Below are positions 1 through 64,000 of a DNA stretch of 64,000 nucleotides, piece by piece. Made by a program: the position numbers and the translations under genes. The stretch's first letter is position 1. Every line of letters begins with the position of its first letter. This DNA comes from Varunaivibrio sulfuroxidans (lineage in GTDB: Bacteria > Pseudomonadota > Alphaproteobacteria > Rhodospirillales > Magnetovibrionaceae), in NCBI RefSeq assembly GCF_029318635.1, contig NZ_CP119676.1:2183001-2247000 (forward strand). The letters are read 5' to 3'. The notes below the pieces were generated by a model. The model did not search any database and was not told where the DNA came from. It saw only the letters and a list, made by a program, of their open reading frames with translations.

Positions 1-667
1 GCGCGGCGCGCTGGAGCAGGCGCGCTCCGTGACGGGGGCGATTTATGATGCCGGGTACGCCAACAGTTCACGGGCCTATGCCGATAATGATTCCCTTGGT
101 TTGACGCCCGGCGCGTACCGAAAAGGCGCCAAAGGCGAGGTCGTACGTTTCGCCTCGGCGCAATCCAGCCTGGGAGAAATCTTCGTCGCCGCCACGGCGC
201 GAGGGGTTTGCATGGTCGAGTTCGCCACGCACGACGTGGGCGTCGAAAAACTGAAGGCGCGCTTTCCGCATGCCCAGTGCGCGCCGGGGGATGCGGCGCT
301 GTCCGATTGGGTGGCGTTGGTGGTGGCGCTGATCGACACCCCCGGACAAAATATCGCACTGCCGCTCGATATTCGCGGCACCGCTTTTCAGGAGCGGGTT
401 TGGCAGGCGCTGGGGCGGATACCGTGCGGCCAGACCGTGAGCTATAGCCGGCTTGCGACGATGATCGGTCAACCCACGGCCGCGCGCGCGGTGGCCCGCG
501 CCTGCGCCACCAACGCCATAGCCGTCGCCGTGCCTTGCCACAGGATTGTGCGGGGTTCGGGCGCGCTCGGCGGCTATCGCTGGGGACTCGAACGCAAACG
601 CGCCCTGATAGAACGTGAAGCGGCGATTCGCACGGGTAAACCGGATGATTCCGGAGGCCGGGACTAA
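1..667 (+). CDS. ada: Ada-type methylated-DNA--[protein]-cysteine S-methyltransferase, 3' part
   Basis: This is the C-terminal part of an Ada-like alkylation repair protein. The reading frame is open from base 2, so the gene starts outside the window and a GTG at 29 is unlikely to be the real start. The first ~45 visible residues match the end of the AraC-type helix-turn-helix of Ada (VTGAIYDAGYANSSRAY, then LGLTPGAYRKG). The rest is the O6-alkylguanine transferase domain, with the acceptor cysteine in VPCHRIV and the preceding segment RGTAFQERVWQALGRIPCG. The family moves the alkyl group from O6-methylguanine to its own cysteine; full Ada proteins also act as activators of the adaptive response. 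The upstream phosphotriester-repair domain cannot be seen, so a protein lacking it remains possible. A hairpin follows the stop. Confidence 0.9.
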   Translation, partial: RGALEQARSVTGAIYDAGYANSSRAYADNDSLGLTPGAYRKGAKGEVVRFASAQSSLGEIFVAATARGVCMVEFATHDVGVEKLKARFPHAQCAPGDAALSDWVALVVALIDTPGQNIALPLDIRGTAFQERVWQALGRIPCGQTVSYSRLATMIGQPTAARAVARACATNAIAVAVPCHRIVRGSGALGGYRWGLERKRALIEREAAIRTGKPDDSGGRD

Positions 668-682
668 GCGGGAACGCGCCTT

Positions 683-710
683 GTTTTTTCGGTGCGGGAG
701 GCGAAAAAAC
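683..710. terminator. Hairpin between convergent genes
   Basis: GTTTTTTCG (683-691) pairs perfectly with CGAAAAAAC (702-710) around a 10-base loop. Because the arms are T-rich and A-rich, the hairpin could end transcription in both directions, between ada and the convergent serine hydrolase pseudogene. Confidence 0.5.
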
Positions 711-2043
711 CTATTTCGGCCCACGCCGTGAAAAGGCCAGCAAATCCTCAAGCGCGGCATCGACATCGTTCATGATTTTCTCGGAACCGGCGTTGGTTGC
801 CAAGATCAAGCCCGTGTCGATCTTGGGACGGATCTCGACGATGGCGTACCAAGCCCCGTTCGACCCATTATGCCAAATGACCGGACCGTCGCCGCCCCAC
901 AGATCTTGCTTAAACACCCAACCGTATCCATAGCCGTTCCGCCCCAAGAGCCATTGCCGAGTACCTGGCTTCGGGGAGTGTAATGTGGCGTATGTTTTCG
1001 CCTTTAGGATGTTGTCCAGGCCCCGTGCGCCTTGGAGGTGGGCCTGGAGATAGAGGGCGAGATCGTGGAGGTTCATGTGAACCGTTCCCGCCGGTCCCAT
1101 CACGGAGGGATTGTCGAAATTTCCCACCGGTTTGAGCTTTCCGGAGTCGGCGTCATCCATATGTCCTTGCGGCTGGCATATGTCCTTGCGGCTGGTCGCG
1201 TGATTGACCGCCGGGTGTTTGCGCGTACCCCGGAGGCCCCAATCCCGCACTGCGCAGGTTTAGCGTGGCGAAAATCTGCCGGCGGATGAGTCGCCCCCAG
1301 CTTTGTCCCGTGGCTTTTTCCACCATCGCCGCGGCAATGAGGTAGCCCAGGTTCGAATAGAGGAATTTTTGCCCCGGTTTCGCGAGCAGGGGGGCATTCA
1401 GGTACTTTTTTGCAATCGAGAGCCGTTGCCGACGCGCCGTTTCGCAATCGACGTATCCACTTTTTTCGTACTTGGCGAAATCCGCGTCGTCCATATTTTC
1501 GGTCAATCCGCTGGTGTGTGAAAGAAGCTGCGAAAGCGTGATCTTCGCGGCCGGATTGCCGTCGGGCGTAAGGACGGGGAAAATATCGGCGATGCTGCTG
1601 TTCCAATCGATTACGCCTTTTTCCACGAGGCGGGCGATCATTGTCGTGGTGATCGATTTCCCGATCGATCCGAGATGTCACGCATCCCCGCGTCGGACAC
1701 GGTCATTCCCGCCAAGCCGACGGACGCCGGACACGGCCAGGGCGCGAATGCGATCGAGGGAGAGGACGACGGCGCCCATCGCCGGCAATCCCAAGGCGAC
1801 GCGTTTCGCGTCGAGCCATTTTTGTAGGGACGGCTGCGCGCACAGGGCCGAGTCCGCCGCGCAAACCAATACGGCGATGGACAACAGCGCGGCCTTGGCG
1901 CGCGCCCAAACGGCGCGGTGGATGACGCCGCCGCGTCGCGCCACGTCGAATTTTCCGAGGCACGGCGAATTTGGCGGGCATGGCGGGCGAAATGGGTCCG
2001 ACAGGGAAAGCGCCGGGATACGAGAGGAAGAACGAGGCGTCAT
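711..2043 (-). pseudogene. Serine hydrolase (beta-lactamase/PBP class C family), two lesions
   Basis: The pieces together form an exported serine hydrolase of the class C beta-lactamase/D-Ala-D-Ala carboxypeptidase family. An N-terminal hydrophobic segment (KAALLSIAVLVCAADSALC) is followed by the S-x-x-K motif (GSIGKSI), a Y-S-N motif (FLYSNLGYLI) and a late H-N-G motif (IWHNGSNGAW), so all catalytic motifs survive. Two lesions break the frame. An in-frame TGA at 1678-1680 comes just before HLGSIGKS, where relatives usually have an aromatic residue, so TGG to TGA is likely. A perfect 19-bp tandem duplication at 1158-1195 shifts the frame by one base; removing one copy joins SRDQPQGHM to DDADSGKLKP. 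Flanking genes use TGA as a normal stop, so recoding is unlikely. The 5' end is uncertain: the frame also has an ATG at 2076. Confidence 0.85.
1158..1195. repeat. 19-bp perfect tandem duplication inside the pseudogene
   Basis: CATATGTCCTTGCGGCTGG occurs at 1158-1176 and again, identically, at 1177-1195. The unit is not a multiple of three and is the direct cause of the frameshift in the serine hydrolase pseudogene. Confidence 0.97.
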
Positions 2044-2044
2044 T

Positions 2045-2074
2045 CGATATGTCCTATGCCGATACGTCCTATGC
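2045..2074. repeat. 15-bp tandem duplication, 14/15 identical
   Basis: CGATATGTCCTATGC (2045-2059) is followed directly by CGATACGTCCTATGC (2060-2074). It lies at or just upstream of the 5' end of the pseudogene, and its unit length keeps the frame. Confidence 0.9.
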
Positions 2075-2104
2075 AATGAAGTCCGACGAAGCCGAACGCG
2101 GTTG

Positions 2105-2710
2105 TCACGGGCCGTCGGGCGGGCGCAAGAAGCGCGTGATCATGATTTTCATGGTCGGCATCAGGGCGGTTGTTCGCAGCGCCGGATCCAAGGACATGCG
2201 TCCGATCGCACCGTCGGCAACGGCGATTAAAATGGTTGCGACGGCCTCGAAATCCAATTGTCCGTCAATCTCGCCGCGCGCGGCCGCGTCGCGCAACGCG
2301 AGGACGAGGGACGCTTTCGTTTCCGCTTCGTTTTGTGCGAACATCGCGGCCACCTTGGGGTTGCGCGACGCCTCGGCGGCCACCTCCAGGGCGATCCGCT
2401 CATAGTTGGGATCGCTTGCTTTTTTAAGCGACGCCCCGAGCATCTTTCCCAAGCTTTTCAAGAAATTCTTGGCCCGGAAAAGTTTGGCGTAATATGTGGC
2501 GTTCTCCTTGCGCTCATCCTCCGCGATGGCCTCGATGATTGCTTCCTTGCTATCGAAATAGCGATAAAGATTGCCGGGACTCATCCCCGCTTCCTTGCAA
2601 ATTTCCTGCATGCTCGCGCGATGAAAGCCGTCGCGGATAAAGCATGAGATCGCGGCCGTTAAAATATGTCGCCGCCGCCGATCCCTAAGCTTCTGATCAA
2701 CCGTTCTCAT
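2105..2710 (-). CDS. TetR/AcrR family transcriptional regulator
   Basis: This is a 201-residue TetR-type repressor. The N-terminal helix-turn-helix spans roughly residues 12-58, with the typical pattern ILTAAISCFIRDGFHRASMQ, then ICKEAGMSPGNLYRYFDSKE. The C-terminal ~140 residues are a divergent helical ligand-binding and dimerisation domain, so the inducer cannot be named. The gene stands alone, divergent from a methyltransferase 646 bp away and upstream of the serine hydrolase pseudogene on the same strand. A 22-bp imperfect palindrome 26 bp before the start codon suggests autoregulation. The decayed hydrolase may once have been its target, which is inference only. Confidence 0.9.
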   Translation of the reverse strand: MRTVDQKLRDRRRRHILTAAISCFIRDGFHRASMQEICKEAGMSPGNLYRYFDSKEAIIEAIAEDERKENATYYAKLFRAKNFLKSLGKMLGASLKKASDPNYERIALEVAAEASRNPKVAAMFAQNEAETKASLVLALRDAAARGEIDGQLDFEAVATILIAVADGAIGRMSLDPALRTTALMPTMKIMITRFLRPPDGP

Positions 2711-3356
2711 GGCGCCTCACCTTTTCCGGTCTATAAAAGAACGATCACTCATTCTTTATTTATTGCCAAAAGAAAACGCCATCAATAATAAAATGAATAG
2801 TCGTTCTCATTTTGGCGCGGTCAAGAAGGGCTGTCAAGGCGGCTTTGGATCTGACGTGGATGCTTACCCGACACTGGAATATCGATGCGACGGGGGCCAT
2901 AACGCGGCTCGTTGGCGATGCGGGGCGCGGTCCTCTTGTCGAAAAACGCATTCAGCCTCTGGCCATGGTCTCTTTGAATTATACCTTTTGACCGCCCGAA
3001 CCGTGGGGAAGCGCGTGGGTTTGGCAAGGAAGGCGGACCATGGGCGTCCGTTTTCGAAGAACGCGAGGCGTACTGCGAATGTACGGATAAAATATCATAA
3101 TACCTTGTTTATAAAATGAAATATCGTGCGTTATGACTTGCGGATTTTGGTTGAAAAATACATCTTTTGAGTTGTTTGAGAAAAAATATAATGACCATTG
3201 GTTTATTTTAGCCAAGAGCCGTGTTAGGGTCCCGACATACTTTCAATACAGGTTCAACGCTGGCGCGCGGCGCCGCATCTTCGCGGTGATGTTTTTTTTG
3301 CGCCGTATTTTTGCGTTTGGCATCATGAACCTGCTGGCGATGCAAGGGAGGAACCT
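2711..3356. other. 646-bp divergent intergenic region
   Basis: Apart from the palindrome at 2736-2757 there is no supported gene. Open frames here have no plausible composition or family match. The part from about 3090 to 3230 is clearly AT-rich (for example AAAAAATATAATGACC near 3181) and probably holds the promoter of the downstream methyltransferase, but no well-spaced -35/-10 pair could be assigned. Confidence 0.5.
2736..2757 (-). promoter_or_regulatory. Probable TetR operator (22-bp imperfect palindrome)
   Basis: On the minus strand the site reads AAAGAATGA-GTGA-TCGTTCTTT. The 9-bp arms match at 8 of 9 positions around a 4-base centre. Size, symmetry and a position 26 bp upstream of the TetR start codon fit an autoregulatory TetR-family operator. 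Confidence 0.6.
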
Positions 3357-4226
3357 ATGAACGCCGAGAAGTCCTACGAAGACATTAACGCATCCAAGGC
3401 GAATATGGACCATATCTACAATCAGTCCGATCCACGCGCTTACTTCAGCGAATTGAAAAAGCTTGATTATGCCATTCCTCAAATCGCCAAGCCGGTTTTT
3501 CAAAAACTGATTCGCTATCTTCAACGTCGCCGGGACGATACGCTTCATGTGTTGGATTTGGGCTGCTCCTACGGGGTCAACGCGGCGTTGCTCAAACACG
3601 AACTCTCCCTGAAAGACCTATATGCCCATTGGGGGCAAAAAAGTTTGACGGAGGCTACGAGCCAAGAAGTCATCGAGAAAGATCAGCGTTTCTTCGCCAA
3701 TTTGGATGCACCCGAAAATATCGAGGTGATCGGACTCGACCAGGCGGAACACGCCATTGAATTTGCCGAAGATATTGGCTTGCTGGATGAAGGCCTGGCG
3801 GTAAACCTCGAAAACGATGCGCTGCCCGCCCAGGCGTGCGAGACGCTGGCTTCGGTCAATCTTGTGACGTCCACCGGCTGCGTTGGTTACGTGACCGAGA
3901 AAAGTTTCGACCAATTGCTTCCGGCGGTAACGCAGGGGCGCCCACCTTGGATCGCCAATTTCGTGCTGAGGATGTTTCCCTTCGACGCCATCGAGGAAAG
4001 CCTGAACGATTGGGGCTATGTCACTGAAAAATTGGAAAGTCGAACCTTTTATCAGCGCCGTTTCGCGACAAAGGACGAGCGTGATCAAGCGCTTGAATCT
4101 ATGACTGAACGCGGTGTCGAGCCTTCGCCGAAAGAACGGGAAGGCCAGCTTCTTGCCGAATTTTACCTGTCGCGCCCGGCGCGGGATGCCGCTGAAATGC
4201 CCATCGAACGGTTATTCCCCGCTTAG
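3357..4226 (+). CDS. SAM-dependent methyltransferase-like protein
   Basis: This is a 289-residue soluble protein with a class I methyltransferase motif I near residue 65 (HVLDLGCSYGVNAALL) and a probable acidic motif further on (IEVIGLDQAEHAIEFAED). The N-terminal ~60 residues are helical and charged. The start is supported by AAGGGAGGAACCT immediately before the ATG. The acceptor substrate cannot be told; proteins of this layout act on small molecules or lipids. It is transcribed alone and ends at a strong hairpin shared with the convergent ectoine regulator. The DLGC signature makes a methyltransferase fold fairly safe, while the specific function is unknown. Confidence 0.7.
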   Translation: MNAEKSYEDINASKANMDHIYNQSDPRAYFSELKKLDYAIPQIAKPVFQKLIRYLQRRRDDTLHVLDLGCSYGVNAALLKHELSLKDLYAHWGQKSLTEATSQEVIEKDQRFFANLDAPENIEVIGLDQAEHAIEFAEDIGLLDEGLAVNLENDALPAQACETLASVNLVTSTGCVGYVTEKSFDQLLPAVTQGRPPWIANFVLRMFPFDAIEESLNDWGYVTEKLESRTFYQRRFATKDERDQALESMTERGVEPSPKEREGQLLAEFYLSRPARDAAEMPIERLFPA

Positions 4227-4239
4227 GCGTATGCGGTTT

Positions 4240-4294
4240 GCCTGCGCTCCCTAAGACGCCACAAGGCGCCGCAAGACGCCGGGGGAGCGCAGGC
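4240..4294. terminator. Bidirectional terminator hairpin with 10-bp repeats in the loop
   Basis: GCCTGCGCTCCC (4240-4251) pairs perfectly with GGGAGCGCAGGC (4283-4294). The 31-base loop consists of three 10-bp units (AAGACGCCAC, AAGGCGCCGC, AAGACGCCGG at 4253-4282). It sits exactly between the stop codons of two convergent genes. Confidence 0.7.
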
Positions 4295-5062
4295 TCAGTC
4301 GGATGGTTCGCCGACGTACATGAGAAGTCTGCCTAGGCCCTCCGATATGTGCTTGCGCCGTAGCTTGCCGACTTTTTTCAAGCAACCGTCTTTGACGGCG
4401 TCGATAATCTCATTGATTTCCCGGTGAAAAATCTTACTTTCCCTGTTCACCTCCTGCTCGGGCATGGCCGTCATCCAGATCCGCGCCGATTGGTAGAACA
4501 GCCGGCGGAGAACGTCTTGCATCGGCTGATTGGCGGTCATTGCGACCAAGGATTCGAAAAAATCGATATTAATTCTGGAAAATTCCCGTTTGGGCGCTTT
4601 CGCCTCGGGAATCATGGCGCATTTTCGGGCGATGGTTTCTATTTTTTTCAGATCGCGCGCGTTGGGTTGGCGTGGCTTAAGCTTGCCGATCAGCGCCGCC
4701 AGTTCCAGGCGTAGGCGATAAACCTCGGCCAGGGCGGCATAATCGACATCGGTGACAAAGGTGCCGACGCCGTGGCGGCTCTGAACCAAACCCTCGCCTT
4801 CGAGGCGGCTGAGGACGCTGCGGATCGGCGTGCGGCTGACGGTAAACTCGCGCGCCAGCGCTTCTTCGGAAAGGCGGGTTCCCGGCGCGTATTCCAGCTG
4901 GCAAATACGGCTGCGAATCTTGAGGTAAATCCGTTCGAAACGTTCCTTCGCCCCGGATCCCCGGCTGTCGGCGTTTCGCGCCGGTCGTTTGGGCGCGTCC
5001 GGCGCGGCGCGCGGTTCAACTCGCTTCAAGGACGGCGCTGAGGAATTGTTTGGTGCGGTCAT
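4295..5062 (-). CDS. GntR-family (FadR/FCD subgroup) regulator of the ectoine locus
   Basis: This 255-residue regulator has a winged helix-turn-helix at about residues 42-108 (LEYAPGTRLSEEALAREF, then VSRTPIRSVLSRLEGEGLVQ) followed by an all-helical FCD ligand-binding domain (AEVYRLRLELAAL onward). It is the last gene of the minus-strand ectoine transport operon; its 5' end overlaps the end of ehuA by 47 bp and no better downstream start was seen. Ectoine loci are usually controlled by EnuR, a GntR/MocR protein with an aminotransferase-like domain. That domain is absent here, so this is a different type of regulator. The palindrome GTTGTATACAAC in the ehu promoter matches operators typical of the FCD subgroup. 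The inducer is probably an ectoine catabolite, by inference. Confidence 0.88.
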   Translation of the reverse strand: MTAPNNSSAPSLKRVEPRAAPDAPKRPARNADSRGSGAKERFERIYLKIRSRICQLEYAPGTRLSEEALAREFTVSRTPIRSVLSRLEGEGLVQSRHGVGTFVTDVDYAALAEVYRLRLELAALIGKLKPRQPNARDLKKIETIARKCAMIPEAKAPKREFSRINIDFFESLVAMTANQPMQDVLRRLFYQSARIWMTAMPEQEVNRESKIFHREINEIIDAVKDGCLKKVGKLRRKHISEGLGRLLMYVGEPSD

Positions 5063-5810
5063 TTTGCGGATCGTTCAATAATTGTTCGGGGCTCCCTTGT
5101 TCGGCGATCTTTCCCTCATAAAAGAAACAGACTCGGTCGGCAAATGCTTTCGCGAAACCCATCTGGTGGGTGACCATCAACATCGTCAGGTCGTGCTCTT
5201 TACCGAGATCGCGAATCACGTGAAGCACCTCGCCGACCAATTCGGGATCGAGCGCCGAGGTGACCTCGTCGAACAGCATCACCTTGGGGCGCATCGCCAA
5301 GGCGCGGGCGATGGCGACGCGCTGTTTTTGTCCACCCGAAAGTTGGCTGGGATAATGTTCCAACTTGTCGCTTAGGCCGACCATATCGAGCAATTCCACG
5401 GCGCGCTCCCGGGCGTCGTCCTTGCGCATGCCAAGCACGGTGACGGGGGCTTCCATGCAGTTTTTCAACGCCGACATGTGGGGGAACAGATTGAAGTGTT
5501 GAAATACCATGCCGATGTTGGCGCGCATGCGCCGTTGATGGGTGCGATTGGCGCGGACAAGGGCGTCGCCGCTCGGCATGTGGGTCAACGGCCCGCCGTT
5601 GACGTAAATCACCCCGTCGTCGATTTCCTCCAACGTCATCAGCATCCGCAGCACCGTGGTTTTTCCCGATCCCGACGGGCCGATGATCGCCACCTTCTCG
5701 CCGTTCGCGACGTCGAGATTAAGATGGTCGAGGACCTTCAAACTGCCATAGCACTTGCTGACGTTCTCAAAACGCACCATCGGGGTTTCAGCGGCGGTGT
5801 CGGCGTTCAT
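5016..5810 (-). CDS. ehuA: Ectoine/5-hydroxyectoine ABC transporter, ATP-binding subunit EhuA
   Basis: This 264-residue ATPase belongs to the polar amino acid importer family. Walker A is GPSGSGKT (residues 44-51), the signature is [14 protein letters not shown] and Walker B with its catalytic glutamate is [13 protein letters not shown]. It powers uptake through EhuC and EhuD with EhuB as binding protein. Its start overlaps the ehuD stop by four bases (ATGA), which indicates translational coupling. Assignment to ectoine rather than a generic amino acid rests on the divergently transcribed eut/doe catabolic genes next door. Confidence 0.9.
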
Positions 5811-6481
5811 GGGTGGCCACTCCTTCGGGTTTTGAGGGCATATTCGACGCGGCGGATTAAAGCCGCCGAAATCAAGCTAAAGGCCAGGAAGAAGACTCCG
5901 ACCAGGGTAATCGGTTCGGTGTATTGGAAACTTTCCGATCCCAAAATTTTCGCCGTCTGCATCAACTCCAGGACGGCGATCGCCGAAAGCAGGGGCGTTT
6001 CCTTAAACAGCGCCACCAGATAATTGCCGAGAACCGGCACCATTGGCGGCACCGCCTGGGGGATAATGATATCCTTGAATGTCGTTAGTGGGGACAGATT
6101 AAGCGCGATCGAAGCTTCCCACTGCCCCCGGGGGACGTTTTCCAGTCCGGCGCGATATACTTCCGAGCAATACGTGCTGTAATGAATTCCCAACGCCAGA
6201 ACGCCGGCGAGCATGGCGCTCAGGCTGACGCCGAATTGCGGCAGGACGTAATAGGCGAAAAAGATCTGTATCAGCAGCGGTGTCGAGCGGATCGCCTCGA
6301 TGAAACCGATCGCCGCCCAGCGCAACCACGAAGGGCCGGACATGCGGGCGAGGGCCAAGGCGAGTCCGAGAACGAGGGCGATCATGAAGCCGAGCACCGT
6401 CGCCTCGACGGTAATGATCGACGCTTGACCCAAAATGGGCAGAATTTGCCACGTGTATCCCCAGTCCCAGGAGAAACTCAT
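5807..6481 (-). CDS. ehuD: Ectoine/5-hydroxyectoine ABC transporter, permease EhuD
   Basis: This 224-residue inner-membrane permease is of the HisMQ/GlnP type, with about five transmembrane segments. The EAA loop is visible as EASIALNLSPLTTFKDIIIPQA. The frame is open further upstream, but the ATG at 6481 is chosen because it overlaps the ehuC stop by four bases and gives the usual family length and N-terminus (MSFSWDWGYTWQILP). It pairs with EhuC to form the translocation pore. Ectoine specificity is inferred from the neighbouring catabolic genes. Confidence 0.9.
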   Translation of the reverse strand: MSFSWDWGYTWQILPILGQASIITVEATVLGFMIALVLGLALALARMSGPSWLRWAAIGFIEAIRSTPLLIQIFFAYYVLPQFGVSLSAMLAGVLALGIHYSTYCSEVYRAGLENVPRGQWEASIALNLSPLTTFKDIIIPQAVPPMVPVLGNYLVALFKETPLLSAIAVLELMQTAKILGSESFQYTEPITLVGVFFLAFSLISAALIRRVEYALKTRRSGHP

Positions 6482-7215
6482 CGCTGCGTCCTCGTCTGGC
6501 GCAGCCCGCGTGAAACACGGTGGTCGAGGGCTTTCATCGCGCTGGTGATAAGCAGTGAAATTCCCAGATACATCGCAAGAACAATGGTGAATATTTGGGT
6601 TGTCTTGAGAGTGCTTTGGTTCATTTCCTGAGCCTTGAAGGCGAGATCCGGAAGCGTAATCAGCGAGACCAATGCCGTTGCTTTCAGCAATTCGATAAAC
6701 AGGTTGCCCCAAGGCGGGATCATCGCGACAAAGGCCTGGGGCAGGATGATCCGCCGAAGCGCCTGCATCCGGGTCAGGTTGAGCGCGCGCGAGGCCTCCC
6801 ATTGGCCTCTGGGCACGGCGGCGATGGCGCCGCGAATGACCTCCGCGCCATAGGCGCCGATATTCAGGCCCAGCGCCGTAATGCCCACGGCGAAGGGGGG
6901 CAGGGTGATACCGAATTGCGGCAGCACGAAAAAGAGCCAAAACAACTGCACGAGGGCCGAGGTGCCGCGAAAAATTTCGATATAGGTTATGGCGAGCCAG
7001 CGGATCGGCGCGGGACCGTAAACTTTGGCGATGGCCGCGGTAAGCGCGGCGACGACGGCCAATAGCGCTCCGCCCGATGTAATTTGCACGCTGACCCAGG
7101 CTCCTTGCAGGAGGCCGGGCACGAATTGGCGCAGTCCGGTGAAGTTGAGAACGCCCATGCCGACGGCGAAACCGACGATGGTGACGACGGCCAAGCGGCT
7201 ATGTCCATTGTTCAT
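6478..7215 (-). CDS. ehuC: Ectoine/5-hydroxyectoine ABC transporter, permease EhuC
   Basis: This 245-residue permease is homologous to EhuD. It has about five membrane segments (for example LAVVTIVGFAVGMGVLNF near the N-terminus) and an EAA loop (EASRALNLTRMQALRRIILP). It is separated from ehuB by a 73-bp gap that contains a stable hairpin and overlaps ehuD by four bases. It forms the membrane channel of the importer together with EhuD. Confidence 0.9.
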   Translation of the reverse strand: MNNGHSRLAVVTIVGFAVGMGVLNFTGLRQFVPGLLQGAWVSVQITSGGALLAVVAALTAAIAKVYGPAPIRWLAITYIEIFRGTSALVQLFWLFFVLPQFGITLPPFAVGITALGLNIGAYGAEVIRGAIAAVPRGQWEASRALNLTRMQALRRIILPQAFVAMIPPWGNLFIELLKATALVSLITLPDLAFKAQEMNQSTLKTTQIFTIVLAMYLGISLLITSAMKALDHRVSRGLRQTRTQR

Positions 7216-7252
7216 AATATGTTTGGACCACGATGTTGCTTAAAATCAAGAG

Positions 7253-7282
7253 AGCCGCCGGCCCCGTTTCGAGCCGGCGGCT
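7253..7282 (-). terminator. Intercistronic stem-loop after ehuB
   Basis: AGCCGCCGGC (7253-7262) pairs perfectly with GCCGGCGGCT (7273-7282) around a 10-base loop, between the ehuB stop and the ehuC start. It lacks a clear U-tract. In binding-protein operons such hairpins often protect the upstream mRNA or attenuate read-through, giving more binding protein than permease. Confidence 0.6.
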
Positions 7283-7288
7283 TGGAAA

Positions 7289-8155
7289 TTATTTCCCGGC
7301 GCAAAGCTGGGCCGCCGTATGCTCCGGAAGATTAGTCTTATCGAAGCCGAATTTCTTGACCATGGCCAGATGTTCCGGGGTGCCGATGAAGGTCGCCAAC
7401 TGGGCGTTGACGGCGTCGCGCAAGGCGGTGTCTTCCTTGCGGAAGGCGAACGAGCCTTCGCCTTTGTAAACTTTGCCGTCATGGGTGAAGATGAACGGCG
7501 TCGTGCGCTCGATTTTATCGTTCTTGGCGGCGAGACCCTTCGCCGTCGGTGAGGTCAGCGCGACAGCCGAGGCCCGCCCCGCGAGCACCGCGGCGACGCC
7601 CGACGCGAAGTCCGGCACGATCAGGCGCTGATCGCGCGCGAGGCCCGCCATGTCGGCGTATCCGACCTCGGCGGTGCCGGCGATGAAGGCGACTTTCAGT
7701 TTTTTCTTGACCGCGTCGGCAAACGTATTGATGCCGTCGGGATTGCCCTTTTTAACAATGAACGCCTCGCCGATGCCATAGGTCGGGTTGGCGAAAATGA
7801 CCTGTTTGCAACGTTTCGGCGTGACGTACATGGACGCGACGATGGCGTCGAAGCGCCCGGCCTTGAGGCCCGGGATCAGTGAACCCCACTCGGTAAGCAC
7901 GCCATCAACTTCGTTAACGCCGAGTTTTTTCATGACATGCTTGAACACGCTGGGCGATTCGCCGGTCAATTTGCCGGACGCCGTCGCGTAGGAATATGGC
8001 GCCTCGTTGGCGAAACCGATGCGGATGTAGCCCTGTTTGCGGATTTTTTCCAATGTGTTTTGCGCCTGCGCGCCGGACGCGAGAAACGGCGTGAACGAAA
8101 GCGCGGCGACGATGGCGATGACGCCGCTTACGGCGCGGCGGGTAAACGTAGACAT
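7289..8155 (-). CDS. ehuB: Ectoine/5-hydroxyectoine ABC transporter, substrate-binding protein EhuB
   Basis: This is a 288-residue periplasmic solute-binding protein of SBP family 3. The signal peptide is AVSGVIAIVAALSFTPFLAS followed by GAQAQNT, and the mature part opens with the typical YIRIGFANEAPYSY. The frame is open further upstream, but the ATG at 8155 has a good ribosome site (GGGAGGTTTCTTG before it). It is the first gene of the ehuB-C-D-A-gntR operon and captures ectoine or hydroxyectoine for the EhuCD pore. Its promoter contains a GntR-type palindrome. The aromatic ligand-binding residues were not checked one by one. Confidence 0.9.
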   Translation of the reverse strand: MSTFTRRAVSGVIAIVAALSFTPFLASGAQAQNTLEKIRKQGYIRIGFANEAPYSYATASGKLTGESPSVFKHVMKKLGVNEVDGVLTEWGSLIPGLKAGRFDAIVASMYVTPKRCKQVIFANPTYGIGEAFIVKKGNPDGINTFADAVKKKLKVAFIAGTAEVGYADMAGLARDQRLIVPDFASGVAAVLAGRASAVALTSPTAKGLAAKNDKIERTTPFIFTHDGKVYKGEGSFAFRKEDTALRDAVNAQLATFIGTPEHLAMVKKFGFDKTNLPEHTAAQLCAGK

Positions 8156-8280
8156 CAAGAAACCTCCCTCATTCGAAATGAATGTCCTAATTGGTCCGAA
8201 GAGCGAAAGGCGCGTCCGATACTCCCCATACTCGACGGGCCTCAGGCTTTCGACAGGGCTATACGATGACATCACTGCGC

Positions 8281-8309
8281 ATTAAAATCAACTGTTGTAT
8301 ACAACTCAA
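8281..8309 (-). promoter_or_regulatory. ehu operon promoter with embedded GntR-type operator
   Basis: On the minus strand there is TTGAGT (8304-8309), a spacer of exactly 17 bases and TTTAAT (8281-8286), a good sigma-70-type promoter reading into ehuB. The perfect 12-bp palindrome GTTGTATACAAC (8294-8305) covers part of the -35 box and the spacer, where a bound repressor would block RNA polymerase. TTGTATACAA-like palindromes are typical of FCD-type GntR regulators. It lies about 105 bp before eutB and may also govern that gene. Confidence 0.7.
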
Positions 8310-8410
8310 AATTGGCGTATTTGCAAATTCAGGCCGTTTTTTTACCGCTTCGGGCGGTGGAGACGGGGAATGGTAATGTATCCATCGAAGGGAAGGCGGG
8401 GTGTTTTTCG

Positions 8411-9439
8411 ATGTCTAAAGAACCTGTTGAACGCTTTCCCACGGATGGCGCCTTGCCGGATTTGGACGATATCCGGTCCGCCGCTGCACGCATCGCCAAA
8501 TTCATCGGACGCGGGGCTCTCGTCAAAAGTCACGCCCTGTCGCGGGGTGGCGCGGGCGGGGCGGACATCCGCCTCAAACTGGAAACCCTTCAGCCGACCG
8601 GGGCCTTCAAGGTGCGCGGTGCGCTCAATGCCGTCTTGCAGTTGAGCCGAACGGAGCTTGACGCGGGTGTGGTTTGCGCTTCGACCGGAAACCACGGCCG
8701 CGCCGTCGCCTATGCGGCGGCGGAGGTCGGGACGCGGGCGGTGGTTTGCCTTTCCCGCCTCGTGCCGCAGAACAAGATCGACGCCATTACCGGTCTCGGC
8801 GGTGAGGTGCGGATCGTCGGGCGCGGGCAGGATGACGCCCAGCGCGAGGTTCTGCGCCTGACCCGCGAGGAAGGCCTGACGGAGATCCCGCCTTTCGATC
8901 ACCGTGACGTGATCGCCGGCCAGGGCACCGTGGGGCTGGAGATCGTCGAAGACTGGCCCGATGTCGATACCGTCGTGGTTCCCCTTTCCGGCGGCGGATT
9001 GGTTTCGGGGGTGGCCATCGCCGCCAAGGCGCTCAAGCCCAAGGTGCGGGTCGTCGCCGTTTGTATGGCGCGCGGGGCGGCGATGGCCGCGAGCCTGAAA
9101 GCGGGCCATCCGGTGGATGTCGATGAAGTCCCGACCTTGGCCGATTCCCTGGGCGGGGGAATAGGCCTCGAAAACCGCTATACATTCACGGCGGCGCGCC
9201 GATGGGTCGATGACGTGGTGTTGTTGAGCGAGCATGAGATCGCCGCCGCGATGGCGCATCTGATGTTGGCGGAAGGCCTTGTCGTCGAAGGCGCGGGGGC
9301 GGTTCCCGTTGGCGCTCTTCTGGCGGGCCGCGTCAAGGATGCCCGGCGCGTCGCCTTGGTGATTTCCGGGCGCAACGTCGATTCCGAGACCGTGCGCGCC
9401 GTTTTAAGCGGTGCGCTCGAACCCGGGGAAGCGTCATGA
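8411..9439 (+). CDS. eutB: Hydroxyectoine utilisation dehydratase EutB (threonine dehydratase-like)
   Basis: This 342-residue fold-type II PLP enzyme is related to threonine/serine dehydratases. The PLP lysine is K67 in PTGAFKVRGA; other motifs are STGNHGRAVAYAA and the phosphate-binding PLSGGGLVSG. In known loci EutABC convert 5-hydroxyectoine to ectoine before ring opening. The frame extends upstream to 8312, but the ATG at 8411 gives the family's normal length. It is first of a tightly packed operon and overlaps eutC by four bases. The partner eutA is not found in this cluster. Confidence 0.88.
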   Translation: MSKEPVERFPTDGALPDLDDIRSAAARIAKFIGRGALVKSHALSRGGAGGADIRLKLETLQPTGAFKVRGALNAVLQLSRTELDAGVVCASTGNHGRAVAYAAAEVGTRAVVCLSRLVPQNKIDAITGLGGEVRIVGRGQDDAQREVLRLTREEGLTEIPPFDHRDVIAGQGTVGLEIVEDWPDVDTVVVPLSGGGLVSGVAIAAKALKPKVRVVAVCMARGAAMAASLKAGHPVDVDEVPTLADSLGGGIGLENRYTFTAARRWVDDVVLLSEHEIAAAMAHLMLAEGLVVEGAGAVPVGALLAGRVKDARRVALVISGRNVDSETVRAVLSGALEPGEAS

Positions 9440-10428
9440 GCGAAGCCGTGATTTTAAGTGAAAGTGAATTGCGCCTGGCTGTCGGGCTTGACTTGGAGAC
9501 CGTCGCGATCGTCGAGGACGCCTTCGTTCGATTGTCGAGCGAGGAGAGCGTAACGCCCCCCGTTCTCTCGATGGCGATCGCCGAAAAAAACGGTGAGCTC
9601 GACGTCAAGACAGCCTACCTGTCGGGCTTGGACGGGTTCGCCGTCAAGATCAGCCCGGGGTTTTTCGACAACCCGGCCAAGGGCCTGCCCAGCCTGAACG
9701 GGCTGATGGTGCTGCTCAGCGCCGAAACCGGGGTCGTCCGGGCGGTTTTGTTGGACAACGGCTACCTTACGGCGGTGCGCACCGCGGCGGCGGGGGCGGT
9801 GGCGGCGAAACATCTCGCGCCGCTGCGCGTTGAAACCGTGGGCGTCTTGGGGGCCGGTGCGCAGGCCCGTCTCCAGATCGAGGCATTGAAACTGGTGCGT
9901 GATTTCAAACGGGTTCGAGTGTGGGCGCGCGACGAGGCGAAGGCGCGCGCCTTCGCTCGGGAAATGACCGCGCATCTTGCCGTCGAGGTCGCCGCCTGCC
10001 GCGCCCCCGATGATGTCGTGCGCGCCGCCGAGGTGGTGGTGAGTACGACGCCTAGCCGGACGCCGTTGATTGACGTGGGCATGCTTCACCCCGGCCTGCA
10101 TATTACGGCGATGGGATCCGACGCGGCGAACAAAAACGAAATCGCGCCCGCCGTTATCGCCGCTGCGGATCGGTACGTTCCCGACAGTTTTACCCAATGC
10201 GCCCGATTGGGCGAATTGCACCATGCCATCGAGGACGGATCGATCCTCGAAACGCAACATTTCGACGCGTTGGGCGACGTTATTTCGGGCGAAAAACCGG
10301 GACGCTCTTGCGAAGAAGAGATCACCATCGTCGATCTGACCGGCACCGGCGCGCAGGACACCGCCATCGCCGATTTCGCCTATCGCCGCTGCCAAGCCCG
10401 GAGCGGTGCGCAACAGACGCATCTTTGA
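9436..10428 (+). CDS. eutC: Ectoine utilisation protein EutC (ornithine cyclodeaminase/mu-crystallin family)
   Basis: This is a 330-residue NAD(P)-binding protein of the ornithine cyclodeaminase/mu-crystallin family. The dinucleotide-binding loop is GVLGAGAQARLQIEAL, and the conserved AVRTAAAGAVAAKHLAP precedes it. EutC is thought to act with EutB in turning 5-hydroxyectoine into ectoine, probably on an imine or ketone intermediate. Its start overlaps the eutB stop (ATGA), showing coupling. Function is assigned mainly from family plus position between eutB and doeA. Confidence 0.88.
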   Translation: MSEAVILSESELRLAVGLDLETVAIVEDAFVRLSSEESVTPPVLSMAIAEKNGELDVKTAYLSGLDGFAVKISPGFFDNPAKGLPSLNGLMVLLSAETGVVRAVLLDNGYLTAVRTAAAGAVAAKHLAPLRVETVGVLGAGAQARLQIEALKLVRDFKRVRVWARDEAKARAFAREMTAHLAVEVAACRAPDDVVRAAEVVVSTTPSRTPLIDVGMLHPGLHITAMGSDAANKNEIAPAVIAAADRYVPDSFTQCARLGELHHAIEDGSILETQHFDALGDVISGEKPGRSCEEEITIVDLTGTGAQDTAIADFAYRRCQARSGAQQTHL

Positions 10429-10443
10429 CATGAGGAGCGCTAC

Positions 10444-11700
10444 ATGAGTGGACAAAGTCACGACCATCCGCATGAAACCGGCGACGTCAAGGCTTCGGGA
10501 TGGTTCGACCCCTCGCAAAGCCAGGCCCCGGTTCTCGATTTCGAGCGCGGCGAATACGAAGATCGGGTCGCACGCACGCAGCGGGAAATGGCGCGGCGCG
10601 GGATCGAACTTTTGGTCGTCACCGACCCGTCGAACATGTGTTGGCTGACCGGTTATGACGGTTGGTCGTTTTACGTTCACCAGTGCGTTTTGGTGCCGGT
10701 CGATGACATGCCGTTATGGTTCGGTCGGGAAATGGACGTCAACGGCGCCAAACAAACGACGTATCTTCCGTTCGGCAGGTTGATCGGATACGACGATCGT
10801 TACGTGCAGTCCCCCGATGTCCATCCGATGGACCATCTAGCCGATATCATCAAGGGCTATGGTTGGGGCGCGCGCGTGATCGCGTTGGAAATGGACAACT
10901 ATTATTTTTCGGCGAAGTGCTACACCTCGCTGCGCGCGCATTTGCCCGATGCGCGCCTCGAAGACGCCGCCGCCCTGGTGAATTGGCGGCGGTTGGTCAA
11001 ATCGCCCCAGGAAATCGCCTACATGAGGAAGGCGGCGCGTATCGTCGAGGCGATGCACAAACGCGCCTTCGAAATCGTCGCGCCGGGGATGACCAAGAAG
11101 GATCTGGCCGCCGAGCTGACCTACAGCGGAATTGTCGGCGTCGATGAGGAGGGCGGCGATTACCCGGCCATCGTGCCTTTGATTGCGACCGGGCGCGAGG
11201 CGTCGGCCCCGCATATCACCTGGGATAGCACGAAAATCAAAAAGGGCGATGTCACCTTTTTTGAAGTCGCCGGATGCTATAAGCGTTATCACTGCCCGAT
11301 GGCGCGGAGCATTTTCCTCGGCAAGCCGCCGCAACATATTTTGGACGCCGAAAAGGCTTTGCTCGAAGCCTCCGAACGGGCGATGGAGGCGGCGCGTCCC
11401 GGCAACCGTTGCGAGGATATCGCCAACGCGTTCTTCACCACCTTGCGTGGGCTCGGCTTCGATAAATCTTCGCGATGCGGTTATTCGACGGGCCTCAGTT
11501 ATCCGCCCGACTGGGGCGAACGGACGATCAGCCTCCGCTCCGGAGACACCACGGAACTTAAACCCGGCATGACGTTGCACTTCATGCCCGGGCTTTGGTA
11601 CGACGATTGGGGGCTGGAGATCACCGAGACCTTGTTGATCACCGAGGGTGCGGTCGAATGTCTGGCGAACGTCGAACGTGGACTGATGGTCAAGGATTGA
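10444..11700 (+). CDS. doeA: Ectoine hydrolase DoeA (EutD)
   Basis: This 418-residue protein has a creatinase-type N-terminal domain and an M24 'pita-bread' C-terminal domain. DoeA opens the ectoine ring, giving mainly N-alpha-acetyl-L-2,4-diaminobutyrate. Recognisable family segments are MCWLTGYDGWSFYVHQ, the linker WRRLVKSPQEIAYMRKAARI and KRYHCPMARSIFLGKPP. It lies 15 bp after eutC with a good ribosome site (GAGGAGC). The enzyme is cytoplasmic and carries out the first committed step of ectoine breakdown; its product is the substrate of DoeB, encoded 10 bp downstream. Confidence 0.93.
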   Translation: MSGQSHDHPHETGDVKASGWFDPSQSQAPVLDFERGEYEDRVARTQREMARRGIELLVVTDPSNMCWLTGYDGWSFYVHQCVLVPVDDMPLWFGREMDVNGAKQTTYLPFGRLIGYDDRYVQSPDVHPMDHLADIIKGYGWGARVIALEMDNYYFSAKCYTSLRAHLPDARLEDAAALVNWRRLVKSPQEIAYMRKAARIVEAMHKRAFEIVAPGMTKKDLAAELTYSGIVGVDEEGGDYPAIVPLIATGREASAPHITWDSTKIKKGDVTFFEVAGCYKRYHCPMARSIFLGKPPQHILDAEKALLEASERAMEAARPGNRCEDIANAFFTTLRGLGFDKSSRCGYSTGLSYPPDWGERTISLRSGDTTELKPGMTLHFMPGLWYDDWGLEITETLLITEGAVECLANVERGLMVKD

Positions 11701-11710
11701 GGCGCGAAAC

Positions 11711-12709
11711 ATGGTCAAAAATCCGATTGTCACGACGGTTGATTTCGAGCGCGACGGCGTTCGGCACGGCCACCTGCGTCTGCCTTATTCCCACGACGCC
11801 TCGGCCTGGGGATCGGTGATGATTCCGATCAGTCAAATCAAGGCCGGCGACGGGCCGACGGTGCTCCTGAGCGGGGGCAATCATGGCGATGAATACGAAG
11901 GGCCGATCGCTCTGGTCAAGTTGGCGCGACGCCTGAAGACCAAGGACGTGGCCGGTCGTGTGATCATCGTTCCGGCCATGAACACGCCCGCCTTCGATGC
12001 CGGACGGCGGTTGTCGCCGCTTGACGGCGGCAACCTCAACCGCGCCTTCCCGGGGCGTCCCGACGGCACCGCGACGCAAAAAATCGCGGACTATTTCAGC
12101 ACCGTCCTGATCCCGATGGCCGATTTCGTCCTGGATATCCATTCGGGAGGGAAGTCGTTGGAATTTTTGCCCTTCGCCGCCGTGCATCGTCATGACGACG
12201 CGGCCTTGGAAGAACGTTGCCGCGCCGCGATGGCGGCCTTTGGCGCGCCCTATTCGGCCGTGCTCCGCGAAATGGATCCGGCGGGGTTGTACGACACCGC
12301 GGTCGAGGCCCAAGGCAAGGTCTTTGTCACCACCGAATTGGGCGGCGGCGGAACGGCGCGGCCCGAAAGCATCGCCATCGCCGAGAGGGGGGTCGCCAAC
12401 GTGCTTCGCCATGCGGGCGTTTTATCCGGTAAAATCAAAAGCGCGCCCACCGCGCCCCTCGATATGACGGACCCGCAAGGTTTCGTGATCGCCGATGCCG
12501 GAGGTTTGTTGGAACCGTGCGTCGGTCTTGGCGACCGGCTTAAAAAAGGCGACGTCGTCGCCCGCGTTTGGAACGTCACCCACCCCGAACATGCGCCGGT
12601 GTCTTACCGGGCCGGGATCGACGGTCTTTTGGCGGGACGGCATTTCCCTTCAAAGGTGGCGGCGGGTGACTGTATCGCGGTGATTGCGCAAGAGACCCCC
12701 ATCACGTGA
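11711..12709 (+). CDS. doeB: N-alpha-acetyl-L-2,4-diaminobutyrate deacetylase DoeB (EutE)
   Basis: This 332-residue zinc hydrolase belongs to the AstE/aspartoacylase branch of the M14 family. The zinc ligands are recognisable as H58 and E61 in GGNHGDEYEGP and H144 in VLDIHSGG. It removes the acetyl group from N-alpha-acetyl-diaminobutyrate, producing L-2,4-diaminobutyrate and acetate. A late segment (LLEPCVGLGDRLKKGDVVAR) resembles the C-terminal barrel of this family. It sits 10 bp downstream of doeA. Confidence 0.93.
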   Translation: MVKNPIVTTVDFERDGVRHGHLRLPYSHDASAWGSVMIPISQIKAGDGPTVLLSGGNHGDEYEGPIALVKLARRLKTKDVAGRVIIVPAMNTPAFDAGRRLSPLDGGNLNRAFPGRPDGTATQKIADYFSTVLIPMADFVLDIHSGGKSLEFLPFAAVHRHDDAALEERCRAAMAAFGAPYSAVLREMDPAGLYDTAVEAQGKVFVTTELGGGGTARPESIAIAERGVANVLRHAGVLSGKIKSAPTAPLDMTDPQGFVIADAGGLLEPCVGLGDRLKKGDVVARVWNVTHPEHAPVSYRAGIDGLLAGRHFPSKVAAGDCIAVIAQETPIT

Positions 12710-12730
12710 CCGCCATCCATCGGAGCCGAC

Positions 12731-13231
12731 ATGATTAAACTCGATCCGCTCGATATTAAGATCCTTCAGGCTTTGCAAAGCGAAGGACGCATGACCAAGG
12801 TGAAGCTCGCCGAAACGGTGGGGCTTTCGGTCAGCCCGTGTTGGGAGCGCCTGCGCCGTCTGGAGCGCCAGGGCGTCATCAGTCGATATCGGGCGGAAAT
12901 CGACCTCGCCAAGATCGTCAAGGCGGCCACGGTGTGGGTCGAAATTTCCCTGAAACGTCATCATCAGGAAGATTTCGAGGCGTTCGAGCGCGCCGTCCTC
13001 GCCCAACCCGAAATCGTTGAATGTTGGGCCACCGGCGGCACCATCGACTATTTGATGCGCGTCATCGCATCCGATCTCGACGCCTATCAGGTTTTGATGG
13101 AACGCCTGCTGGCGAGCGATATCGGCATCGATCGTTACGTGACCTGCGTTGTCACCAAGGCGGTTAAGCGCCCGGGAACGCTGCCAATCGCGGCGATTTT
13201 GGGTGAAGACCGTCCCCCCGGAGATCGGTGA
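12731..13231 (+). CDS. doeX: Lrp/AsnC-family regulator DoeX
   Basis: This 166-residue regulator has an N-terminal Lrp helix-turn-helix (LDPLDIKILQALQSEGRMTK, then LAETVGLSVSPCWERLRRLE) and a C-terminal RAM/ligand-binding domain. DoeX proteins accompany ectoine catabolic genes and sense pathway intermediates such as diaminobutyrate derivatives. It is embedded in the operon between doeB and doeC, so it can tune its own transcription unit. Together with the GntR protein at 4295-5062 the locus has two regulators. Confidence 0.9.
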   Translation: MIKLDPLDIKILQALQSEGRMTKVKLAETVGLSVSPCWERLRRLERQGVISRYRAEIDLAKIVKAATVWVEISLKRHHQEDFEAFERAVLAQPEIVECWATGGTIDYLMRVIASDLDAYQVLMERLLASDIGIDRYVTCVVTKAVKRPGTLPIAAILGEDRPPGDR

Positions 13232-13369
13232 TGGCGGAAAAAGTTTCTGTGTATGGGCGGTTATGAAGAAAAAAGGCCCGAATATCGCCAACACTTCGAA
13301 AACACCTTCGCCGGGCTTTGTCCTACGCTTTGCAAACCGTCAATCCGCGCGCAAGGAGGACACCTCGCC

Positions 13370-14872
13370 ATGACCCGGACGCAGGCCACGCCCACGCCAT
13401 TGCATCACGCCCTGATCGAAGACTTCAAAGCCCAGGGGCTCCTTATCGAACGCGCCTACGTGAACGGAGCCTGGATCGCCGCCCGTGATGGCGCGTCATA
13501 CGGCGTTTTCAACCCCTCGGACGGAGCCTTCTTGGGAAGCGTCCCCGCCTTGAGCGCCGATCAGGCTAAGGACGCCATCGACGGCGCGCACGACGCTTTT
13601 TCCGATTGGGCGCGCACGATGCCGAATGTCCGGGCGCAAAAGCTGCGTCGCTGGGCGGAATTGATGCGCGACGAACGCGAAGACCTGGCCCTAATCATGA
13701 CTCTTGAGCAAGGCAAGCCGTTGCGCGAGGCGGTGGGGGAAATCGACTATGCGGCCGGTTTTCTCGATTGGTTCGCCGATGAAGCGCTACGTCTCGCGCC
13801 CCGCGGCGTAACCTCGCCGTTGAAAGATCGCGCGACGGCTTTAAGCCGCGCCCCGGTTGGTGTTTGCGCCTTGATTACGCCATGGAATTTTCCGGCGGCG
13901 ATGATCACGCGCAAGGCGGCGGCGGCGCTGGCCGTCGGCTGTACGGTGGTGGTCAAACCCGCCCCGGAAACGCCGTTTTCCGCCTTGGCGTTGGCGGTGT
14001 TGGCGGAAAAAGCCGGGATCGAGCCGGGAATTTTCAACGTCATTACCGGCGATGCGCCGATGTTGGCGAAAGTATTGTGCGATGATGCGCGCGTGCGTGC
14101 GCTCAGCTTTACCGGATCGACTCGGGTCGGGCGGTTGTTGCTTGAATGGGCGGCGCCGACGGTCAAACGGGTGTCGATGGAGCTGGGGGGGCACGCCCCG
14201 TTTATCGTTTTCGCCGACGCCGACCTCGACAAGGCGGTGGACGACGCCATTGCCGCTAAATTTCAGACCTCGGGCCAGGACTGTCTGGCGGCCAATAGGA
14301 TTTTGGTTGAGGGCGACGTTTACGAGGCTTTCGCCGAGCGCTTCGCTGAAAAAGCGGCGGCCCTGGTCGTCGGCGACGGCCTGCAACCGGGCGTCGAGAT
14401 CGGGCCGCTGATGCATGAGGGCGCGGTGGAAAAATGCCGCGACCATGTCGAGGACGCCTTGAAGAAGGGGGCGCGTCTTCTTGCCGGCGGCGGGCGTCAT
14501 CCGTTGGGCGGGTTGTTTTTCCAGCCCACGGTGTTGAAGGACGTAACCTCCGAAATGAAAATTTTCAGCGAGGAGACCTTCGGTCCCGTCGCCGCCCTGA
14601 CGCCCTTCAAAGATGAGGCGGAGGCCATCGCCATCGCCAACGCCACCGAATACGGTCTCGCCGCCTATGTGCAAACCCAAAATGGCGCGCGGGCGCAGCG
14701 CCTCGCCGTGGGCCTGGACTTTGGCATGCTTGCGGTCAACTGCGTCAAGATGACGGGCGCGCCCGTGCCCTTCGGCGGCATGAAACAATCCGGATTGGGC
14801 CGCGAAGGCGGCGCGATGGGCATCGACGCCTTCAGCGACGTGAAATACGTCTGCATGGCGACGAATATTTAA
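13370..14872 (+). CDS. doeC: Aspartate-semialdehyde dehydrogenase DoeC (ALDH superfamily)
   Basis: This 500-residue NAD(P)-dependent aldehyde dehydrogenase is close to succinate-semialdehyde dehydrogenases. The catalytic glutamate is E271 (SMELGGHAPFIV) and the nucleophile is C305 (SGQDCLAANR). In ectoine degradation DoeC oxidises L-aspartate-4-semialdehyde, made by DoeD, to aspartate. The frame is open from 13253, but the ATG at 13370 is preceded by AAGGAGGA at 10-base spacing and gives the normal length. A second relative, GabD, is encoded at 49785-51254 and has TCVC where this one has DCLA. Confidence 0.88.
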   Translation: MTRTQATPTPLHHALIEDFKAQGLLIERAYVNGAWIAARDGASYGVFNPSDGAFLGSVPALSADQAKDAIDGAHDAFSDWARTMPNVRAQKLRRWAELMRDEREDLALIMTLEQGKPLREAVGEIDYAAGFLDWFADEALRLAPRGVTSPLKDRATALSRAPVGVCALITPWNFPAAMITRKAAAALAVGCTVVVKPAPETPFSALALAVLAEKAGIEPGIFNVITGDAPMLAKVLCDDARVRALSFTGSTRVGRLLLEWAAPTVKRVSMELGGHAPFIVFADADLDKAVDDAIAAKFQTSGQDCLAANRILVEGDVYEAFAERFAEKAAALVVGDGLQPGVEIGPLMHEGAVEKCRDHVEDALKKGARLLAGGGRHPLGGLFFQPTVLKDVTSEMKIFSEETFGPVAALTPFKDEAEAIAIANATEYGLAAYVQTQNGARAQRLAVGLDFGMLAVNCVKMTGAPVPFGGMKQSGLGREGGAMGIDAFSDVKYVCMATNI

Positions 14873-14892
14873 ATCAACCTGGGAGAAAACAA

Positions 14893-16296
14893 ATGACCGA
14901 CCCTGCACGCGCGCCCGAACGGGCCAACATGTCCGAATTGGAGCGTAATGACCGCGACAGTTTTTTTCATCCGTCCACGCACGTGGCGCAGTTTTCCCGA
15001 GGCGAGGTCCCGCAGCGGGTGATCGAAACCGGCAAGGGCGTCTACATCACCGATACCGAAGGCAAAAAAAGCCTGGACGGGTTCGCCGGTCTGTATTGCG
15101 TCAATGTCGGTTACGGCCGCCAAGAAATCGCCGAGGCGATCGCCGAGCAGGCGCGCAAGCTGGCCTATTACCACGCCTATGTCGGCCATGGCACCGAGGC
15201 GTCGATCAATCTCGCCAAGATGATCATCGACCGCGCCCCGGAGGGGATGGCGCGGGTCTATTTCGGGCTTTCCGGTTCCGACGCCAACGAAACCAACATT
15301 AAGTTAATTTGGTATTACAATAACATCCTCGGTCGTCCACGGAAAAAGAAGATCATCTCGCGCTGGCGCGGCTACCACGGTTCCGGCGTGATGACCGGCA
15401 GCTTGACCGGCCTTGAATTGTACCATCAGACGTTCGATTTGCCGCGCACGCCGATCTTGCATACCGATGCCCCGTATTATTTCCATCGTCAGGATTTGTC
15501 TCAGAGCGAGGCCGAATTTTCTCAACAATGCGCCGATAACTTGGAGGCATTGATCCTAAGGGAAGGTCCGGACAGCGTCGCCGCGTTCATCGGCGAGCCG
15601 GCGTTGGGTACCGGAGGCATCGTGCCGCCGCCGGCGGGATATTGGGAAAAAATCCAGGCGGTGCTGAAAAAGTACGACGTCCTTTTGGTCGCCGATGAAG
15701 TGGTCACCGGTTTCGGACGTTTGGGCAGCATGTTCGGCGCGCTCCATTACGACATCAAGCCCGACCTGATCACCATCGCCAAGGGATTGACCAGCGCCTA
15801 CGCGCCGCTTTCGGGCGTCATCGTCGGCGATCGGGTGTGGAACGTTCTCGAACAGGGGTCGGATCGTTTGGGGGCGATGGGCCACGGCTGGACCTATAGC
15901 GCGCATCCGATCGGGGCGGCGGCGGGCGTCGCCAATCTGAAGCTCGTGGACGAGCTGGATTTGGTGACCAACGCCCGGGAAACCGGGGCTTATTTCAATC
16001 GGTCGTTGAAAGACACCTTCGCCGATCATGACATCGTCGGCGATGTGCGCGGCGAGGGCCTGATGGCGGCGTTGGAGTTCGTCGCCGACAGAGACAGCCG
16101 GACTTTTTTCGATCCGGCGAAGAAGGTCGGCGCGCAAATTTCGGCGGCCTGCCTGGAACGCGGGCTGATCGCCCGCGCCATGCCCGAGGGCGATATTTTG
16201 GGATTTGCACCGCCGTTGTGCCTCACGCGGGAAGAGGCGGACACCATTGTCGCTATCACCAAGGCGGCGGTCGATACGGTAGCCGCGAGCCTGTAA
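14893..16296 (+). CDS. doeD: L-2,4-diaminobutyrate transaminase DoeD
   Basis: This is a 467-residue class III PLP aminotransferase. The Schiff-base lysine lies in ITIAKGLTSAYAPL, preceded by the aspartate motif LLVADEVVTGFGR. DoeD transfers the 4-amino group of L-2,4-diaminobutyrate to give aspartate-semialdehyde, the substrate of DoeC. It is the last gene of the eut/doe operon and is followed by two hairpins. The doeD assignment rests on cluster position; by sequence alone it could be a beta-alanine/omega-amino acid transaminase. Confidence 0.9.
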   Translation: MTDPARAPERANMSELERNDRDSFFHPSTHVAQFSRGEVPQRVIETGKGVYITDTEGKKSLDGFAGLYCVNVGYGRQEIAEAIAEQARKLAYYHAYVGHGTEASINLAKMIIDRAPEGMARVYFGLSGSDANETNIKLIWYYNNILGRPRKKKIISRWRGYHGSGVMTGSLTGLELYHQTFDLPRTPILHTDAPYYFHRQDLSQSEAEFSQQCADNLEALILREGPDSVAAFIGEPALGTGGIVPPPAGYWEKIQAVLKKYDVLLVADEVVTGFGRLGSMFGALHYDIKPDLITIAKGLTSAYAPLSGVIVGDRVWNVLEQGSDRLGAMGHGWTYSAHPIGAAAGVANLKLVDELDLVTNARETGAYFNRSLKDTFADHDIVGDVRGEGLMAALEFVADRDSRTFFDPAKKVGAQISAACLERGLIARAMPEGDILGFAPPLCLTREEADTIVAITKAAVDTVAASL

Positions 16297-16318
16297 TCTT
16301 ACGAAGGGCTATGTTTTT

Positions 16319-16354
16319 ATACGATCGTTCTAAAATATAAAACGCCGATCGTAT
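16319..16354. other. Inverted repeat after doeD
   Basis: ATACGATCG (16319-16327) and CGATCGTAT (16346-16354) form perfect 9-bp arms around an AT-rich 18-base loop. It lies just before the stronger terminator hairpin at 16360. It could be part of the terminator or a protein-binding site. Confidence 0.4.
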
Positions 16355-16359
16355 GCTTG

Positions 16360-16405
16360 ATCCCAAGAGCGATTTCGCCGTCTACGGCGGGGCCGCTCTT
16401 GGGAT
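16360..16405. terminator. Terminator of the eut/doe operon
   Basis: ATCCCAAGAGCG (16360-16371) pairs perfectly with CGCTCTTGGGAT (16394-16405). A second CGCCGT/ACGGCG pairing inside the loop extends the stem. TTCGTCATTTC follows, so the U-tract is weak. Confidence 0.7.
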
Positions 16406-16515
16406 TTCGTCATTTCGCGCGCCGAATTAACGCGCCTTGCGCGCCGTCAAGGCGCGGGGTAAAAGTGCGTCAAGACGCGCCCTTTCCAAACGGTCTTTGA
16501 TGTGGCGGTTCAATC

Positions 16516-16965
16516 ATGACGGAAATATATGTCGATGCCGACGCCTGTCCGGTCAAAGACGAGGTGATTCGCGTCGCCGAACGCCACCGGCTGGATGTGC
16601 ATATGGTCAGCGACGGCGGCATCCGCCCCTATCCCAGCCCTGCGGTCAAGCTGGTGATCGTCACCCAGGGCGCGGACGCGGCCGACGACTGGATCGCCGA
16701 GCACATCCAAGGCGCGGACATCTGCATCACCAATGATATCCCTCTGGCCGCCCGTTGCTTGGAACGCGGCGCGCTGGCGATCAAACCCAATGGAGAGACC
16801 TTCACCGAGGACGGGATAGGCATGGCGCTGGCCAACCGCGCCCTAATGCAGACCCTGCGTGAAACCGGCGCGGTCACCGGCGGGCCGAGGCCGTTTTCCA
16901 AGGCCGACCGTTCCGCGTTTCTCAACCGTTTGGAGGTCGTCGTCCAGGCGGCGATGCGCCGCTGA
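16516..16965 (+). CDS. UPF0178 (YaiI/YqxD) family protein
   Basis: This 149-residue conserved protein opens with the family signature IYVDADACPVKDEV and carries ITNDIPLAARCLERGA and the late KADRSAFLNRLE. The family has a PIN/NYN-like fold with clustered acidic residues, suggesting nuclease-like chemistry, but no function is established. The length is normal. It is transcribed alone between the ectoine locus and corA. No regulatory element could be assigned. Confidence 0.92.
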   Translation: MTEIYVDADACPVKDEVIRVAERHRLDVHMVSDGGIRPYPSPAVKLVIVTQGADAADDWIAEHIQGADICITNDIPLAARCLERGALAIKPNGETFTEDGIGMALANRALMQTLRETGAVTGGPRPFSKADRSAFLNRLEVVVQAAMRR

Positions 16966-17110
16966 GGGCGCGCGCGCAAGGCCGGGCGCACAGGCGAGGT
17001 CGATCAGGGCTTGATCGCCGACCGGACGAGGGATAACTTGAGCCGCGCCGCTTTTTTCACCTGCCATCCGCTCGGCTCGGCCGGGGAAGGCGTCCAGCCA
17101 AAATATCGGG

Positions 17111-18094
17111 ATGGAGACACCGATGATCCGGGGATACGTAAACGACCGAGGGCATCTGCGCGCCGCCGATGATCCGCTGAAAGAAATCGACGACGTCATT
17201 TGGGCCGACCTGACCAATCCCAGCGGCGAGGAGAAGGGCGCTTTGGAAGCGCGCATCGGAATCGGTATTCCCGCGCTCGAAGAGATGGAGGAAATCGAAA
17301 TTTCCAGCCGTCTTTATTACGAAGACGGCGCCGCCTTCATGACCGCGACGCTGCCCGCCCAAACCGACAACGACACGCCGAAGATGTCGCCGGTGACCTT
17401 CGTCTTGGCGGGCAAACGTTTGATTACCGTGCGCTATCACGACCCGCGCGCCTTTCAAACCTTCCCCCTGCGCGCGGCGCGCGTCGCCATGGGATGCACC
17501 AACGGCGAGAACACCTTGATCGCCTTGCTGGAAGCGATCATCGACCGCCTCGCCGATATTTTGGAGCGCGCCGGGCGGGACATCGACCAAATTTCCCGCG
17601 TCGTCTTTCAGCACAACGGGAACAACCCGACGAAAAGCCGAGATTTTCAAAAAGTCCTCGAAGACATCGGCCTTAAGGGCGACTTGACCTCGAACATCCG
17701 CGACAGCCTGATGACCCTGGAACGTTTGATCGGCTTTTTGGGCCAGGTGACGACGCAGCGTAAAAGCGACAAGGATATTCGCGCCCGGCACAAGACGCTC
17801 TCGCGTGACGCCCATTCGCTGACCGATCACGCCAGCTTCCTGTCGCAAAAAATCACCTTCCTGCTCGACGCCACCTTGGGCATGATCAATATCGAACAGA
17901 ACGCCATCATCAAAATTTTCTCGGTCGCCGCCGTTGTTTTCCTGCCGCCGACCCTGATCGCCTCCATCTACGGCATGAACTTCGCCTTTATCCCCGAATT
18001 GAAATGGCATTTCGGGTATCCGCTTTCACTGGTCTTGATGGTTGTTTCTGCGATCCTGCCGTTCTGGTATTTCAAGCGCCGCGGTTGGCTTTAA
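17111..18094 (+). CDS. corA: CorA-family magnesium/divalent cation transporter
   Basis: This 327-residue protein has a large cytoplasmic alpha/beta-helical domain followed by two C-terminal membrane segments. The pore signature GMN is present in LIASIYGMNFAFIPE, just after the first membrane helix (VAAVVFLPPTLIASIYG). The C-terminus ends in a basic tail (WYFKRRGWL), as in CorA pentamers. CorA mediates Mg2+, and sometimes Co2+ or Ni2+, flux across the inner membrane. The start could also be the ATG at 17123 (MIRGYVNDRG). No Mg2+ riboswitch was recognised upstream. Confidence 0.9.
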   Translation: METPMIRGYVNDRGHLRAADDPLKEIDDVIWADLTNPSGEEKGALEARIGIGIPALEEMEEIEISSRLYYEDGAAFMTATLPAQTDNDTPKMSPVTFVLAGKRLITVRYHDPRAFQTFPLRAARVAMGCTNGENTLIALLEAIIDRLADILERAGRDIDQISRVVFQHNGNNPTKSRDFQKVLEDIGLKGDLTSNIRDSLMTLERLIGFLGQVTTQRKSDKDIRARHKTLSRDAHSLTDHASFLSQKITFLLDATLGMINIEQNAIIKIFSVAAVVFLPPTLIASIYGMNFAFIPELKWHFGYPLSLVLMVVSAILPFWYFKRRGWL

Positions 18095-18219
18095 AAATTA
18101 CGCCTCCCGAAATATTCCCGCTTTGAATATATGCCGAGCACTCTTTACGATCCTCTTTGGGCGTCAAATCGTCTGCATGCAAGTTGACGTTGGGCGATTA
18201 TTCACGGGGGGGGCGTGAG

Positions 18220-19323
18220 ATGGCTGCTGAAAAAACGGATCAGAATAAAGATGTCGCCACCTCTCTGAAAGACGCATGGGGGTGGTACAAGGCATGCGAT
18301 CAAAAGCCTACCCTGACATTCCTTGCGGTGAGCGTTTATTTATTTCTTATCGCCATTTATTGCGTGAAGCGCGGCATCAATTACTTCGATTTCGTCTCGT
18401 CGATTAGCGCCGGGCTCTTCACCCTTGGCATGATGACCGGGCTGTGGTTCACGGTGTTGTATTTTCTTTATTATCTTCCCGTCGAAGCTGTCAAAAAAAT
18501 GCAAGAGGAATTGAAAACCACGAATTTGGCTAGTGCGATACTGGCGGTCTCGCCCTTCGCGATCCTCTTATCCGGTGCCGGCATATATGGTTTTCTTAAA
18601 CAAAATGGGATGCGCGAGGGAATCTATCCTCTTGCCGCAATTCTGGTGGTGGTGGGGTTATTTTTGGTGAGCGTCGTCGCCTGCAACCCACGGAAAATCA
18701 AAAGCCTACTTACTGACCGTTCCGGAAAATCAGTCAACGGATTGATCATGTTATGCGCTCAACTCGTGTTGGCTATAACAGTCACGCAGGTAATTTTTCA
18801 GGCGCTTTCCTCCGTCCCCAGTATCGCAGGAATAAAGGTCCCATTGTGGGTCGCTCTCTTGGTTATGATGTCGACGGTCATCGGGATTCTATTTTTGCCA
18901 ATCTGGATCAGCCTTCATTGGCCGTCTAAAAATCTTCAGCAAATGGCGGGGCGCGCTACTGGGGTTTTAATTCTCATGGTCTTTATTTTCCCCGGTGGAG
19001 GTCGTTTTGTCGATGCGTCTCTTTTTTTAATGGGCGCAGGCGGTGGCATGCAGCAGGTGGTGTTGCTGGACGGCAAGGTGGATGACGCCTTGACAGAAGC
19101 CCTCGCGAAGGCTTCGGGGCACTGCGAGATCGATACAAAACCGAATGCGTATTGCGCCCCCATACGGTTCATATCCGCAAACAATACGTATGTCGCCATC
19201 AACGATGTCGCGCCGACGGGCATTCTTGAATGGTTGAGTGCGTTATGGCGATCGAAGGAATCCCTCGTCATCCCAAACCGCATGATCCTTGCGCGCTATC
19301 CGCCGCCAAAGGAGCTCCAATAA
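18220..19323 (+). CDS. Uncharacterised multi-pass membrane protein
   Basis: This 367-residue protein has about seven hydrophobic segments, for example LTFLAVSVYLFLIAIYC, GLWFTVLYFLYYLPV, ILVVVGLFLVSVVAC and VALLVMMSTVIGILFLPIW. They are followed by a ~100-residue soluble tail containing two spaced cysteines (HCEIDTKPNAYCAP). The ATG at 18220 follows a G-rich ribosome site and is preferred over the longer frame from 18157. No family was recognised. It stands alone, convergent with the sigma-54 response regulator. A transport or sensing role is possible but unsupported. Confidence 0.7.
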   Translation: MAAEKTDQNKDVATSLKDAWGWYKACDQKPTLTFLAVSVYLFLIAIYCVKRGINYFDFVSSISAGLFTLGMMTGLWFTVLYFLYYLPVEAVKKMQEELKTTNLASAILAVSPFAILLSGAGIYGFLKQNGMREGIYPLAAILVVVGLFLVSVVACNPRKIKSLLTDRSGKSVNGLIMLCAQLVLAITVTQVIFQALSSVPSIAGIKVPLWVALLVMMSTVIGILFLPIWISLHWPSKNLQQMAGRATGVLILMVFIFPGGGRFVDASLFLMGAGGGMQQVVLLDGKVDDALTEALAKASGHCEIDTKPNAYCAPIRFISANNTYVAINDVAPTGILEWLSALWRSKESLVIPNRMILARYPPPKELQ

Positions 19324-19369
19324 AAAATTAAGGTGCGCTTTCCGAGGGGCGCGATCGCGCGGGGAGCCT

Positions 19370-20697
<1,328 letters not shown>

Positions 20698-20701
<4 letters not shown>

Positions 20702-22185
20702 GGCCTCTCCTCGTTGGTGCTCTCGGTCTCGTTTTTGGGCAGGGCGAGGCGAACCTTGAACTCGACCTCGCCGTCGGCGCTGCGGGCGTCGATCCGCCCG
20801 CCCAGTTGCTCGACAAGCTGGTAGGTCACCCACAGACCCAGCCCGTGGCCGCCCTCCTGGAAGGAAACGAAGGGTTCGAACAGGCGTTCCAGCCGTTCGG
20901 GGGGAATGGGCTCGCCGGCGTTGCGCACGCGAATTTCCAAGGCCTTGTCGATCACGGCCACCGACGCGCGGACCCAACCGTCGCCTTGCGTGCGCGCGGC
21001 CTTCGCCGCGTTTTGCAACAGGTTGATCAGAATCTGACGCACCGCCCCGGCGGGAAACGGCAGGCGACCGGGCAGCGTGAACTCGAAGACGAAGTTGACG
21101 TGCTCCTTGGTGATTTCGTGGCGCAGCAGGGTTTGGACATCTTCGATGTCGCGGCTTTCCAGCCAACGTTTCTGGGGCCGCGCCTCGACAAGAAGGGCCC
21201 CCACCGTATCGCGGATTTGCAAAAGCCCCCGTTCGATGATGGCGAAGGTGCGCCCGGTGCGCTCATCGAGGTCCCCGCGCCGTTTCAGGGTATCGAGCGC
21301 CGTCAACATGCCCGATAGGGGGTTGTTGATCTCGTGGGCGATTCCCGCCGTCAGCCGGCCCATGGCGGCGAGACGTTCGGAGCTGATCATGCCGCGTTCG
21401 AGGGCGGCTTTTTCCTGCAACACATCGACCATCGAGTTATAGGCCTCGAACATGCGGCCAAGCTCGTCGCGATAGCCGTAAATTTTCGCATCCAGTCGTT
21501 CCGGCGGGGCGTTTTCGATGTTTTCCATGCGTGCCGCCAGCTTTAGCAGGGGGACCGCCATGCGCTGCCCCCAATACCAGTTCAAGGGCAGCAGGATGGC
21601 GAGAATTAAAATTCCCCAGACGGCGCCGCCCGACGCCGTCTTGAGAAAAGACGCATTGAGGTCCGAGCGCGAGTGGCGCAAAAGCAACGTGCCGAGGTTG
21701 AGGCCGCCGTCGTTGATCGGGACCGCGACGAAAAGGTATTGGGATTTTTCCGGCTCGAAGACCGCCGTCTTGGTCAGTCCGCTTTCGGGGATATGCTTGA
21801 AAATCGCGCGAAAATCACCGCCGTGCTCGGTGATGTCGCTCAACATGGGAAAGCGCACGGGGTCGCTTGAGACGAAGATGCGCCGATCGGGGCTGACGAC
21901 GAAAATGGTTTCCGGGCGCACGCCGCTTTTCGAGACCGTCTCGCTGAACGGGGCGCGGATAATCTCGAAAGCCCGCCAGACGTTGTCGTGGAGAAGAGTC
22001 GGGATAAGGGTCTTGGACAACGTCTGGCCAAGCCCGGTGGAACTGGTGACCAATGCGCCCTTTAAATTGTCGTAGGACCGATACATCAGTGCGGCGGAGA
22101 CCGATAGGGTCGAAAAAATAATCAACCCCGCCCCCCACAGGGGGATTTTTTGCCGCAAGCTGAGATCAAACAAGCGCCGGATCAC
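20698..22185 (-). CDS. Membrane sensor histidine kinase of the respiratory module (AioS/ArxS/TtrS-like position)
   Basis: This 495-residue kinase has a first membrane helix near residues 17-34, a periplasmic sensor of about 150 residues, a second helix at about 186-204 (GGAVWGILILAILLPLNWY) and a HAMP linker. The DHp domain carries H284 (GIAHEINNPLSG) and the HATPase has the N box (LINLLQNAAKAA) and G box (GHGLGLWVTYQL). It overlaps both neighbours by four bases, so sensor binding protein, kinase and regulator are translationally coupled. It should read the ligand state of the binding protein encoded upstream and phosphorylate the sigma-54 regulator downstream. Confidence 0.9.
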
Positions 22186-23066
22186 CGTGGAGAATACTCC
22201 CCGAAGGCGCGCATCATTTGCGCGACGCTGTCGTAAATGGCTGGATTTTGAACGCTGAATCCCCCGATGTTGAGGCCGTCTAGGATTTTTCGGCCCTCGG
22301 GGTCGTCGGCCATGTCCATTAACAACGCCTGCATTTTCGTGAAATCAGATTCCGAAACGGTGGCGTCCGAGGCCACCAGGGGCGGCGCGCCGTATTCCGG
22401 CGAGCGCCAGGCGATCCGCGTCTTCGCCGTCAGTTCGGGTTCGACCTTGTTCAGGGTGTCCCAGACGTAGCTGTCCACGGCGCCGCCGTTGGCCAGCCCG
22501 GCGGCGACCGCCTCGATGACCTTGCGGTGCGACCAGGTAAAAAAGGTCTTGCGGAAATAATGCGCCGGATCATCGCCTTGGCGGCGGATTTCAAAGCGCG
22601 GCGAAAGATATCCGGTGTTCGAATAAGGGTCGGCGTAGGCGAAGATTTTGCCGCGCAGGTCGGGGTATCCCCGGGTCGTGCCATCGGCGCTGCCGACGAT
22701 CAAATACGACCGGTAGGTGGGCCGACCCTGATACAAGGGGACCGCCATCAGGCGAACGATGTGCCGCAGCGTCAGGTACGGATAATCGCAGATCCAAGCG
22801 AAATCGAGTTGATTGAGGCGCAGCAGGTTCATGGTTTCCTGATAGCTGTCGCGCTGTACGAAGACCACTTTTCGGCCCAATCGCTTGGTCAGGTAGACCC
22901 GCCACCTTTCGAGCAGTAGATGTTGATCGTGCAGGAAGGCGGGGGTCACGCCGAAGCGGATGTCCCGGCGCTCGGCGGCCAGCGCCCCGGGGATCGCCGC
23001 CATCGCCGTCAGCGCCGCGGCGCCCCGGATGAACCCGCGGCGGGTTCGCCATCGTAACATCGTCAT
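22182..23066 (-). CDS. TAT-exported PhnD-like periplasmic binding protein (AioX/ArxX-like sensor component)
   Basis: This 294-residue protein begins with a twin-arginine signal (RTRRGFIRGAAALTAMAAIP). Its mature part is of the phosphate/phosphonate-binding type (DIRFGVTPAFLHDQHLLLER, then LDFAWICDYPYL). The ATG at 23066 is supported by AAAGGAAAACGAG upstream. No transporter genes follow; it is coupled to a histidine kinase, as in aioXSR and arxXSR, where the binding protein is the ligand sensor. C93 lies in the segment where AioX uses a cysteine to bind arsenite. Related proteins also carry a cysteine there, so the ligand is open: arsenite, a sulfur oxyanion, selenite or other. Confidence 0.8.
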   Translation of the reverse strand: MTMLRWRTRRGFIRGAAALTAMAAIPGALAAERRDIRFGVTPAFLHDQHLLLERWRVYLTKRLGRKVVFVQRDSYQETMNLLRLNQLDFAWICDYPYLTLRHIVRLMAVPLYQGRPTYRSYLIVGSADGTTRGYPDLRGKIFAYADPYSNTGYLSPRFEIRRQGDDPAHYFRKTFFTWSHRKVIEAVAAGLANGGAVDSYVWDTLNKVEPELTAKTRIAWRSPEYGAPPLVASDATVSESDFTKMQALLMDMADDPEGRKILDGLNIGGFSVQNPAIYDSVAQMMRAFGEYSPR

Positions 23067-23227
23067 GGCTCGTTTTCCTTTCGATGTTTCCATTTCGTAA
23101 CACCCCTGGCGTCTTTTTTCGCCGCGGTTTCGAAAGCGTAACGCGATCGCGCCCCGGCCCCTGTGTGGATTGGATATGAATGTAATTTTTATGTTTGTTT
23201 TCAAACGGATAAATATTTTTTGCCGAG

Positions 23228-23242
23228 TGGCATGAAAGATGC
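23228..23242 (+). promoter_or_regulatory. Sigma-54 (-24/-12) promoter of the molybdoenzyme operon
   Basis: TGGCATGAAAGATGC fits the consensus TGGCACG-N4-TTGC with exact spacing and intact GG and GC. It lies in the 320-bp divergent gap 23067-23386, about 145 bp before the iron-sulfur subunit gene, and points toward it. An AT-rich stretch (about 23179-23221) with the inverted repeat GTTTG-TTTT-CAAAC (23193-23206) lies just upstream. A sigma-54 activator is encoded in the divergent operon. Nothing else was recognised in this gap. Confidence 0.75.
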
Positions 23243-23386
23243 GGTGTGGGAAATGGAAGCTTAACACCATTGCGCGGCGATGGCCCTCGATTTGTCGGGG
23301 GCGCGGGTCGCTTCCGGTTTGTGTCCGGGGCCGCTTAAACACTTAAGTCTTTGGACGGCGCGCGTCAATGACGGGGGAAAAAACCC

Positions 23387-24145
23387 ATGAACGAGGCAAG
23401 ATGCATGAATCAAGATAAAGGAGTCTCTCGGCGAAGCGCCCTCAAGCAATTGGGGACCGGCGCCGCCGCCGCGGCTGCCGTGGCGGCGTCACCCGCCGCC
23501 GCTCTCGGCGCTACGCCGGCCAAACGCTACGCCATGGTCATCGATACGCGCAAGTGCGTCGGTTGCCATGCCTGCAGCGTTTCGTGCAAGACGGAGAACG
23601 ACGTCCCGCTGGGCGAAACCCGCTCTTGGGTGGAATACATCGAGAAGGGCGATTTCCCCGAGGTTCGGCGGAGTTTCCTGCCGCGCCTGTGCAACCAGTG
23701 CGAAAAACCGCAGTGCGTTTCCGTCTGCCCGACCGGCGCCACGTACAAGCGCAAAGAAGACGGCATCGTGGTGATCGACAGCAACGTGTGCATCGGCTGC
23801 AAATATTGCGTCCAGGCGTGTCCTTACGGGATGCGCTTCATCAACCCGACGACGGGGGCCGCCGACAAATGCGACTTCTGCCTGCACCGGGTGGAGAACG
23901 GCCTCGTTCCCGCGTGCGTCAATACCTGTCAGGGAAAAGCGCGCATTTTCGGCGATCTCAACGATCCCGACAGCGTCGTCTCGAAGGCCGTGCGCGCCAA
24001 CGCGCTGACGGTCCTTCGCCCCGAGATGGGAACGGGTCCTATGGTTTTTTATATCGATGCGGATCATACCGATGCGCGCGATGCGGCGCGTTTGGGAACG
24101 TATGTGCGCATTGAAACCAACCGTCGCCAGCAAGAGAGGGTCTAG
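23387..24145 (+). CDS. Iron-sulfur electron-transfer subunit of a molybdopterin oxidoreductase (TtrB/PsrB type)
   Basis: This 252-residue protein has a twin-arginine signal (VSRRSALKQLGTGAAAAAAV) and four ferredoxin-type cysteine clusters: CVGCHACSVSC (C57-C67), CNQCEKPQCVSVC, CIGCKYCVQAC and CDFCLHRVENGLVPAC with CVNTC. It should carry four [4Fe-4S] centres and pass electrons between the NrfD quinone subunit and the molybdopterin subunit outside the cytoplasmic membrane. The ATG at 23405 is an alternative start. It is the first gene of a B-C-A-D operon behind a sigma-54 promoter. The order matches ttrBCA. Confidence 0.9.
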   Translation: MNEARCMNQDKGVSRRSALKQLGTGAAAAAAVAASPAAALGATPAKRYAMVIDTRKCVGCHACSVSCKTENDVPLGETRSWVEYIEKGDFPEVRRSFLPRLCNQCEKPQCVSVCPTGATYKRKEDGIVVIDSNVCIGCKYCVQACPYGMRFINPTTGAADKCDFCLHRVENGLVPACVNTCQGKARIFGDLNDPDSVVSKAVRANALTVLRPEMGTGPMVFYIDADHTDARDAARLGTYVRIETNRRQQERV

Positions 24146-24147
24146 TC

Positions 24148-25095
24148 ATGCATGAGTTACATTGGGGTCTTCCCGTCATTCTGTATCTGTTTCTCGGCGG
24201 CCTGGGCGCCGGCGCCGGCGCGGTCAGCGCCTCGGTGCTGCTGCGTTCGGGCGGCGGGGACCGTCCGGGGTCGGGCTTCGATATCGCGCGCTGGGGCGCG
24301 CTGATCGCGCCTTTTCCGGTGATCGTGGGAACCGGCATGATCGTTTTCGAACTGGGCAGTTTTCAGGCCGGAAACTGGTTTCGCTTCGTCAATCTTTTCA
24401 AGGTGATTAACCTGTCTCCGATGTCTATCGGAACCTGGCTCCTGTCGCTGTTCATCCTCGTCAGTCTGGCCTACGCTTACACCTTTTTCATGAAGGACCC
24501 GCGTCCCGGCGACGCGCGCCATTCCCTGCGCAAGATGCTGGCCTGGGCGATGGTTCCCCTCGGCGTCGGCGTCGCCCTGTATACCGGTATCTTGTTGGGC
24601 GCCCTTCCCGCCCGTCCGTTCTGGAACTCACCCATTTTGGCGTTGTTGTTCCTGGTTTCGGCGCTGTCTACCGGGGTGGCGGCGATCTTGCTGGCGCGGG
24701 CCATTTTTAGAGAGGCCACGCATCACCAGGAAGTCGCAAGAAGCACGTACCTGATGACCTCGTCGGATCTTCTGCTGATCGCTTTCGAGATCGCCGTTGT
24801 TTTCCTATTTATCATGTACGCTCACCTGACGATCGGAAATACCGAGGCCGCGGTCGCGGTTATTCTCGGCGGTCGGTTGACGTCGTTGTTCTGGCTTGGT
24901 TTCGTGGCTCTTGGCTTGGCCATCCCCGCGGCGATCGAGCTCAAATACGTCATCCCGACGCTCCTTTATCAGAAACAGTACGTCATGCCGCGAAGTATTG
25001 AGATCGCCGTGTGCACCTTGGTGCTGATCGGGGGCTTCATGTTGCGTTACATCGTCGTCGTGGCCGGCCAGATCACCGGCCCGGTTGGAATTTGA
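24148..25095 (+). CDS. NrfD/PsrC-type membrane quinone subunit
   Basis: This 315-residue membrane protein has about eight hydrophobic segments, starting with LPVILYLFLGGLGAGAGAVS and including LSPMSIGTWLLSLFILVSLA and FLFIMYAHLTIG. The glycine-rich first helix and the PMSIGTW segment are typical of NrfD/PsrC proteins, which hold the quinone site and anchor the iron-sulfur subunit. It follows the B gene by two bases and precedes the catalytic subunit gene by 11 bases. No haem-binding motif is visible, so electrons enter or leave as quinol or quinone. Confidence 0.9.
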   Translation: MHELHWGLPVILYLFLGGLGAGAGAVSASVLLRSGGGDRPGSGFDIARWGALIAPFPVIVGTGMIVFELGSFQAGNWFRFVNLFKVINLSPMSIGTWLLSLFILVSLAYAYTFFMKDPRPGDARHSLRKMLAWAMVPLGVGVALYTGILLGALPARPFWNSPILALLFLVSALSTGVAAILLARAIFREATHHQEVARSTYLMTSSDLLLIAFEIAVVFLFIMYAHLTIGNTEAAVAVILGGRLTSLFWLGFVALGLAIPAAIELKYVIPTLLYQKQYVMPRSIEIAVCTLVLIGGFMLRYIVVVAGQITGPVGI

Positions 25096-25106
25096 AGGAA
25101 GAAACC

Positions 25107-27635
25107 ATGTTGAATCGTCGTAACTTTTTCAAATTGAGCGCGGCGTCCGCCGCCGCCGGGGTCGCCGGAACCATGACTTTGAAACAGGCCAAAGCCCTGC
25201 CGGCATGGAATGGGGGAAAGGATTTTTCCCACAAGACCGGACGACAACGCAAAGCCGTGCCCAGCGCGTGCCTGCAGTGCGTCACCCGTTGCCCCAACAT
25301 CGCCTATGTCGAGGATGGCCGCGTGGTCAAAATTGAAGGGCAACCCAACTCGATCCGCTCGGAAGGCGTGATGTGCGCCAAGGGACAGGGCGGCGTCAAT
25401 CAGCCCAACGACCCCGACCGCGTGCTCTATCCCCTAAGGCGGGTCGGCGCCCGTGGCGAGGGCAAATGGAAACGCGTTTCCTGGGACGAGGCCTTGGGCG
25501 AAGTGACCGCGCGTCTTCAGAAACTGCGGGACGCGGGAACCCCCGAGAAATTCATGTTCCATTATGGGCGCATGAAGGCCTCGACCAGCAAGATGGTCGG
25601 TGAGTTCCTCAAAACCTTCGGCACCGGGACCATCGGCAACCACACCTCCATCTGCGAGGGCGGAAAATGGGTGGCGCAGGAATACACATGGGGCGCCCAC
25701 TACGACAGTTGGGACTTCGACAACACGCGCTATGTGCTCAACTTCGGTTCGAATGTGCTGGAGGCGGGAACCAACCATATTCCGACATCGCACAGGTTGA
25801 TCCGGGCGATCACCGATCGCAACGTCAAGCTGGTGACCTTCGACGTGCGGCTGTCCAACACGGCGGCCAAATCCAAGGAATGGGTGCCGGTTAAGCCGGG
25901 AGCCGACCTCGCCGTCGTGCTCGCCATGTGCAACGTGGTGATGAACGAGGATCTCTATAAAGGCGACGGCGAGGCCTTCTTGCAGTATTGCAAGGCGACC
26001 GCCAAACACGACGCCACCACGGCGGAAAAAATCGCGTCCCTAAAGGCGCACTTCGCCCCCTACACGCCACAGTGGGCGGCCAAGATCAGCGCCGTTCCCG
26101 CCGAGACCATCGCCCGTATCGCCCGGGAATTCGCGACCACGCATCCGGCGTGCGTGATCAGCTACCGTGGGGCGATCGCCCATTATAACGGCCACGACAC
26201 GGAGCGGGCGATCCAGACCTTGGCGGCGATTACCGGCAACATCGACAACCCCGGCGGGCGCTGCAAGGCGGTTGGCCCGAAATGGCATTACCCCAAGGGC
26301 ATTTCGGAAAAACCGAAGGCGCGCAAGCTCGATATCCTCGACGGGCCCAAGGGCGCGGCGGTCTCGCCGAACCATCATATGAGCCATAACGTCCTGAAGA
26401 TGATCAAGGACGGCAGCAACGGTCGACCGGATATTTACATGACCTATATGTACACGCCGGTCTACGCCAATGGCGAGGTTCAAGAAAATATCGACATCCT
26501 CAAGGATGAAACCCTGGTGCCGTTTTTCGTCAGCGTCAATCCGTTCTATGACGAATCGGCGGCCCTGGCCGATCTGATTCTGCCCGAACCGACCTATACG
26601 GAACGTTGGGATTGGGAGGACATGGTTTCTCCGACCCAGGTCGCCGAATTTTACATTCGCCAGCCGGCGATCAAACCGCTTGGTGATTGCCGCGATTTCG
26701 CCACCGTGGCCTGCGACCTCGCGGAACGTTTGGGGACGCCCCTGGGCTTCAAGACCAAGGAGGAGTTCGTCCGCCTGTCCTGCGAAAAAACGCCGGAAGT
26801 CGCCGCCGTCGGGGGCTTTGAATACATGAAGGCGCAGGGCGTCTATCACGATCCAAAGGCGAAGCCCAGGTACCACAGCTACAAGGTGGAGGTGAGCCCC
26901 GCCGCCTATCAGAAAGACACGGTGGTCTACGATCCGCAAAGCGGCGTCTATTGGGACTGGAAGAAGGTCCATGTCGTCTCCCGGGAGGAGGCCCTTAAAA
27001 AGGGCTATACCCATACCAAACATGCCTACAAGGGCTATGTCGGGCACCGCGTCGGCGATAAGGTCTACTCGGGATTTAAGCCCGACAAGGTCAATACCTC
27101 GGGCTATTTCGAAATCTATTCCAGCATCATGGAGGACAAGGGCCTGGCCCCGCTTCCAACCTGGGTGGGGGTCCCCGAACACGAGAATATGGGGGCCGAC
27201 GATATGATGCTTACGACCTACAAGGTCGCGACCCAGATCCACTCGCGTTCGCAGAACTGCAAGTTCCTGACCGAGGTCAACCACGATAACCCCGCCTGGA
27301 TCAATCCAAAGGATGCCCAGCGCCGCGGCATCAAGGACGGCGACAAGGTGAAGATCACGTCGCCGGTGGGTGGGATCGAAACCGAGGCCAAGGTGACCCC
27401 GGCGGTCAATATCGGAGTGGTTGCGATCTCGCACCACTTCGGTCATTGGCAATACGGTCGTTACGCTTCGGGTCACAAAGCGCCGGAAGGCCGTGACGAC
27501 GATCCGGACCTGCAGCGGATCTGGTGGAAGGATGACCGGGGAGTGCATCCCAACTGGATGATCGCCAACTCGCCCGATCCCATCAATGGGGAACTGCGTT
27601 GGATGGACACCGTCGTCCAAGTGAGGAAGGCATGA
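25107..27635 (+). CDS. Catalytic molybdopterin oxidoreductase subunit (ArrA/ArxA/PsrA/TtrA clade), substrate unknown
   Basis: This 842-residue protein has a twin-arginine signal (NRRNFFKLSAASAAAGVAG). The [4Fe-4S] motif is C55-x2-C58-x3-C62-x27-C90, the spacing of the ArrA/PsrA group. A cysteine at 183 (NHTSICEGGKW) is in the position of the molybdenum ligand. The C-terminal molydopterin-binding region contains the typical NHDNPAWINPKDAQRRGIKDGD-like stretch at about residues 732-752. It should reduce or oxidise an inorganic oxyanion or sulfur compound in the periplasm. Length and the segment FHYGRMKAS before the ligand cysteine do not decide between arsenite, polysulfide, thiosulfate, tetrathionate or selenate. 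The start at 25107 has GAAGGAAG before it. The gene overlaps the chaperone gene by four bases. Confidence 0.85.
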   Translation: MLNRRNFFKLSAASAAAGVAGTMTLKQAKALPAWNGGKDFSHKTGRQRKAVPSACLQCVTRCPNIAYVEDGRVVKIEGQPNSIRSEGVMCAKGQGGVNQPNDPDRVLYPLRRVGARGEGKWKRVSWDEALGEVTARLQKLRDAGTPEKFMFHYGRMKASTSKMVGEFLKTFGTGTIGNHTSICEGGKWVAQEYTWGAHYDSWDFDNTRYVLNFGSNVLEAGTNHIPTSHRLIRAITDRNVKLVTFDVRLSNTAAKSKEWVPVKPGADLAVVLAMCNVVMNEDLYKGDGEAFLQYCKATAKHDATTAEKIASLKAHFAPYTPQWAAKISAVPAETIARIAREFATTHPACVISYRGAIAHYNGHDTERAIQTLAAITGNIDNPGGRCKAVGPKWHYPKGISEKPKARKLDILDGPKGAAVSPNHHMSHNVLKMIKDGSNGRPDIYMTYMYTPVYANGEVQENIDILKDETLVPFFVSVNPFYDESAALADLILPEPTYTERWDWEDMVSPTQVAEFYIRQPAIKPLGDCRDFATVACDLAERLGTPLGFKTKEEFVRLSCEKTPEVAAVGGFEYMKAQGVYHDPKAKPRYHSYKVEVSPAAYQKDTVVYDPQSGVYWDWKKVHVVSREEALKKGYTHTKHAYKGYVGHRVGDKVYSGFKPDKVNTSGYFEIYSSIMEDKGLAPLPTWVGVPEHENMGADDMMLTTYKVATQIHSRSQNCKFLTEVNHDNPAWINPKDAQRRGIKDGDKVKITSPVGGIETEAKVTPAVNIGVVAISHHFGHWQYGRYASGHKAPEGRDDDPDLQRIWWKDDRGVHPNWMIANSPDPINGELRWMDTVVQVRKA

Positions 27636-28330
27636 ACGCCCTTACGCATGGGATGGAGCAAGGTGGTGGCCGTGAGGCCACCGCCACTTCACCGCACGGT
27701 CCGGCGCGCCCCGCGCGGGCGTCGTTTTACGGCCTTCTCGGATCGCTGTTTCGTGACGAGGCGACGGTGGAGGTCATCACCGCCCTGCGTTCGCCGCCCT
27801 TGCGGGAGGCCCTGATCGATGCCGGAATGGTGTTGGGAGACGATTTTTTCACGGAAGATCCCAAGGCGCTCGGCGAGGATCTCGCGGTCGCCTTCTCCAC
27901 CCTTTTTTTGGTGCCGGGCACGCTGATTTCGCCGCACGAATCGGTGCAAATGCCCGGTGGCTCCGCCATGTTGCGCGGGCCGGAAACCGCCGCCGTCGAA
28001 ACCTACTACGAAGCCCTTGGTTTCGCGATCGACACGGTGACGCCGATGGAGCCCGACCACATCAGCATCGAGTTGGAATTTTTGGGCCATCTGTGCGAAC
28101 ACGAGGACAATTCCCGGATGGCGGAGGACCGGGCGGGCGTCCGCGACGCCCTTCACTTCCAGGACGATTTCCTGAACCGCCATCTCGAAAGGTGGGTGTT
28201 CGATTTTTTGGATAAGGTCGAACGACGGGCGGCGCATCGTTTCTATGACGAGCTCGCGCGCCTGACCTGTGCCTTTCTCAAGGATGAAAGAGCCAGAATA
28301 TCGGAGCAGTTAAAGGCGCCGGTTGAGTAA
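27632..28330 (+). CDS. TorD/DmsD-family molybdoenzyme maturation chaperone
   Basis: This 232-residue all-helical protein is of the TorD type, with ARASFYGLLGSLFRDEATVE near the N-terminus and the family segments FLVPGTLISPHESVQM and ISIELEFLGHLCEHE. Such cytoplasmic chaperones bind the twin-arginine signal of the catalytic subunit and help insert the molybdenum cofactor before export. The ATG at 27632 overlaps the catalytic gene's stop (ATGA), confirming pairing with that subunit. An upstream in-frame start at 27599 lies inside the previous gene and is not preferred. The position corresponds to arxD in arx loci. Confidence 0.88.
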   Translation: MNALTHGMEQGGGREATATSPHGPARPARASFYGLLGSLFRDEATVEVITALRSPPLREALIDAGMVLGDDFFTEDPKALGEDLAVAFSTLFLVPGTLISPHESVQMPGGSAMLRGPETAAVETYYEALGFAIDTVTPMEPDHISIELEFLGHLCEHEDNSRMAEDRAGVRDALHFQDDFLNRHLERWVFDFLDKVERRAAHRFYDELARLTCAFLKDERARISEQLKAPVE

Positions 28331-28395
28331 ACGACCGGTAGCCGAAGCCGTTCGCGATGTGCGGTTAACCGGCCACAGGATAAGGATACGTTCAA

Positions 28396-29211
28396 ATGCC
28401 GTATACGTGCCAAGGGGAGGTCCTGTTCCCTCCCGCACCCGGGGGCATGGCGCCCTTCATGCGTCCGGGGTGTCTTGTGGCCGGTTTTTTTTTCATACTG
28501 ATCCTCACCTTTTCTTCCCCCGCCCAGGCTTGCGGCTGGGGGGGCGACGGCGACGGGGATATCGGGGCCGGGGCGGCCACCGTCGATGGTCAAGGGCATC
28601 TTCTCGCCCCCGGGGAAATACCTCTTCAAACTCCCGGGGAAATCACCCGTGAAGCCAACAAACTGAGGCGCTTCGGACCGTCGGGGTATGCCGGGGCGGT
28701 CCGCTTGTACCGCCGGGCCGCCGCCGCGGGATACCCCGCGGCGCAAAACAATTTGGGCGAAATGTATGAACGCGGCCTCGGCGTGGGGCAAAACCTGAAG
28801 ACGGCGGCGCACTGGTACCGACTCGCCGCCGTTCAGGGCGAAGCGCACGCGCAGCATAGCTTGGGGGGCATGCTTTTGTATGGGCGCGGCGTCGTCGCCG
28901 CGCCCGAGGAGGGCGTCGCTTGGTTGGAAAAATCGGCCCGCCAGGGTCACGGTGGGGCCTGTATCGACCTCGCCCGGGCCTATGGAGAAGGGCGGGGGGT
29001 GGCGCGCAACGCGGTGAGCGCCCTGGCCTGGGCCATCGTCGCGCAACGCCTGGGCGAAAAGAAAGGGGCGCAATTGCGCCAAACCGCAAGTCGGGGGTTG
29101 TCGTCATCGGCGATCGCGGCGGCGGAGCGCCTGTCTTTTCGTTTCGTTTCCCGAGGCGCAGGGGGGCGTGGCCCTACGCCACTCTCGATTACGCCGCTCG
29201 CCCCGCGCTGA
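28396..29211 (+). CDS. Exported Sel1-repeat (TPR-like) protein
   Basis: This 271-residue protein has an N-terminal hydrophobic export segment (CLVAGFFFILILTFSSPAQA) and three or four Sel1-like repeats, for example AVRLYRRAAAAGYPAAQNNL, ALAWAIVAQRLG and TAAHWYRLAAVQGEAHAQHS. Sel1 repeats mediate protein contacts. It starts 65 bp after the chaperone gene on the same strand, so it may belong to the molybdoenzyme operon as an assembly or periplasmic scaffold factor; this is inferred from position only. An internal ATG at 28447 would give a more usual signal peptide. Confidence 0.8.
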   Translation: MPYTCQGEVLFPPAPGGMAPFMRPGCLVAGFFFILILTFSSPAQACGWGGDGDGDIGAGAATVDGQGHLLAPGEIPLQTPGEITREANKLRRFGPSGYAGAVRLYRRAAAAGYPAAQNNLGEMYERGLGVGQNLKTAAHWYRLAAVQGEAHAQHSLGGMLLYGRGVVAAPEEGVAWLEKSARQGHGGACIDLARAYGEGRGVARNAVSALAWAIVAQRLGEKKGAQLRQTASRGLSSSAIAAAERLSFRFVSRGAGGRGPTPLSITPLAPR

Positions 29212-29478
29212 CCCGTTCGCCGCCGGGACCGTTCGCGTTCAAGGGGGAACGAATTGCCGGTGGGGCGGCCCGTTCCTATTGGATCGACTCCGACGTTTCG
29301 CTCCCGCGAACCATCGGGCCGACCACTATCTATCTTTTTGTTGCAGTTTGATTTCTTCACACATTTGTGTCCAATTGCATCGGACTCAAATGTTAAACTC
29401 AAACCACTATGATAACATGCCCCGCCCCGATGGCGGGGGTTCGCGCTTTGGGCGGCGAGCCGGGATTGAACGTATTTC

Positions 29479-30756
29479 ATGAGCGTGAACGATATCGAGC
29501 GCATTCTAAGATATCAGGTGGAAAGCGTGGGATGTCGCGAGGCGGGATCTTGCGGCGCCCGGCGGTTGTTCGCGTTCTTGAGGGAAGAGGTGCGCGCGTG
29601 CGGTTACGTCACCGACGAGGCGGCATTCCCGTTGCGCGCCATGCACATCGACGCGCTTGAGCATCGCATCGGCTCCGAGGTCTTTTGCGCGCTGCCTTAT
29701 TTCGGCTGTCCGCCGTTTTACCCCTATCGGCAGAAGATAAAACTGGAAGCGCCGCTTGCCGCCGGGTCCACCGGGGGCGAGCCTCCGCACGGCCGCGTTC
29801 TTTTGGCGGATATCGAGGGCGGCGCGCTCGTGGAACAAATCCTTGCCCATAAAACGGCGGGGTATCGCGGCGTCATTTTCATCTCCGACCGGGATACGGA
29901 CGCGGAACTTCTTGGGCTATTTTCCCCGATCACAAGTGCGGACCTGGAGGAAATTGCGGCATTGGACGATTTTCCCGTGACCTGCGTATCGCGGCGAACG
30001 GGAGAAATGCTCCGCGCGCGCGCGCGCCGCGGGCTTTGCGTGCGCCAGGATATCGACGTCTCGGTGAGGCCGACCACAGCGCGTAATTTGTTCGTCCGTC
30101 ATGCCCATGGCGTGGGGTCGGCGGAGGCGGGAAAGCGCCCAAGGGTGCGGGTGATTTGCCATTACGACAGCGCCTTCGAGGCGCCCGATCTTCCGGGGGC
30201 GTCCGATAACGCCTCGGGGGTCGCCGTTCTTACCGCCGTTCTCAAGGACCTCCATCGACAGGGCGCGTGTCTGCCCGATGTGGAATTCGTTTATTATGAC
30301 GCCGAGGAATATCTCCTTTTCGGCGCCCTGTCCTTGTTGGTCGATTTGAACGGGGAATGCGCGCGCCGATCGTGGAACGGCTTGTCCAAGGTATTCGCGG
30401 CGCGCGATGGCGCGCAGTTGACCGTTACCGAACAGCCCGATCATATGATCGAAATCGATACCGTCGGATGTGGGCGCACGTTGCGTTATGGAACCGATAA
30501 ACCGCACGAGGTCGCCGATTTTTTAAGAACGCACGACCTTGGCGGAATGTTCGATAAAATCCAACTTTCCCGAGAAAAAGGCAACGTCGAACACGCCGCC
30601 GCCCAGGCCGGGATCGTCGGTGGCGCGACCTATCATTTTCTGACCCTGGGCGCGGGGCGACGGGCGCACACCCGAAGAGACGATTTGGTGCACATAAACC
30701 GTGACGACATGGACGCGTTCGCGTCCTTCCTAAAGGCGTTGATCATCTCAATTTGA
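29479..30756 (+). CDS. M28-family zinc aminopeptidase-like protein
   Basis: This 425-residue peptidase carries M28 metal-site segments: histidine in RVICHYDSAFEAP, aspartate in PGASDNASGVAVL, glutamates in FVYYDAEEYLLFG, and a late histidine in GAGRRAHTRRDD. A PA-like insert (residues ~95-180, with RVLLADIEGGALVEQILAHK) precedes the catalytic part. No signal peptide is seen, so it is probably cytoplasmic. It converges with the seven-gene operon at 30748-39661 and the two stop ends overlap by nine bases. A 7-bp hairpin (CCCCGCC/GGCGGGG, 29420-29438) lies in its 5' untranslated region. It may trim a leader or product peptide of that operon, which is inference. Confidence 0.8.
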   Translation: MSVNDIERILRYQVESVGCREAGSCGARRLFAFLREEVRACGYVTDEAAFPLRAMHIDALEHRIGSEVFCALPYFGCPPFYPYRQKIKLEAPLAAGSTGGEPPHGRVLLADIEGGALVEQILAHKTAGYRGVIFISDRDTDAELLGLFSPITSADLEEIAALDDFPVTCVSRRTGEMLRARARRGLCVRQDIDVSVRPTTARNLFVRHAHGVGSAEAGKRPRVRVICHYDSAFEAPDLPGASDNASGVAVLTAVLKDLHRQGACLPDVEFVYYDAEEYLLFGALSLLVDLNGECARRSWNGLSKVFAARDGAQLTVTEQPDHMIEIDTVGCGRTLRYGTDKPHEVADFLRTHDLGGMFDKIQLSREKGNVEHAAAQAGIVGGATYHFLTLGAGRRAHTRRDDLVHINRDDMDAFASFLKALIISI

Positions 30757-31560
30757 GCCTTGCAGGCGCATGTCGGGACGGTATTCGACAAGGCGGCTGA
30801 ACAGTGCGCCGGTCACTTTTTCGTCTATTTTATCGTTATAGCCATAGAAGGTGTTGCCTAGATAGTACATCGGCCCCGGTAGGGAAGGATGGTTCAGCTG
30901 GAATCCGTATGTGGCGCATTCCGTCTGGCACTTCTCCGTTTTTTCACGGATGTCATGATCTCGCGTGCATTGGGCCGTCAGGCAAGTTTTGCTGCAGGAG
31001 ATATAGAAGTAGGGATAATACAGGGAATAGGCGTTTTCGGCGGGAAGGTCGATGGGGTGCATCACGTTGTCGATTTCGAACCGGGCGATTCCCTGCGCGC
31101 GCCAGAAATCGCCGATGTAGGAAAGGTGGTTGGACGAGATTCCTTCGCGCTGGCGTTCGTTCAACTGATCGACGACATTGATATAGCGCGGGTCCCTGGG
31201 CAGTTTGTTCATCAACCGACCCAACAACAAGGTCAGGTCCCGGTAGGCCGAGGTCCCTTTTTCTCGCTGCGCGTTGATATGGCGCAAAAGACCGAGGTCG
31301 TTGATCACGACCTCGCTTTCGTTTCCGGCATGGGCGACCAGTTCGACGATATTTTCGACCTTCTGGAAATCACTCTGTTCGATGTACGGCGTGGCCAGGG
31401 TGAATTTAAGTCCGCGCGCACGGCAGTGCTCGATGGCCTGTGAAACGTCGCGTTTCGACGGGATGAGGCGGTCGCAAAACTCGGTCCCATAGTAAACGCG
31501 GTCATAACCCTCAAGGGCGTCGATCTGGGCGGGATCCGAGACGATGATGGCTTTTTCCAC
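30748..31560 (-). CDS. U32-family protein, UbiV-like
   Basis: This 270-residue protein belongs to the U32 'peptidase' superfamily. Its cysteines C29, C198, C211 and C215 give the spacing C-x12-C-x3-C near the C-terminus, the pattern I recall for the [4Fe-4S] ligands of UbiV (C39, C180, C193, C197). UbiU-UbiV form a heterodimer that hydroxylates ubiquinone precursors without oxygen. This gene is last in the operon and follows a UbiU-like gene by 12 bp, so the pair probably forms a similar complex with a different substrate. It has additional cysteines (C189, C193). Confidence 0.75.
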   Translation of the reverse strand: MEKAIIVSDPAQIDALEGYDRVYYGTEFCDRLIPSKRDVSQAIEHCRARGLKFTLATPYIEQSDFQKVENIVELVAHAGNESEVVINDLGLLRHINAQREKGTSAYRDLTLLLGRLMNKLPRDPRYINVVDQLNERQREGISSNHLSYIGDFWRAQGIARFEIDNVMHPIDLPAENAYSLYYPYFYISCSKTCLTAQCTRDHDIREKTEKCQTECATYGFQLNHPSLPGPMYYLGNTFYGYNDKIDEKVTGALFSRLVEYRPDMRLQGSN

Positions 31561-31572
31561 GGGACCGTCTCC

Positions 31573-32562
31573 TTATAAACAATAGGGGCCGTGCAGCGTG
31601 CATTTTTCACGAAAGGTTTGATGAAATTGGTCCTGGGCGAAACTCTGGTACGCGCTGGAATTGGGAAAGGTGTCGAGGCTGTCGGTGAGTCTGCGCAGAA
31701 ATGAAATCTCTTGCTGCATCATGGTGCGTTTATCGGCGCTGTTGCAGTCGCGCCCGGGTATTTTCAAATAGCGAATGTTATGATTGGCGCAATCGAACAT
31801 ATCGCAGGCGCGGCATGTCTTGGGGTTTGAACTGAAGCGCCATTTTTGTTGCATGTTTTGGCGTATGCGGGCGCTCTCGGCGGCGCTTAGGCTTTGCGCG
31901 CTAAGCACCCCGATGTCGTAGTCGATGTTGCACATGGAGAAATTCATGAAAGGCGGCGCTTCGTTGGACATGTACACGATCATATGTTCGAAGTAGCAAA
32001 ACCCATCGATGTTCAAACAGCGCGAATGGCTGGTGAAGATTTCGAATTCCATTTCCGGGTAGGCGTCCGCGATGTCGTAGGCGTCGGTCAGTTTCAATGC
32101 CCGGGGAAAGATGATCCGGTTGACCCCTAAATCCTGAAAAAACGCGGCGCTGTTGGCGTTGAAAACGGTGCCGCCGGTGCTCAGGTGGATCGGGATGTCG
32201 CGCCAGGTCCGGCGCAGGACGCGCAACAGGGCGATATCGGAAACGATCAGGTGGTCCACATCGGTGGTTTTCAACTCTTCGATCAGTCGTTCGATGACCG
32301 CCAACTGGCCTTTCGTGATATTTTGCGCGTTTAGCGTCAGGGAAAACTTTTTTCCCAGGTCATGCGCGGCGGCGACGGCGGCGTTCAGGCCGTCGAGGTT
32401 CGTCATGCTGCTCATCGGACCCCAGCGGCGCCCCGGGCTCATGAAGAATTGAAATTCATCCAACCAGTATTCCGGGATATAGCCGCAAAAAACCTCGTCG
32501 GCGCCGACGTCGATACGTTCGCTAATGGTCTCGGGGGTGCTTGCCCCGACGACGATCTTCAT
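31573..32562 (-). CDS. U32-family protein, UbiU-like
   Basis: This 329-residue protein carries the U32 signature region as EIFTSHSRCLNIDGFCYF, with C182-x6-C189. Cysteines at 211 and 250 complete a pattern in which the last gap (x38) equals that of UbiU (C169, C176, C193, C232, as recalled). A further cluster, CRACDMFDC (250-258), is unusual. It should bind an iron-sulfur cluster and act with the UbiV-like protein encoded next to it, probably as an O2-independent hydroxylase. It overlaps the upstream SPASM protein gene by four bases. Membership of ubiquinone synthesis is unlikely given the radical SAM and carbamoyltransferase neighbours. Confidence 0.78.
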   Translation of the reverse strand: MKIVVGASTPETISERIDVGADEVFCGYIPEYWLDEFQFFMSPGRRWGPMSSMTNLDGLNAAVAAAHDLGKKFSLTLNAQNITKGQLAVIERLIEELKTTDVDHLIVSDIALLRVLRRTWRDIPIHLSTGGTVFNANSAAFFQDLGVNRIIFPRALKLTDAYDIADAYPEMEFEIFTSHSRCLNIDGFCYFEHMIVYMSNEAPPFMNFSMCNIDYDIGVLSAQSLSAAESARIRQNMQQKWRFSSNPKTCRACDMFDCANHNIRYLKIPGRDCNSADKRTMMQQEISFLRRLTDSLDTFPNSSAYQSFAQDQFHQTFREKCTLHGPYCL

Positions 32563-33755
32563 GGCTGTTCTCCCAACCGTTCCGGGACCTTATCCATTAC
32601 ACAAGAATCATGATATAAAGTAAACAAACATTCGTGGTATGATTGTATTTCATTGCGCAGGGACGATGTTAGAATTTTCCGATTGGTCTCTTGGAGTTTG
32701 AAATTCAGCTGCCCGATTTGTTCGTAAACCGCCCGAATGGCGGTGCAATCCGGAGGGGCGGCGTTCAACCGGCAGCCGGCGGCGCAGAAATAGCGGCACC
32801 AACACGCCAGACATTTATCCTTGTGGATGACCGAACCACGGAAATACGCTTTCCTGGTGGCGTCATGCAGCCCCTCCGACAGCGTTCCAATGCGTGCGGG
32901 GTCCTTTTTGCAGCCATGCACCCCGCCGTGCGCGAGGTCGCAATAAACGCTATTGATGCCCGCCGCGCAGTTGAAGAAGCGTTTCCGGTTCTGTGCGAAT
33001 TGCAACACGGCGCGCAGCAGGCGCTTGAACCTGCGCGGGCTGTGCGCCGCCGCATCCATGAAGGCGGGTAAGGCGGCGGCCAAGCGTTCGCCGAGGTCGT
33101 GGGGGATATCGAGCGGCGCATCCACCGTGCCGATGTGCAGCCAGGTCAAGAAACGCTCAAGCAGGTCATAAGGCGCGGCCTCATCGTCGCGCGCCTGGGC
33201 GGTGTCGTTTTGCGCTATGATATGCGTCTCCTGTTGGCGAAGCTCTTCTTGCGTCGAAGAATAGATAAATTGCTTTTCGAGCCGGGCGGACAACAGGTCC
33301 AGGGCGTCGCGGACCTCCGCCTGCCCCGCCGCGTCGCCGCCCAACAGGGTAAAGTGAACGGCGTTCGCCTTATAAGCGTGCGTGAGAATGATATCGTGGA
33401 GAAACTGCCGTGCATCGTCGCTCAACGCGTACACACCGTCGCAGTCCAGGACGAAATTAAAGATGATGTCGATGTTTTGGAAGTCCTTGATGTAATATTT
33501 TTCGTCGTATTTATAGTTGAAGCAATTTTTTTCTTTTTGAATCCGTGCCAGATATTCGGTGAAAATTTGGGCGTCTGTTTCGTCGTATTCTCCAGATTTG
33601 ATAAGGGCATCGGGTGTTTGCGTTTCGCACCGTTTCAGGAAAACGGCCTCGTCGTAGGGTAGGGCGACGATCATGCCGTGGAAGGGCAAATACAAATAGC
33701 CAAACTCGTCGGTTAGGAAAATCCGGCCCTTATGCGTGAAATGAGGAAGGGGCAT
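32559..33755 (-). CDS. Radical-SAM-like protein lacking the SAM-cluster motif, with intact SPASM domain
   Basis: In this 398-residue protein residues ~10-75 resemble a PqqD-like fold (GYLYLPFHGMIVALPYDEAV). The central part resembles a radical SAM barrel, but the CxxxCxxC motif is missing (FNFVLDCDGVYALSDD stands in its place) and the GGEP motif is reduced to LLGGDAAG. The C-terminal SPASM motif is complete: C263-x13-G-x4-C282, then C315-x2-C318-x5-C324-x3-C328, then C337. It should bind auxiliary iron-sulfur clusters but cannot cleave SAM in the usual way. A partner or scaffold for the true radical SAM enzyme encoded just upstream (33757-34827) is the likeliest role. Confidence 0.72.
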   Translation of the reverse strand: MPLPHFTHKGRIFLTDEFGYLYLPFHGMIVALPYDEAVFLKRCETQTPDALIKSGEYDETDAQIFTEYLARIQKEKNCFNYKYDEKYYIKDFQNIDIIFNFVLDCDGVYALSDDARQFLHDIILTHAYKANAVHFTLLGGDAAGQAEVRDALDLLSARLEKQFIYSSTQEELRQQETHIIAQNDTAQARDDEAAPYDLLERFLTWLHIGTVDAPLDIPHDLGERLAAALPAFMDAAAHSPRRFKRLLRAVLQFAQNRKRFFNCAAGINSVYCDLAHGGVHGCKKDPARIGTLSEGLHDATRKAYFRGSVIHKDKCLACWCRYFCAAGCRLNAAPPDCTAIRAVYEQIGQLNFKLQETNRKILTSSLRNEIQSYHECLFTLYHDSCVMDKVPERLGEQP

Positions 33756-33756
33756 T

Positions 33757-34827
33757 TTAGGTCTCGCCTCCCAACTGTTTTACGGCCTCGTGGATATACA
33801 GGCATTCGGGGACATGGCCGTCGTCGTCGGCCTCGAACATGCACGGCGTGCAATATGGTCCGAATTTGCAGGTCGTGCACAGAGTGTCGTCCGCCCGCCC
33901 GCCATCCTTGGCGGCGATGAAATCGCCGCGAAAGCCCGAGGTCAAAAACCCATCCAGGGAATTTTCGCCAAGGGGCGCGGACCCGGTCGTTTGCGCCGCC
34001 GCGCCCATCTCGAACTTGCAGCGCATGCACGGATAAACCGCGCCGTCGGCCTGGATGTATATGCCGTGGCTGCCCGCGCCGCAGTGAAAGGCGGTCGGGT
34101 ACTTGGTGGCGCACACGGCGTTGATGTAGGCGTATCCCATCGGCGTCGCCTCGAAGCTAACAGGCAAATCGTGCGCCTTGGCATGGCCGACGAGGTCGAT
34201 CAGGAAGGCATATTTTTCTTCCCAGGTCACGGCGCCGATGCGGTCCAGATTTTCCAGGGCGCTATCGACGGCGATGATGTTGGTGATCCCGAAGGCGTCA
34301 ACGCCCAGGGATTTGGCGAGGTCCACGAAGTCGCGCGCCCGCGTCAACACGGCGTGCGACAAGATGGCGTTCAGGGTGATGCGAACCGGGGCGTCGCTTT
34401 TGCGCACCAAGGCCGTCAGGCGGCGAATATTGTCGATCAGGGGACGGTATGTATTTTTGCCGCGAATGAATTCGTGGCTTTCCCGGTCGGGGCCATCCAG
34501 GCTGATGATGATGACGTCCGGCAGATGGGCGCGGTTTTCCGCGAACCAGCGCGGCGTCAGGAACAGGCCGTTCGTGTTGAGCGTGACGGTGTCGAAGGCC
34601 TTCCTGGACAGCGCGAGAATGTCCGAAAAATTGTTCCGCAGCAGCGGTTCCCCGCCGACGAATTGGACGTGCGTCACGTCGTTGCGGCGCAGGTCGTCGA
34701 TGATTTTCTCGATGCCGTCGTCGGACAATTCGGGCGTCGTGCTTTTATAATGCGCCCCGCCGACGCAACAGTGTTTGCAGTTGAGATTGCAGCGCGACGT
34801 GATGTCCCATTTGGCGGTTATCGACAT
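33757..34827 (-). CDS. Radical SAM/SPASM peptide- or small-molecule-modifying enzyme
   Basis: This 356-residue enzyme has C13-x3-C17-x2-C20 (SRCNLNCKHC) for the SAM-cleaving cluster and the GGEP motif (QFVGGEPLL). A SPASM domain follows: C-x12-G-x4-C in CGAGSHGIYIQADGAVYPC, then CTTCKFGPYCTPC and a last PEC. The second block is C-x2-C-x5-C-x2-C, one residue shorter than the canonical SPASM spacing. Enzymes of this type make thioether or C-C links, or mature quinone cofactors, in ribosomal peptides. The gene abuts the B12-radical SAM gene with no gap. Confidence 0.88.
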   Translation of the reverse strand: MSITAKWDITSRCNLNCKHCCVGGAHYKSTTPELSDDGIEKIIDDLRRNDVTHVQFVGGEPLLRNNFSDILALSRKAFDTVTLNTNGLFLTPRWFAENRAHLPDVIIISLDGPDRESHEFIRGKNTYRPLIDNIRRLTALVRKSDAPVRITLNAILSHAVLTRARDFVDLAKSLGVDAFGITNIIAVDSALENLDRIGAVTWEEKYAFLIDLVGHAKAHDLPVSFEATPMGYAYINAVCATKYPTAFHCGAGSHGIYIQADGAVYPCMRCKFEMGAAAQTTGSAPLGENSLDGFLTSGFRGDFIAAKDGGRADDTLCTTCKFGPYCTPCMFEADDDGHVPECLYIHEAVKQLGGET

Positions 34828-36435
34828 TTACCGCCCCCCCAACGACATGCGAAGGCCGATATAGGCGTCGAGGATATCGTCTTCGTTCATGTGTTGCGTG
34901 CGCACATGCGGGATGTTGATGTTGAATTCACGCCACGCCAAGGGCAACACCTCCAGGCCATAGGCCGCCGGGTCGTTTGCATAATCGGTTCCCGGAAAGA
35001 TGTTGAGCATCGAAAATTGCACCTGGCCGGGGTTGCTTTCGGTCACGAAACGACCGATGCGTTCGATGCTTTCACGGGTCTCGCCGGGAAGGCCGATGAT
35101 ATAGCTCTGGCGTATTTTCAGGCCGGCCTGCTTCGCCCATCTCATGACCTCTTCGACTTGGGAAAAATCGACCCGCTTGTTGGCCTTGTCGAGGACCGAC
35201 TGCTCGACTGATTCGACGCCGAAAAACACGCCTTCGCATCCGGCGTCGCGCATGATGTGCAACAGGGCTTCATCGACCATGTCGATCCTGGTGTTGCACA
35301 TCCATTGAATATTCAACCGCTTCTCGATCAACAGTTCGCAAATGGCGACGATCCGCTTGCGGTTGAAGGTGAAGGCGTCGTCGAGAAAATTGAATTTGGT
35401 GGTCTCATAGGCATCGATCAGGCGTTCGATCATGGCGACGACCCTATGCGGTGCGTAGTAATTGACGCGGCGACCGTGGAATTTGAAGGTGCTGCAATAG
35501 GCGCAATTGAACGGGCATCCGGTGCTCGTGATCATCGGGATATAGCCGTTGGTGTCATAGCGGGATAAATCGATTTTGTGATAGGCGGGGAATGCGAGGG
35601 CGTCGAAATCGATCCGTTCGGTCTGTGGCGTCGGTGGGCGAATAGCCTCGCCGACTTTGTAGGCGAGGCCCGCGACGTCTTCGACCCGCCCCTTTTTGGC
35701 GAACAGCGCCGCGCATAGCGAGACCATCAAATTTTCCCCCATGCCGACGCACACGAAATCGGCGTCCGCGTCGCGCAGCAGGTCCCGGTAGGTCATCGTG
35801 GCATGATTGCCACCCATGATTAGGGGCGTGTCAGGCAGGATGTCCTTGATGTTGCGGGCGATGCGCAGGGCCTCGGCCGAGGTTGGCGTCATGTTCAAGG
35901 TGATCCCGATCAAATCCCACGGCGTCCCGTTCTTCTCGATGTACGCGGTGATGTCGGCCGGTCGGGCGTCTTCCAGGGCCATGTCGTAGATATCGACGTC
36001 ATGGCCCGCTTTGTGCAATTGCCCCGCGATATGAAGCAGGCCCAGCGGCGGCGTCAGCTTTTGAAACGTGTAGCGCGATCTGGGAAACGGCAGGCCGGGG
36101 TTGATCAGCAATATCCTGGCGTGCTTCGTTTCGCGGTAGGTCCTGAATTTCATGACCTTTAGGTCGGTGAGGGTCTCTAGGGCCGCGCGGACATCTTCCG
36201 GGCTGTCGGCATGATCCCGTCGCGCTCGGTTCCGCCGCGCATGGGCGCGGTAAATATCGTCCAAGGAATGCACCCCGTCGCACAGGTCTAAAAGCTCGAC
36301 CAGAGTGGGTTGGATCGCAATTATTTGGTCGCTGACCGCGTCAAAAATAACGTTCCGCCCGCCGGCGTCGCGAACGCCGACATACGCGCAAAACGAAGGA
36401 TAAATTTCGCGATCGGTGTAGGTGTTCGAGTTCAA
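34828..36435 (-). CDS. PqqD-like domain fused to a B12-binding radical SAM enzyme
   Basis: This is a 535-residue fusion. Residues ~12-100 look like a PqqD/RiPP recognition element (NVIFDAVSDQIIAIQPTLVE, then LLDLCDGVHSLDDIYRAHAR). Residues ~105-245 are a cobalamin-binding Rossmann domain (ILLINPGLPFPRSRYTFQKL, PLGLLHIAGQLHKAGHDVDI). The radical SAM barrel has C307-x3-C311-x2-C314 (TGCPFNCAYC). B12-radical SAM enzymes typically methylate unactivated carbons or rearrange carbon skeletons. The fused PqqD-like domain suggests that a leader peptide or peptide carrier delivers the substrate. It lies between the methyltransferase and SPASM genes with essentially no spacers. Confidence 0.85.
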   Translation of the reverse strand: MNSNTYTDREIYPSFCAYVGVRDAGGRNVIFDAVSDQIIAIQPTLVELLDLCDGVHSLDDIYRAHARRNRARRDHADSPEDVRAALETLTDLKVMKFRTYRETKHARILLINPGLPFPRSRYTFQKLTPPLGLLHIAGQLHKAGHDVDIYDMALEDARPADITAYIEKNGTPWDLIGITLNMTPTSAEALRIARNIKDILPDTPLIMGGNHATMTYRDLLRDADADFVCVGMGENLMVSLCAALFAKKGRVEDVAGLAYKVGEAIRPPTPQTERIDFDALAFPAYHKIDLSRYDTNGYIPMITSTGCPFNCAYCSTFKFHGRRVNYYAPHRVVAMIERLIDAYETTKFNFLDDAFTFNRKRIVAICELLIEKRLNIQWMCNTRIDMVDEALLHIMRDAGCEGVFFGVESVEQSVLDKANKRVDFSQVEEVMRWAKQAGLKIRQSYIIGLPGETRESIERIGRFVTESNPGQVQFSMLNIFPGTDYANDPAAYGLEVLPLAWREFNINIPHVRTQHMNEDDILDAYIGLRMSLGGR

Positions 36436-36436
36436 T

Positions 36437-37759
36437 TTACGGACCTTCCATTCGCGCCAGCCCGTTGGAAACCAACCAATGAGCGAAGTAATCGATCCGG
36501 CGGATCAAGCCGTCGGCGGCTTCCTCGTTTTGGGGGAATTCGGCCTTTAGCGCGGTCTTGATGTCCCCTACGGTGCGCGCGCCGTCGCACAGGTCGATGA
36601 ACTTTCCGTGCAGGATGGGCATGTCCATGCCCTGTGGAAGGTGCGCGTCGATGTGGCCTTTGTCTTGGCTGTTAAGGACGCTGTCGTCGGATAAAAAGAA
36701 CCGCGAAGTGACGCCGAACGATCCGCTGGCGTCGTTATCGATCGTGATGACGGCGTCGTAAAGATGGGTGTGATGGGCCTGTCGGTAGTCGTCTTTCCAG
36801 CGCGCGATTTCCTGGGCGCCGATGTTTGGCGCGTACGCCGCCATGAGATCGACGTGCCGCGCCGCCGCCATGCGTCCCGTCAGATAGAGGCTCACGCCAA
36901 GTCCTCGGGTGCGCGCGTAGCCGGCCAATTCCTCGGTGAAGGGAACGCCACGATCGTCCCCCAGCAGTTGCAAAATGCTCAGCAGTCGCCCGCCCCGGGA
37001 TAAATATCGCGGGCAGTCCTCTAAGACCCGGCGCATGATCGCGAGGCCGTCGTCGCCCCCCCGCCCGGCGCGCGGATAGTCGGTCAAGAAGTCCGGCACC
37101 GGCTGGCAGGGCGGCTTGGTGACGATCAGTTCGTACGCGCCGTCAACGGCGTCGAAAAGATCGCTGCGCACGCAGCGCACATTGTGCGCGACGCCGTTGA
37201 GCCGAGCGTTGAGGTTGGTTAGGGCGACGGCGGCGGGGTCGATGTCCGCGCTTGTGACGCGATTGTTTTGGGCCGCCATGGCGATGGCGTGAATGCCGCT
37301 GCCGCAACATAGATCGAGAACGTCGCACCCCTGTCGATTGGGGAGGTAACCGCCCAGCAAATAGGAATCCGCGCCAAGATAGACATCGCCGCGTCCCGTC
37401 GTCCGGGAGGGGTAGAAGGGGGGAATATCGACAACGAGGTAAAGGGCGCGATAGGGGATGATGATTTTTAGCGGGACCAGCGTGCCGCCTCGCCGCGTAA
37501 GGACGCCATCGGCGTCGAGCCGGGCCACGAGGACGTCATCAAGGAAAGGCGCGAGGGTGTCTTCCGCGATGGGGACGCCCAGATAAAACAAAGCGAGGAG
37601 CGTCTTGATCGCGCCTTCCATCAGGACGACGTTGTTCTTCGCAAGGTCGTAGTTTGGCCACGGCGACAGGTCCGCCGAGGGGTTCACCATGTGACAGCCG
37701 ATCCGATAGCCGTGCCGGTCCAAAATTTCGCGCAATCGTTCCATTTGTCCACCCATCAT
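36437..37759 (-). CDS. Class I methyltransferase with C-terminal PqqD-like domain
   Basis: In this 440-residue protein the central domain (residues ~140-290) is a PrmC/RsmC-type methyltransferase: DVLDLCCGSGIHAIAMA (motif I) and LIVTKPPCQPVP at the usual NPPY position, so motif IV is KPPC. The N-terminal ~135 residues are a separate domain. Residues ~355-438 resemble PqqD (LHGKFIDLCDGARTVGDIKT, ending YFAHWLVSNGLARME), the same LCDG-type element found in the B12-radical SAM protein. The altered motif IV argues against standard Gln or adenine N-methylation. The ATG at 37744 is an alternative start. Confidence 0.75.
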   Translation of the reverse strand: MMGGQMERLREILDRHGYRIGCHMVNPSADLSPWPNYDLAKNNVVLMEGAIKTLLALFYLGVPIAEDTLAPFLDDVLVARLDADGVLTRRGGTLVPLKIIIPYRALYLVVDIPPFYPSRTTGRGDVYLGADSYLLGGYLPNRQGCDVLDLCCGSGIHAIAMAAQNNRVTSADIDPAAVALTNLNARLNGVAHNVRCVRSDLFDAVDGAYELIVTKPPCQPVPDFLTDYPRAGRGGDDGLAIMRRVLEDCPRYLSRGGRLLSILQLLGDDRGVPFTEELAGYARTRGLGVSLYLTGRMAAARHVDLMAAYAPNIGAQEIARWKDDYRQAHHTHLYDAVITIDNDASGSFGVTSRFFLSDDSVLNSQDKGHIDAHLPQGMDMPILHGKFIDLCDGARTVGDIKTALKAEFPQNEEAADGLIRRIDYFAHWLVSNGLARMEGP

Positions 37760-37768
37760 TTTGCGGCG

Positions 37769-39661
37769 CTACAGTTCGCGGTGGAAGGTCGTGTTCTCCA
37801 TGCCGTCGCCCTGAGGAGAAAATTTCAATTTTACGAACGTCGCCCAGTAGTTGGTGTAATCGCAGACCTTATTCAGGGTTTCTTTGGTCGAGGCCGCCTT
37901 TGGGGCGAAGGGCCGTGCGGCGCGATATGGGTTTTTCGGCGGCAGGACGTCGCCGGCGTTCTTGGTCACGATGTGATTGCCAATGACCAGGGCGTCGAGA
38001 TTGGTTCCCAGGAAACAGCGGATGGCGTCCTCGGGAGTGTGCACCAAAGGCTCGCCCTTGACGTTGAACGATGTGTTGAGCAGGACCGGGACCCCGGTGT
38101 GTTTCTCGACTTCCTTGTGGAGCCGCCAAAACAACGGGTCGATGTCCTCGCTCAGGGTTTGCACCCGGGCGGTGTTATCGACATGGGTGACGGCGGGAAG
38201 ACAGGCTCCCTCGCGGACTTCGCAAACCATCAACATATAAGGCGAGGGGACCGGCAGGGTGAAATAGGCGGCGCAGTCCGGTTCGGGAACGGAGGCGGCG
38301 AACGGGCGGAAGGCTTCGCGGTGTTTGACTTCGGCGTTGACGCGATCGTTCATGCCCGGATGGCGGGCATTGGCGAGGATGCTGCGATGGCCCAGGGCGC
38401 GCGGGCCGAATTCCATCGCGCCTTGAAACCAGCCGACGATCAAATTGTCGCCCAACAGCCGCGCCGCCTTGCCGGCGGGATCGTTGGCGGTGGTATGGGC
38501 GAGGTCATATGCCTCCAGGGCGCGGATGATGGCGCGATCGTCGAATTCAGCGCCCCAAAAGACGTGGCGGATCGCGGGGGGGCGCGCCGCGCCGTGGACC
38601 TGGCAGGACACGAACAGGGCGCTGCCCAGTGCGGTTCCCGAATCCCCGGCGGCCGGTTGCACGAAAAGATTGTCGCAGTAGCCGTCCGCGATCAATTTTC
38701 CATTGATGACGCTGTTCAGCGCCACGCCGCCGGCCAGACAGACATCGCGGGTTCGATGTTCCGCGCCCAGGTCGGCGACTCGGGTGCAGATGAAGCGTTC
38801 CACCGCGCCTTGCAGGCTGGCGGCGATGTTTTCGTGGCGCTTCGTGATCGGAGCGTCTTGGGGTCGGGGTGGGCCGATAATCGCCAAGGCCCGGTCGGTG
38901 AAGGCTCGGTCGATGCGCCAGGCCCCTTCGGGCAAACGGATATAGGCGTCATTGAGTTCGAAAAAGTTGCTCTTCGCGTTCGCGTGTCGGGATCGCGGAG
39001 GGGCGACGATCAGGGCGTCGAACAATTCGCGAAATTCCTCCTCTCCATACGAGGCCAGCCCCATGGTCTTGCCCTCGGCGAAGTCGCCCAGCCCGAGGTG
39101 GGCGGTGACGACGCTGTACAGCGTGCCCAACGAGTGCGGATGGCGATTGCCCATCACGAAGGCTATATCCTTGTCTTGCGCCCGCCAGACGGCCGTCGAA
39201 TAGCGGTCGCCGGCGCCATCGATCGTTAAAATCAGGGCATCCGCGAAAGGGCTGCAATAATAGCTGCTCGCGGCATGGGCCATGTGATGATCGACCGCGA
39301 TGACATTGCCCGTGTAGGCGAGGCGTTTGCGTAGGTGATGGGTGACGCCATCCTCGACGCTGCGCCGCCAATGGCGCATGGCGCGGAAATATTCAAAATT
39401 ATGAGGAAACTTCGCCCCGGCGGCGCGTTCGACGATTTCGCGTTGGATGATATCCGGGCAAAAATTGAACGCGACGCAATCGACATCGTCCAGCGTGATA
39501 TTTTGACGTTCGAGGACGAAGGCAATGCTGTTTTCGGGAAAAGCGCCGCTGTGTTTGACGCGGTCCAGGCGTTCTTCCTCGATGGCCCAAAGCACGTTCC
39601 CGTCTTCAACCAATGCCGCCGCGCAATCGTGCATGCCAAACGAAAGACCAAGAACGTACAT
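37769..39661 (-). CDS. NodU/CmcH-family carbamoyltransferase
   Basis: This 630-residue enzyme has the N-terminal Kae1-like ATPase domain (YVLGLSFGMHDCAAALVEDG, the metal-site histidines in VDHHMAHAASSYY, LTIDGAGDRYSTAVW). The C-terminal domain of the family carries GWFQGAMEFGPRALGHRSIL and VPVLLNTSFNVKGEPLVHTP. It transfers a carbamoyl group from carbamoyl phosphate, through carbamoyl-adenylate, to a hydroxyl of a natural product. The ATG at 39661 (AGGGGTG upstream) is chosen; the open frame upstream runs through an 18-bp-period repeat and lacks family similarity. It is the first gene of the operon. Confidence 0.88.
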   Translation of the reverse strand: MYVLGLSFGMHDCAAALVEDGNVLWAIEEERLDRVKHSGAFPENSIAFVLERQNITLDDVDCVAFNFCPDIIQREIVERAAGAKFPHNFEYFRAMRHWRRSVEDGVTHHLRKRLAYTGNVIAVDHHMAHAASSYYCSPFADALILTIDGAGDRYSTAVWRAQDKDIAFVMGNRHPHSLGTLYSVVTAHLGLGDFAEGKTMGLASYGEEEFRELFDALIVAPPRSRHANAKSNFFELNDAYIRLPEGAWRIDRAFTDRALAIIGPPRPQDAPITKRHENIAASLQGAVERFICTRVADLGAEHRTRDVCLAGGVALNSVINGKLIADGYCDNLFVQPAAGDSGTALGSALFVSCQVHGAARPPAIRHVFWGAEFDDRAIIRALEAYDLAHTTANDPAGKAARLLGDNLIVGWFQGAMEFGPRALGHRSILANARHPGMNDRVNAEVKHREAFRPFAASVPEPDCAAYFTLPVPSPYMLMVCEVREGACLPAVTHVDNTARVQTLSEDIDPLFWRLHKEVEKHTGVPVLLNTSFNVKGEPLVHTPEDAIRCFLGTNLDALVIGNHIVTKNAGDVLPPKNPYRAARPFAPKAASTKETLNKVCDYTNYWATFVKLKFSPQGDGMENTTFHREL

Positions 39662-39737
39662 AGACAAATCACCCCTTGGAGCCGCGCGATCCCGTCGCTT
39701 CGGGTATCGACCTCGCGTGGCGTGCATCAACAAACCC

Positions 39738-39770
39738 GCGCCGTGCGTATGGCCTGCGCCGTGCGTATGG
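39738..39770. repeat. 15-bp direct repeat with 18-bp period
   Basis: GCGCCGTGCGTATGG occurs at 39738-39752 and 39756-39770. It lies in the presumed leader/promoter region of the carbamoyltransferase operon. Confidence 0.9.
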
Positions 39771-39790
39771 ATGAACAGGCGAAGCCGCAC

Positions 39791-39832
39791 CAAGGAAGCC
39801 CGTGGCGATTTTTCCGCAACGGTGCTTCCTTG
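39791..39832. terminator. Hairpin downstream of the ankyrin gene
   Basis: CAAGGAAGC (39791-39799) pairs with GCTTCCTTG (39824-39832), and an inner CCGT/ACGG pairing lengthens the stem. It lies between the ankyrin gene stop and the carbamoyltransferase start on the minus strand and lacks a strong U-tract. It probably insulates the operon. Confidence 0.5.
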
Positions 39833-39848
39833 CGGGATGCATTTCCCG

Positions 39849-40349
39849 TTATTCGAGTGCCTTGACGGCGGCAGTGAACTCTTTCAGGCGCTGGGTGGCG
39901 ATATCCACGGCGCGCATCTTTTGGCGGTTGCGCACGCTTGTGTCCGCCCCGGCCTTAAGGAGCATTTTGATGATCGCGGTGTTGCCGTTGAGGGCGGCGA
40001 TGGTCAGGGCCGTGTCGCCGTTTTTGTTGCGCGCGTTGATGTCGGCGCCGGCCTCGATCAGCATTTGCGCGATTTCATTGTGGCCTTGCATGGCGGCGAT
40101 GGTTAGGCCGGTGTCGCGGTGCTTTGTCTTGTAATCCGCGACATTCGCCTTGTTGATCTGACGTTTGAGTTTGGCGACGTTGCCTTCGTAAACGTTGGTG
40201 AAGAAATCGGCCGGGCCGACCTGAAACATTTCGTCGGGATTGAAGGCCTCGGCGCACCAGTCGCTTCCGGAATATTGCTCGGACTGAACAACTTCTATTT
40301 TCAAGAGATCATGGGTCGGGTTTGTGGCGGCGTCTGTCTTATCCATCAT
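39849..40349 (-). CDS. Ankyrin-repeat protein
   Basis: This 166-residue protein has about three ankyrin repeats in its C-terminal half (TGLTIAAMQGHNEIAQMLIE, then GDTALTIAALNGNTAIIKML) and an N-terminal part of ~70 residues without clear similarity. No signal peptide is visible, so it is probably cytoplasmic and involved in protein contacts. The ATG at 40349 has GGGGGATCCC upstream; a TTG at 40361 is less likely. It sits upstream of the carbamoyltransferase operon on the same strand but a hairpin separates them, so a shared role is not supported. Confidence 0.85.
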   Translation of the reverse strand: MMDKTDAATNPTHDLLKIEVVQSEQYSGSDWCAEAFNPDEMFQVGPADFFTNVYEGNVAKLKRQINKANVADYKTKHRDTGLTIAAMQGHNEIAQMLIEAGADINARNKNGDTALTIAALNGNTAIIKMLLKAGADTSVRNRQKMRAVDIATQRLKEFTAAVKALE

Positions 40350-40525
40350 GGGATCCCCCAAGGTGTTTCAAAAACGTATAACCACGGTGAGGCTACTATA
40401 TACCAGAATGTATTTCAACCTAAGGTCGTGGTTGCGTGTGCTAAATTTAACGCCAACGACGATGTCGCGCGCGGGATGTTGCGCGGGGGCGTCGCCTTGG
40501 GGCGCATTTTGATGCGGTGGCCATT

Positions 40526-40567
40526 ATCTTTTTGGAATACGCCAGGATCTTTTTGGAATACGCCGGG
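40526..40567. repeat. 21-bp tandem duplication, 20/21 identical
   Basis: Two directly adjacent copies at 40526-40546 and 40547-40567 share the core TCTTTTTGGAATACGCC. They differ at one position (CAGG versus CGGG at the 3' end). Confidence 0.95.
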
Positions 40568-40654
40568 CGCATCGGATGAATAGTTTTGTATGCCGTTTTC
40601 GGGGTTAAGGCGCGCGCACCGGGCTTAAGCGGTCTGCGCGTACCGCCAAACCGC

Positions 40655-40693
40655 GCCGCCATGCCATGCCGCCCTGCCATGCCGCCATGCCAT
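40655..40693. repeat. Three 13-bp tandem units
   Basis: GCCGCCATGCCAT (40655-40667), GCCGCCCTGCCAT (40668-40680) and GCCGCCATGCCAT (40681-40693) are directly adjacent; the middle copy differs by one base. Confidence 0.95.
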
Positions 40694-40941
40694 GATTGCG
40701 TCAACCAGAGGATTTCGGGCGCATTGCGTGCATGTCTTGCCGGCCAAAAACGTCCGCGTATGGTCATCGGCGGTGGCCTCGAACCGTGCTAAAAACGGAA
40801 AACACGTTGGCCAAGATTGTCGATCGACTTGTCTTTTTACTTCATATGACGATATAAGTGCGCTCGGAGTGCGGGTTTTTTTGTCGCGTTCCCCTAAGAT
40901 CCTCACCCTTCCGGGCATTTTCCTCACATGATGAATTGATA

Positions 40942-42744
40942 ATGAGCACCAAAAACGCTGGCAACCGCCCTCTTGCTGATTTTACAACGGGCACGCGGGT
41001 CCTTGTGATCGCCGCCATCGCCGTCGTCGTCGGCGTGGTGAGTTTGTTCGTCGGCATCGCTTTTTTGCAAATGATTCGGCTGTTCACGAATATCGCCTAT
41101 TTCTGGCGGTTCTCCTTTGAAGAGGTCAGTATTGCGGATTCGCACCTCGGCTTGATCGCGGTGCTTATTCCGGTCGTCGGCGCCCTTATCGTCGGTGTAA
41201 TGGCCCGTTTCGGCAGTGAAAAAATTCGCGGTCACGGCATTCCCGAGGCGATCGAGGCGATCTTGCTCGGTCGTTCGCGCCTGGACGCAAAGGTCGCGGT
41301 GCTCAAACCGTTGTCATCGGCAATCGTGATCGGCACCGGTGGGCCGTTTGGCGCCGAGGGGCCGATCATCATGACCGGTGGGGCAATCGGATCGTTGATC
41401 GCCCAGGCGCTTCCCGTTAGCGATAGCGAACGCAAAACGTTGCTTGTGGCCGGCGCCGCCGCGGGCATGACGACCGTGTTCGGAACGCCGATCGCGGCCG
41501 TCATGATGGCTGTCGAACTTTTGCTTTTCGAGTGGACGCCCCGCAGCTTCATTCCCGTCGCCGTCGCCGCGGTCATCGCCGAGGTCGGGCGCACGGCGTT
41601 GCATATGCCCTCGCCGCTTTTCCCGTTTGAAGGAACGATGGCGATCAGCTTCCTCGGGCTCGCCAGCTGGATGGCCGTCGGCCTTGTCGCCGGGGCTTTG
41701 TCATGGGTGTTGACGCAGCTTGTTTACGGGGCCGAGGACGCTTTCTTGAAATTGCCGATCCATTGGATGTGGTGGCCGATGATCGGCGGCGTCGTGATCG
41801 GCCTCGGCGGTTTGATCGAGCCCCACGCGCTGGGCGTCGGGTACGATAACATCACGCGCATGTTGAGCGGCCAGACCATCGCCATGACCGCGTTCATTCT
41901 TCTTGCGGTCAAGGCGATTATCTGGGCGGTGGCCTTGGGGTCCGGCACGTCGGGCGGCGTGCTCGCGCCGTTGTTGATCATGGGGGGCGCGATGGGCGCC
42001 GCGATCAGTGGGTTCATGCCCGAGGCGAGCCCCGGTTTTTGGGCGTTGTTGGCGATGGCGGCGACGATGGGCGGCACCATGCGTGTGCCGCTGACGGCGA
42101 CGTTCTTCGCCGCCGAGTTGACCGGCAACACGCATATTTTGGTGCCGTTGTTCGCCGCGAGCGCGACGGCGCATGCGGTCACCGTGCTTTTGATGAGGCG
42201 TTCGATCCTGACCGAGAAAATCGCCCGGCGCGGTCACCATATTGTTCGCGAGTATCGCGTCGATCCTTTCGCCCTGACGCATGTTAGCGAGGTCATGACC
42301 CACGATGTCGAGACCGTCCCCGCGTCGATGACGCTTAGCGCCGCCACCGTTTTCCTGACCACCTTGGAGCGGACCCACCCTAGCTATCCCGTCGTCGATG
42401 AGGGCGGGCATGTCCTGGGTATCGCCGATCCGCCCGCGGTGCTGCATTGGCGGCGCGCGGGGAAATATCGCAATGCGACGCTCGGTGAGCTGCTTGAAGG
42501 AAGCCCGCTTACGACGGCCTATCCGGACGAATACCTGGAAGCCATTGTCGATCGACTGATGGAGGAAAATGTTGGGCACTTGCCCGTGATATCGCGTGAG
42601 GATAAGCGTCTTGTCGGATACGTCAGTTGGAAGGATTTGATGCGCGTACGCTACAAGCTTCAAACCGAGGAAAGCGATCGGGCCAAGTTCTTTTTCCACG
42701 GTAAGGGACACGATGTAAAACCGGGCCGTCGAAAATTGGATTAG
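40942..42744 (+). CDS. ClC-family chloride channel/antiporter with tandem CBS domains
   Basis: This 600-residue membrane protein has the ClC selectivity segments GTGGPFGAEGPIIMTGG, whose glutamate matches the gating/proton glutamate of exchangers, and GSGTSGGVLAPLLIMGG. About 10-12 hydrophobic helices are followed by two C-terminal CBS domains (VSEVMTHDVETVPASMTLSA, then a second ending VISREDKRLVGYVSWKDLM) that usually bind adenine nucleotides. It should move chloride, possibly in exchange for protons. The frame is open from 40858, but the ATG at 40942 fits the family N-terminus. It is transcribed alone. Confidence 0.92.
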   Translation: MSTKNAGNRPLADFTTGTRVLVIAAIAVVVGVVSLFVGIAFLQMIRLFTNIAYFWRFSFEEVSIADSHLGLIAVLIPVVGALIVGVMARFGSEKIRGHGIPEAIEAILLGRSRLDAKVAVLKPLSSAIVIGTGGPFGAEGPIIMTGGAIGSLIAQALPVSDSERKTLLVAGAAAGMTTVFGTPIAAVMMAVELLLFEWTPRSFIPVAVAAVIAEVGRTALHMPSPLFPFEGTMAISFLGLASWMAVGLVAGALSWVLTQLVYGAEDAFLKLPIHWMWWPMIGGVVIGLGGLIEPHALGVGYDNITRMLSGQTIAMTAFILLAVKAIIWAVALGSGTSGGVLAPLLIMGGAMGAAISGFMPEASPGFWALLAMAATMGGTMRVPLTATFFAAELTGNTHILVPLFAASATAHAVTVLLMRRSILTEKIARRGHHIVREYRVDPFALTHVSEVMTHDVETVPASMTLSAATVFLTTLERTHPSYPVVDEGGHVLGIADPPAVLHWRRAGKYRNATLGELLEGSPLTTAYPDEYLEAIVDRLMEENVGHLPVISREDKRLVGYVSWKDLMRVRYKLQTEESDRAKFFFHGKGHDVKPGRRKLD

Positions 42745-43047
42745 GCGCGCGACCTTGCCGAGCGTCGCCCCTTCGGGCCGTGGTGCAATTGCGTGGGGAT
42801 TGTTTGACAGGACCGCGCCGCCGAGTTGGATTCGCACGCTTGGTCGGAAATGGTTTTAGGCTGTCACCGTTTCTTTCGGTTCTTTTGGTTCTAATTTTGC
42901 GATGCGTGGCGAAACTCGATCTATTTTATAACAAAGGGTTTTCTGCGCTCTGCAATGCGTCTGGGGGATACCCCCCCTTGTCGAGGACGATGAAGGCATT
43001 ACTCTTTGTCGCCACGGCAATACCATCAGTAGCAAAGGTTCGCCCTC
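42745..43047. other. 303-bp intergenic region
   Basis: No gene is supported here. A short GGGGG-ATA-CCCCC hairpin (42963-42975) lies about 75 bp before the downstream gene. No promoter or terminator could be assigned with confidence. Confidence 0.4.
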
Positions 43048-44214
43048 ATGAGCACAGGCTTCCCACGTCAAGTCGTCACCCCGCACCGTAAAATTCCACT
43101 CTCCGTTCCCGAGGGCATGACGCCGGTCGAGTTCTTTAACAGCGCCGCCAACTTGCGCAATCTGGCCGATGACAACGGGCTGTTGCGCACGCCGGAAGAT
43201 TTCCTTTTATACCGCAAGGCGATCGGTCACAGCGTCGAATTCGACACCTCCGTTATTTTCGATACCTCGCAGCGGATATTGGATCCCCTGGGCCGACCGG
43301 TGCGCCGCGATCAGCTGTCCGAACGCGAAGGCAAGGTGTTCAGTCGGATGAGCCACACCATCATCCAGTACATGGCCGAGGAATATCCCGATCCGGGCGA
43401 AACGCTGATCATGTGCGGCGAGGCCAGCTTGGACGCCACATGGCCCCTGTGCAAGCCGGGCGTCCCCACTATTCGCATGATCCACAATCATTTCATCGCC
43501 TTTCCCCAGGCCGATTTGATGAACGCGCCGGCCGCCGACCCGGAAAATCCCAACCTTACCGATGGCGGCCACAACAGCCTGTTTTCTTATAACCTGAGCG
43601 ATGTCTACCATGAGTTCCTGGACGTCCTGGATTTGCAGGTCCTGAGCCCAATGGCCCCAAAGACGGGTGCATTGGCCGCTACCGGCTACCCTCAGGGACT
43701 GCCGAGTTGGGTGGTGCGCGGCGGCGTGGACGGTTTGGCGAAGGCTCGTTTTTGGCGCGAATACGATGATGTTCTGAAAGGCTTTCTCGATTTCTACCGG
43801 GCCTTTTTTACTCTGGTGGCCAAACCCGAGGGCGCCATCGCCGCCGATCTTTATTTCCCGGACCAAGTGGAGAACGTTCTTTTGTTCAATAACCACTTCC
43901 ACGCGGTCGCCAAGGAAATTCGCGATCGCATCAAGGACGATCCGCAGTTCGCCAACGAAATTCGTTGGCGCCCGGCCTACAAGCAGATTATCTATCGCGA
44001 CGACGAAGGGCGGTTTATCGTGACCATTAGCCAAAATTCCATCGGCAACGCCATCACCGAATTGCTGGGCATCGTGGTGTCGAGGATCGCGGACGAGGAG
44101 GCTTACGCCCGCGCCGAACCGGCCCTGATGGAAAAGTTGTTTAAGGTGCGTGACCGGCTTGTCACAGTCGGCGTCGGCGAAGCGATAAACAGCGGCGGCT
44201 GGGGCGCGCTTTGA
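43048..44214 (+). CDS. Uncharacterised protein with two His-rich motifs
   Basis: This 388-residue soluble protein belongs to no family I recognise. It has normal composition and good coding character. Two histidine motifs stand out: IRMIHNHFIAFP near residue 150 and FNNHFHAVAKEI near residue 288. There is also a conserved-looking CGEASLDATWPLC stretch. Such motifs could bind a metal or phosphate, as in HIT-like nucleotidyltransferase folds, but no full signature is seen. There is no signal peptide. It is followed after 74 bp by a flippase gene on the same strand, so a link to surface polysaccharide or cell-envelope work is possible. Confidence 0.7.
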   Translation: MSTGFPRQVVTPHRKIPLSVPEGMTPVEFFNSAANLRNLADDNGLLRTPEDFLLYRKAIGHSVEFDTSVIFDTSQRILDPLGRPVRRDQLSEREGKVFSRMSHTIIQYMAEEYPDPGETLIMCGEASLDATWPLCKPGVPTIRMIHNHFIAFPQADLMNAPAADPENPNLTDGGHNSLFSYNLSDVYHEFLDVLDLQVLSPMAPKTGALAATGYPQGLPSWVVRGGVDGLAKARFWREYDDVLKGFLDFYRAFFTLVAKPEGAIAADLYFPDQVENVLLFNNHFHAVAKEIRDRIKDDPQFANEIRWRPAYKQIIYRDDEGRFIVTISQNSIGNAITELLGIVVSRIADEEAYARAEPALMEKLFKVRDRLVTVGVGEAINSGGWGAL

Positions 44215-44288
44215 CGGCTGACGCCAAGCGTTGAATTATAAAAAGCAACTCGGGGTGTGTATCGCTTTAACGGCGGTGTGATCGAGAT

Positions 44289-45785
44289 ATGATACGTCGC
44301 TTTTTCTATAACGCGGGCATTCTCGCGGTCACCGAAATTTTTATCCGCCTGAAAGGGCTGATCGTACTTCCGTTGCTCACCCGTCATTTGGGGGTGCATG
44401 ATTTCGGCGTGTGGTCTCAGATTGCGTTGCTCGCCGCCGTTTTTGCGCCGGTCGCGACGCTGGGGACCGAGAACGCGCTCGTTCGGTTCTTGCCCGGAGA
44501 GCCCCGCGCGTTTCAGGCGCGGCTCTTCACCGGCTGGTTGATGTTGGCCGGTATCGGCGCGATTATATGCGTTTTCGTCGTTTTGGCGGCGGATGTCCCC
44601 ATCAGCAATTTGTTGTTCGGTAAAGATTATAAGCAGGTTTTGATCCTGTTTCCGTTCCTCGCCTTGAATATCGTCACGGTTATTTATATCAACGCGTTGC
44701 GCCTTTGGGCGCGCCTTCAAAATCAGGTTTGGTTGCTTGTGTTGGTTTCGTTCACGCAGGCGGCCGTGTATGTGTTGATCGTCGTGCTTTCCGTTGTGGG
44801 CGGCGGTGATATCTATGACCTGGTTCGCGCCGTCGTGGTCGGCGATTTCGCGGTTTTGAGCGCGATGATGTTGCTCTTTACTATAAAATTTAGTTGGGGC
44901 CGGCCCGTTTTTCGCGATACGGGACGATATGTTAAATTCGGCCTCGTCGCATTGCCGGCGGCTTATGGCGAACTGGTTATCAATCTTTCCGATCGGTTGT
45001 TTTTAGCTCAGATGAGCGGGATCGCCAGCGTCGGGATTTATTCCTTCAGCTACGGATTGGGTTATATCATCTTCGCTCTCGTCATCGGGCCGATATGGAC
45101 GATGTACTCGCCCTTGGCGAGCGAATATTTTAATCGGAACGATACGCAGGGCGGCCAATATTTCTTCGAAACGACGGCGGGAATCGTTCTGCTCATCGGG
45201 TTGCCTATGGGGGCGGGGCTGCTTATCGTCGGCGACCGTCTGACGCACGCCATGGCGACGCCCGAATTTCTGACGGGATCCGCCATCATTGGCCTTATTT
45301 GCTTTGCTTATGTGTTTCACATACTGGCCGCATTCTTCGGCACCGCGGTCACCTTGTCCCGCGGACCGGGTTTAGCGTCGGCGGTTAATCTATTTTGCGC
45401 TGCGGTGAATATGGGGCTCAACTGGTTGTTGATCCCCGTGTTCGGGGCGGTCGGGGCGGCTTTGGCGACGCTGTCGGCCTTTGTTCTCGCCCTCGTCATT
45501 TTATACGCCATCGCTTGGAGGCATCGCCTCTTGCGCGTCAATTTCATGTTTGTCGCCAAAGTGTCGGCAAATACGGCTTTCATGTATGGCGTGCTCTATG
45601 GCGTGCGCGCGTTTTTACCCGATGTGACCTTTATCAAGGTCCCCGTCCTGACACTCCTGGGGGTCATGTTGTACGCCGCGGTTTCGTTACTCACGAGGAC
45701 GGTCTCCTGGACGCAGGTATGGCGGGAGCTGGAACAACTTAAGGCCAACTTAGCGAGAGGGCGCCGTATGATGCGCGGCGACTGA
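44289..45785 (+). CDS. Polysaccharide flippase-like membrane protein (Wzx/MVF superfamily)
   Basis: This 498-residue protein has about 12-14 hydrophobic segments. It opens with FYNAGILAVTEIFIRLKGLI, then LPLLTRHLGVHDFGVWSQIA, a typical Wzx/RfbX start. Members flip lipid-linked oligosaccharide units across the inner membrane. A basic C-terminal tail (LARGRRMMRGD) ends in the cytoplasm. No glycosyltransferase genes lie nearby, so its substrate and pathway are unknown. A 10-bp hairpin about 100 bp downstream separates it from the convergent histidine kinase gene. Confidence 0.88.
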   Translation: MIRRFFYNAGILAVTEIFIRLKGLIVLPLLTRHLGVHDFGVWSQIALLAAVFAPVATLGTENALVRFLPGEPRAFQARLFTGWLMLAGIGAIICVFVVLAADVPISNLLFGKDYKQVLILFPFLALNIVTVIYINALRLWARLQNQVWLLVLVSFTQAAVYVLIVVLSVVGGGDIYDLVRAVVVGDFAVLSAMMLLFTIKFSWGRPVFRDTGRYVKFGLVALPAAYGELVINLSDRLFLAQMSGIASVGIYSFSYGLGYIIFALVIGPIWTMYSPLASEYFNRNDTQGGQYFFETTAGIVLLIGLPMGAGLLIVGDRLTHAMATPEFLTGSAIIGLICFAYVFHILAAFFGTAVTLSRGPGLASAVNLFCAAVNMGLNWLLIPVFGAVGAALATLSAFVLALVILYAIAWRHRLLRVNFMFVAKVSANTAFMYGVLYGVRAFLPDVTFIKVPVLTLLGVMLYAAVSLLTRTVSWTQVWRELEQLKANLARGRRMMRGD

Positions 45786-45887
45786 ATGCGGTTACGGCGT
45801 GTCGGGTCGTGATTTCGGTGGTCGGCGAAAAAATCAGTGTGCGTCCGCAAGCGATTTTCCCCAAGAAAAGGCTCGCCGACACGGACG

Positions 45888-45919
45888 AGGGCGGCCCCGG
45901 TATGAACGAGGGCCGCCCT
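45888..45919. terminator. Hairpin between convergent flippase and kinase genes
   Basis: AGGGCGGCCC (45888-45897) pairs perfectly with GGGCCGCCCT (45910-45919) around a 12-base loop. The U-tract is weak (GTCTTG). Confidence 0.5.
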
Positions 45920-45996
45920 GTCTTGTGGATATTTCACCATTTCACCGTGTTCACGGAGACCGAAACCGACCCGTTTGGGCGGTTTTCCACCGTTCG

Positions 45997-48366
45997 CTAG
46001 CGCATATTTTCCGATGTTGTGGGGACAACGCGCTGTTGGGGGAAATGCGCCCGGATTGTCGTGCCGACGTTGGGGCTGCTTTCGATATCCATGGTTCCAC
46101 CGTGCAGTTCCACCAACCCTTTGACCAGGGGGAGGCCGAGACCGGCGCCCTCATTTTTACGGTCCAGGCCGCTGTCCACTTGGCCGAACTTCGACAGAGC
46201 CATCTTAACGCCCTCGCTATCCATGCCGATTCCGGTGTCGCGGACGCTCAGGGCGAGCGCGCCGTCCTCTTCCAAGGCGACCCTCATCTCGATCTGCCCG
46301 CCTTCCGGCGTGAATTTGATGGCGTTGGTCATCAGGTTAATTAAAATTTGCTGAACCCGCCGCCTGTCGCCCAACAGACGCGCGGCGTCGAAATGCTTGG
46401 GCTTTTCGATCGTCACGCCGTTTTGGCGTGCGCGCAATTCGACCATGCGGGCGACGGTATCGAAGGTGTCGGCGATGTCGATTTCTTCTTCTTCGAGCTT
46501 CAACTCATCCACCTCGATGGCGGAGACATCTAAAATATCGTTGATGATTTCCAGGAGATGTTCGCCCGACCCGAGAATATCGCTCAGGTATTCTTTTTGC
46601 TTATCATTGCTAATGGGACCGATGATCTCTTCACGCAGCATCGTGGAAAATCCGATGATGGCGTTGAGCGGCGTGCGCAACTCATGGCTCATATTGGCGA
46701 GAAACTCGGATTTCGCCCGGTTCGCCGTTTCGGCGGTTTCGCAGGCGGTGACAAGCGCGCGCTGAGCGCGAACCTGGCCGGTGACCACCGTCGCCGTTCC
46801 CCGGTAACCCAGGAACGCGCCGCTATTATCGAATGCGGGCATTCCGTTGACGCGAATGTATTCCTTTTTGCCATCCTTGCGCATGTAGGCGTGAGTGAAT
46901 TCCCTAAACGGTTTGTGCGCGTTTAAGATCTTGCGGTGATTTTCCCACATCCGTTCGCCGCCCGGCTCTTGCAGCGCGACCTCCCAGCGGGTCCGACCCA
47001 GCAAATTGTTGGGCGAGAAATCGGTGACGTCGATCAATTCATTGCTGACATAGGTATAGCGATGATCGGGGCCGGTTTCCCAAAATAAATCGGACGAAAT
47101 GAAGGCGAAATCGCGGACTCGGTTCTCGGCCATTTTCAAACGGGTGACATCGGTGCGCACGCTGACGATGCCGCCGTCGGCGGTGCGCGTGTCGCTGATC
47201 AGAAGGGTGCGTCCATCCTTCAGAGTTTGCTCGTAACCTCCCTTGGATTTACGCCTGTTTTCCAGGCGTTGGTGAAGCCACGCGGCGGGATCCGTATCGT
47301 TTTCATATTGCCCGCGCAGCGCGCTTAGGGCGGCGATTTTTTGAAACGGCACGCCGGGCTTAAGCTCGTCGGAGATGGTGCTGTACATGTCCAGGTACCG
47401 TTCGTTGCAAATCACCATGCGGTCTTCATGATCCCAGATCGAAAATCCATCGGGCGTGGCCTCGACGGCTTCGCGCAACTGGCGCTCGCGCAATTCAATT
47501 TTTTGGGCGTCCAGCTTGGTCTGGGTGATATCCCGCGCCGCGCCGCGATAGCCGAGAAAGCCGCCGTCCTTGCCAAAAAAGGGCCGACCGCTCGCCGATA
47601 TCCATTTGGTGGCGCCATCGGGCATTTGGGCTTCGTATTCGAAATTGGTGAACGGTTGTTGGGCCATGTGGTCGGCGATGTGGACTTCCCAGCGCTCTTT
47701 GTCGTTTTTCTCGACCGCCAGGTCCCAGCGGCATTTGCCCAGGGCGTTCATGGGATCGTGAAGGGACGAATCCTGTAGGCTATGCGAGAGCCATGTGAAT
47801 TTGTGGTCGATTCCCGTTTCCCAATACCAATTCGATGCGGTCGAGGCAAAATCGCGGAATTTTTCCTGAAGTTCGTTCAGGCGTTCTTCCAAATCGGCTA
47901 TGATCTCGGATTTCTCACGCAAAGCCCGGTCCTTAAGGGCGAGGCGACTTTTCAAATTTTTATTTTGCGCGTTTAATTTAGCGAATTTCAGGCGTTTTTG
48001 TCCGCCGTCGCGCAGGGTGCCTTGAATGCCGGTGACGTATCCCTTGGCGTCGATCAGCATTTGGGCGCTGGCGGACACCCAGACATTGTGTCCGCGTCGA
48101 TGTTTTAGGGTGATGTCATAGGTGGGAAGGAAACCGTCATTGGCGAGGAGGTCCTGGACGAACTCTGTATGTTCGCGAGGATCGGTGAAAAGTGACGAAA
48201 AGGCCGCGCCACGAACCTGCGCCGCGCTTATTCCGAGAAAATCCTCGATTCCACCGGATATGAAAATCAGTAGGCCATTGGCGTCCGCGCGGTAAAATAC
48301 GTCGGGCGTATCTTCCATCATGGACACAAGCTCGGTGCGGGAGGGGGAAAGAAATTGCCAAGCCAT
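45997..48366 (-). CDS. Soluble multi-PAS sensor histidine kinase
   Basis: In this 789-residue kinase without membrane segments, four PAS domains follow one another (about residues 10-125, 185-295, 300-410 and 420-540), each with its PAC-type end such as YVTGIQGTLRDGG, FLGYRGAARDIT and FLGYRGTATVVTG. A coiled coil (about 130-180) lies between the first two. The DHp domain has the phospho-acceptor in NMSHELRTPLNAIIGF and the HATPase has ILINLMTNAIKF and GAGLGLPLVKGL. No receiver domain or partner regulator is adjacent. Upstream lies an AT-rich island with CtrA- and DnaA-type sites. The DHp domain resembles the degenerate one in the GGDEF-EAL protein at 61212. Confidence 0.92.
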   Translation of the reverse strand: MAWQFLSPSRTELVSMMEDTPDVFYRADANGLLIFISGGIEDFLGISAAQVRGAAFSSLFTDPREHTEFVQDLLANDGFLPTYDITLKHRRGHNVWVSASAQMLIDAKGYVTGIQGTLRDGGQKRLKFAKLNAQNKNLKSRLALKDRALREKSEIIADLEERLNELQEKFRDFASTASNWYWETGIDHKFTWLSHSLQDSSLHDPMNALGKCRWDLAVEKNDKERWEVHIADHMAQQPFTNFEYEAQMPDGATKWISASGRPFFGKDGGFLGYRGAARDITQTKLDAQKIELRERQLREAVEATPDGFSIWDHEDRMVICNERYLDMYSTISDELKPGVPFQKIAALSALRGQYENDTDPAAWLHQRLENRRKSKGGYEQTLKDGRTLLISDTRTADGGIVSVRTDVTRLKMAENRVRDFAFISSDLFWETGPDHRYTYVSNELIDVTDFSPNNLLGRTRWEVALQEPGGERMWENHRKILNAHKPFREFTHAYMRKDGKKEYIRVNGMPAFDNSGAFLGYRGTATVVTGQVRAQRALVTACETAETANRAKSEFLANMSHELRTPLNAIIGFSTMLREEIIGPISNDKQKEYLSDILGSGEHLLEIINDILDVSAIEVDELKLEEEEIDIADTFDTVARMVELRARQNGVTIEKPKHFDAARLLGDRRRVQQILINLMTNAIKFTPEGGQIEMRVALEEDGALALSVRDTGIGMDSEGVKMALSKFGQVDSGLDRKNEGAGLGLPLVKGLVELHGGTMDIESSPNVGTTIRAHFPQQRVVPTTSENMR

Positions 48367-48483
48367 CTTTTGTCCTTTTTCAGAACGTTATTATTGTTAG
48401 ATAGCCTCCTCAGGAATCCCCATTCCATGCATGACTATCATCGTATGCAATGATAGAGGGCATGTCCACAGTTTTGAGCGATG

Positions 48484-48539
48484 TTAATTATAAATTAATA
48501 TATTATTCTGTGAACAAAATGTGGATAACTTCTGTTCAC
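48484..48539. promoter_or_regulatory. AT-rich island with CtrA-type site and DnaA box
   Basis: In the 370-bp gap 48367-48736, a very AT-rich stretch (about 48480-48600) contains TTAA-TTATAAA-TTAA (48484-48498), a perfect TTAA-N7-TTAA CtrA-type site. A perfect DnaA box TTATCCACA lies on the minus strand (48520-48528), flanked by the inverted repeat GTGAACA/TGTTCAC (48510-48516 and 48533-48539). A second inverted repeat, CTATCAT/ATGATAG, lies at 48435-48456. The island is about 120 bp before the PAS kinase start. Cell-cycle regulation is inference. Confidence 0.5.
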
Positions 48540-48681
48540 CCTAATGAAAATATATCCTAATATATTGAATAATATTAATTTTATAAAGATTATGTGATAT
48601 TCGAATCCAAAACACTGAGCGCGAACGGGGGCGGGGATATGTTCTGGGAACGAATATCTCGCCTTTTTGCGCAGCCGATTG

Positions 48682-48713
48682 GGCGCCGCCCTTTAATCGA
48701 GAAGGGCGGCGCC
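48682..48713. terminator. Hairpin after the small Ser/Gln-rich gene
   Basis: GGCGCCGCCCTT (48682-48693) pairs perfectly with AAGGGCGGCGCC (48702-48713) around an 8-base loop, 24 bp beyond the stop codon of the minus-strand small gene. There is no U-tract. Confidence 0.55.
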
Positions 48714-48736
48714 GGCGCCGGGGGGCTTGTGCGGAA

Positions 48737-48940
48737 TTACGCCACGGTGTTGACGCTTTGACCGCGCGTCGGGGTGACGGAGGCGCGGTCGTCGCCGTCG
48801 CCGTCATGTTCGCGGTCGGCGCCGTCGGTGCTGACGCTCTGGGCGCTTTGCGCCGCACCGAGCTTTTGGCGTTGGGCGTCGATGCGACTGTAGGACGTAT
48901 TTTGTGAGGTCGCCTGGGATACCTGTAAGGTGTGGGACAT
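48737..48940 (-). CDS. Small Ser/Gln-rich uncharacterised protein
   Basis: This 67-residue hydrophilic protein starts MSHTLQVSQATSQNTSYSRI, has a central acidic segment (DREHDGDGDD) and ends GQSVNTVA. A strong ribosome site (AATAGGAGCACAGAAT before the ATG at 48940) supports it and decides the start over a longer frame from 49021. There is no signal peptide, membrane segment or cysteine. The DGDGDD run could bind calcium, but this is not shown. An inverted repeat ATGATC-AATC-GATCAT (49024-49039) about 85 bp upstream may be an operator, and a strong hairpin follows the gene. Both suggest an independently expressed unit. Confidence 0.7.
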   Translation of the reverse strand: MSHTLQVSQATSQNTSYSRIDAQRQKLGAAQSAQSVSTDGADREHDGDGDDRASVTPTRGQSVNTVA

Positions 48941-49107
48941 ATTCTGTGCTCCTATTCTTATTTTCCGCGCGTTATGCTCGGCCCAACTGCCGACGTCGGC
49001 CTTATTGGCGACGCCAAGCATTAATGATCAATCGATCATCACCCTAGGGGGAGAAACCTGAATAGGCGCTGAACGTCGATCTCTAAGAGGACGCCTCGGG
49101 ACGGCCT

Positions 49108-49557
49108 TCAGTTGCGGGGATTGGCGCGTTCCTGGCGCGCTTGGGCTTGGGCGGGCCATTGACTCTTGATGAAACTAAGCAGCGACCAGATGTCTTGATC
49201 GGAAAGCTTTTCGCCGAAAGCGGGCATGCCGCTTTTAAAGCCCTTCGGCGCGATGGCCGCACCACCGAACTTGGTATAGGAAAACAGCATTGCGTCGGAA
49301 TGATGCCACGTGTGTCCGCTGACGTCATGGGGCGGCGCGGGCAGCAGGCCGTCGCTTTTGCGGATTTTCCAGTTTTTGCTTTCCCCCTGCAAATTGTCGC
49401 CATGGCATGACGCGCAGTTCGCCGCATACAGGACCTCGCCTCGACTGACCGCCTTGGCGTTGGTGGCGTCCATGCGGGAGATGGTCTCGTCTCCGCAGGC
49501 GGCCAGCGCCAAAGGCAGAACGATGTTTAATGACAGGGTTTTAAGTTTGCAGCGCAA
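49108..49557 (-). CDS. Class I cytochrome c, probable lipoprotein
   Basis: This 149-residue monohaem cytochrome c has a lipoprotein-type signal (IVLPLALAACGDE; lipobox cysteine C21), so it is probably anchored to a membrane facing the periplasm. The haem site is CASCH (C48, C51, H52). The likely methionine ligand lies in FKSGMPAFGEKLSDQD, followed by the usual C-terminal helix IWSLLSFIKSQWP. It shuttles electrons, but no oxidase or dehydrogenase gene lies beside it. It is transcribed alone, divergent from gabD. Confidence 0.9.
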   Translation of the reverse strand: MRCKLKTLSLNIVLPLALAACGDETISRMDATNAKAVSRGEVLYAANCASCHGDNLQGESKNWKIRKSDGLLPAPPHDVSGHTWHHSDAMLFSYTKFGGAAIAPKGFKSGMPAFGEKLSDQDIWSLLSFIKSQWPAQAQARQERANPRN

Positions 49558-49784
49558 CGTTCGAGTTCTCCTTGGCGTGGGCGAAGGTTTTTTCCGGAAC
49601 CGCGACGGACTGTAAAGCTTACCATAACAGGAAGGTCAATAGGGGCGTGGCCGGGCAAAAAAATCGGCTAAGGGGCGTGCGTTCCGCAGCCAAAGGATTA
49701 TAGTAATCGGCGCTCCGTCGCGGGTGCGCCGCACGGCGACGGGGTACACGACGTCACAGCGAACAGCAAATTCGAGAGGATGCC

Positions 49785-51254
49785 ATGCAGCTTAAAGATC
49801 GCGCTCTTTTCCGCCAACAAGGATACATCGATGGGGCCTGGGTCGGAGCCGATGATGGTGCGACGTTTAAGGTCGTCAACCCCGCCGACGGCGCGGTTTT
49901 GGGCGCCGTTCCCGACATGGGCGCGGGTGAAACCCGCCGGGCCATCGCGGCGGCGGGGCGCGCCCTGGCGGGATGGCGCGCCAAGACCGCCAAGGAACGT
50001 GCCAATTTATTGCGCCGTTGGTACGAGCTGATTTTGCAAAACCAAGACGATTTAGCGGTCTTGATGACCGCGGAACAGGGCAAGCCCCTGGCCGAGGCGA
50101 AGGGTGAGATCGCTTATGGGGCGTCTTTCGTCGAATGGTTCGCCGAGGAGGCCAAGCGGGTCTACGGCGACACCATCCCCCAGCACGGGCCGGACAAGCG
50201 CATCGTCGTCATCAAGCAGCCGATCGGCGTTGTGGCGGCGATCACGCCGTGGAATTTTCCCAACGCCATGATCACGCGCAAATGCGCCCCCGCCCTAGCG
50301 GCGGGCTGCACGGTGGTGATCAAGCCCGCCGAGGATACCCCCTATTCGGCGTTCGCCTTGGCCGAACTGGCCGAACGGGCGGGGATTGAGAAGGGTGTCA
50401 TCAACATCGTTTCGTGCGCCAAATCGGGGGCCGCCGAGGTCGGCGGTGAACTAACGTCTAACCCGGTTGTACGCAAGGTTTCGTTCACCGGATCGACCGC
50501 GGTGGGCAAGCTGTTGATGGCCCAATGCGCGGGGACGGTGAAAAAGATTTCGCTCGAACTGGGCGGCAACGCGCCGTTTATCGTCTTCGACGACGCCGAC
50601 TTGGACGCCGCGGTGGCCGGCGCGATGGCGTCGAAATACCGCAACGCCGGACAGACCTGCGTCTGCGCCAACCGGATATTGGTTCAGGACGGCGTTTATG
50701 ACGCCTTTGCCGAAAGGTTGGGCGCGGCGGTGGCGGGCCTGACGGTCGGCCCCGGGCTGGGGGCGGAACCGGTCACCCAAGGTCCGCTGATCAACGAGGC
50801 GGCGGTGCAAAAGGTCGAACGGCTGGTTGAGGACGCCGTTAACAAGGGGGCGCGCGTGGTGACCGGCGGCAAGCGTCATGCCCTGGGCGGAACCTTTTTC
50901 GAGCCCACCATCCTCGCCGATGTAACGACGACAATGGCGTGCGCCAACGAGGAAATTTTCGGCCCCGTCGCGCCGCTCTATCGCTTTTCCGACGAACGCG
51001 AAGCGATCGCCGTCGCCAACGATACTCCGTTCGGGCTCGCGGCTTATTTTTATGCCCGCGATGTCGGCCGGGTGTGGCGGGTTTCCGAGGCTTTGGAGTA
51101 CGGCATCGTCGGCGTCAACGAAGGCATCATTTCGACCGAGGTCGCGCCGTTCGGTGGGGTCAAGGAATCGGGGATCGGTCGTGAGGGTTCGAAATACGGC
51201 CTTGAGGATTTTGTCGAGATTAAATACCTGTGCATGGGCGGGATCGATAAATAA
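49785..51254 (+). CDS. gabD: Succinate-semialdehyde dehydrogenase GabD-type
   Basis: This is a 489-residue NAD(P)-dependent aldehyde dehydrogenase. Its nucleophile is the first cysteine of [12 protein letters not shown], its general-base glutamate lies in [16 protein letters not shown], and the N-terminus [16 protein letters not shown] is typical of GabD. It oxidises succinate semialdehyde to succinate in GABA breakdown. The CVC arrangement resembles GabD enzymes with a redox-sensitive second cysteine, which fits the glutathione reductase gene 75 bp downstream. No GABA transaminase gene lies nearby. Confidence 0.9.
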
Positions 51255-51329
51255 TCCCCTAAAACGGCCCTGAATGGCCCCAGACAAAGCGTGCGATACT
51301 CAGAAGGCGCGCAGCGGCGAAGGATACAC

Positions 51330-52691
51330 ATGTCAAAATACGATTACGATCTGATCACCATCGGCGCCGGATCGGGGGGCGTGCGCGCCTCGCGGATGTC
51401 GGCGCAGTACGGCGCCCGGGTCGCGGTGGTCGAGGAAAGCCGCACCGGCGGCACCTGCGTGATGCGCGGGTGCGTGCCCAAGAAATTGTTGATCTACGGC
51501 GCCCACTACGCCGACGATTTCGCCGATGCTCGGGGCTTTGGCTGGGACGTCGCCGCGCCCGGGTTCGACTGGTCGTCCTTGATCGCGGCCAAAAACAAGG
51601 AATTGGATCGCCTGGAAGGCATCTATCAGCGGATTTTGCGTGAAAACGGCGTCACCCTTTTCGAGGGACGCGGTAGCGTTGTCGATGCGCACACTGTGGC
51701 GGTCGGCGACAAGACCTACACCACGGAAAACATCCTGGTCGCCACCGGCGGTCGGCCGTCGCTGCCCGACGTGCCCGGAATCGAACACGCCATTACGTCC
51801 AACGAAGCGCTCGACCTCGCCGCCCTGCCCGAACATATCGTGATCGTCGGTGGGGGGTATATCGCGGTCGAGTTCGCGGGCATTTTCAACGCCCTAGGGG
51901 CGAAGGTGACGGTCGTGATCCGGGCCGGAAACATCCTACGCGGGTTTGATGGAGACGTTCGCGATACCCTGGCCGAGGAAATGGAAAAACGCGGAGTGAC
52001 GATTTTGCGCGAGTGCGTCGTGCGTTCGATCGAAAAAAACGGCGACACCTTGTCGTTACGCCTGCACGGCACCGAGGTCATCGAAGCCGATTGCGTGATG
52101 TACGCCACCGGGCGCACCCCCAACACCAAAGGCATCGGGCTTGACGAACTCGGCGTGAAGATGAACGAACAGGGCGCGCTTGAGGTCGATGATTATTTTC
52201 GCGCCTCGGTGGCCGGGGTGTACGCCCTGGGCGATGTCACCGGGCGTATTCAATTGACGCCGGTGGCGATCAACGAGGGGATCGCCCTGGCCAACACCCT
52301 GTTTAACAATCGTCCGACGATCATGGATTACGATAACATCCCGTCGGCCGTGTTCAGCATGCCGCCGGTAGCGAGCGTGGGGCTTGGCGAAAGCGAGGCG
52401 CGGCGGACCTATAACGTGGACATTTACATGTCGCGCTTCCGCCCGATGAAGCATACTTTGTCGGGGCGCGACGAACATTCGATGATGAAACTGGTGGTGT
52501 GCCGGGATTCGGATCGGGTGCTGGGTTGTCACATGGTCGGGGTCGATGCGCCGGAGATTATCCAGGGGTTGGCGGTAGCGATGAAGTGCGGGGCCACAAA
52601 GGCGCAATTCGACGCCACGGTCGGCATTCATCCCACGGCGGCGGAGGAATTCGTCACCATGCGTGAAAAATTGCCGGATCATCGCGATTAA
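51330..52691 (+). CDS. gor: Glutathione-disulfide reductase
   Basis: This 453-residue FAD disulfide oxidoreductase has the FAD loop ITIGAGSGGVRASR and the redox-active pair C43/C48 in GGTCVMRGCVPKKL. The NADPH-binding region is IVIVGGGYIAVEFAG, and the catalytic histidine lies in VGIHPTAAEEFVTMR. It keeps glutathione reduced using NADPH. The ATG at 51330 is chosen over an earlier in-frame start at 51291 because it gives the family N-terminus. It may be co-transcribed with gabD. Confidence 0.93.
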   Translation: MSKYDYDLITIGAGSGGVRASRMSAQYGARVAVVEESRTGGTCVMRGCVPKKLLIYGAHYADDFADARGFGWDVAAPGFDWSSLIAAKNKELDRLEGIYQRILRENGVTLFEGRGSVVDAHTVAVGDKTYTTENILVATGGRPSLPDVPGIEHAITSNEALDLAALPEHIVIVGGGYIAVEFAGIFNALGAKVTVVIRAGNILRGFDGDVRDTLAEEMEKRGVTILRECVVRSIEKNGDTLSLRLHGTEVIEADCVMYATGRTPNTKGIGLDELGVKMNEQGALEVDDYFRASVAGVYALGDVTGRIQLTPVAINEGIALANTLFNNRPTIMDYDNIPSAVFSMPPVASVGLGESEARRTYNVDIYMSRFRPMKHTLSGRDEHSMMKLVVCRDSDRVLGCHMVGVDAPEIIQGLAVAMKCGATKAQFDATVGIHPTAAEEFVTMREKLPDHRD

Positions 52692-52718
52692 GTCCGAACG
52701 TCGCAATTTTAGGTATGG

Positions 52719-52756
52719 TCACGATCGGTGCACCGAGTCACGATCGACGCGCCGAG
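52719..52756. repeat. 19-bp imperfect tandem duplication
   Basis: TCACGATCGGTGCACCGAG (52719-52737) and TCACGATCGACGCGCCGAG (52738-52756) are adjacent and match at 16 of 19 positions. They lie in the gor-aroF intergenic region and each contains the palindrome CGATCG. Confidence 0.9.
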
Positions 52757-52876
52757 TGCGGTTTTATGCGCGGTGGGGAATAAAATCTGGTTTTTGAAGC
52801 CCAACGGGGGTATAGCCTGAGGCTTTATTCCGCCCGAGGTGCGTTCGGCGGTAGTGATACAGTGAAGAGGTTAGCG

Positions 52877-54265
52877 ATGGCGATCAAGTGGGCCCCCGAT
52901 TCATGGCGTTCCAAACCGGTGCGACAGATGCCGACGTATCCGGACGAGAAGGCCCTGAAAGGCGTCGAAACCACACTGAGCAACTTTCCGCCGCTGGTGT
53001 TCGCCGGCGAGGCGCGCAGCCTGCGTCGCCAATTGGCCGAGGTCGCCGAGGGCAAGGCGTTTTTGTTGCAAGGCGGCGATTGCGCCGAGAGTTTCGCCGA
53101 ATTTCATCCCAACAACATCCGCGACACCTTTCGCGTTTTGTTGCAGATGGCGGTCGTTCTGACCTATGGCGCGGCATGTCCGGTGGTCAAGTTGGGACGC
53201 ATGGCCGGTCAGTTCGCCAAGCCGCGCAGCGCCGACATGGAGACCATCGACGGCGTCACCCTGCCGTCCTATCGCGGCGACATGGTCAACGCCATGGAGT
53301 TCACGCCCGAGGCGCGGATCCCCGACCCGGCGCGTTTGGTCCAGGCGTACAACCAGTCGGCGGCGACGCTAAACTTGCTGCGCGCTTTCGCTCAGGGCGG
53401 ATACGCTGACTTGCAGAAAGTCCAGCAATGGAATCTGGGCTTCGTCTCCGACCTGCCAATGGCGGATCGTTATCTCGATCTGTGCTCGCGCCTGAACGAA
53501 GCGTTGGCGTTCATGGCGGCGTGCGGGCTGACGTCCGAAACGACGCCGCAAATTCGCGAAACGGATTTTTTCACCTCGCATGAAGCTCTGCTTCTAAATT
53601 ACGAACAGGTGATGACCCGCGTCGATAGCACCACCGGAAATTGGTACGATACCTCGGCGCACATGCTGTGGATCGGCGAGAGGACGCGCCAGCTCGACGG
53701 TGCGCATGTCGAATACATGCGGGGCATCGCCAATCCGATCGGCTGCAAGATCGGGCCTTCGGTGGGCGCGGATGAATTGATTCGCCTGATCGACGCCCTT
53801 AACCCGAAGAACGAGGCCGGTCGGCTGACCCTGATCACGCGGATGGGCGGCGAAAATGTCGAACGCGTGTTGCCGGGCCTGATCCGCGCCGTGGCGCGCG
53901 AGGGGCGCAAGGTGGTGTGGTCGTGCGATCCGATGCACGCCAATACGGTGAAAAGCTCCAACGGCTTCAAGACCCGCCATGTCGATGCGATCCTGGCGGA
54001 AGTGCGCGCCTTCTTCGCCGTGCACAAGGGCGAGGGCAGTCACGCGGGGGGCGTGCATTTTGAAATGACCGGCCAGGACGTCACCGAATGCGTCGGCGGC
54101 GCGCGCGCGATTACCGAGGCGAATTTGTCGGACCGCTATCACACCCATTGCGACCCGCGCCTGAACGCTTCGCAGGCGTTGGAGCTGGCCTTCCTGCTCG
54201 CGGAACAGCTGAAAGACGACCGCATGGCGGAGAAAAAACGCCTGCGCGCCATTGGCGAGGACTGA
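52877..54265 (+). CDS. Class II 3-deoxy-7-phosphoheptulonate (DAHP) synthase
   Basis: This 462-residue enzyme is of the plant-like class II type, with the early signature [20 protein letters not shown] and the late [20 protein letters not shown] and [18 protein letters not shown]. It condenses phosphoenolpyruvate with erythrose 4-phosphate, the first step of the shikimate pathway. The ATG at 52877 ([10 protein letters not shown]) fits the family; a GTG at 52862 is also in frame. The convergent gene ends two bases after its stop. Confidence 0.94.
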
Positions 54266-54267
54266 GC

Positions 54268-55104
54268 CTAAACCGGCTCGTCTTCGGACAGCTCTCGCAG
54301 TTGATGCAGGAAGGCGACCGCGGCTTCGAGTTTGTCGGCGCCGTATTCGGTCATCTCCTTGAGCCGACCTTCGACACTATCGGTGGCGTCGATCAAATCG
54401 GAAAAAAGACGACGTAGAAAAATTTCAAACATGTCGGGCGTCATTTCCCAGCCGACGTCGGGGCCGTCCAGGGCGGTTGGCGCCAGTTGATCGTTGATGA
54501 TGCGCAGGAACCAGGCCTTGCGCGTGCGCAAATCTGAAAAATGCGTGACCATCTGCATTTGCGCATCGAGAATGATCCGCTGCGCCCGAGGGTCGGCATC
54601 GACCAAATTCCAGTCGATGTCGCCGTTGTTGTCCGCTTTCAAGCGATCGACCACCTCTTGGCATTTATCTTGGAATGTTTTCACAACGTCGGCGCCGAGC
54701 ATGATGTTGACCGCCAGGAAAAACCCCGGCAGCATGCGCCGGGATATCCGGCCCTCTCCGATCGCTTCCCCATGGCGTGGAAAAAGGGTTTCAAAACGCT
54801 TCACGATCAGGCGATCGAAGGGCGGTCGATTGATCGTTTGCCAGCGAATCACCTTCTGGACATGTGAAGATTCTTCCAGGGTCTGCTCGAAGACCTTGGA
54901 TAGGGCGTCGGTTTTGGCGCGGAACTCGTCGCTCAATTGCGCCAGATCGCGCATCGTCAAAGCGCCGCCGCGCTGATTCGCCTCGGCGATCAGGCGGTCG
55001 ATGAACGTGGTCACCACGGCTTCGGCCAAGGCGCGGCTTTTACGCGCCTGGGCCTCGGACCGAGGTGGTTTTTTTTCATCCGTCCGGGGGGGCGCGTCGC
55101 TCAT
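54268..55104 (-). CDS. Uncharacterised alphaproteobacterial-type protein, paralogue 1
   Basis: This 278-residue soluble, charged, mostly helical protein shares with the next gene the core RxPFDRL...LFP..., the motif ISRRMLPGFFLAVNIMLG, and the block FQDKCQEVVDRL. No known domain is recognised. The start is uncertain: the ATG at 55104 (MSDAPPRTDEKK) is used here, but ATG 55158 and a TTG at 55194 are in frame and none has a clear ribosome site. It converges on the DAHP synthase gene with a two-base gap. The two paralogues are 120 bp apart and probably arose by tandem duplication. Confidence 0.65.
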   Translation of the reverse strand: MSDAPPRTDEKKPPRSEAQARKSRALAEAVVTTFIDRLIAEANQRGGALTMRDLAQLSDEFRAKTDALSKVFEQTLEESSHVQKVIRWQTINRPPFDRLIVKRFETLFPRHGEAIGEGRISRRMLPGFFLAVNIMLGADVVKTFQDKCQEVVDRLKADNNGDIDWNLVDADPRAQRIILDAQMQMVTHFSDLRTRKAWFLRIINDQLAPTALDGPDVGWEMTPDMFEIFLRRLFSDLIDATDSVEGRLKEMTEYGADKLEAAVAFLHQLRELSEDEPV

Positions 55105-55224
55105 GGTTGACTCGGATGTTGCGGTTGAGATCGGCGCCGTCGGGGCGCCCGCGTTCATAGGTATATAGACATGAATGCCGAGAAAAACAAACAATAGCGA
55201 GGGCGGGCGGAAGGCGAAATCGTC

Positions 55225-56100
55225 TTAGGTGTGCGGGGGCGTCGCGGTGGGGGCATAAAGGGTGCGAAGAAAAGCCTCCAGGGTTTCGCAGTGCGCATTT
55301 TCCCGGAGGTTCGCACTGCGCCCGCTATCGCCTAAGGCGAGACGCTGGCGAAGATTGTGAAACAGGGCGCGCAAAATATTGACGGCGCCCGGCGTGTCCA
55401 AGACCCAGTCGTGAGCGCCCTCACCTTCAAAGGCGTATAGGGAAAACGGCGCAAGCTCGAAATTGATGAGATCGCGCAGCCAGACGGTACGCTTGGCGAG
55501 ATCATCGAAGTGGGGGACGATGCCAATGAGGAAACCGTCAACGGCGTTGTTGGCTTCGACATTGTCATAAAATACTTGCCAGTTAATGGGGCCGCTGTCT
55601 CCGAAAAGGTCTTGGAGCATTTCACGGCACCGCCCCTGGATATCTTGAAACGCCAAACTGCCGGTCATTTTCTCCAAGGCGAGGAATAGGCCGGGCAAAA
55701 TCCGGCGTGAAACTAAGCCGTCCGCGAGAGGCGCGTCGAAGCCGTGTTCGGGAGGGAACAGACGGGATAGGCGGTGGGTCAGCAGCCGTTTGAACGGGTC
55801 CTTGCGCACGCGGTCCCAAACCTCCTGGTCGCGGAGCACCTGGCAAGCCTCGAATTGATCGCGAAAAAGGGCATCCTGTTCCTTGGTGATGCCTTTTTTG
55901 AAAAGCCGCGTTCGGCGCAACAGCATTTCCCGGTCGATCGGCTGCGCCGACGGGGCCTCGGCGAGTAAAAAATCGACAAAGGCGTCGAGCAAGATGAAGG
56001 TCTGGTGACGGCACATGTCGGTACCGCTTTTTTCGCTGTCGGTTTTTGTCGTGGCGGCTTTTGGCGCGGACGATTGGACATGATCGGTGGGCGCAACCAT
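55225..56100 (-). CDS. Uncharacterised alphaproteobacterial-type protein, paralogue 2
   Basis: This 291-residue soluble protein is homologous to the one encoded downstream. Shared features are KDPFKRLLTHRLSRLFP, LVSRRILPGLFLALEKMTG, FQDIQGRCREMLQDLFGDSG and INWQVFYDN. The ATG at 56100 has AAAGGAACTCTC upstream, a good ribosome site. Its N-terminal ~30 residues are low in complexity (Ser/Lys/Thr). It is divergent from nadE. Function is unknown; the invariant SRR-LPG-FLA motif is the best handle for a search. Confidence 0.7.
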   Translation of the reverse strand: MVAPTDHVQSSAPKAATTKTDSEKSGTDMCRHQTFILLDAFVDFLLAEAPSAQPIDREMLLRRTRLFKKGITKEQDALFRDQFEACQVLRDQEVWDRVRKDPFKRLLTHRLSRLFPPEHGFDAPLADGLVSRRILPGLFLALEKMTGSLAFQDIQGRCREMLQDLFGDSGPINWQVFYDNVEANNAVDGFLIGIVPHFDDLAKRTVWLRDLINFELAPFSLYAFEGEGAHDWVLDTPGAVNILRALFHNLRQRLALGDSGRSANLRENAHCETLEAFLRTLYAPTATPPHT

Positions 56101-56252
56101 GAGAGTTCCTTTGTACCCCAGTGCGTCGAAATGACGTCTTATAGACTCTACGCGATAACGGGTTCGGGTATAAAGCGGGAAGTCCCGAAACGAGACTTAT
56201 TATTATATAGTCCGATTTACGGCCCGCGGCTCTGGACCGTCGCGGCTTCACG

Positions 56253-56281
56253 TTGACAGCGCGCGACCCTGCGCATACCCT
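56253..56281 (+). promoter_or_regulatory. Probable sigma-70 promoter of nadE
   Basis: A perfect -35 box TTGACA (56253-56258) is followed, after exactly 17 bases, by TACCCT (56276-56281), a weak -10. It lies 38 bp before the nadE ATG. Confidence 0.4.
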
Positions 56282-56318
56282 CCGGCGAATACTTGGGACC
56301 GCTGGGTTGAACCATTTC

Positions 56319-58022
56319 ATGACGCAAGATCTGATCATCGCGTTGGCGCAAATTAATCCCACCGTTGGGGACATCGACACCAATGCGGCGCGGCTGCGCG
56401 ACGCCCGCGGGAAGGCGCATTTGGCGGGGGCCGATCTGGTTGTCGCCGGAGAGTTGGCGATCGCGGGTTATCCGCCCGAGGATCTTGTACTCAAACGCAG
56501 TTTTCAAAGCCAGATCATACGCAAGGTGAACGCCTTGGCCGAAGAGACCGGAGATGGCGGACCCGCGCTTTTGCTCGGTGCGCCATGGCTGGTGGACGGG
56601 GTGCTGTACAATGCGGCGCTTTTGCTCGACAAGGGGGAAATCGCAGGCGTCGCGTTGAAACGCGATCTGCCCAACTACGGCGTGTTCGACGAAAAAAGAG
56701 TGTTCGCGTGCGGCCCCGCTCCCCAGGCGCTTTCGTTTCGCGGCGTGGCGCTGGGCGTGATGGTCTGCGAGGACATGTGGACGGCGCACGCCGCCCTCGC
56801 CCTGAAGCGCGCCGGGGCGCAGCTTATTGTTGTGTTGAACGCCTCGCCCTACGAGCAGGACAAGTCCGGCGTGCGCCGCGCCCTCGCCCAGCGGCGCGTC
56901 CAGGAAACCGGTCTGGCGCTGGCCTATGTGAACATTGTCGGTGGGCAGGATGAACTGGTCTTTGACGGGCGCTCGTTTTTGCTTGGCGGCGACGGCGAGG
57001 AGGGGCCGTCCCTCGCCCCGTGGCAAGAGGCGCTGGGGATCGTGCGTTGGCGCGCGGACCGGGGACGGTGGGACGTGCTCGAAATGCCCGAAAGCGATCT
57101 CGCCGGCGGCCTTGACGGTGACGTTCCCGAAGCGGGATCTCTCGCGGATATCTATTGCGCCCTGGTGATGGGACTGCGCGATTACGTCAATAAAAATTAT
57201 TTTCCCGGCGTGATCATCGGCATGTCCGGCGGCATCGACAGCGCCCTGAGCGCTGCCCTAGCGGTTGACGCCTTGGGCGCCGACCGGGTGCATTGCGTGA
57301 TGATGCCCTCGCCCTACACCTCGCGCGATAGTCTTGATGATGCGGCGCAGGCCGCCGCGCTGCTGGGCGTGGCGTATGACGTGATTTCGATCGAGCCGGC
57401 GATGACGGCGTTCTCCGGGATGCTCGAAAAACAGCGCGCGCCCTGCGCCGTGGTCAATACGCAAGGCGGCGACACCACGGCGGAAAACATCCAGGCGCGC
57501 GCGCGTGGCGTCACCTTGATGGCGCTGTCCAATACCTTCGGGCACATGGTGCTTTCGACCGGAAACAAATCGGAGATGTCGGTGGGTTATGCGACCCTTT
57601 ACGGCGACATGTGCGGGGGCTACTCGGTGCTTAAGGATGTCTACAAGACAAGCGTGTTCGCGCTGGCGCGCTGGCGTAACGCCCATGGCAACGCGATTTT
57701 CAAGGGACCGCGCGGGCCGGTCATGCCCGAGCGGATCATCACCAAGGCGCCCTCGGCCGAATTGAAACCCGATCAGACCGACCAGGACACCCTACCGCCC
57801 TATGCGGATCTGGACGATATTTTGTCGTGCCTAATCGAAGGGGACATGTCCAAGGACGAGATCGCCGCGCGCGGCCATCCCCTGGAGATGGTGAAAACCG
57901 TCTGGCGGATGGTTGATCGGGCCGAATATAAGCGCCGCCAGGCTCCCCCCGGAGTAAAAATTTCCGCGCGCGCCTTTGGACGCGATCGGCGTTATCCGAT
58001 CACCAACGGCTTCACAGCTTGA
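56319..58022 (+). CDS. nadE: Glutamine-dependent NAD+ synthetase
   Basis: This 567-residue two-domain enzyme has an N-terminal nitrilase-like glutaminase (LIIALAQINPTVGDIDTN; catalytic cysteine in GVMVCEDMWTAH) and a C-terminal ATP-dependent synthetase (P-loop SGGIDSALSAAL, later STGNKSEMSVGYATLYGD). It amidates nicotinic acid adenine dinucleotide to NAD+, using ammonia channelled from glutamine. The ATG at 56319 gives the family N-terminus; the open frame upstream overlaps a likely promoter. It heads a run nadE-gltX-cysS. Confidence 0.94.
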   Translation: MTQDLIIALAQINPTVGDIDTNAARLRDARGKAHLAGADLVVAGELAIAGYPPEDLVLKRSFQSQIIRKVNALAEETGDGGPALLLGAPWLVDGVLYNAALLLDKGEIAGVALKRDLPNYGVFDEKRVFACGPAPQALSFRGVALGVMVCEDMWTAHAALALKRAGAQLIVVLNASPYEQDKSGVRRALAQRRVQETGLALAYVNIVGGQDELVFDGRSFLLGGDGEEGPSLAPWQEALGIVRWRADRGRWDVLEMPESDLAGGLDGDVPEAGSLADIYCALVMGLRDYVNKNYFPGVIIGMSGGIDSALSAALAVDALGADRVHCVMMPSPYTSRDSLDDAAQAAALLGVAYDVISIEPAMTAFSGMLEKQRAPCAVVNTQGGDTTAENIQARARGVTLMALSNTFGHMVLSTGNKSEMSVGYATLYGDMCGGYSVLKDVYKTSVFALARWRNAHGNAIFKGPRGPVMPERIITKAPSAELKPDQTDQDTLPPYADLDDILSCLIEGDMSKDEIAARGHPLEMVKTVWRMVDRAEYKRRQAPPGVKISARAFGRDRRYPITNGFTA

Positions 58023-58060
58023 ACCATCATCCCACCATCCGATAAAGGTCCATTGGCGCC

Positions 58061-59392
58061 ATGACTTGCACAGTTCGTTTCGCTCCTAGCCCCACCGGGC
58101 TTTTACATGTTGGCAACGCGCGCATGGCGCTGGTCAACGATTTGTTCGCGCGAAAATCCGGGGGGCGTTTCGTGTTGCGCTTGGACGACACCGACGCGGA
58201 GCGTTCGACCGTCGCCTTCGCCCAGGCGATCGAGGAGGACCTCGCTTGGTTGGGCGTGCGCTGGGACGTCGTGGAACGCCAGAGTGCGCGGCTGGCGCGC
58301 TATGACGAGGCGTTCGCGCGGTTGAAGGCCCAGGGCCGGGTTTATCCCTGCTACGAGACGCCCGAGGAACTGGATTATAAGCGCCGCCGTCTGATGGCGC
58401 GGGGTAAGCCGCCGATCTACGACCGCGCCGGGGCCATGCTGGACGACGCCGAACGCGCGCGCTTCGAGGCCGAGGGCCGCCGTCCTCATTGGCGCTTCAA
58501 GCTGTCCGACGGCGCGATCGTCTGGGACGATTTGGTGCGCGGCCCGGTGACCTTCGACAGCGCCAACTTGTCCGATCCGGTGATCCGCCGCGCCGACGAA
58601 AGTTGGTTGTACATGCTGCCCAGCGCCGTTGACGACATCGACATGGCGATCAGTCATGTGGTCCGCGGCGAGGACCATGTCGCCAACACGGCGGTGCAAA
58701 TTCAAATGTTCGAGGCCCTGGGCAGCCCGGCGCCCACGTTCGCCCACCTGCCCCTGATGACCGATCTTTCCGGCCAGGGATTGTCGAAACGCCTCGGCTC
58801 TCTGTCGTTGCGGGAACTGCGCGAAAACGGCATCGAGGCGACCGGCTTGGCGTCGTATTTGGCGCGCCTGGGCACAAGCGATGACATCGAGGCGCTCGGC
58901 TCTCTGGACGCGCTGGCCGAAGGCTTCGATTTTTCGCATTTTTCCCGGGCCGCGGCGAAATTCGACCCCGATCACCTGTCGCGGATCAACACCCAGGTGA
59001 TCCACGCCATGGCGTTCGCCGAGGTTCGCGGGCGATTGGCGGGGCTGGAGCCGATGACGGAGGCGTTTTGGATCGCGGTGCGCCCTAATCTGTCTCGGCT
59101 AGGCGACGCGGCGATCTGGCATAAGGTGTGTTACGGCGCGATCGATCCGGGCGCGACGCAAGACCGGGAATTCCTGCACGCCGCCGCCGATCTCCTACCC
59201 GGCGAACCGTGGGACGCGGAGACCTGGAAAACCTGGACCGCGGCGGTGAAGGGCGCGACCGGGCGCAAGGGTAAGGCGCTGTTCATGCCGCTGCGGTTGG
59301 CGCTGACGGGATTGGACCATGGTCCGGAATTGAAAAACTTGCTGCCGATTATCGGTCGTGCGCGCGCCCTCGAGCGGTTGCGTGGAGTCTAA
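58061..59392 (+). CDS. gltX: Glutamyl-tRNA synthetase
   Basis: This 443-residue class I aminoacyl-tRNA synthetase has the HIGH-type motif in [16 protein letters not shown] and the KMSKS-type motif as [10 protein letters not shown]. It charges tRNA-Glu, and in many alphaproteobacteria one GltX paralogue also charges tRNA-Gln for later amidation. At 443 residues it is slightly short, consistent with the second alphaproteobacterial type (GltX2), but no other copy is in the window. It lies 38 bp after nadE and 15 bp before cysS. Confidence 0.94.
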
Positions 59393-59407
59393 GAACGAGG
59401 GGCGAAG

Positions 59408-60796
59408 ATGACGATCCACCTGTACAATACCCTGGCGCGGGAAAAAGAAATTTTCACACCGATCGACGCCGCCAATGTGCGCCTTTATGTGTGCGGGCCG
59501 ACGGTGTACGACTACGCCCACATCGGCAACGCCCGTCCGGTGGTCGTGTTCGATGTTCTCAACCGCCTGTTGCGCCATGTTTACGGGGACGACCATGTGC
59601 GCTACGTACGCAACATCACCGACGTGGATGACAAGATTATCGCCGCCGCCGCCGGCGGCGGGGAAGCCATCGCCGACGTCACCGAACGCACGGAAAAAGC
59701 CTTCCACGAGGATATGGCGGCCTTGGGGGCGACGGCCCCCGATGTCGAACCGCGCGCGACCGAACATATCGCGCAAATGATCGCGATGATCGGCAAGCTG
59801 ACGGCCGCGGGCCATGCCTATGCCGCCGACGGCCATGTCCTGTTCGCCGTTAAGACGATGCGGAACTACGGGCGGCTTTCGCGACGCTCCGCGGACGAGA
59901 TGATCGCCGGGGCCAGGGTCGAGGTCGCGCCCTACAAACGCGATCCCGCCGATTTCGTGCTCTGGAAACCGTCGAGCGCCGAGCAGCCCGGCTGGGACAG
60001 TCCATGGGGAAGGGGGCGGCCCGGTTGGCATATCGAATGTTCGGCGATGAGCGAAAAGCACCTCGGCGTGACTTTCGATATCCATGGGGGCGGTCAGGAT
60101 TTGATTTTTCCCCATCACGAAAATGAAATCGCCCAAAGCACCTGCGCCCATGGCGGATCGCCATTCGTTAAGTACTGGATGCACAACGGTTATGTGATGG
60201 TCGAGGGTGAGAAAATGTCGAAATCGCTGGGTAATTTCTATACCGTCCACGACCTTCTGAAGGATTTTCCGGGTGAGGCGATCCGTCTGACCTTGTTGCA
60301 GACCCATTACCGCCAACCCTTGGATTTCCGTAAAGACGCCCTTTGCGCCGCCAAGGAGACGCTTGACGATTTTTATCGCACTTTACGCCAGGGTGGGGAC
60401 GTTCAGGCCGATCTCGACGGCGGGGTCCCCCAGGACATCCTCGACGCCCTCTGCGACGATCTGAACACGCCCCAGGCGATCGCCCACCTGCACGCCTTGC
60501 GCCACGCGATGAACGTCGCCGGCGACGATCGCGCCCGCGCGCGCGCCAAGGGCGACCTTCTCATGGGAGGGGCGCTCCTGGGGATATTGGGACGTCGTCC
60601 CGCCCAATGGTTCGATTGGCAACCCGCCGGGCAGGTGGGATTGGATGCGGCGCGGATTGAAGAAATGATTGAAAAACGCCTGCAGGCCCGCGCGGCGCGT
60701 GACTTCACCAAGGCCGACGCCATTCGTGATGAACTGAAGGCACACGGAATTCTGCTTGAGGACGCCGACGGCGCGACGACCTGGCGGCGCAACTGA
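59408..60796 (+). CDS. cysS: Cysteinyl-tRNA synthetase
   Basis: This 462-residue class I synthetase has the zinc cysteine and HIGH motif in YVCGPTVYDYAHIGNARP and the KMSKS motif in EGEKMSKSLGNFY. WHIECSAMSEKHLG with DIHGGGQDLIFPHHENE provides the other zinc ligands. It charges tRNA-Cys. The C-terminal anticodon-binding domain is complete and length is normal. It closes the nadE-gltX-cysS run. A TCGCCGG/CCGGCGA inverted repeat lies 15 bp downstream. Confidence 0.95.
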   Translation: MTIHLYNTLAREKEIFTPIDAANVRLYVCGPTVYDYAHIGNARPVVVFDVLNRLLRHVYGDDHVRYVRNITDVDDKIIAAAAGGGEAIADVTERTEKAFHEDMAALGATAPDVEPRATEHIAQMIAMIGKLTAAGHAYAADGHVLFAVKTMRNYGRLSRRSADEMIAGARVEVAPYKRDPADFVLWKPSSAEQPGWDSPWGRGRPGWHIECSAMSEKHLGVTFDIHGGGQDLIFPHHENEIAQSTCAHGGSPFVKYWMHNGYVMVEGEKMSKSLGNFYTVHDLLKDFPGEAIRLTLLQTHYRQPLDFRKDALCAAKETLDDFYRTLRQGGDVQADLDGGVPQDILDALCDDLNTPQAIAHLHALRHAMNVAGDDRARARAKGDLLMGGALLGILGRRPAQWFDWQPAGQVGLDAARIEEMIEKRLQARAARDFTKADAIRDELKAHGILLEDADGATTWRRN

Positions 60797-61211
60797 AGCG
60801 CGCGGTTGACATCGCCGGAGCCGGCGACAATATCTGAAAAGACGTCGCGAGAGCGGGTCCTACGTAAAGTCACGGCGGCCATGGGTTGAGATCAAACATG
60901 AAACCGTAGTGTAAAATGCAAAAAATACACTTAACGATTGCGCATTTGTGGCGTGAATGATTTTATGCGTCTTTGACATGGGATACATCGCTGCATGGCG
61001 AAGGGGGGGGGATTCGGCCCGAATTCTCGTTCGGATTCGAGTTTTCGTGCGGCTTTGCGCGGTCGGACCAAGGTAATCGAACTTTGGGACGCGATATCAA
61101 GGAGCGCGAAGCGTGGGTATTGAAAAAGGGGGATATACGAGGTGACCCGACGTTGCGGATGTGCGCGCCGGGAACTTTGAAGTGAATTTCCCTTCACGCA
61201 CGAAGGGCTGG
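60797..61211. other. 415-bp intergenic region
   Basis: No gene is supported here. TTGACA (60806-60811) is followed by a 17-base spacer, which holds the inverted repeat TCGCCGG-AG-CCGGCGA, and then CAATAT, so it may be a promoter with an operator, although the repeat could also help end cysS transcription. The part 60890-60960 is AT-rich. A second TTGACA at about 60975 has no clear -10. Confidence 0.4.
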
Positions 61212-63662
61212 ATGTCTGGCATGAAGCGTAAGATGGTTAAGAAGCGTCGGGGCGTGAGGCCCGCTAAAGGCGAGGCGGTTGACCTCCCGGCGCATGATAA
61301 CGAGACGCCGGTTGGCTTGGACCTGAATGCGGGCAGCGGCGTTCTGGGAACGCTGAGTCGGGAGATGCGCACCCCCCTGAACACCATTATTGGTTTTTCG
61401 GAAATGATGGATCGGGAGATTTTGGGCCCGATGACGCATCCTCAATACCGGGAATACGCGCGCGATATTTACCGTTGCGGCCAGACGCTTCTCGGCCTGT
61501 TGAACGAACTCCTTGAGGCGAAAAGGCTGGAAACTTTTGCTTCGGGCGACGACGACGGGGCCGATAATATCGTAGAGTTGGCCCCGGACATGGTTTGCGT
61601 GTGCCACGAAGAGTGTATCACGCGGATTAACCCCGCCGGCGCGGCGATGGTTGGCCTTCCCAGCGACACCCTTTTAGGGCGCCCGTTTGTCGATCTTTTG
61701 CTTCCGGAAAGTCGCGCCTTGCTTGGCGAGAAGGGCGTGCACGGTCTTTGCGAGCACGACCAGCGGATTTCCCTGGTTTTGCAAGGTTTATCGGGACGCC
61801 GGGTCGAGGTCGAACTGGCGGCCGGACGGTTGCAGGACGGCAGTCGCACTGGGGTTTTGATTGTCGCTCGTGATGTGACCGACCGCAACACGCGGATGAA
61901 GGAGGTTGTCGATCGCGAAGAATACCTGCGCGGCGTTATGGCGGCCGTTAGCGACGGCATTGTTACATTTAATGAACACGGTGTAATCGAAACCGCCAAT
62001 CCCGCAGCCGAGCGTATCTTCGCTTACGCCGAGGAAGACGTTCTGGGTAAGAGCATTGACGCCCTGATTCCCGAACTGAGATTTTCCGGGCAGGTGGGAA
62101 CCGGGTTGATTTTTAGCCTGTGCGATGGGCTTGTCATCATTCCCGCCCAATGGGTGGAAACCCAGGGAAAACGTAGCGAGGGGAAAAAATTTCCCTTGGA
62201 GTTTTCGATTAGCAGTTTTCATTTGCGGGACCGGACGCATTACATTTGCGTGTCGCGCAACATCGCTATGCGCAAGCAAAACGAGGACAAGCTGCGCTTT
62301 CTGGCGACCCGTGACCCTTTGACTCATTTACCCAACCGTTACATGTTCGAAGAACGCCTCCATCAGGCGATCGTGCGCGCGAAGGATCAAAACGAAAACA
62401 TCGCCGTCATGTTTATCGACCTGGATAATTTCAAGAACATCAACGACGCCATGGGGCATTCTACGGGGGACGCCGTGCTCCGTTTGGCGGCGGAAAGGTT
62501 ACTGTCCTGCGTGGACGCCGAGGACACCGTGGCCCGTCTGTCGGGGGATGAATTTACCGTTATTTTGAAAGGTGTGCGCGATGAACAGCATACCGCGGCC
62601 ATCGCCGAGAAAATGCTCGAAACCCTTTCTCTCGCCTTTCACGTCAAGAACCGCGAAGTTTTCACCTCGGGCAGCATTGGGATCATTTTGTGTCCGCCAA
62701 AGACCTATACGGCGGAAGAGATGGTTAAAAATGTGTACTCGGCGTCCCACTACGCCAAGAAGTGTGGACGCAATAATTATCAATTTTACAATGCCTCGCT
62801 TTCCATGGACGCCTTGCGCCGGATGGCGGTCGAAAACGGGTTGCGCAAGGCGTTGGGAAACGGCGAACTGGAACTGCTTTACCAACCGAAAGTCAAAATG
62901 GGTTCCTTCGAGATCATCGGGGCGGAGGCTCTCGTGCGTTGGACCAGTTCCGAGCTGGGGTCGGTTTCTCCGGTTGAATTTATTCCCGTGGCCGAACAAA
63001 GCGGTCTGATCATTCCCATCGGCGATTGGATTTTGGAAACCGCCTGCCGGCAAGCGAAACACTGGTACGATCAAGGACGGCACGATGTGCATGTGGCCGT
63101 CAATCTGTCGGCGGTGCAGTTTCGCGAACGGGACCTCGCCGGACGAGTCATGCAGGTATTGAGTAGTGTCGGCCTGCCGCCCGGGTGCCTCGACCTGGAA
63201 TTGACCGAAAGTATGTTGGTCGATGACGCCGAGGAAACGGTGGCGGCTCTCAACCGACTGAAAAAAATTGGCGTTACTCTATCCATTGATGATTTCGGAA
63301 CGGGTTATTCGTCGCTCAGCTATCTGACCCGTTTTCCTCTCGACGCATTAAAGGTCGATCGGGCCTTCGTGACCGGATTGCCGGACGATGGCGACGCCGT
63401 GACAATGGCCAAGGCGATTGTCAGCATGGCGCAAAATTTGGGCTTTAAGGTCGTCGCCGAAGGAATCGAAACCGAACGCCAGAACGCCTTCCTACACGCC
63501 CTGGGTAGCGATATCGGCCAGGGTTTCTTGTACAGCCGACCGCTACCTCTGAGCGCCTTCATGGCGCTTTTGAAAAACGGGCGGCCCTTGTTCCGCAATT
63601 CTCCCGCAGATACCCTCCGCCCGCGAGGCGGGCCGGCGGACGAAATCGGGCCGCACGCCTGA
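61212..63662 (+). CDS. PAS-GGDEF-EAL protein with degenerate histidine-kinase DHp domain
   Basis: In this 816-residue cytoplasmic cyclic-di-GMP protein, residues ~45-110 look like a HisKA dimerisation domain (TLSREMRTPLNTIIGFSEMM), but the phospho-acceptor histidine is arginine (R50). Two PAS domains follow (about 130-240 and 240-370). The GGDEF domain has the variant RLSGDEF, still compatible with activity, and the EAL domain has intact GAEALVRW and DDFGTGYSSLSYL. It probably makes or degrades cyclic-di-GMP under PAS control. The ATG at 61212 has GAAGGGCTGG upstream; an earlier in-frame ATG at 61161 is less likely. It is transcribed alone. Confidence 0.88.
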   Translation: MSGMKRKMVKKRRGVRPAKGEAVDLPAHDNETPVGLDLNAGSGVLGTLSREMRTPLNTIIGFSEMMDREILGPMTHPQYREYARDIYRCGQTLLGLLNELLEAKRLETFASGDDDGADNIVELAPDMVCVCHEECITRINPAGAAMVGLPSDTLLGRPFVDLLLPESRALLGEKGVHGLCEHDQRISLVLQGLSGRRVEVELAAGRLQDGSRTGVLIVARDVTDRNTRMKEVVDREEYLRGVMAAVSDGIVTFNEHGVIETANPAAERIFAYAEEDVLGKSIDALIPELRFSGQVGTGLIFSLCDGLVIIPAQWVETQGKRSEGKKFPLEFSISSFHLRDRTHYICVSRNIAMRKQNEDKLRFLATRDPLTHLPNRYMFEERLHQAIVRAKDQNENIAVMFIDLDNFKNINDAMGHSTGDAVLRLAAERLLSCVDAEDTVARLSGDEFTVILKGVRDEQHTAAIAEKMLETLSLAFHVKNREVFTSGSIGIILCPPKTYTAEEMVKNVYSASHYAKKCGRNNYQFYNASLSMDALRRMAVENGLRKALGNGELELLYQPKVKMGSFEIIGAEALVRWTSSELGSVSPVEFIPVAEQSGLIIPIGDWILETACRQAKHWYDQGRHDVHVAVNLSAVQFRERDLAGRVMQVLSSVGLPPGCLDLELTESMLVDDAEETVAALNRLKKIGVTLSIDDFGTGYSSLSYLTRFPLDALKVDRAFVTGLPDDGDAVTMAKAIVSMAQNLGFKVVAEGIETERQNAFLHALGSDIGQGFLYSRPLPLSAFMALLKNGRPLFRNSPADTLRPRGGPADEIGPHA

Positions 63663-63716
63663 AGACGGCGCCCCTCCCTTGTCGATGTTCGCTAACGCGG
63701 GAGGCTTCGCCGGGGA

Positions 63717-64000
63717 TTAGGCGCCGATTATGGCGTCAATTTCGGCCTGAGCCATGGTGGTTTCACTGCCGTGAATATTCGCGCTGGCCATATCGAGGAG
63801 GCGTTGAATCGTTTGCGAAAGGGCGCTGGCGTTCGCGCGCACCAAATCCATGTCGCCATTGTTGATGTCGTGTTCGAGCCGTTCGATGCTGGTCAGGAGG
63901 AGACGGTTGATCTGGACGATATTTTTTTCAAACGGGACTTTATATTTGGCGGGAACGAAATCATAGGCTTCGATCGCCAATTCCTTGTCGGCGATGGTGC
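63717..64000 (-). CDS. Uncharacterised helical protein, 5' end outside window
   Basis: The last 94 residues or so of a minus-strand gene are visible. The frame is open to the window edge (TIADKELAIEAYDFVPAKYK), so the start lies beyond 64000. The visible part is mostly helical and charged, with VQINRLLLTSIERLEHDIN and a C-terminal AEIDAIIGA. No family is recognised. It converges with the GGDEF-EAL gene; a short CCTCCC/GGGAGG inverted repeat (63673-63704) lies between them. Confidence 0.6.
   Translation of the reverse strand, partial: TIADKELAIEAYDFVPAKYKVPFEKNIVQINRLLLTSIERLEHDINNGDMDLVRANASALSQTIQRLLDMASANIHGSETTMAQAEIDAIIGA

Follow-up and report, generated by a model that had tools for sequence, protein, structure and literature searches.

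The window (the whole 64,000-nucleotide stretch of the Varunaivibrio sulfuroxidans genome analysed here) contains a set of nine genes, occupying about 11 kb from 29479 to 40349, that probably encodes a pathway of the RiPP type (Table 1). The preliminary description had placed an uncharacterised seven-gene modification operon here, and that run of genes is real: seven minus-strand open reading frames (ORFs) lie at the places and with the gaps that it claimed (9, 1, 0, 1, -4, and 12 bp, beginning at the carbamoyltransferase gene). What it missed were the two end genes, namely the ankyrin-repeat gene, which sits directly upstream of the operon, and the M28 peptidase gene, which is convergent with the operon and overlaps it by 9 bp. 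Its domain calls hold overall, the Pfam and NCBIfam evidence being weak for the PqqD-like parts and for the second U32 protein. No peptide exporter was found among the nine genes.

Table 1. Features of the proposed gene set, in order of position within the window
Feature	Position	Strand	Basis
M28 family peptidase, proposed maturation peptidase	29479..30756	+	PF04389
V, second, diverged U32-like protein, UbiV-like	30748..31560	-	Gene order, weak profile evidence
U, U32 oxidase-like protein of UbiU/TrhP type (C182, C189, C211, C250)	31573..32562	-	PF01136, 99.8 bits, above cut-off
P3, SPASM-only protein	32559..33755	-	NCBIfam SPASM, cysteine pattern
S4, radical SAM with SPASM-like C-terminus (CNLNCKHC at residues 13-20)	33757..34827	-	Pfam
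B5, PqqD-like + B12-binding + radical SAM (CPFNCAYC at residues 307-314)	34828..36435	-	Pfam
M6, methyltransferase with PqqD-like C-terminus	36437..37759	-	Pfam MTS 4e-14, weak PqqD
C7, O-carbamoyltransferase related to NodU and TobZ	37769..39661	-	Pfam PF02543, PF16861
Gap between precursor gene and carbamoyltransferase gene	39662..39848	-	Strong RNA hairpin predicted by folding
Ankyrin-repeat protein, proposed precursor (substrate), N-terminal tag NPTHDLLKIEVVQSEQYSGSDWCAEAF	39849..40349	-	ORF and shared tag

The first two genes of the operon encode a carbamoyltransferase and a methyltransferase. The ORF of C7 is open to a TTG at 39793 and has an ATG at 39661; its N- and C-terminal carbamoyltransferase domains match Pfam at E 1.4e-54 and 1.6e-65, its PDB relatives are named decarbamoylnovobiocin carbamoyltransferase, GdmN, and TobZ, and a Pfam search at E up to 0.1 gave no PqqD match in it. 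The PqqD-like C-terminus of M6 scores 15.1 bits within the whole protein and 17.1 bits alone (Pfam cut-off 23.4). The best PDB profile match of M6, 7rc2 (E 6e-19, in the methyltransferase part; the entry is named 'Methyltransferase family protein'), is presumably AerE, the asparagine side-chain N-methyltransferase of proteusins.

In B5 the B12-binding and radical SAM domains both exceed their Pfam cut-offs, and the PqqD-like N-terminus, scored alone, falls below its own at 16.5 bits; the two best NCBIfam matches, BchE (189.7 bits) and ApyD (171.9 bits), are both below cut-off. S4 has a radical SAM domain above the Pfam cut-off and a SPASM match below it (18.8 versus 21.5 bits). P3 lacks the CxxxCxxC motif that is present in S4 and B5, and has no Pfam match; its NCBIfam SPASM score is 22.9 bits against a cut-off of 27, and over residues 245-332 it is most similar to a nif11-peptide radical SAM maturase (9e-12). 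Of the ten NCBIfam matches of P3, nine fall in residues 236-351, and the tenth, at residues 59-192 (E 0.089), looks like a chance match. P3 is possibly an auxiliary-cluster partner of S4. A structure model of P3 reached a mean pLDDT of 43, a poor value, and was set aside.

The genome encodes a separate, true UbiU-UbiV pair that passes both NCBIfam cut-offs (518.5 versus 440 bits and 360.8 versus 275 bits). U shares 25% identity with this UbiU over about 200 residues (E 1e-11) and does not reach the UbiU equivalog cut-off of NCBIfam (71.9 versus 440 bits). Its cysteines are spaced C-x6-C-x21-C-x38-C, unlike the typical U32 Fe-S motif CX6CX15CX3C (PMC11574389). V has no Pfam family, and its only NCBIfam match is a weak one to UbiU (13.4 bits, E 0.03), with UbiV not listed; BLASTP against the genome's true UbiV was not significant (E 0.28). 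The order of U and V mirrors that of the genome's UbiU and UbiV; of 15 proteins compared by hhalign with a two-sequence UbiV profile, V ranked first (E 0.0033, at a probability of only 9.8%); and in a global alignment its C29, C193, C211, and C215 pair with UbiV cysteines. Gene place, hhalign, and cysteine pairing thus weakly suggest that V is UbiV-like. Comparing the U and V alignments as profiles gives no independent evidence, because those alignments include the genome's UbiU and UbiV.

The ankyrin gene is listed as an ORF to 40361 from a TTG, and an ATG at 40349 is preceded by a GGGGGA stretch. Its product has ankyrin-type Pfam matches only, and a search at E up to 1 through the complete genome that contains the window found no Nif11 match, the proposed precursor itself being without a Nif11 leader. 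In a single-sequence structure model (mean pLDDT 67), residues 9-49 fall below pLDDT 50 and contain one five-residue helix, and ankyrin-like helices begin at residue 50; the N-terminal tail is thus probably disordered. This tail carries a tag with the consensus NPxHDLLxIEVxxSxxYxGSDWCAExF.

The same tag occurs in the only other genome found to hold the cluster, a metagenome-assembled genome (MAG) of the Rhodobacteraceae, in which relatives of six of the nine window genes (the ankyrin tag, C7, M6, B5, S4, and M28) lie on one contig of 22.8 kb, wholly covered by our loci L022 and L119. The C7 relative is 47% identical over 568 residues (L119:1578-3455), that of M6 37% over 434 residues (L022:8050-9492), that of B5 46% over 525 residues with the N-terminal domain included (L022:5259-6953), that of S4 41% over 350 residues (L022:6842-8047), and the M28 peptidase 32% over 422 residues. 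When the end domains of B5, M6, and their L022 relatives were isolated, PqqD was the best Pfam match in all four, each time below cut-off; no PqqD-like match was found in the tested ends of P3 or of the MAG sulfotransferase and glycosyltransferase, and an alignment of seven PqqD-like ends has no invariant column.

The MAG protein that bears the tag is a Nif11-type RiPP precursor by NCBIfam (58.5 bits, cut-off 32.3). It has no significant match to the ankyrin protein other than the tag, where 19 of 27 residues are identical (E 4e-14) and the stretch GSDWCAE is the same in both. Against 105 loci this match has an E of 2.6e-10, with the next one at E 2. Codons differ at 11 of the 19 identical residues, so the tag is kept at the protein level; these synonymous differences, together with the absence of any match as good in 20,000 shuffles, rule out chance and contamination as sources of the shared tag.

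The preliminary description had made co-occurrence of its genes elsewhere a test of its reading, and the outcome is divided. Four of the seven (C7, M6, B5, and S4) do so in this one other genome, along with the M28 peptidase and the tag. U, V, and P3 have no relatives in the sister cluster on the L022/L119 contig, and none was found for P3 in the MAG at E up to 1, so what links these three to the tag is the operon. The counterpart of the window's U32 pair is, in the MAG, a pair of JmjC hydroxylases whose N-termini are Nif11-like. Because one pair takes the place of the other, the two clusters suggest O2-dependent hydroxylation in the MAG versus O2-independent hydroxylation in the window, on a related peptide. 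The MAG also has sulfotransferase, glycosyltransferase, O-methyltransferase, and DegT aminotransferase genes.

Neither enzyme queries, the tag query, nor a pattern-based scan revealed a third cluster in the sampled genomes, and the interpretation is based on two clusters. P3 matched two of 299 genomes of the phylum, the window's own and G185 (SPASM part only). With B5, 12 of 100 sampled relatives matched at E 1e-40 or better, the window's own included, and the others, at 26-33% identity, do not align before residue 78; among the 80 listed of 122 relatives on genome contigs, only L022 starts before residue 78, in a sample of 137 stretches whose reach is limited because they were found by short peptide patterns. 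The 20 matches listed from 203 plasmid records all start at residue 84 or later. Among 394 genomes of the family to which the MAG belongs, B5 matched the MAG alone; among 385 of the class it matched two, the window's own and G667, in whose 19.9 kb the matches, with 26 proteins compared, were limited to the B12-radical SAM queries and a methyltransferase piece of 43 residues. M6 gave two of 297 genomes of the order, the window's own and G943 (191 positions), and nothing covering 80% of M6 in 69 plasmid records. The tag matched nine of 385 genomes of the class at E 0.1 or better; besides the window's own only G668 fell below 1e-3 (4.4e-4), and in its 5.5-kb stretch no gene of this kind was seen by eye in the four longer ORFs. 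The tag was not found in plasmids, and P3, B5, and M6 found nothing in viral contigs. When the nine window proteins were compared by tblastn with the 105 loci, matches besides B5 itself, L022, and the window loci were scattered: S4 in many loci, the SPASM part of P3 in L006 and L007, a 51-residue piece of M6 in L075, and a 29% identical carbamoyltransferase in L081.

The preliminary description read the operon as an unusual modification set whose substrate is leader- or carrier-bound; at the sequence level this remains probable, and what had been overlooked is the probable substrate gene. A candidate precursor gene beside tailoring enzymes, the mark of a RiPP cluster, is present in the tag-bearing ankyrin gene, whose product would be the one modified, and a peptidase gene that could free the product, M28, is present in both clusters. 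We consider it likely, with some reserve, that the pathway is of the RiPP type, that the ankyrin protein is its precursor, and that the tag, set on exchangeable carriers, is the substrate.

As read from the sequences, the tail would comprise a recognition stretch, DLLxIEV, followed by a modified core, YxGSDWCAExF, with the folded ankyrin part as carrier, a role that Nif11 domains would fill in the sister cluster. The PqqD-like domains of B5 and M6 would dock the precursor, and P3 may do so for S4. Near Trp-Cys, S4 with P3 could form a crosslink or carry out an oxidation by radical chemistry; B5 could add a C-methyl group or close a ring, and M6 could methylate at N or O; the only Asn of the shared tag is its first residue. 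U and V would hydroxylate without O2, probably taking the oxygen from prephenate as other U32 oxidases do. C7 may carbamoylate Ser or the new hydroxyl, and release or trimming of the product would fall to the M28 peptidase.

In Nif11-type precursors the N-terminus usually carries the leader and the C-terminus the core. The tag could therefore be recognition rather than core, since it stands N-terminally where such a leader usually sits. In its full form this alternative makes the tag a docking handle only, with the modified residues elsewhere in the ankyrin protein or on another peptide; DLLxIEV has the look of a strand suited to RRE binding, and the differing ankyrin and Nif11 parts leave room for a variable core elsewhere. 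We think it unlikely, as no significant match lies outside the tag's neighbourhood, though four operon enzymes are conserved, and GSDWCAE is kept exactly, which would seem beyond the needs of docking.

In cysteine tryptophylquinone proteins, modified residues are kept in place as cofactor. The neighbouring Trp and Cys of the tag, the weak similarity of P3 to TIGR03906 (quinohemoprotein amine dehydrogenase maturation protein; E 1.6e-4), and the anaerobic respiration genes nearby would suit an operon that likewise matures a cofactor in place, the ankyrin protein keeping its modified tail and acting as enzyme or electron carrier. This is quite improbable: a carbamoyltransferase in both clusters, with the sulfotransferase, glycosyltransferase, O-methyltransferase, and DegT aminotransferase of the MAG, fits a secondary metabolite better, and the M28 peptidase is conserved. 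It is very improbable that a small molecule or lipid (e.g., a hopanoid-like compound or a quinone) is the substrate and that the genes for the ankyrin protein and M28 lie beside the others by chance, since the tag and M28 accompany the enzymes in both clusters and the PqqD-like domains point, weakly, to a peptide, even though BchE is the best NCBIfam match of B5, HpnJ/HpnR are also listed, and U resembles quinone and tRNA hydroxylases.

The RiPP-type pathway on the tag, which we prefer, has partial counterparts among known systems. It recalls the Nif11-type precursors and proteusins (polytheonamide, aeronamide) in the Nif11 precursor of the sister cluster and in combining a B12-radical SAM enzyme with a methyltransferase nearest 7rc2 (for AerE/PoyE chemistry, see PMC11285071), but the window precursor has ankyrin repeats and an N-terminal tag, the set includes a carbamoyltransferase and a U32 pair, and none of the nine genes has a LanM-type match. 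B5 resembles the RiPP enzyme ApyD as a B12-binding radical SAM protein, yet lies far below the 750-bit equivalog cut-off, and its PqqD-like N-terminal domain is outside the matched residues 125-488. A further parallel is with SPASM radical SAM maturases and with the PQQ pathway (PqqA-PqqD-PqqE), which uses PqqD, a radical SAM-SPASM enzyme, and a peptidase. All three have likenesses here, whereas the PqqD-like parts are fused to the B12-radical SAM enzyme and the methyltransferase, and there are more tailoring enzymes. RREs fused to carbamoyltransferases and glycosyltransferases have been described (PMC12710340, whose main text contains neither 'ankyrin' nor 'B12'); here, in contrast, a methyltransferase and a B12-radical SAM enzyme carry the fused parts, and C7 has no PqqD match. 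Literature searches found no ankyrin-repeat RiPP precursor with radical SAM enzymes (no relevant title among the matches listed for ankyrin RiPP precursors) and no Nif11 with JmjC in a RiPP pathway; for Nif11 together with a carbamoyltransferase, the match listed concerns acetogen genomes.

U and V share with UbiU-UbiV/TrhP the U32 domain of U, the order U then V, and cysteines that pair in alignment, but differ in the low identity of U, the lack of a significant BLASTP match for V, and the presence of a separate true pair. We know of no U32 oxidase that acts on a peptide, and searches of the open-access literature listed none. U32 pairs hydroxylate without O2 (PMC10470549, PMC11574389), and the substrates of the biochemically characterised U32 oxidases that PMC11574389 names are ubiquinone precursors and RNA. 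We raise only tentatively the idea of a new RiPP class, in which a tail rides on an interchangeable folded carrier (ankyrin or Nif11) and a diverged ubiquinone-type U32 pair has been recruited for O2-free peptide hydroxylation, where the sister cluster has JmjC oxygenases. If the U32 pair were tied to a defined peptide, it would offer an accessible model for a hydroxylation without O2 that is poorly understood. Through the tag, the substrate of the pathway, and thereby its product, can be tested directly, and the tag also provides a means of searching for RiPP precursors whose appearance does not give them away. If our reading is true, this rare cluster turns the tail of a small ankyrin protein into a heavily modified peptide, and so offers an entry, open to test, into a new type of peptide product.

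The next gene past the ankyrin gene (40858-42744) appears by eye to encode a ClC-type channel. No promoter-like site was found in 39600-40860. When 39662-39851 was folded, the minimum free energy was -84.6 kcal/mol (z -2.70), and 3 of 200 shuffled sequences were equally or more stable.

The genome containing the window is a single contig of 3.07 Mb. The seven ORFs of the operon lie on the minus strand of the window, as claimed in the preliminary description, with gaps of 9, 1, 0, 1, −4, and 12 bp. Pfam and NCBIfam support the proposed carbamoyltransferase (C7), methyltransferase (M6), B12-binding radical SAM protein (B5), radical SAM enzyme (S4), and first U32 protein (U), whereas the PqqD-like matches and the SPASM match of S4 fall below curated cut-offs; the second member of the claimed U32 pair (V) is weakly recognizable as such. 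The SPASM-only protein (P3) does lack CxxxCxxC. Overlooked in that description were an ankyrin-repeat gene and an M28 peptidase gene adjoining the operon, both of which have counterparts in a sister cluster.

Features of the window and of related loci
Feature	Sequence	Position	Strand or orientation	Location
Ankyrin-repeat gene	window	ORF 40361-39849, likely ATG 40349	-	just upstream of the C7 gene, same strand
RNA hairpin	window	39662-39851	-	between proposed precursor gene and enzyme genes
M28 peptidase gene	window	29479-30756	convergent	opposite end; 9-bp overlap with last operon gene
Anaerobic respiration locus	window	19370-28330		adjoins cluster
388-residue ORF	window	43048-44214		
Extra tailoring gene	L022	217-1794		sister cluster
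Extra tailoring gene	L022	4026-5072		sister cluster
Extra tailoring gene	L022	9489-10568		sister cluster
Extra tailoring gene	L022	10575-11309		sister cluster
Extra tailoring gene	L022	11316-12698		sister cluster
Extra tailoring gene	L119	700-1578		sister cluster
Extra tailoring gene	L119	3483-4409		sister cluster
Extra tailoring gene	L119	4424-6058		sister cluster
Extra tailoring gene	L119	6064-7317		sister cluster
Methyltransferase ORF	L117	1306-2493		genome G943, same order

A pattern-based scan of GTDB genome contigs with B5 yielded 122 relatives, of which 80 were kept; the sole near-full-length one among these (46% identical, residues 9 to 533) lies in locus L022 of a Rhodobacteraceae MAG (PIVL01000030.1). 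Adjoining it are relatives of S4 (41%), M6 (37%), and the M28 peptidase (32%), and in tblastn the beginning of the ankyrin protein also finds a match there. The remainder of this 22.8-kb contig, L119, encodes a carbamoyltransferase 47% identical to C7, and thus six of the nine window genes recur on one MAG contig. Co-occurrence of the set was borne out in part: U, V, and P3 have no relative there at E 1e-3. At E 0.01 or better, the U32 complement of the MAG is a pair of genes on a different contig, whose products share 63% and 43% identity with UbiU and UbiV of the window genome, and P3 has no match in the whole, possibly incomplete, MAG at E up to 1. The extra genes of L022 and L119 jointly encode a glycosyltransferase, an O-methyltransferase, a sulfotransferase, a short-chain dehydrogenase, a second B12-radical SAM protein, two further radical SAM proteins, a GMC oxidoreductase, and a DegT-type aminotransferase.

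An N-terminal tag, NPxHDLLxIEVxxSxxYxGSDWCAExF, is common to the ankyrin protein and a Nif11-domain protein encoded in L022; 19 of its 27 positions are identical, and comparing the two proteins directly gives E 4e-14. Searched against 105 loci, the tag gave E 2.6e-10, with the next match at E 2, and none of 20,000 shuffles reached its score; codons differ at 11 of the 19 identical residues. Each of the two genomes carries one convincing copy. Beyond the tag there is no further significant match between the two proteins, the one having ankyrin repeats and the other two Nif11 stretches. The Nif11 protein exceeds the NCBIfam cut-off for RiPP precursors (58.5 versus 32.3 bits). In a single-sequence model, residues 9–49 of the ankyrin protein form a tail (pLDDT <50) ahead of the ankyrin helices, a picture no more than suggestive because mean pLDDT over the whole model is 67.

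Most simply, the two clusters would encode a RiPP-type pathway. Within the tag, DLLxIEV would plausibly be a docking strand and YxGSDWCAExF the core, or alternatively a docking handle; the folded part, different in each cluster, would act as carrier. The strong hairpin downstream of the proposed precursor gene (z −2.7) could limit read-through and so yield precursor in excess over enzyme. When the end domains of B5 and M6 are taken in isolation, PqqD is their top Pfam match in each of the two clusters, always under the cut-off; the isolated N-terminus of P3 has no PqqD match in Pfam. S4 may obtain auxiliary clusters, and perhaps also a recognition domain, from P3. The top profile matches of B5 are BchE and ApyD, so that ring closure and methylation are both possible. 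The solved structures closest to M6 (7rc2–7rc6) are annotated just as "Methyltransferase family protein"; we take them to be AerE, the aeronamide asparagine N-methyltransferase. The chemistry of AerE and PoyE is described in PMC11285071.

U, V, and P3 are linked to the tag through operon membership alone. U resembles both TrhP (78.3 bits) and UbiU (71.9 bits), shares 25% identity with the UbiU of its own genome (E 1e-11), and has the cysteine pattern C-x6-C-x21-C-x38-C; V is a weak candidate for a UbiV-like U32 protein, and the order U then V is that of UbiU and UbiV. According to PMC10470549 and PMC11574389, U32 oxidases hydroxylate without O2; prephenate is reported to supply the oxygen in the case of ubiquinone and is a suggested donor for other U32 oxidases. 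In place of the U32 pair, the MAG cluster encodes two cupin/JmjC hydroxylases with Nif11-like N-termini (29.4 and 24.1 bits, below the 32.3 cut-off), and it is attractive to infer that the two sets do the same job, without and with oxygen, respectively. Searches of an open-access library, judged mostly from listings of the hits, yielded no U32 oxidase in peptide biosynthesis. Beside the cluster lies the anaerobic respiration locus, in keeping with anoxic life: a two-component system with a sigma-54 activator, then genes for a 4Fe-4S dicluster protein, NrfD, a molybdopterin oxidoreductase, and a nitrate-reductase-delta-type chaperone.

Searches of mutually overlapping genome samples revealed no third cluster, whether with P3 (298 other genomes), B5 (99 relatives, including 17 other same-family genomes without a match at E 1e-40; 393 family members of the MAG; 384 other genomes in the class), M6 (296 others in the order), or the tag (384 others in the class). 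The M6 profile matched a methyltransferase ORF in L117, flanked (by eye) by radical SAM-like and LanM dehydratase-like ORFs; this is perhaps a separate, proteusin-like RiPP cluster. Elsewhere in the window, the 388-residue ORF, which has no Pfam match at 1e-5, adjoins a polysaccharide flippase-like gene.
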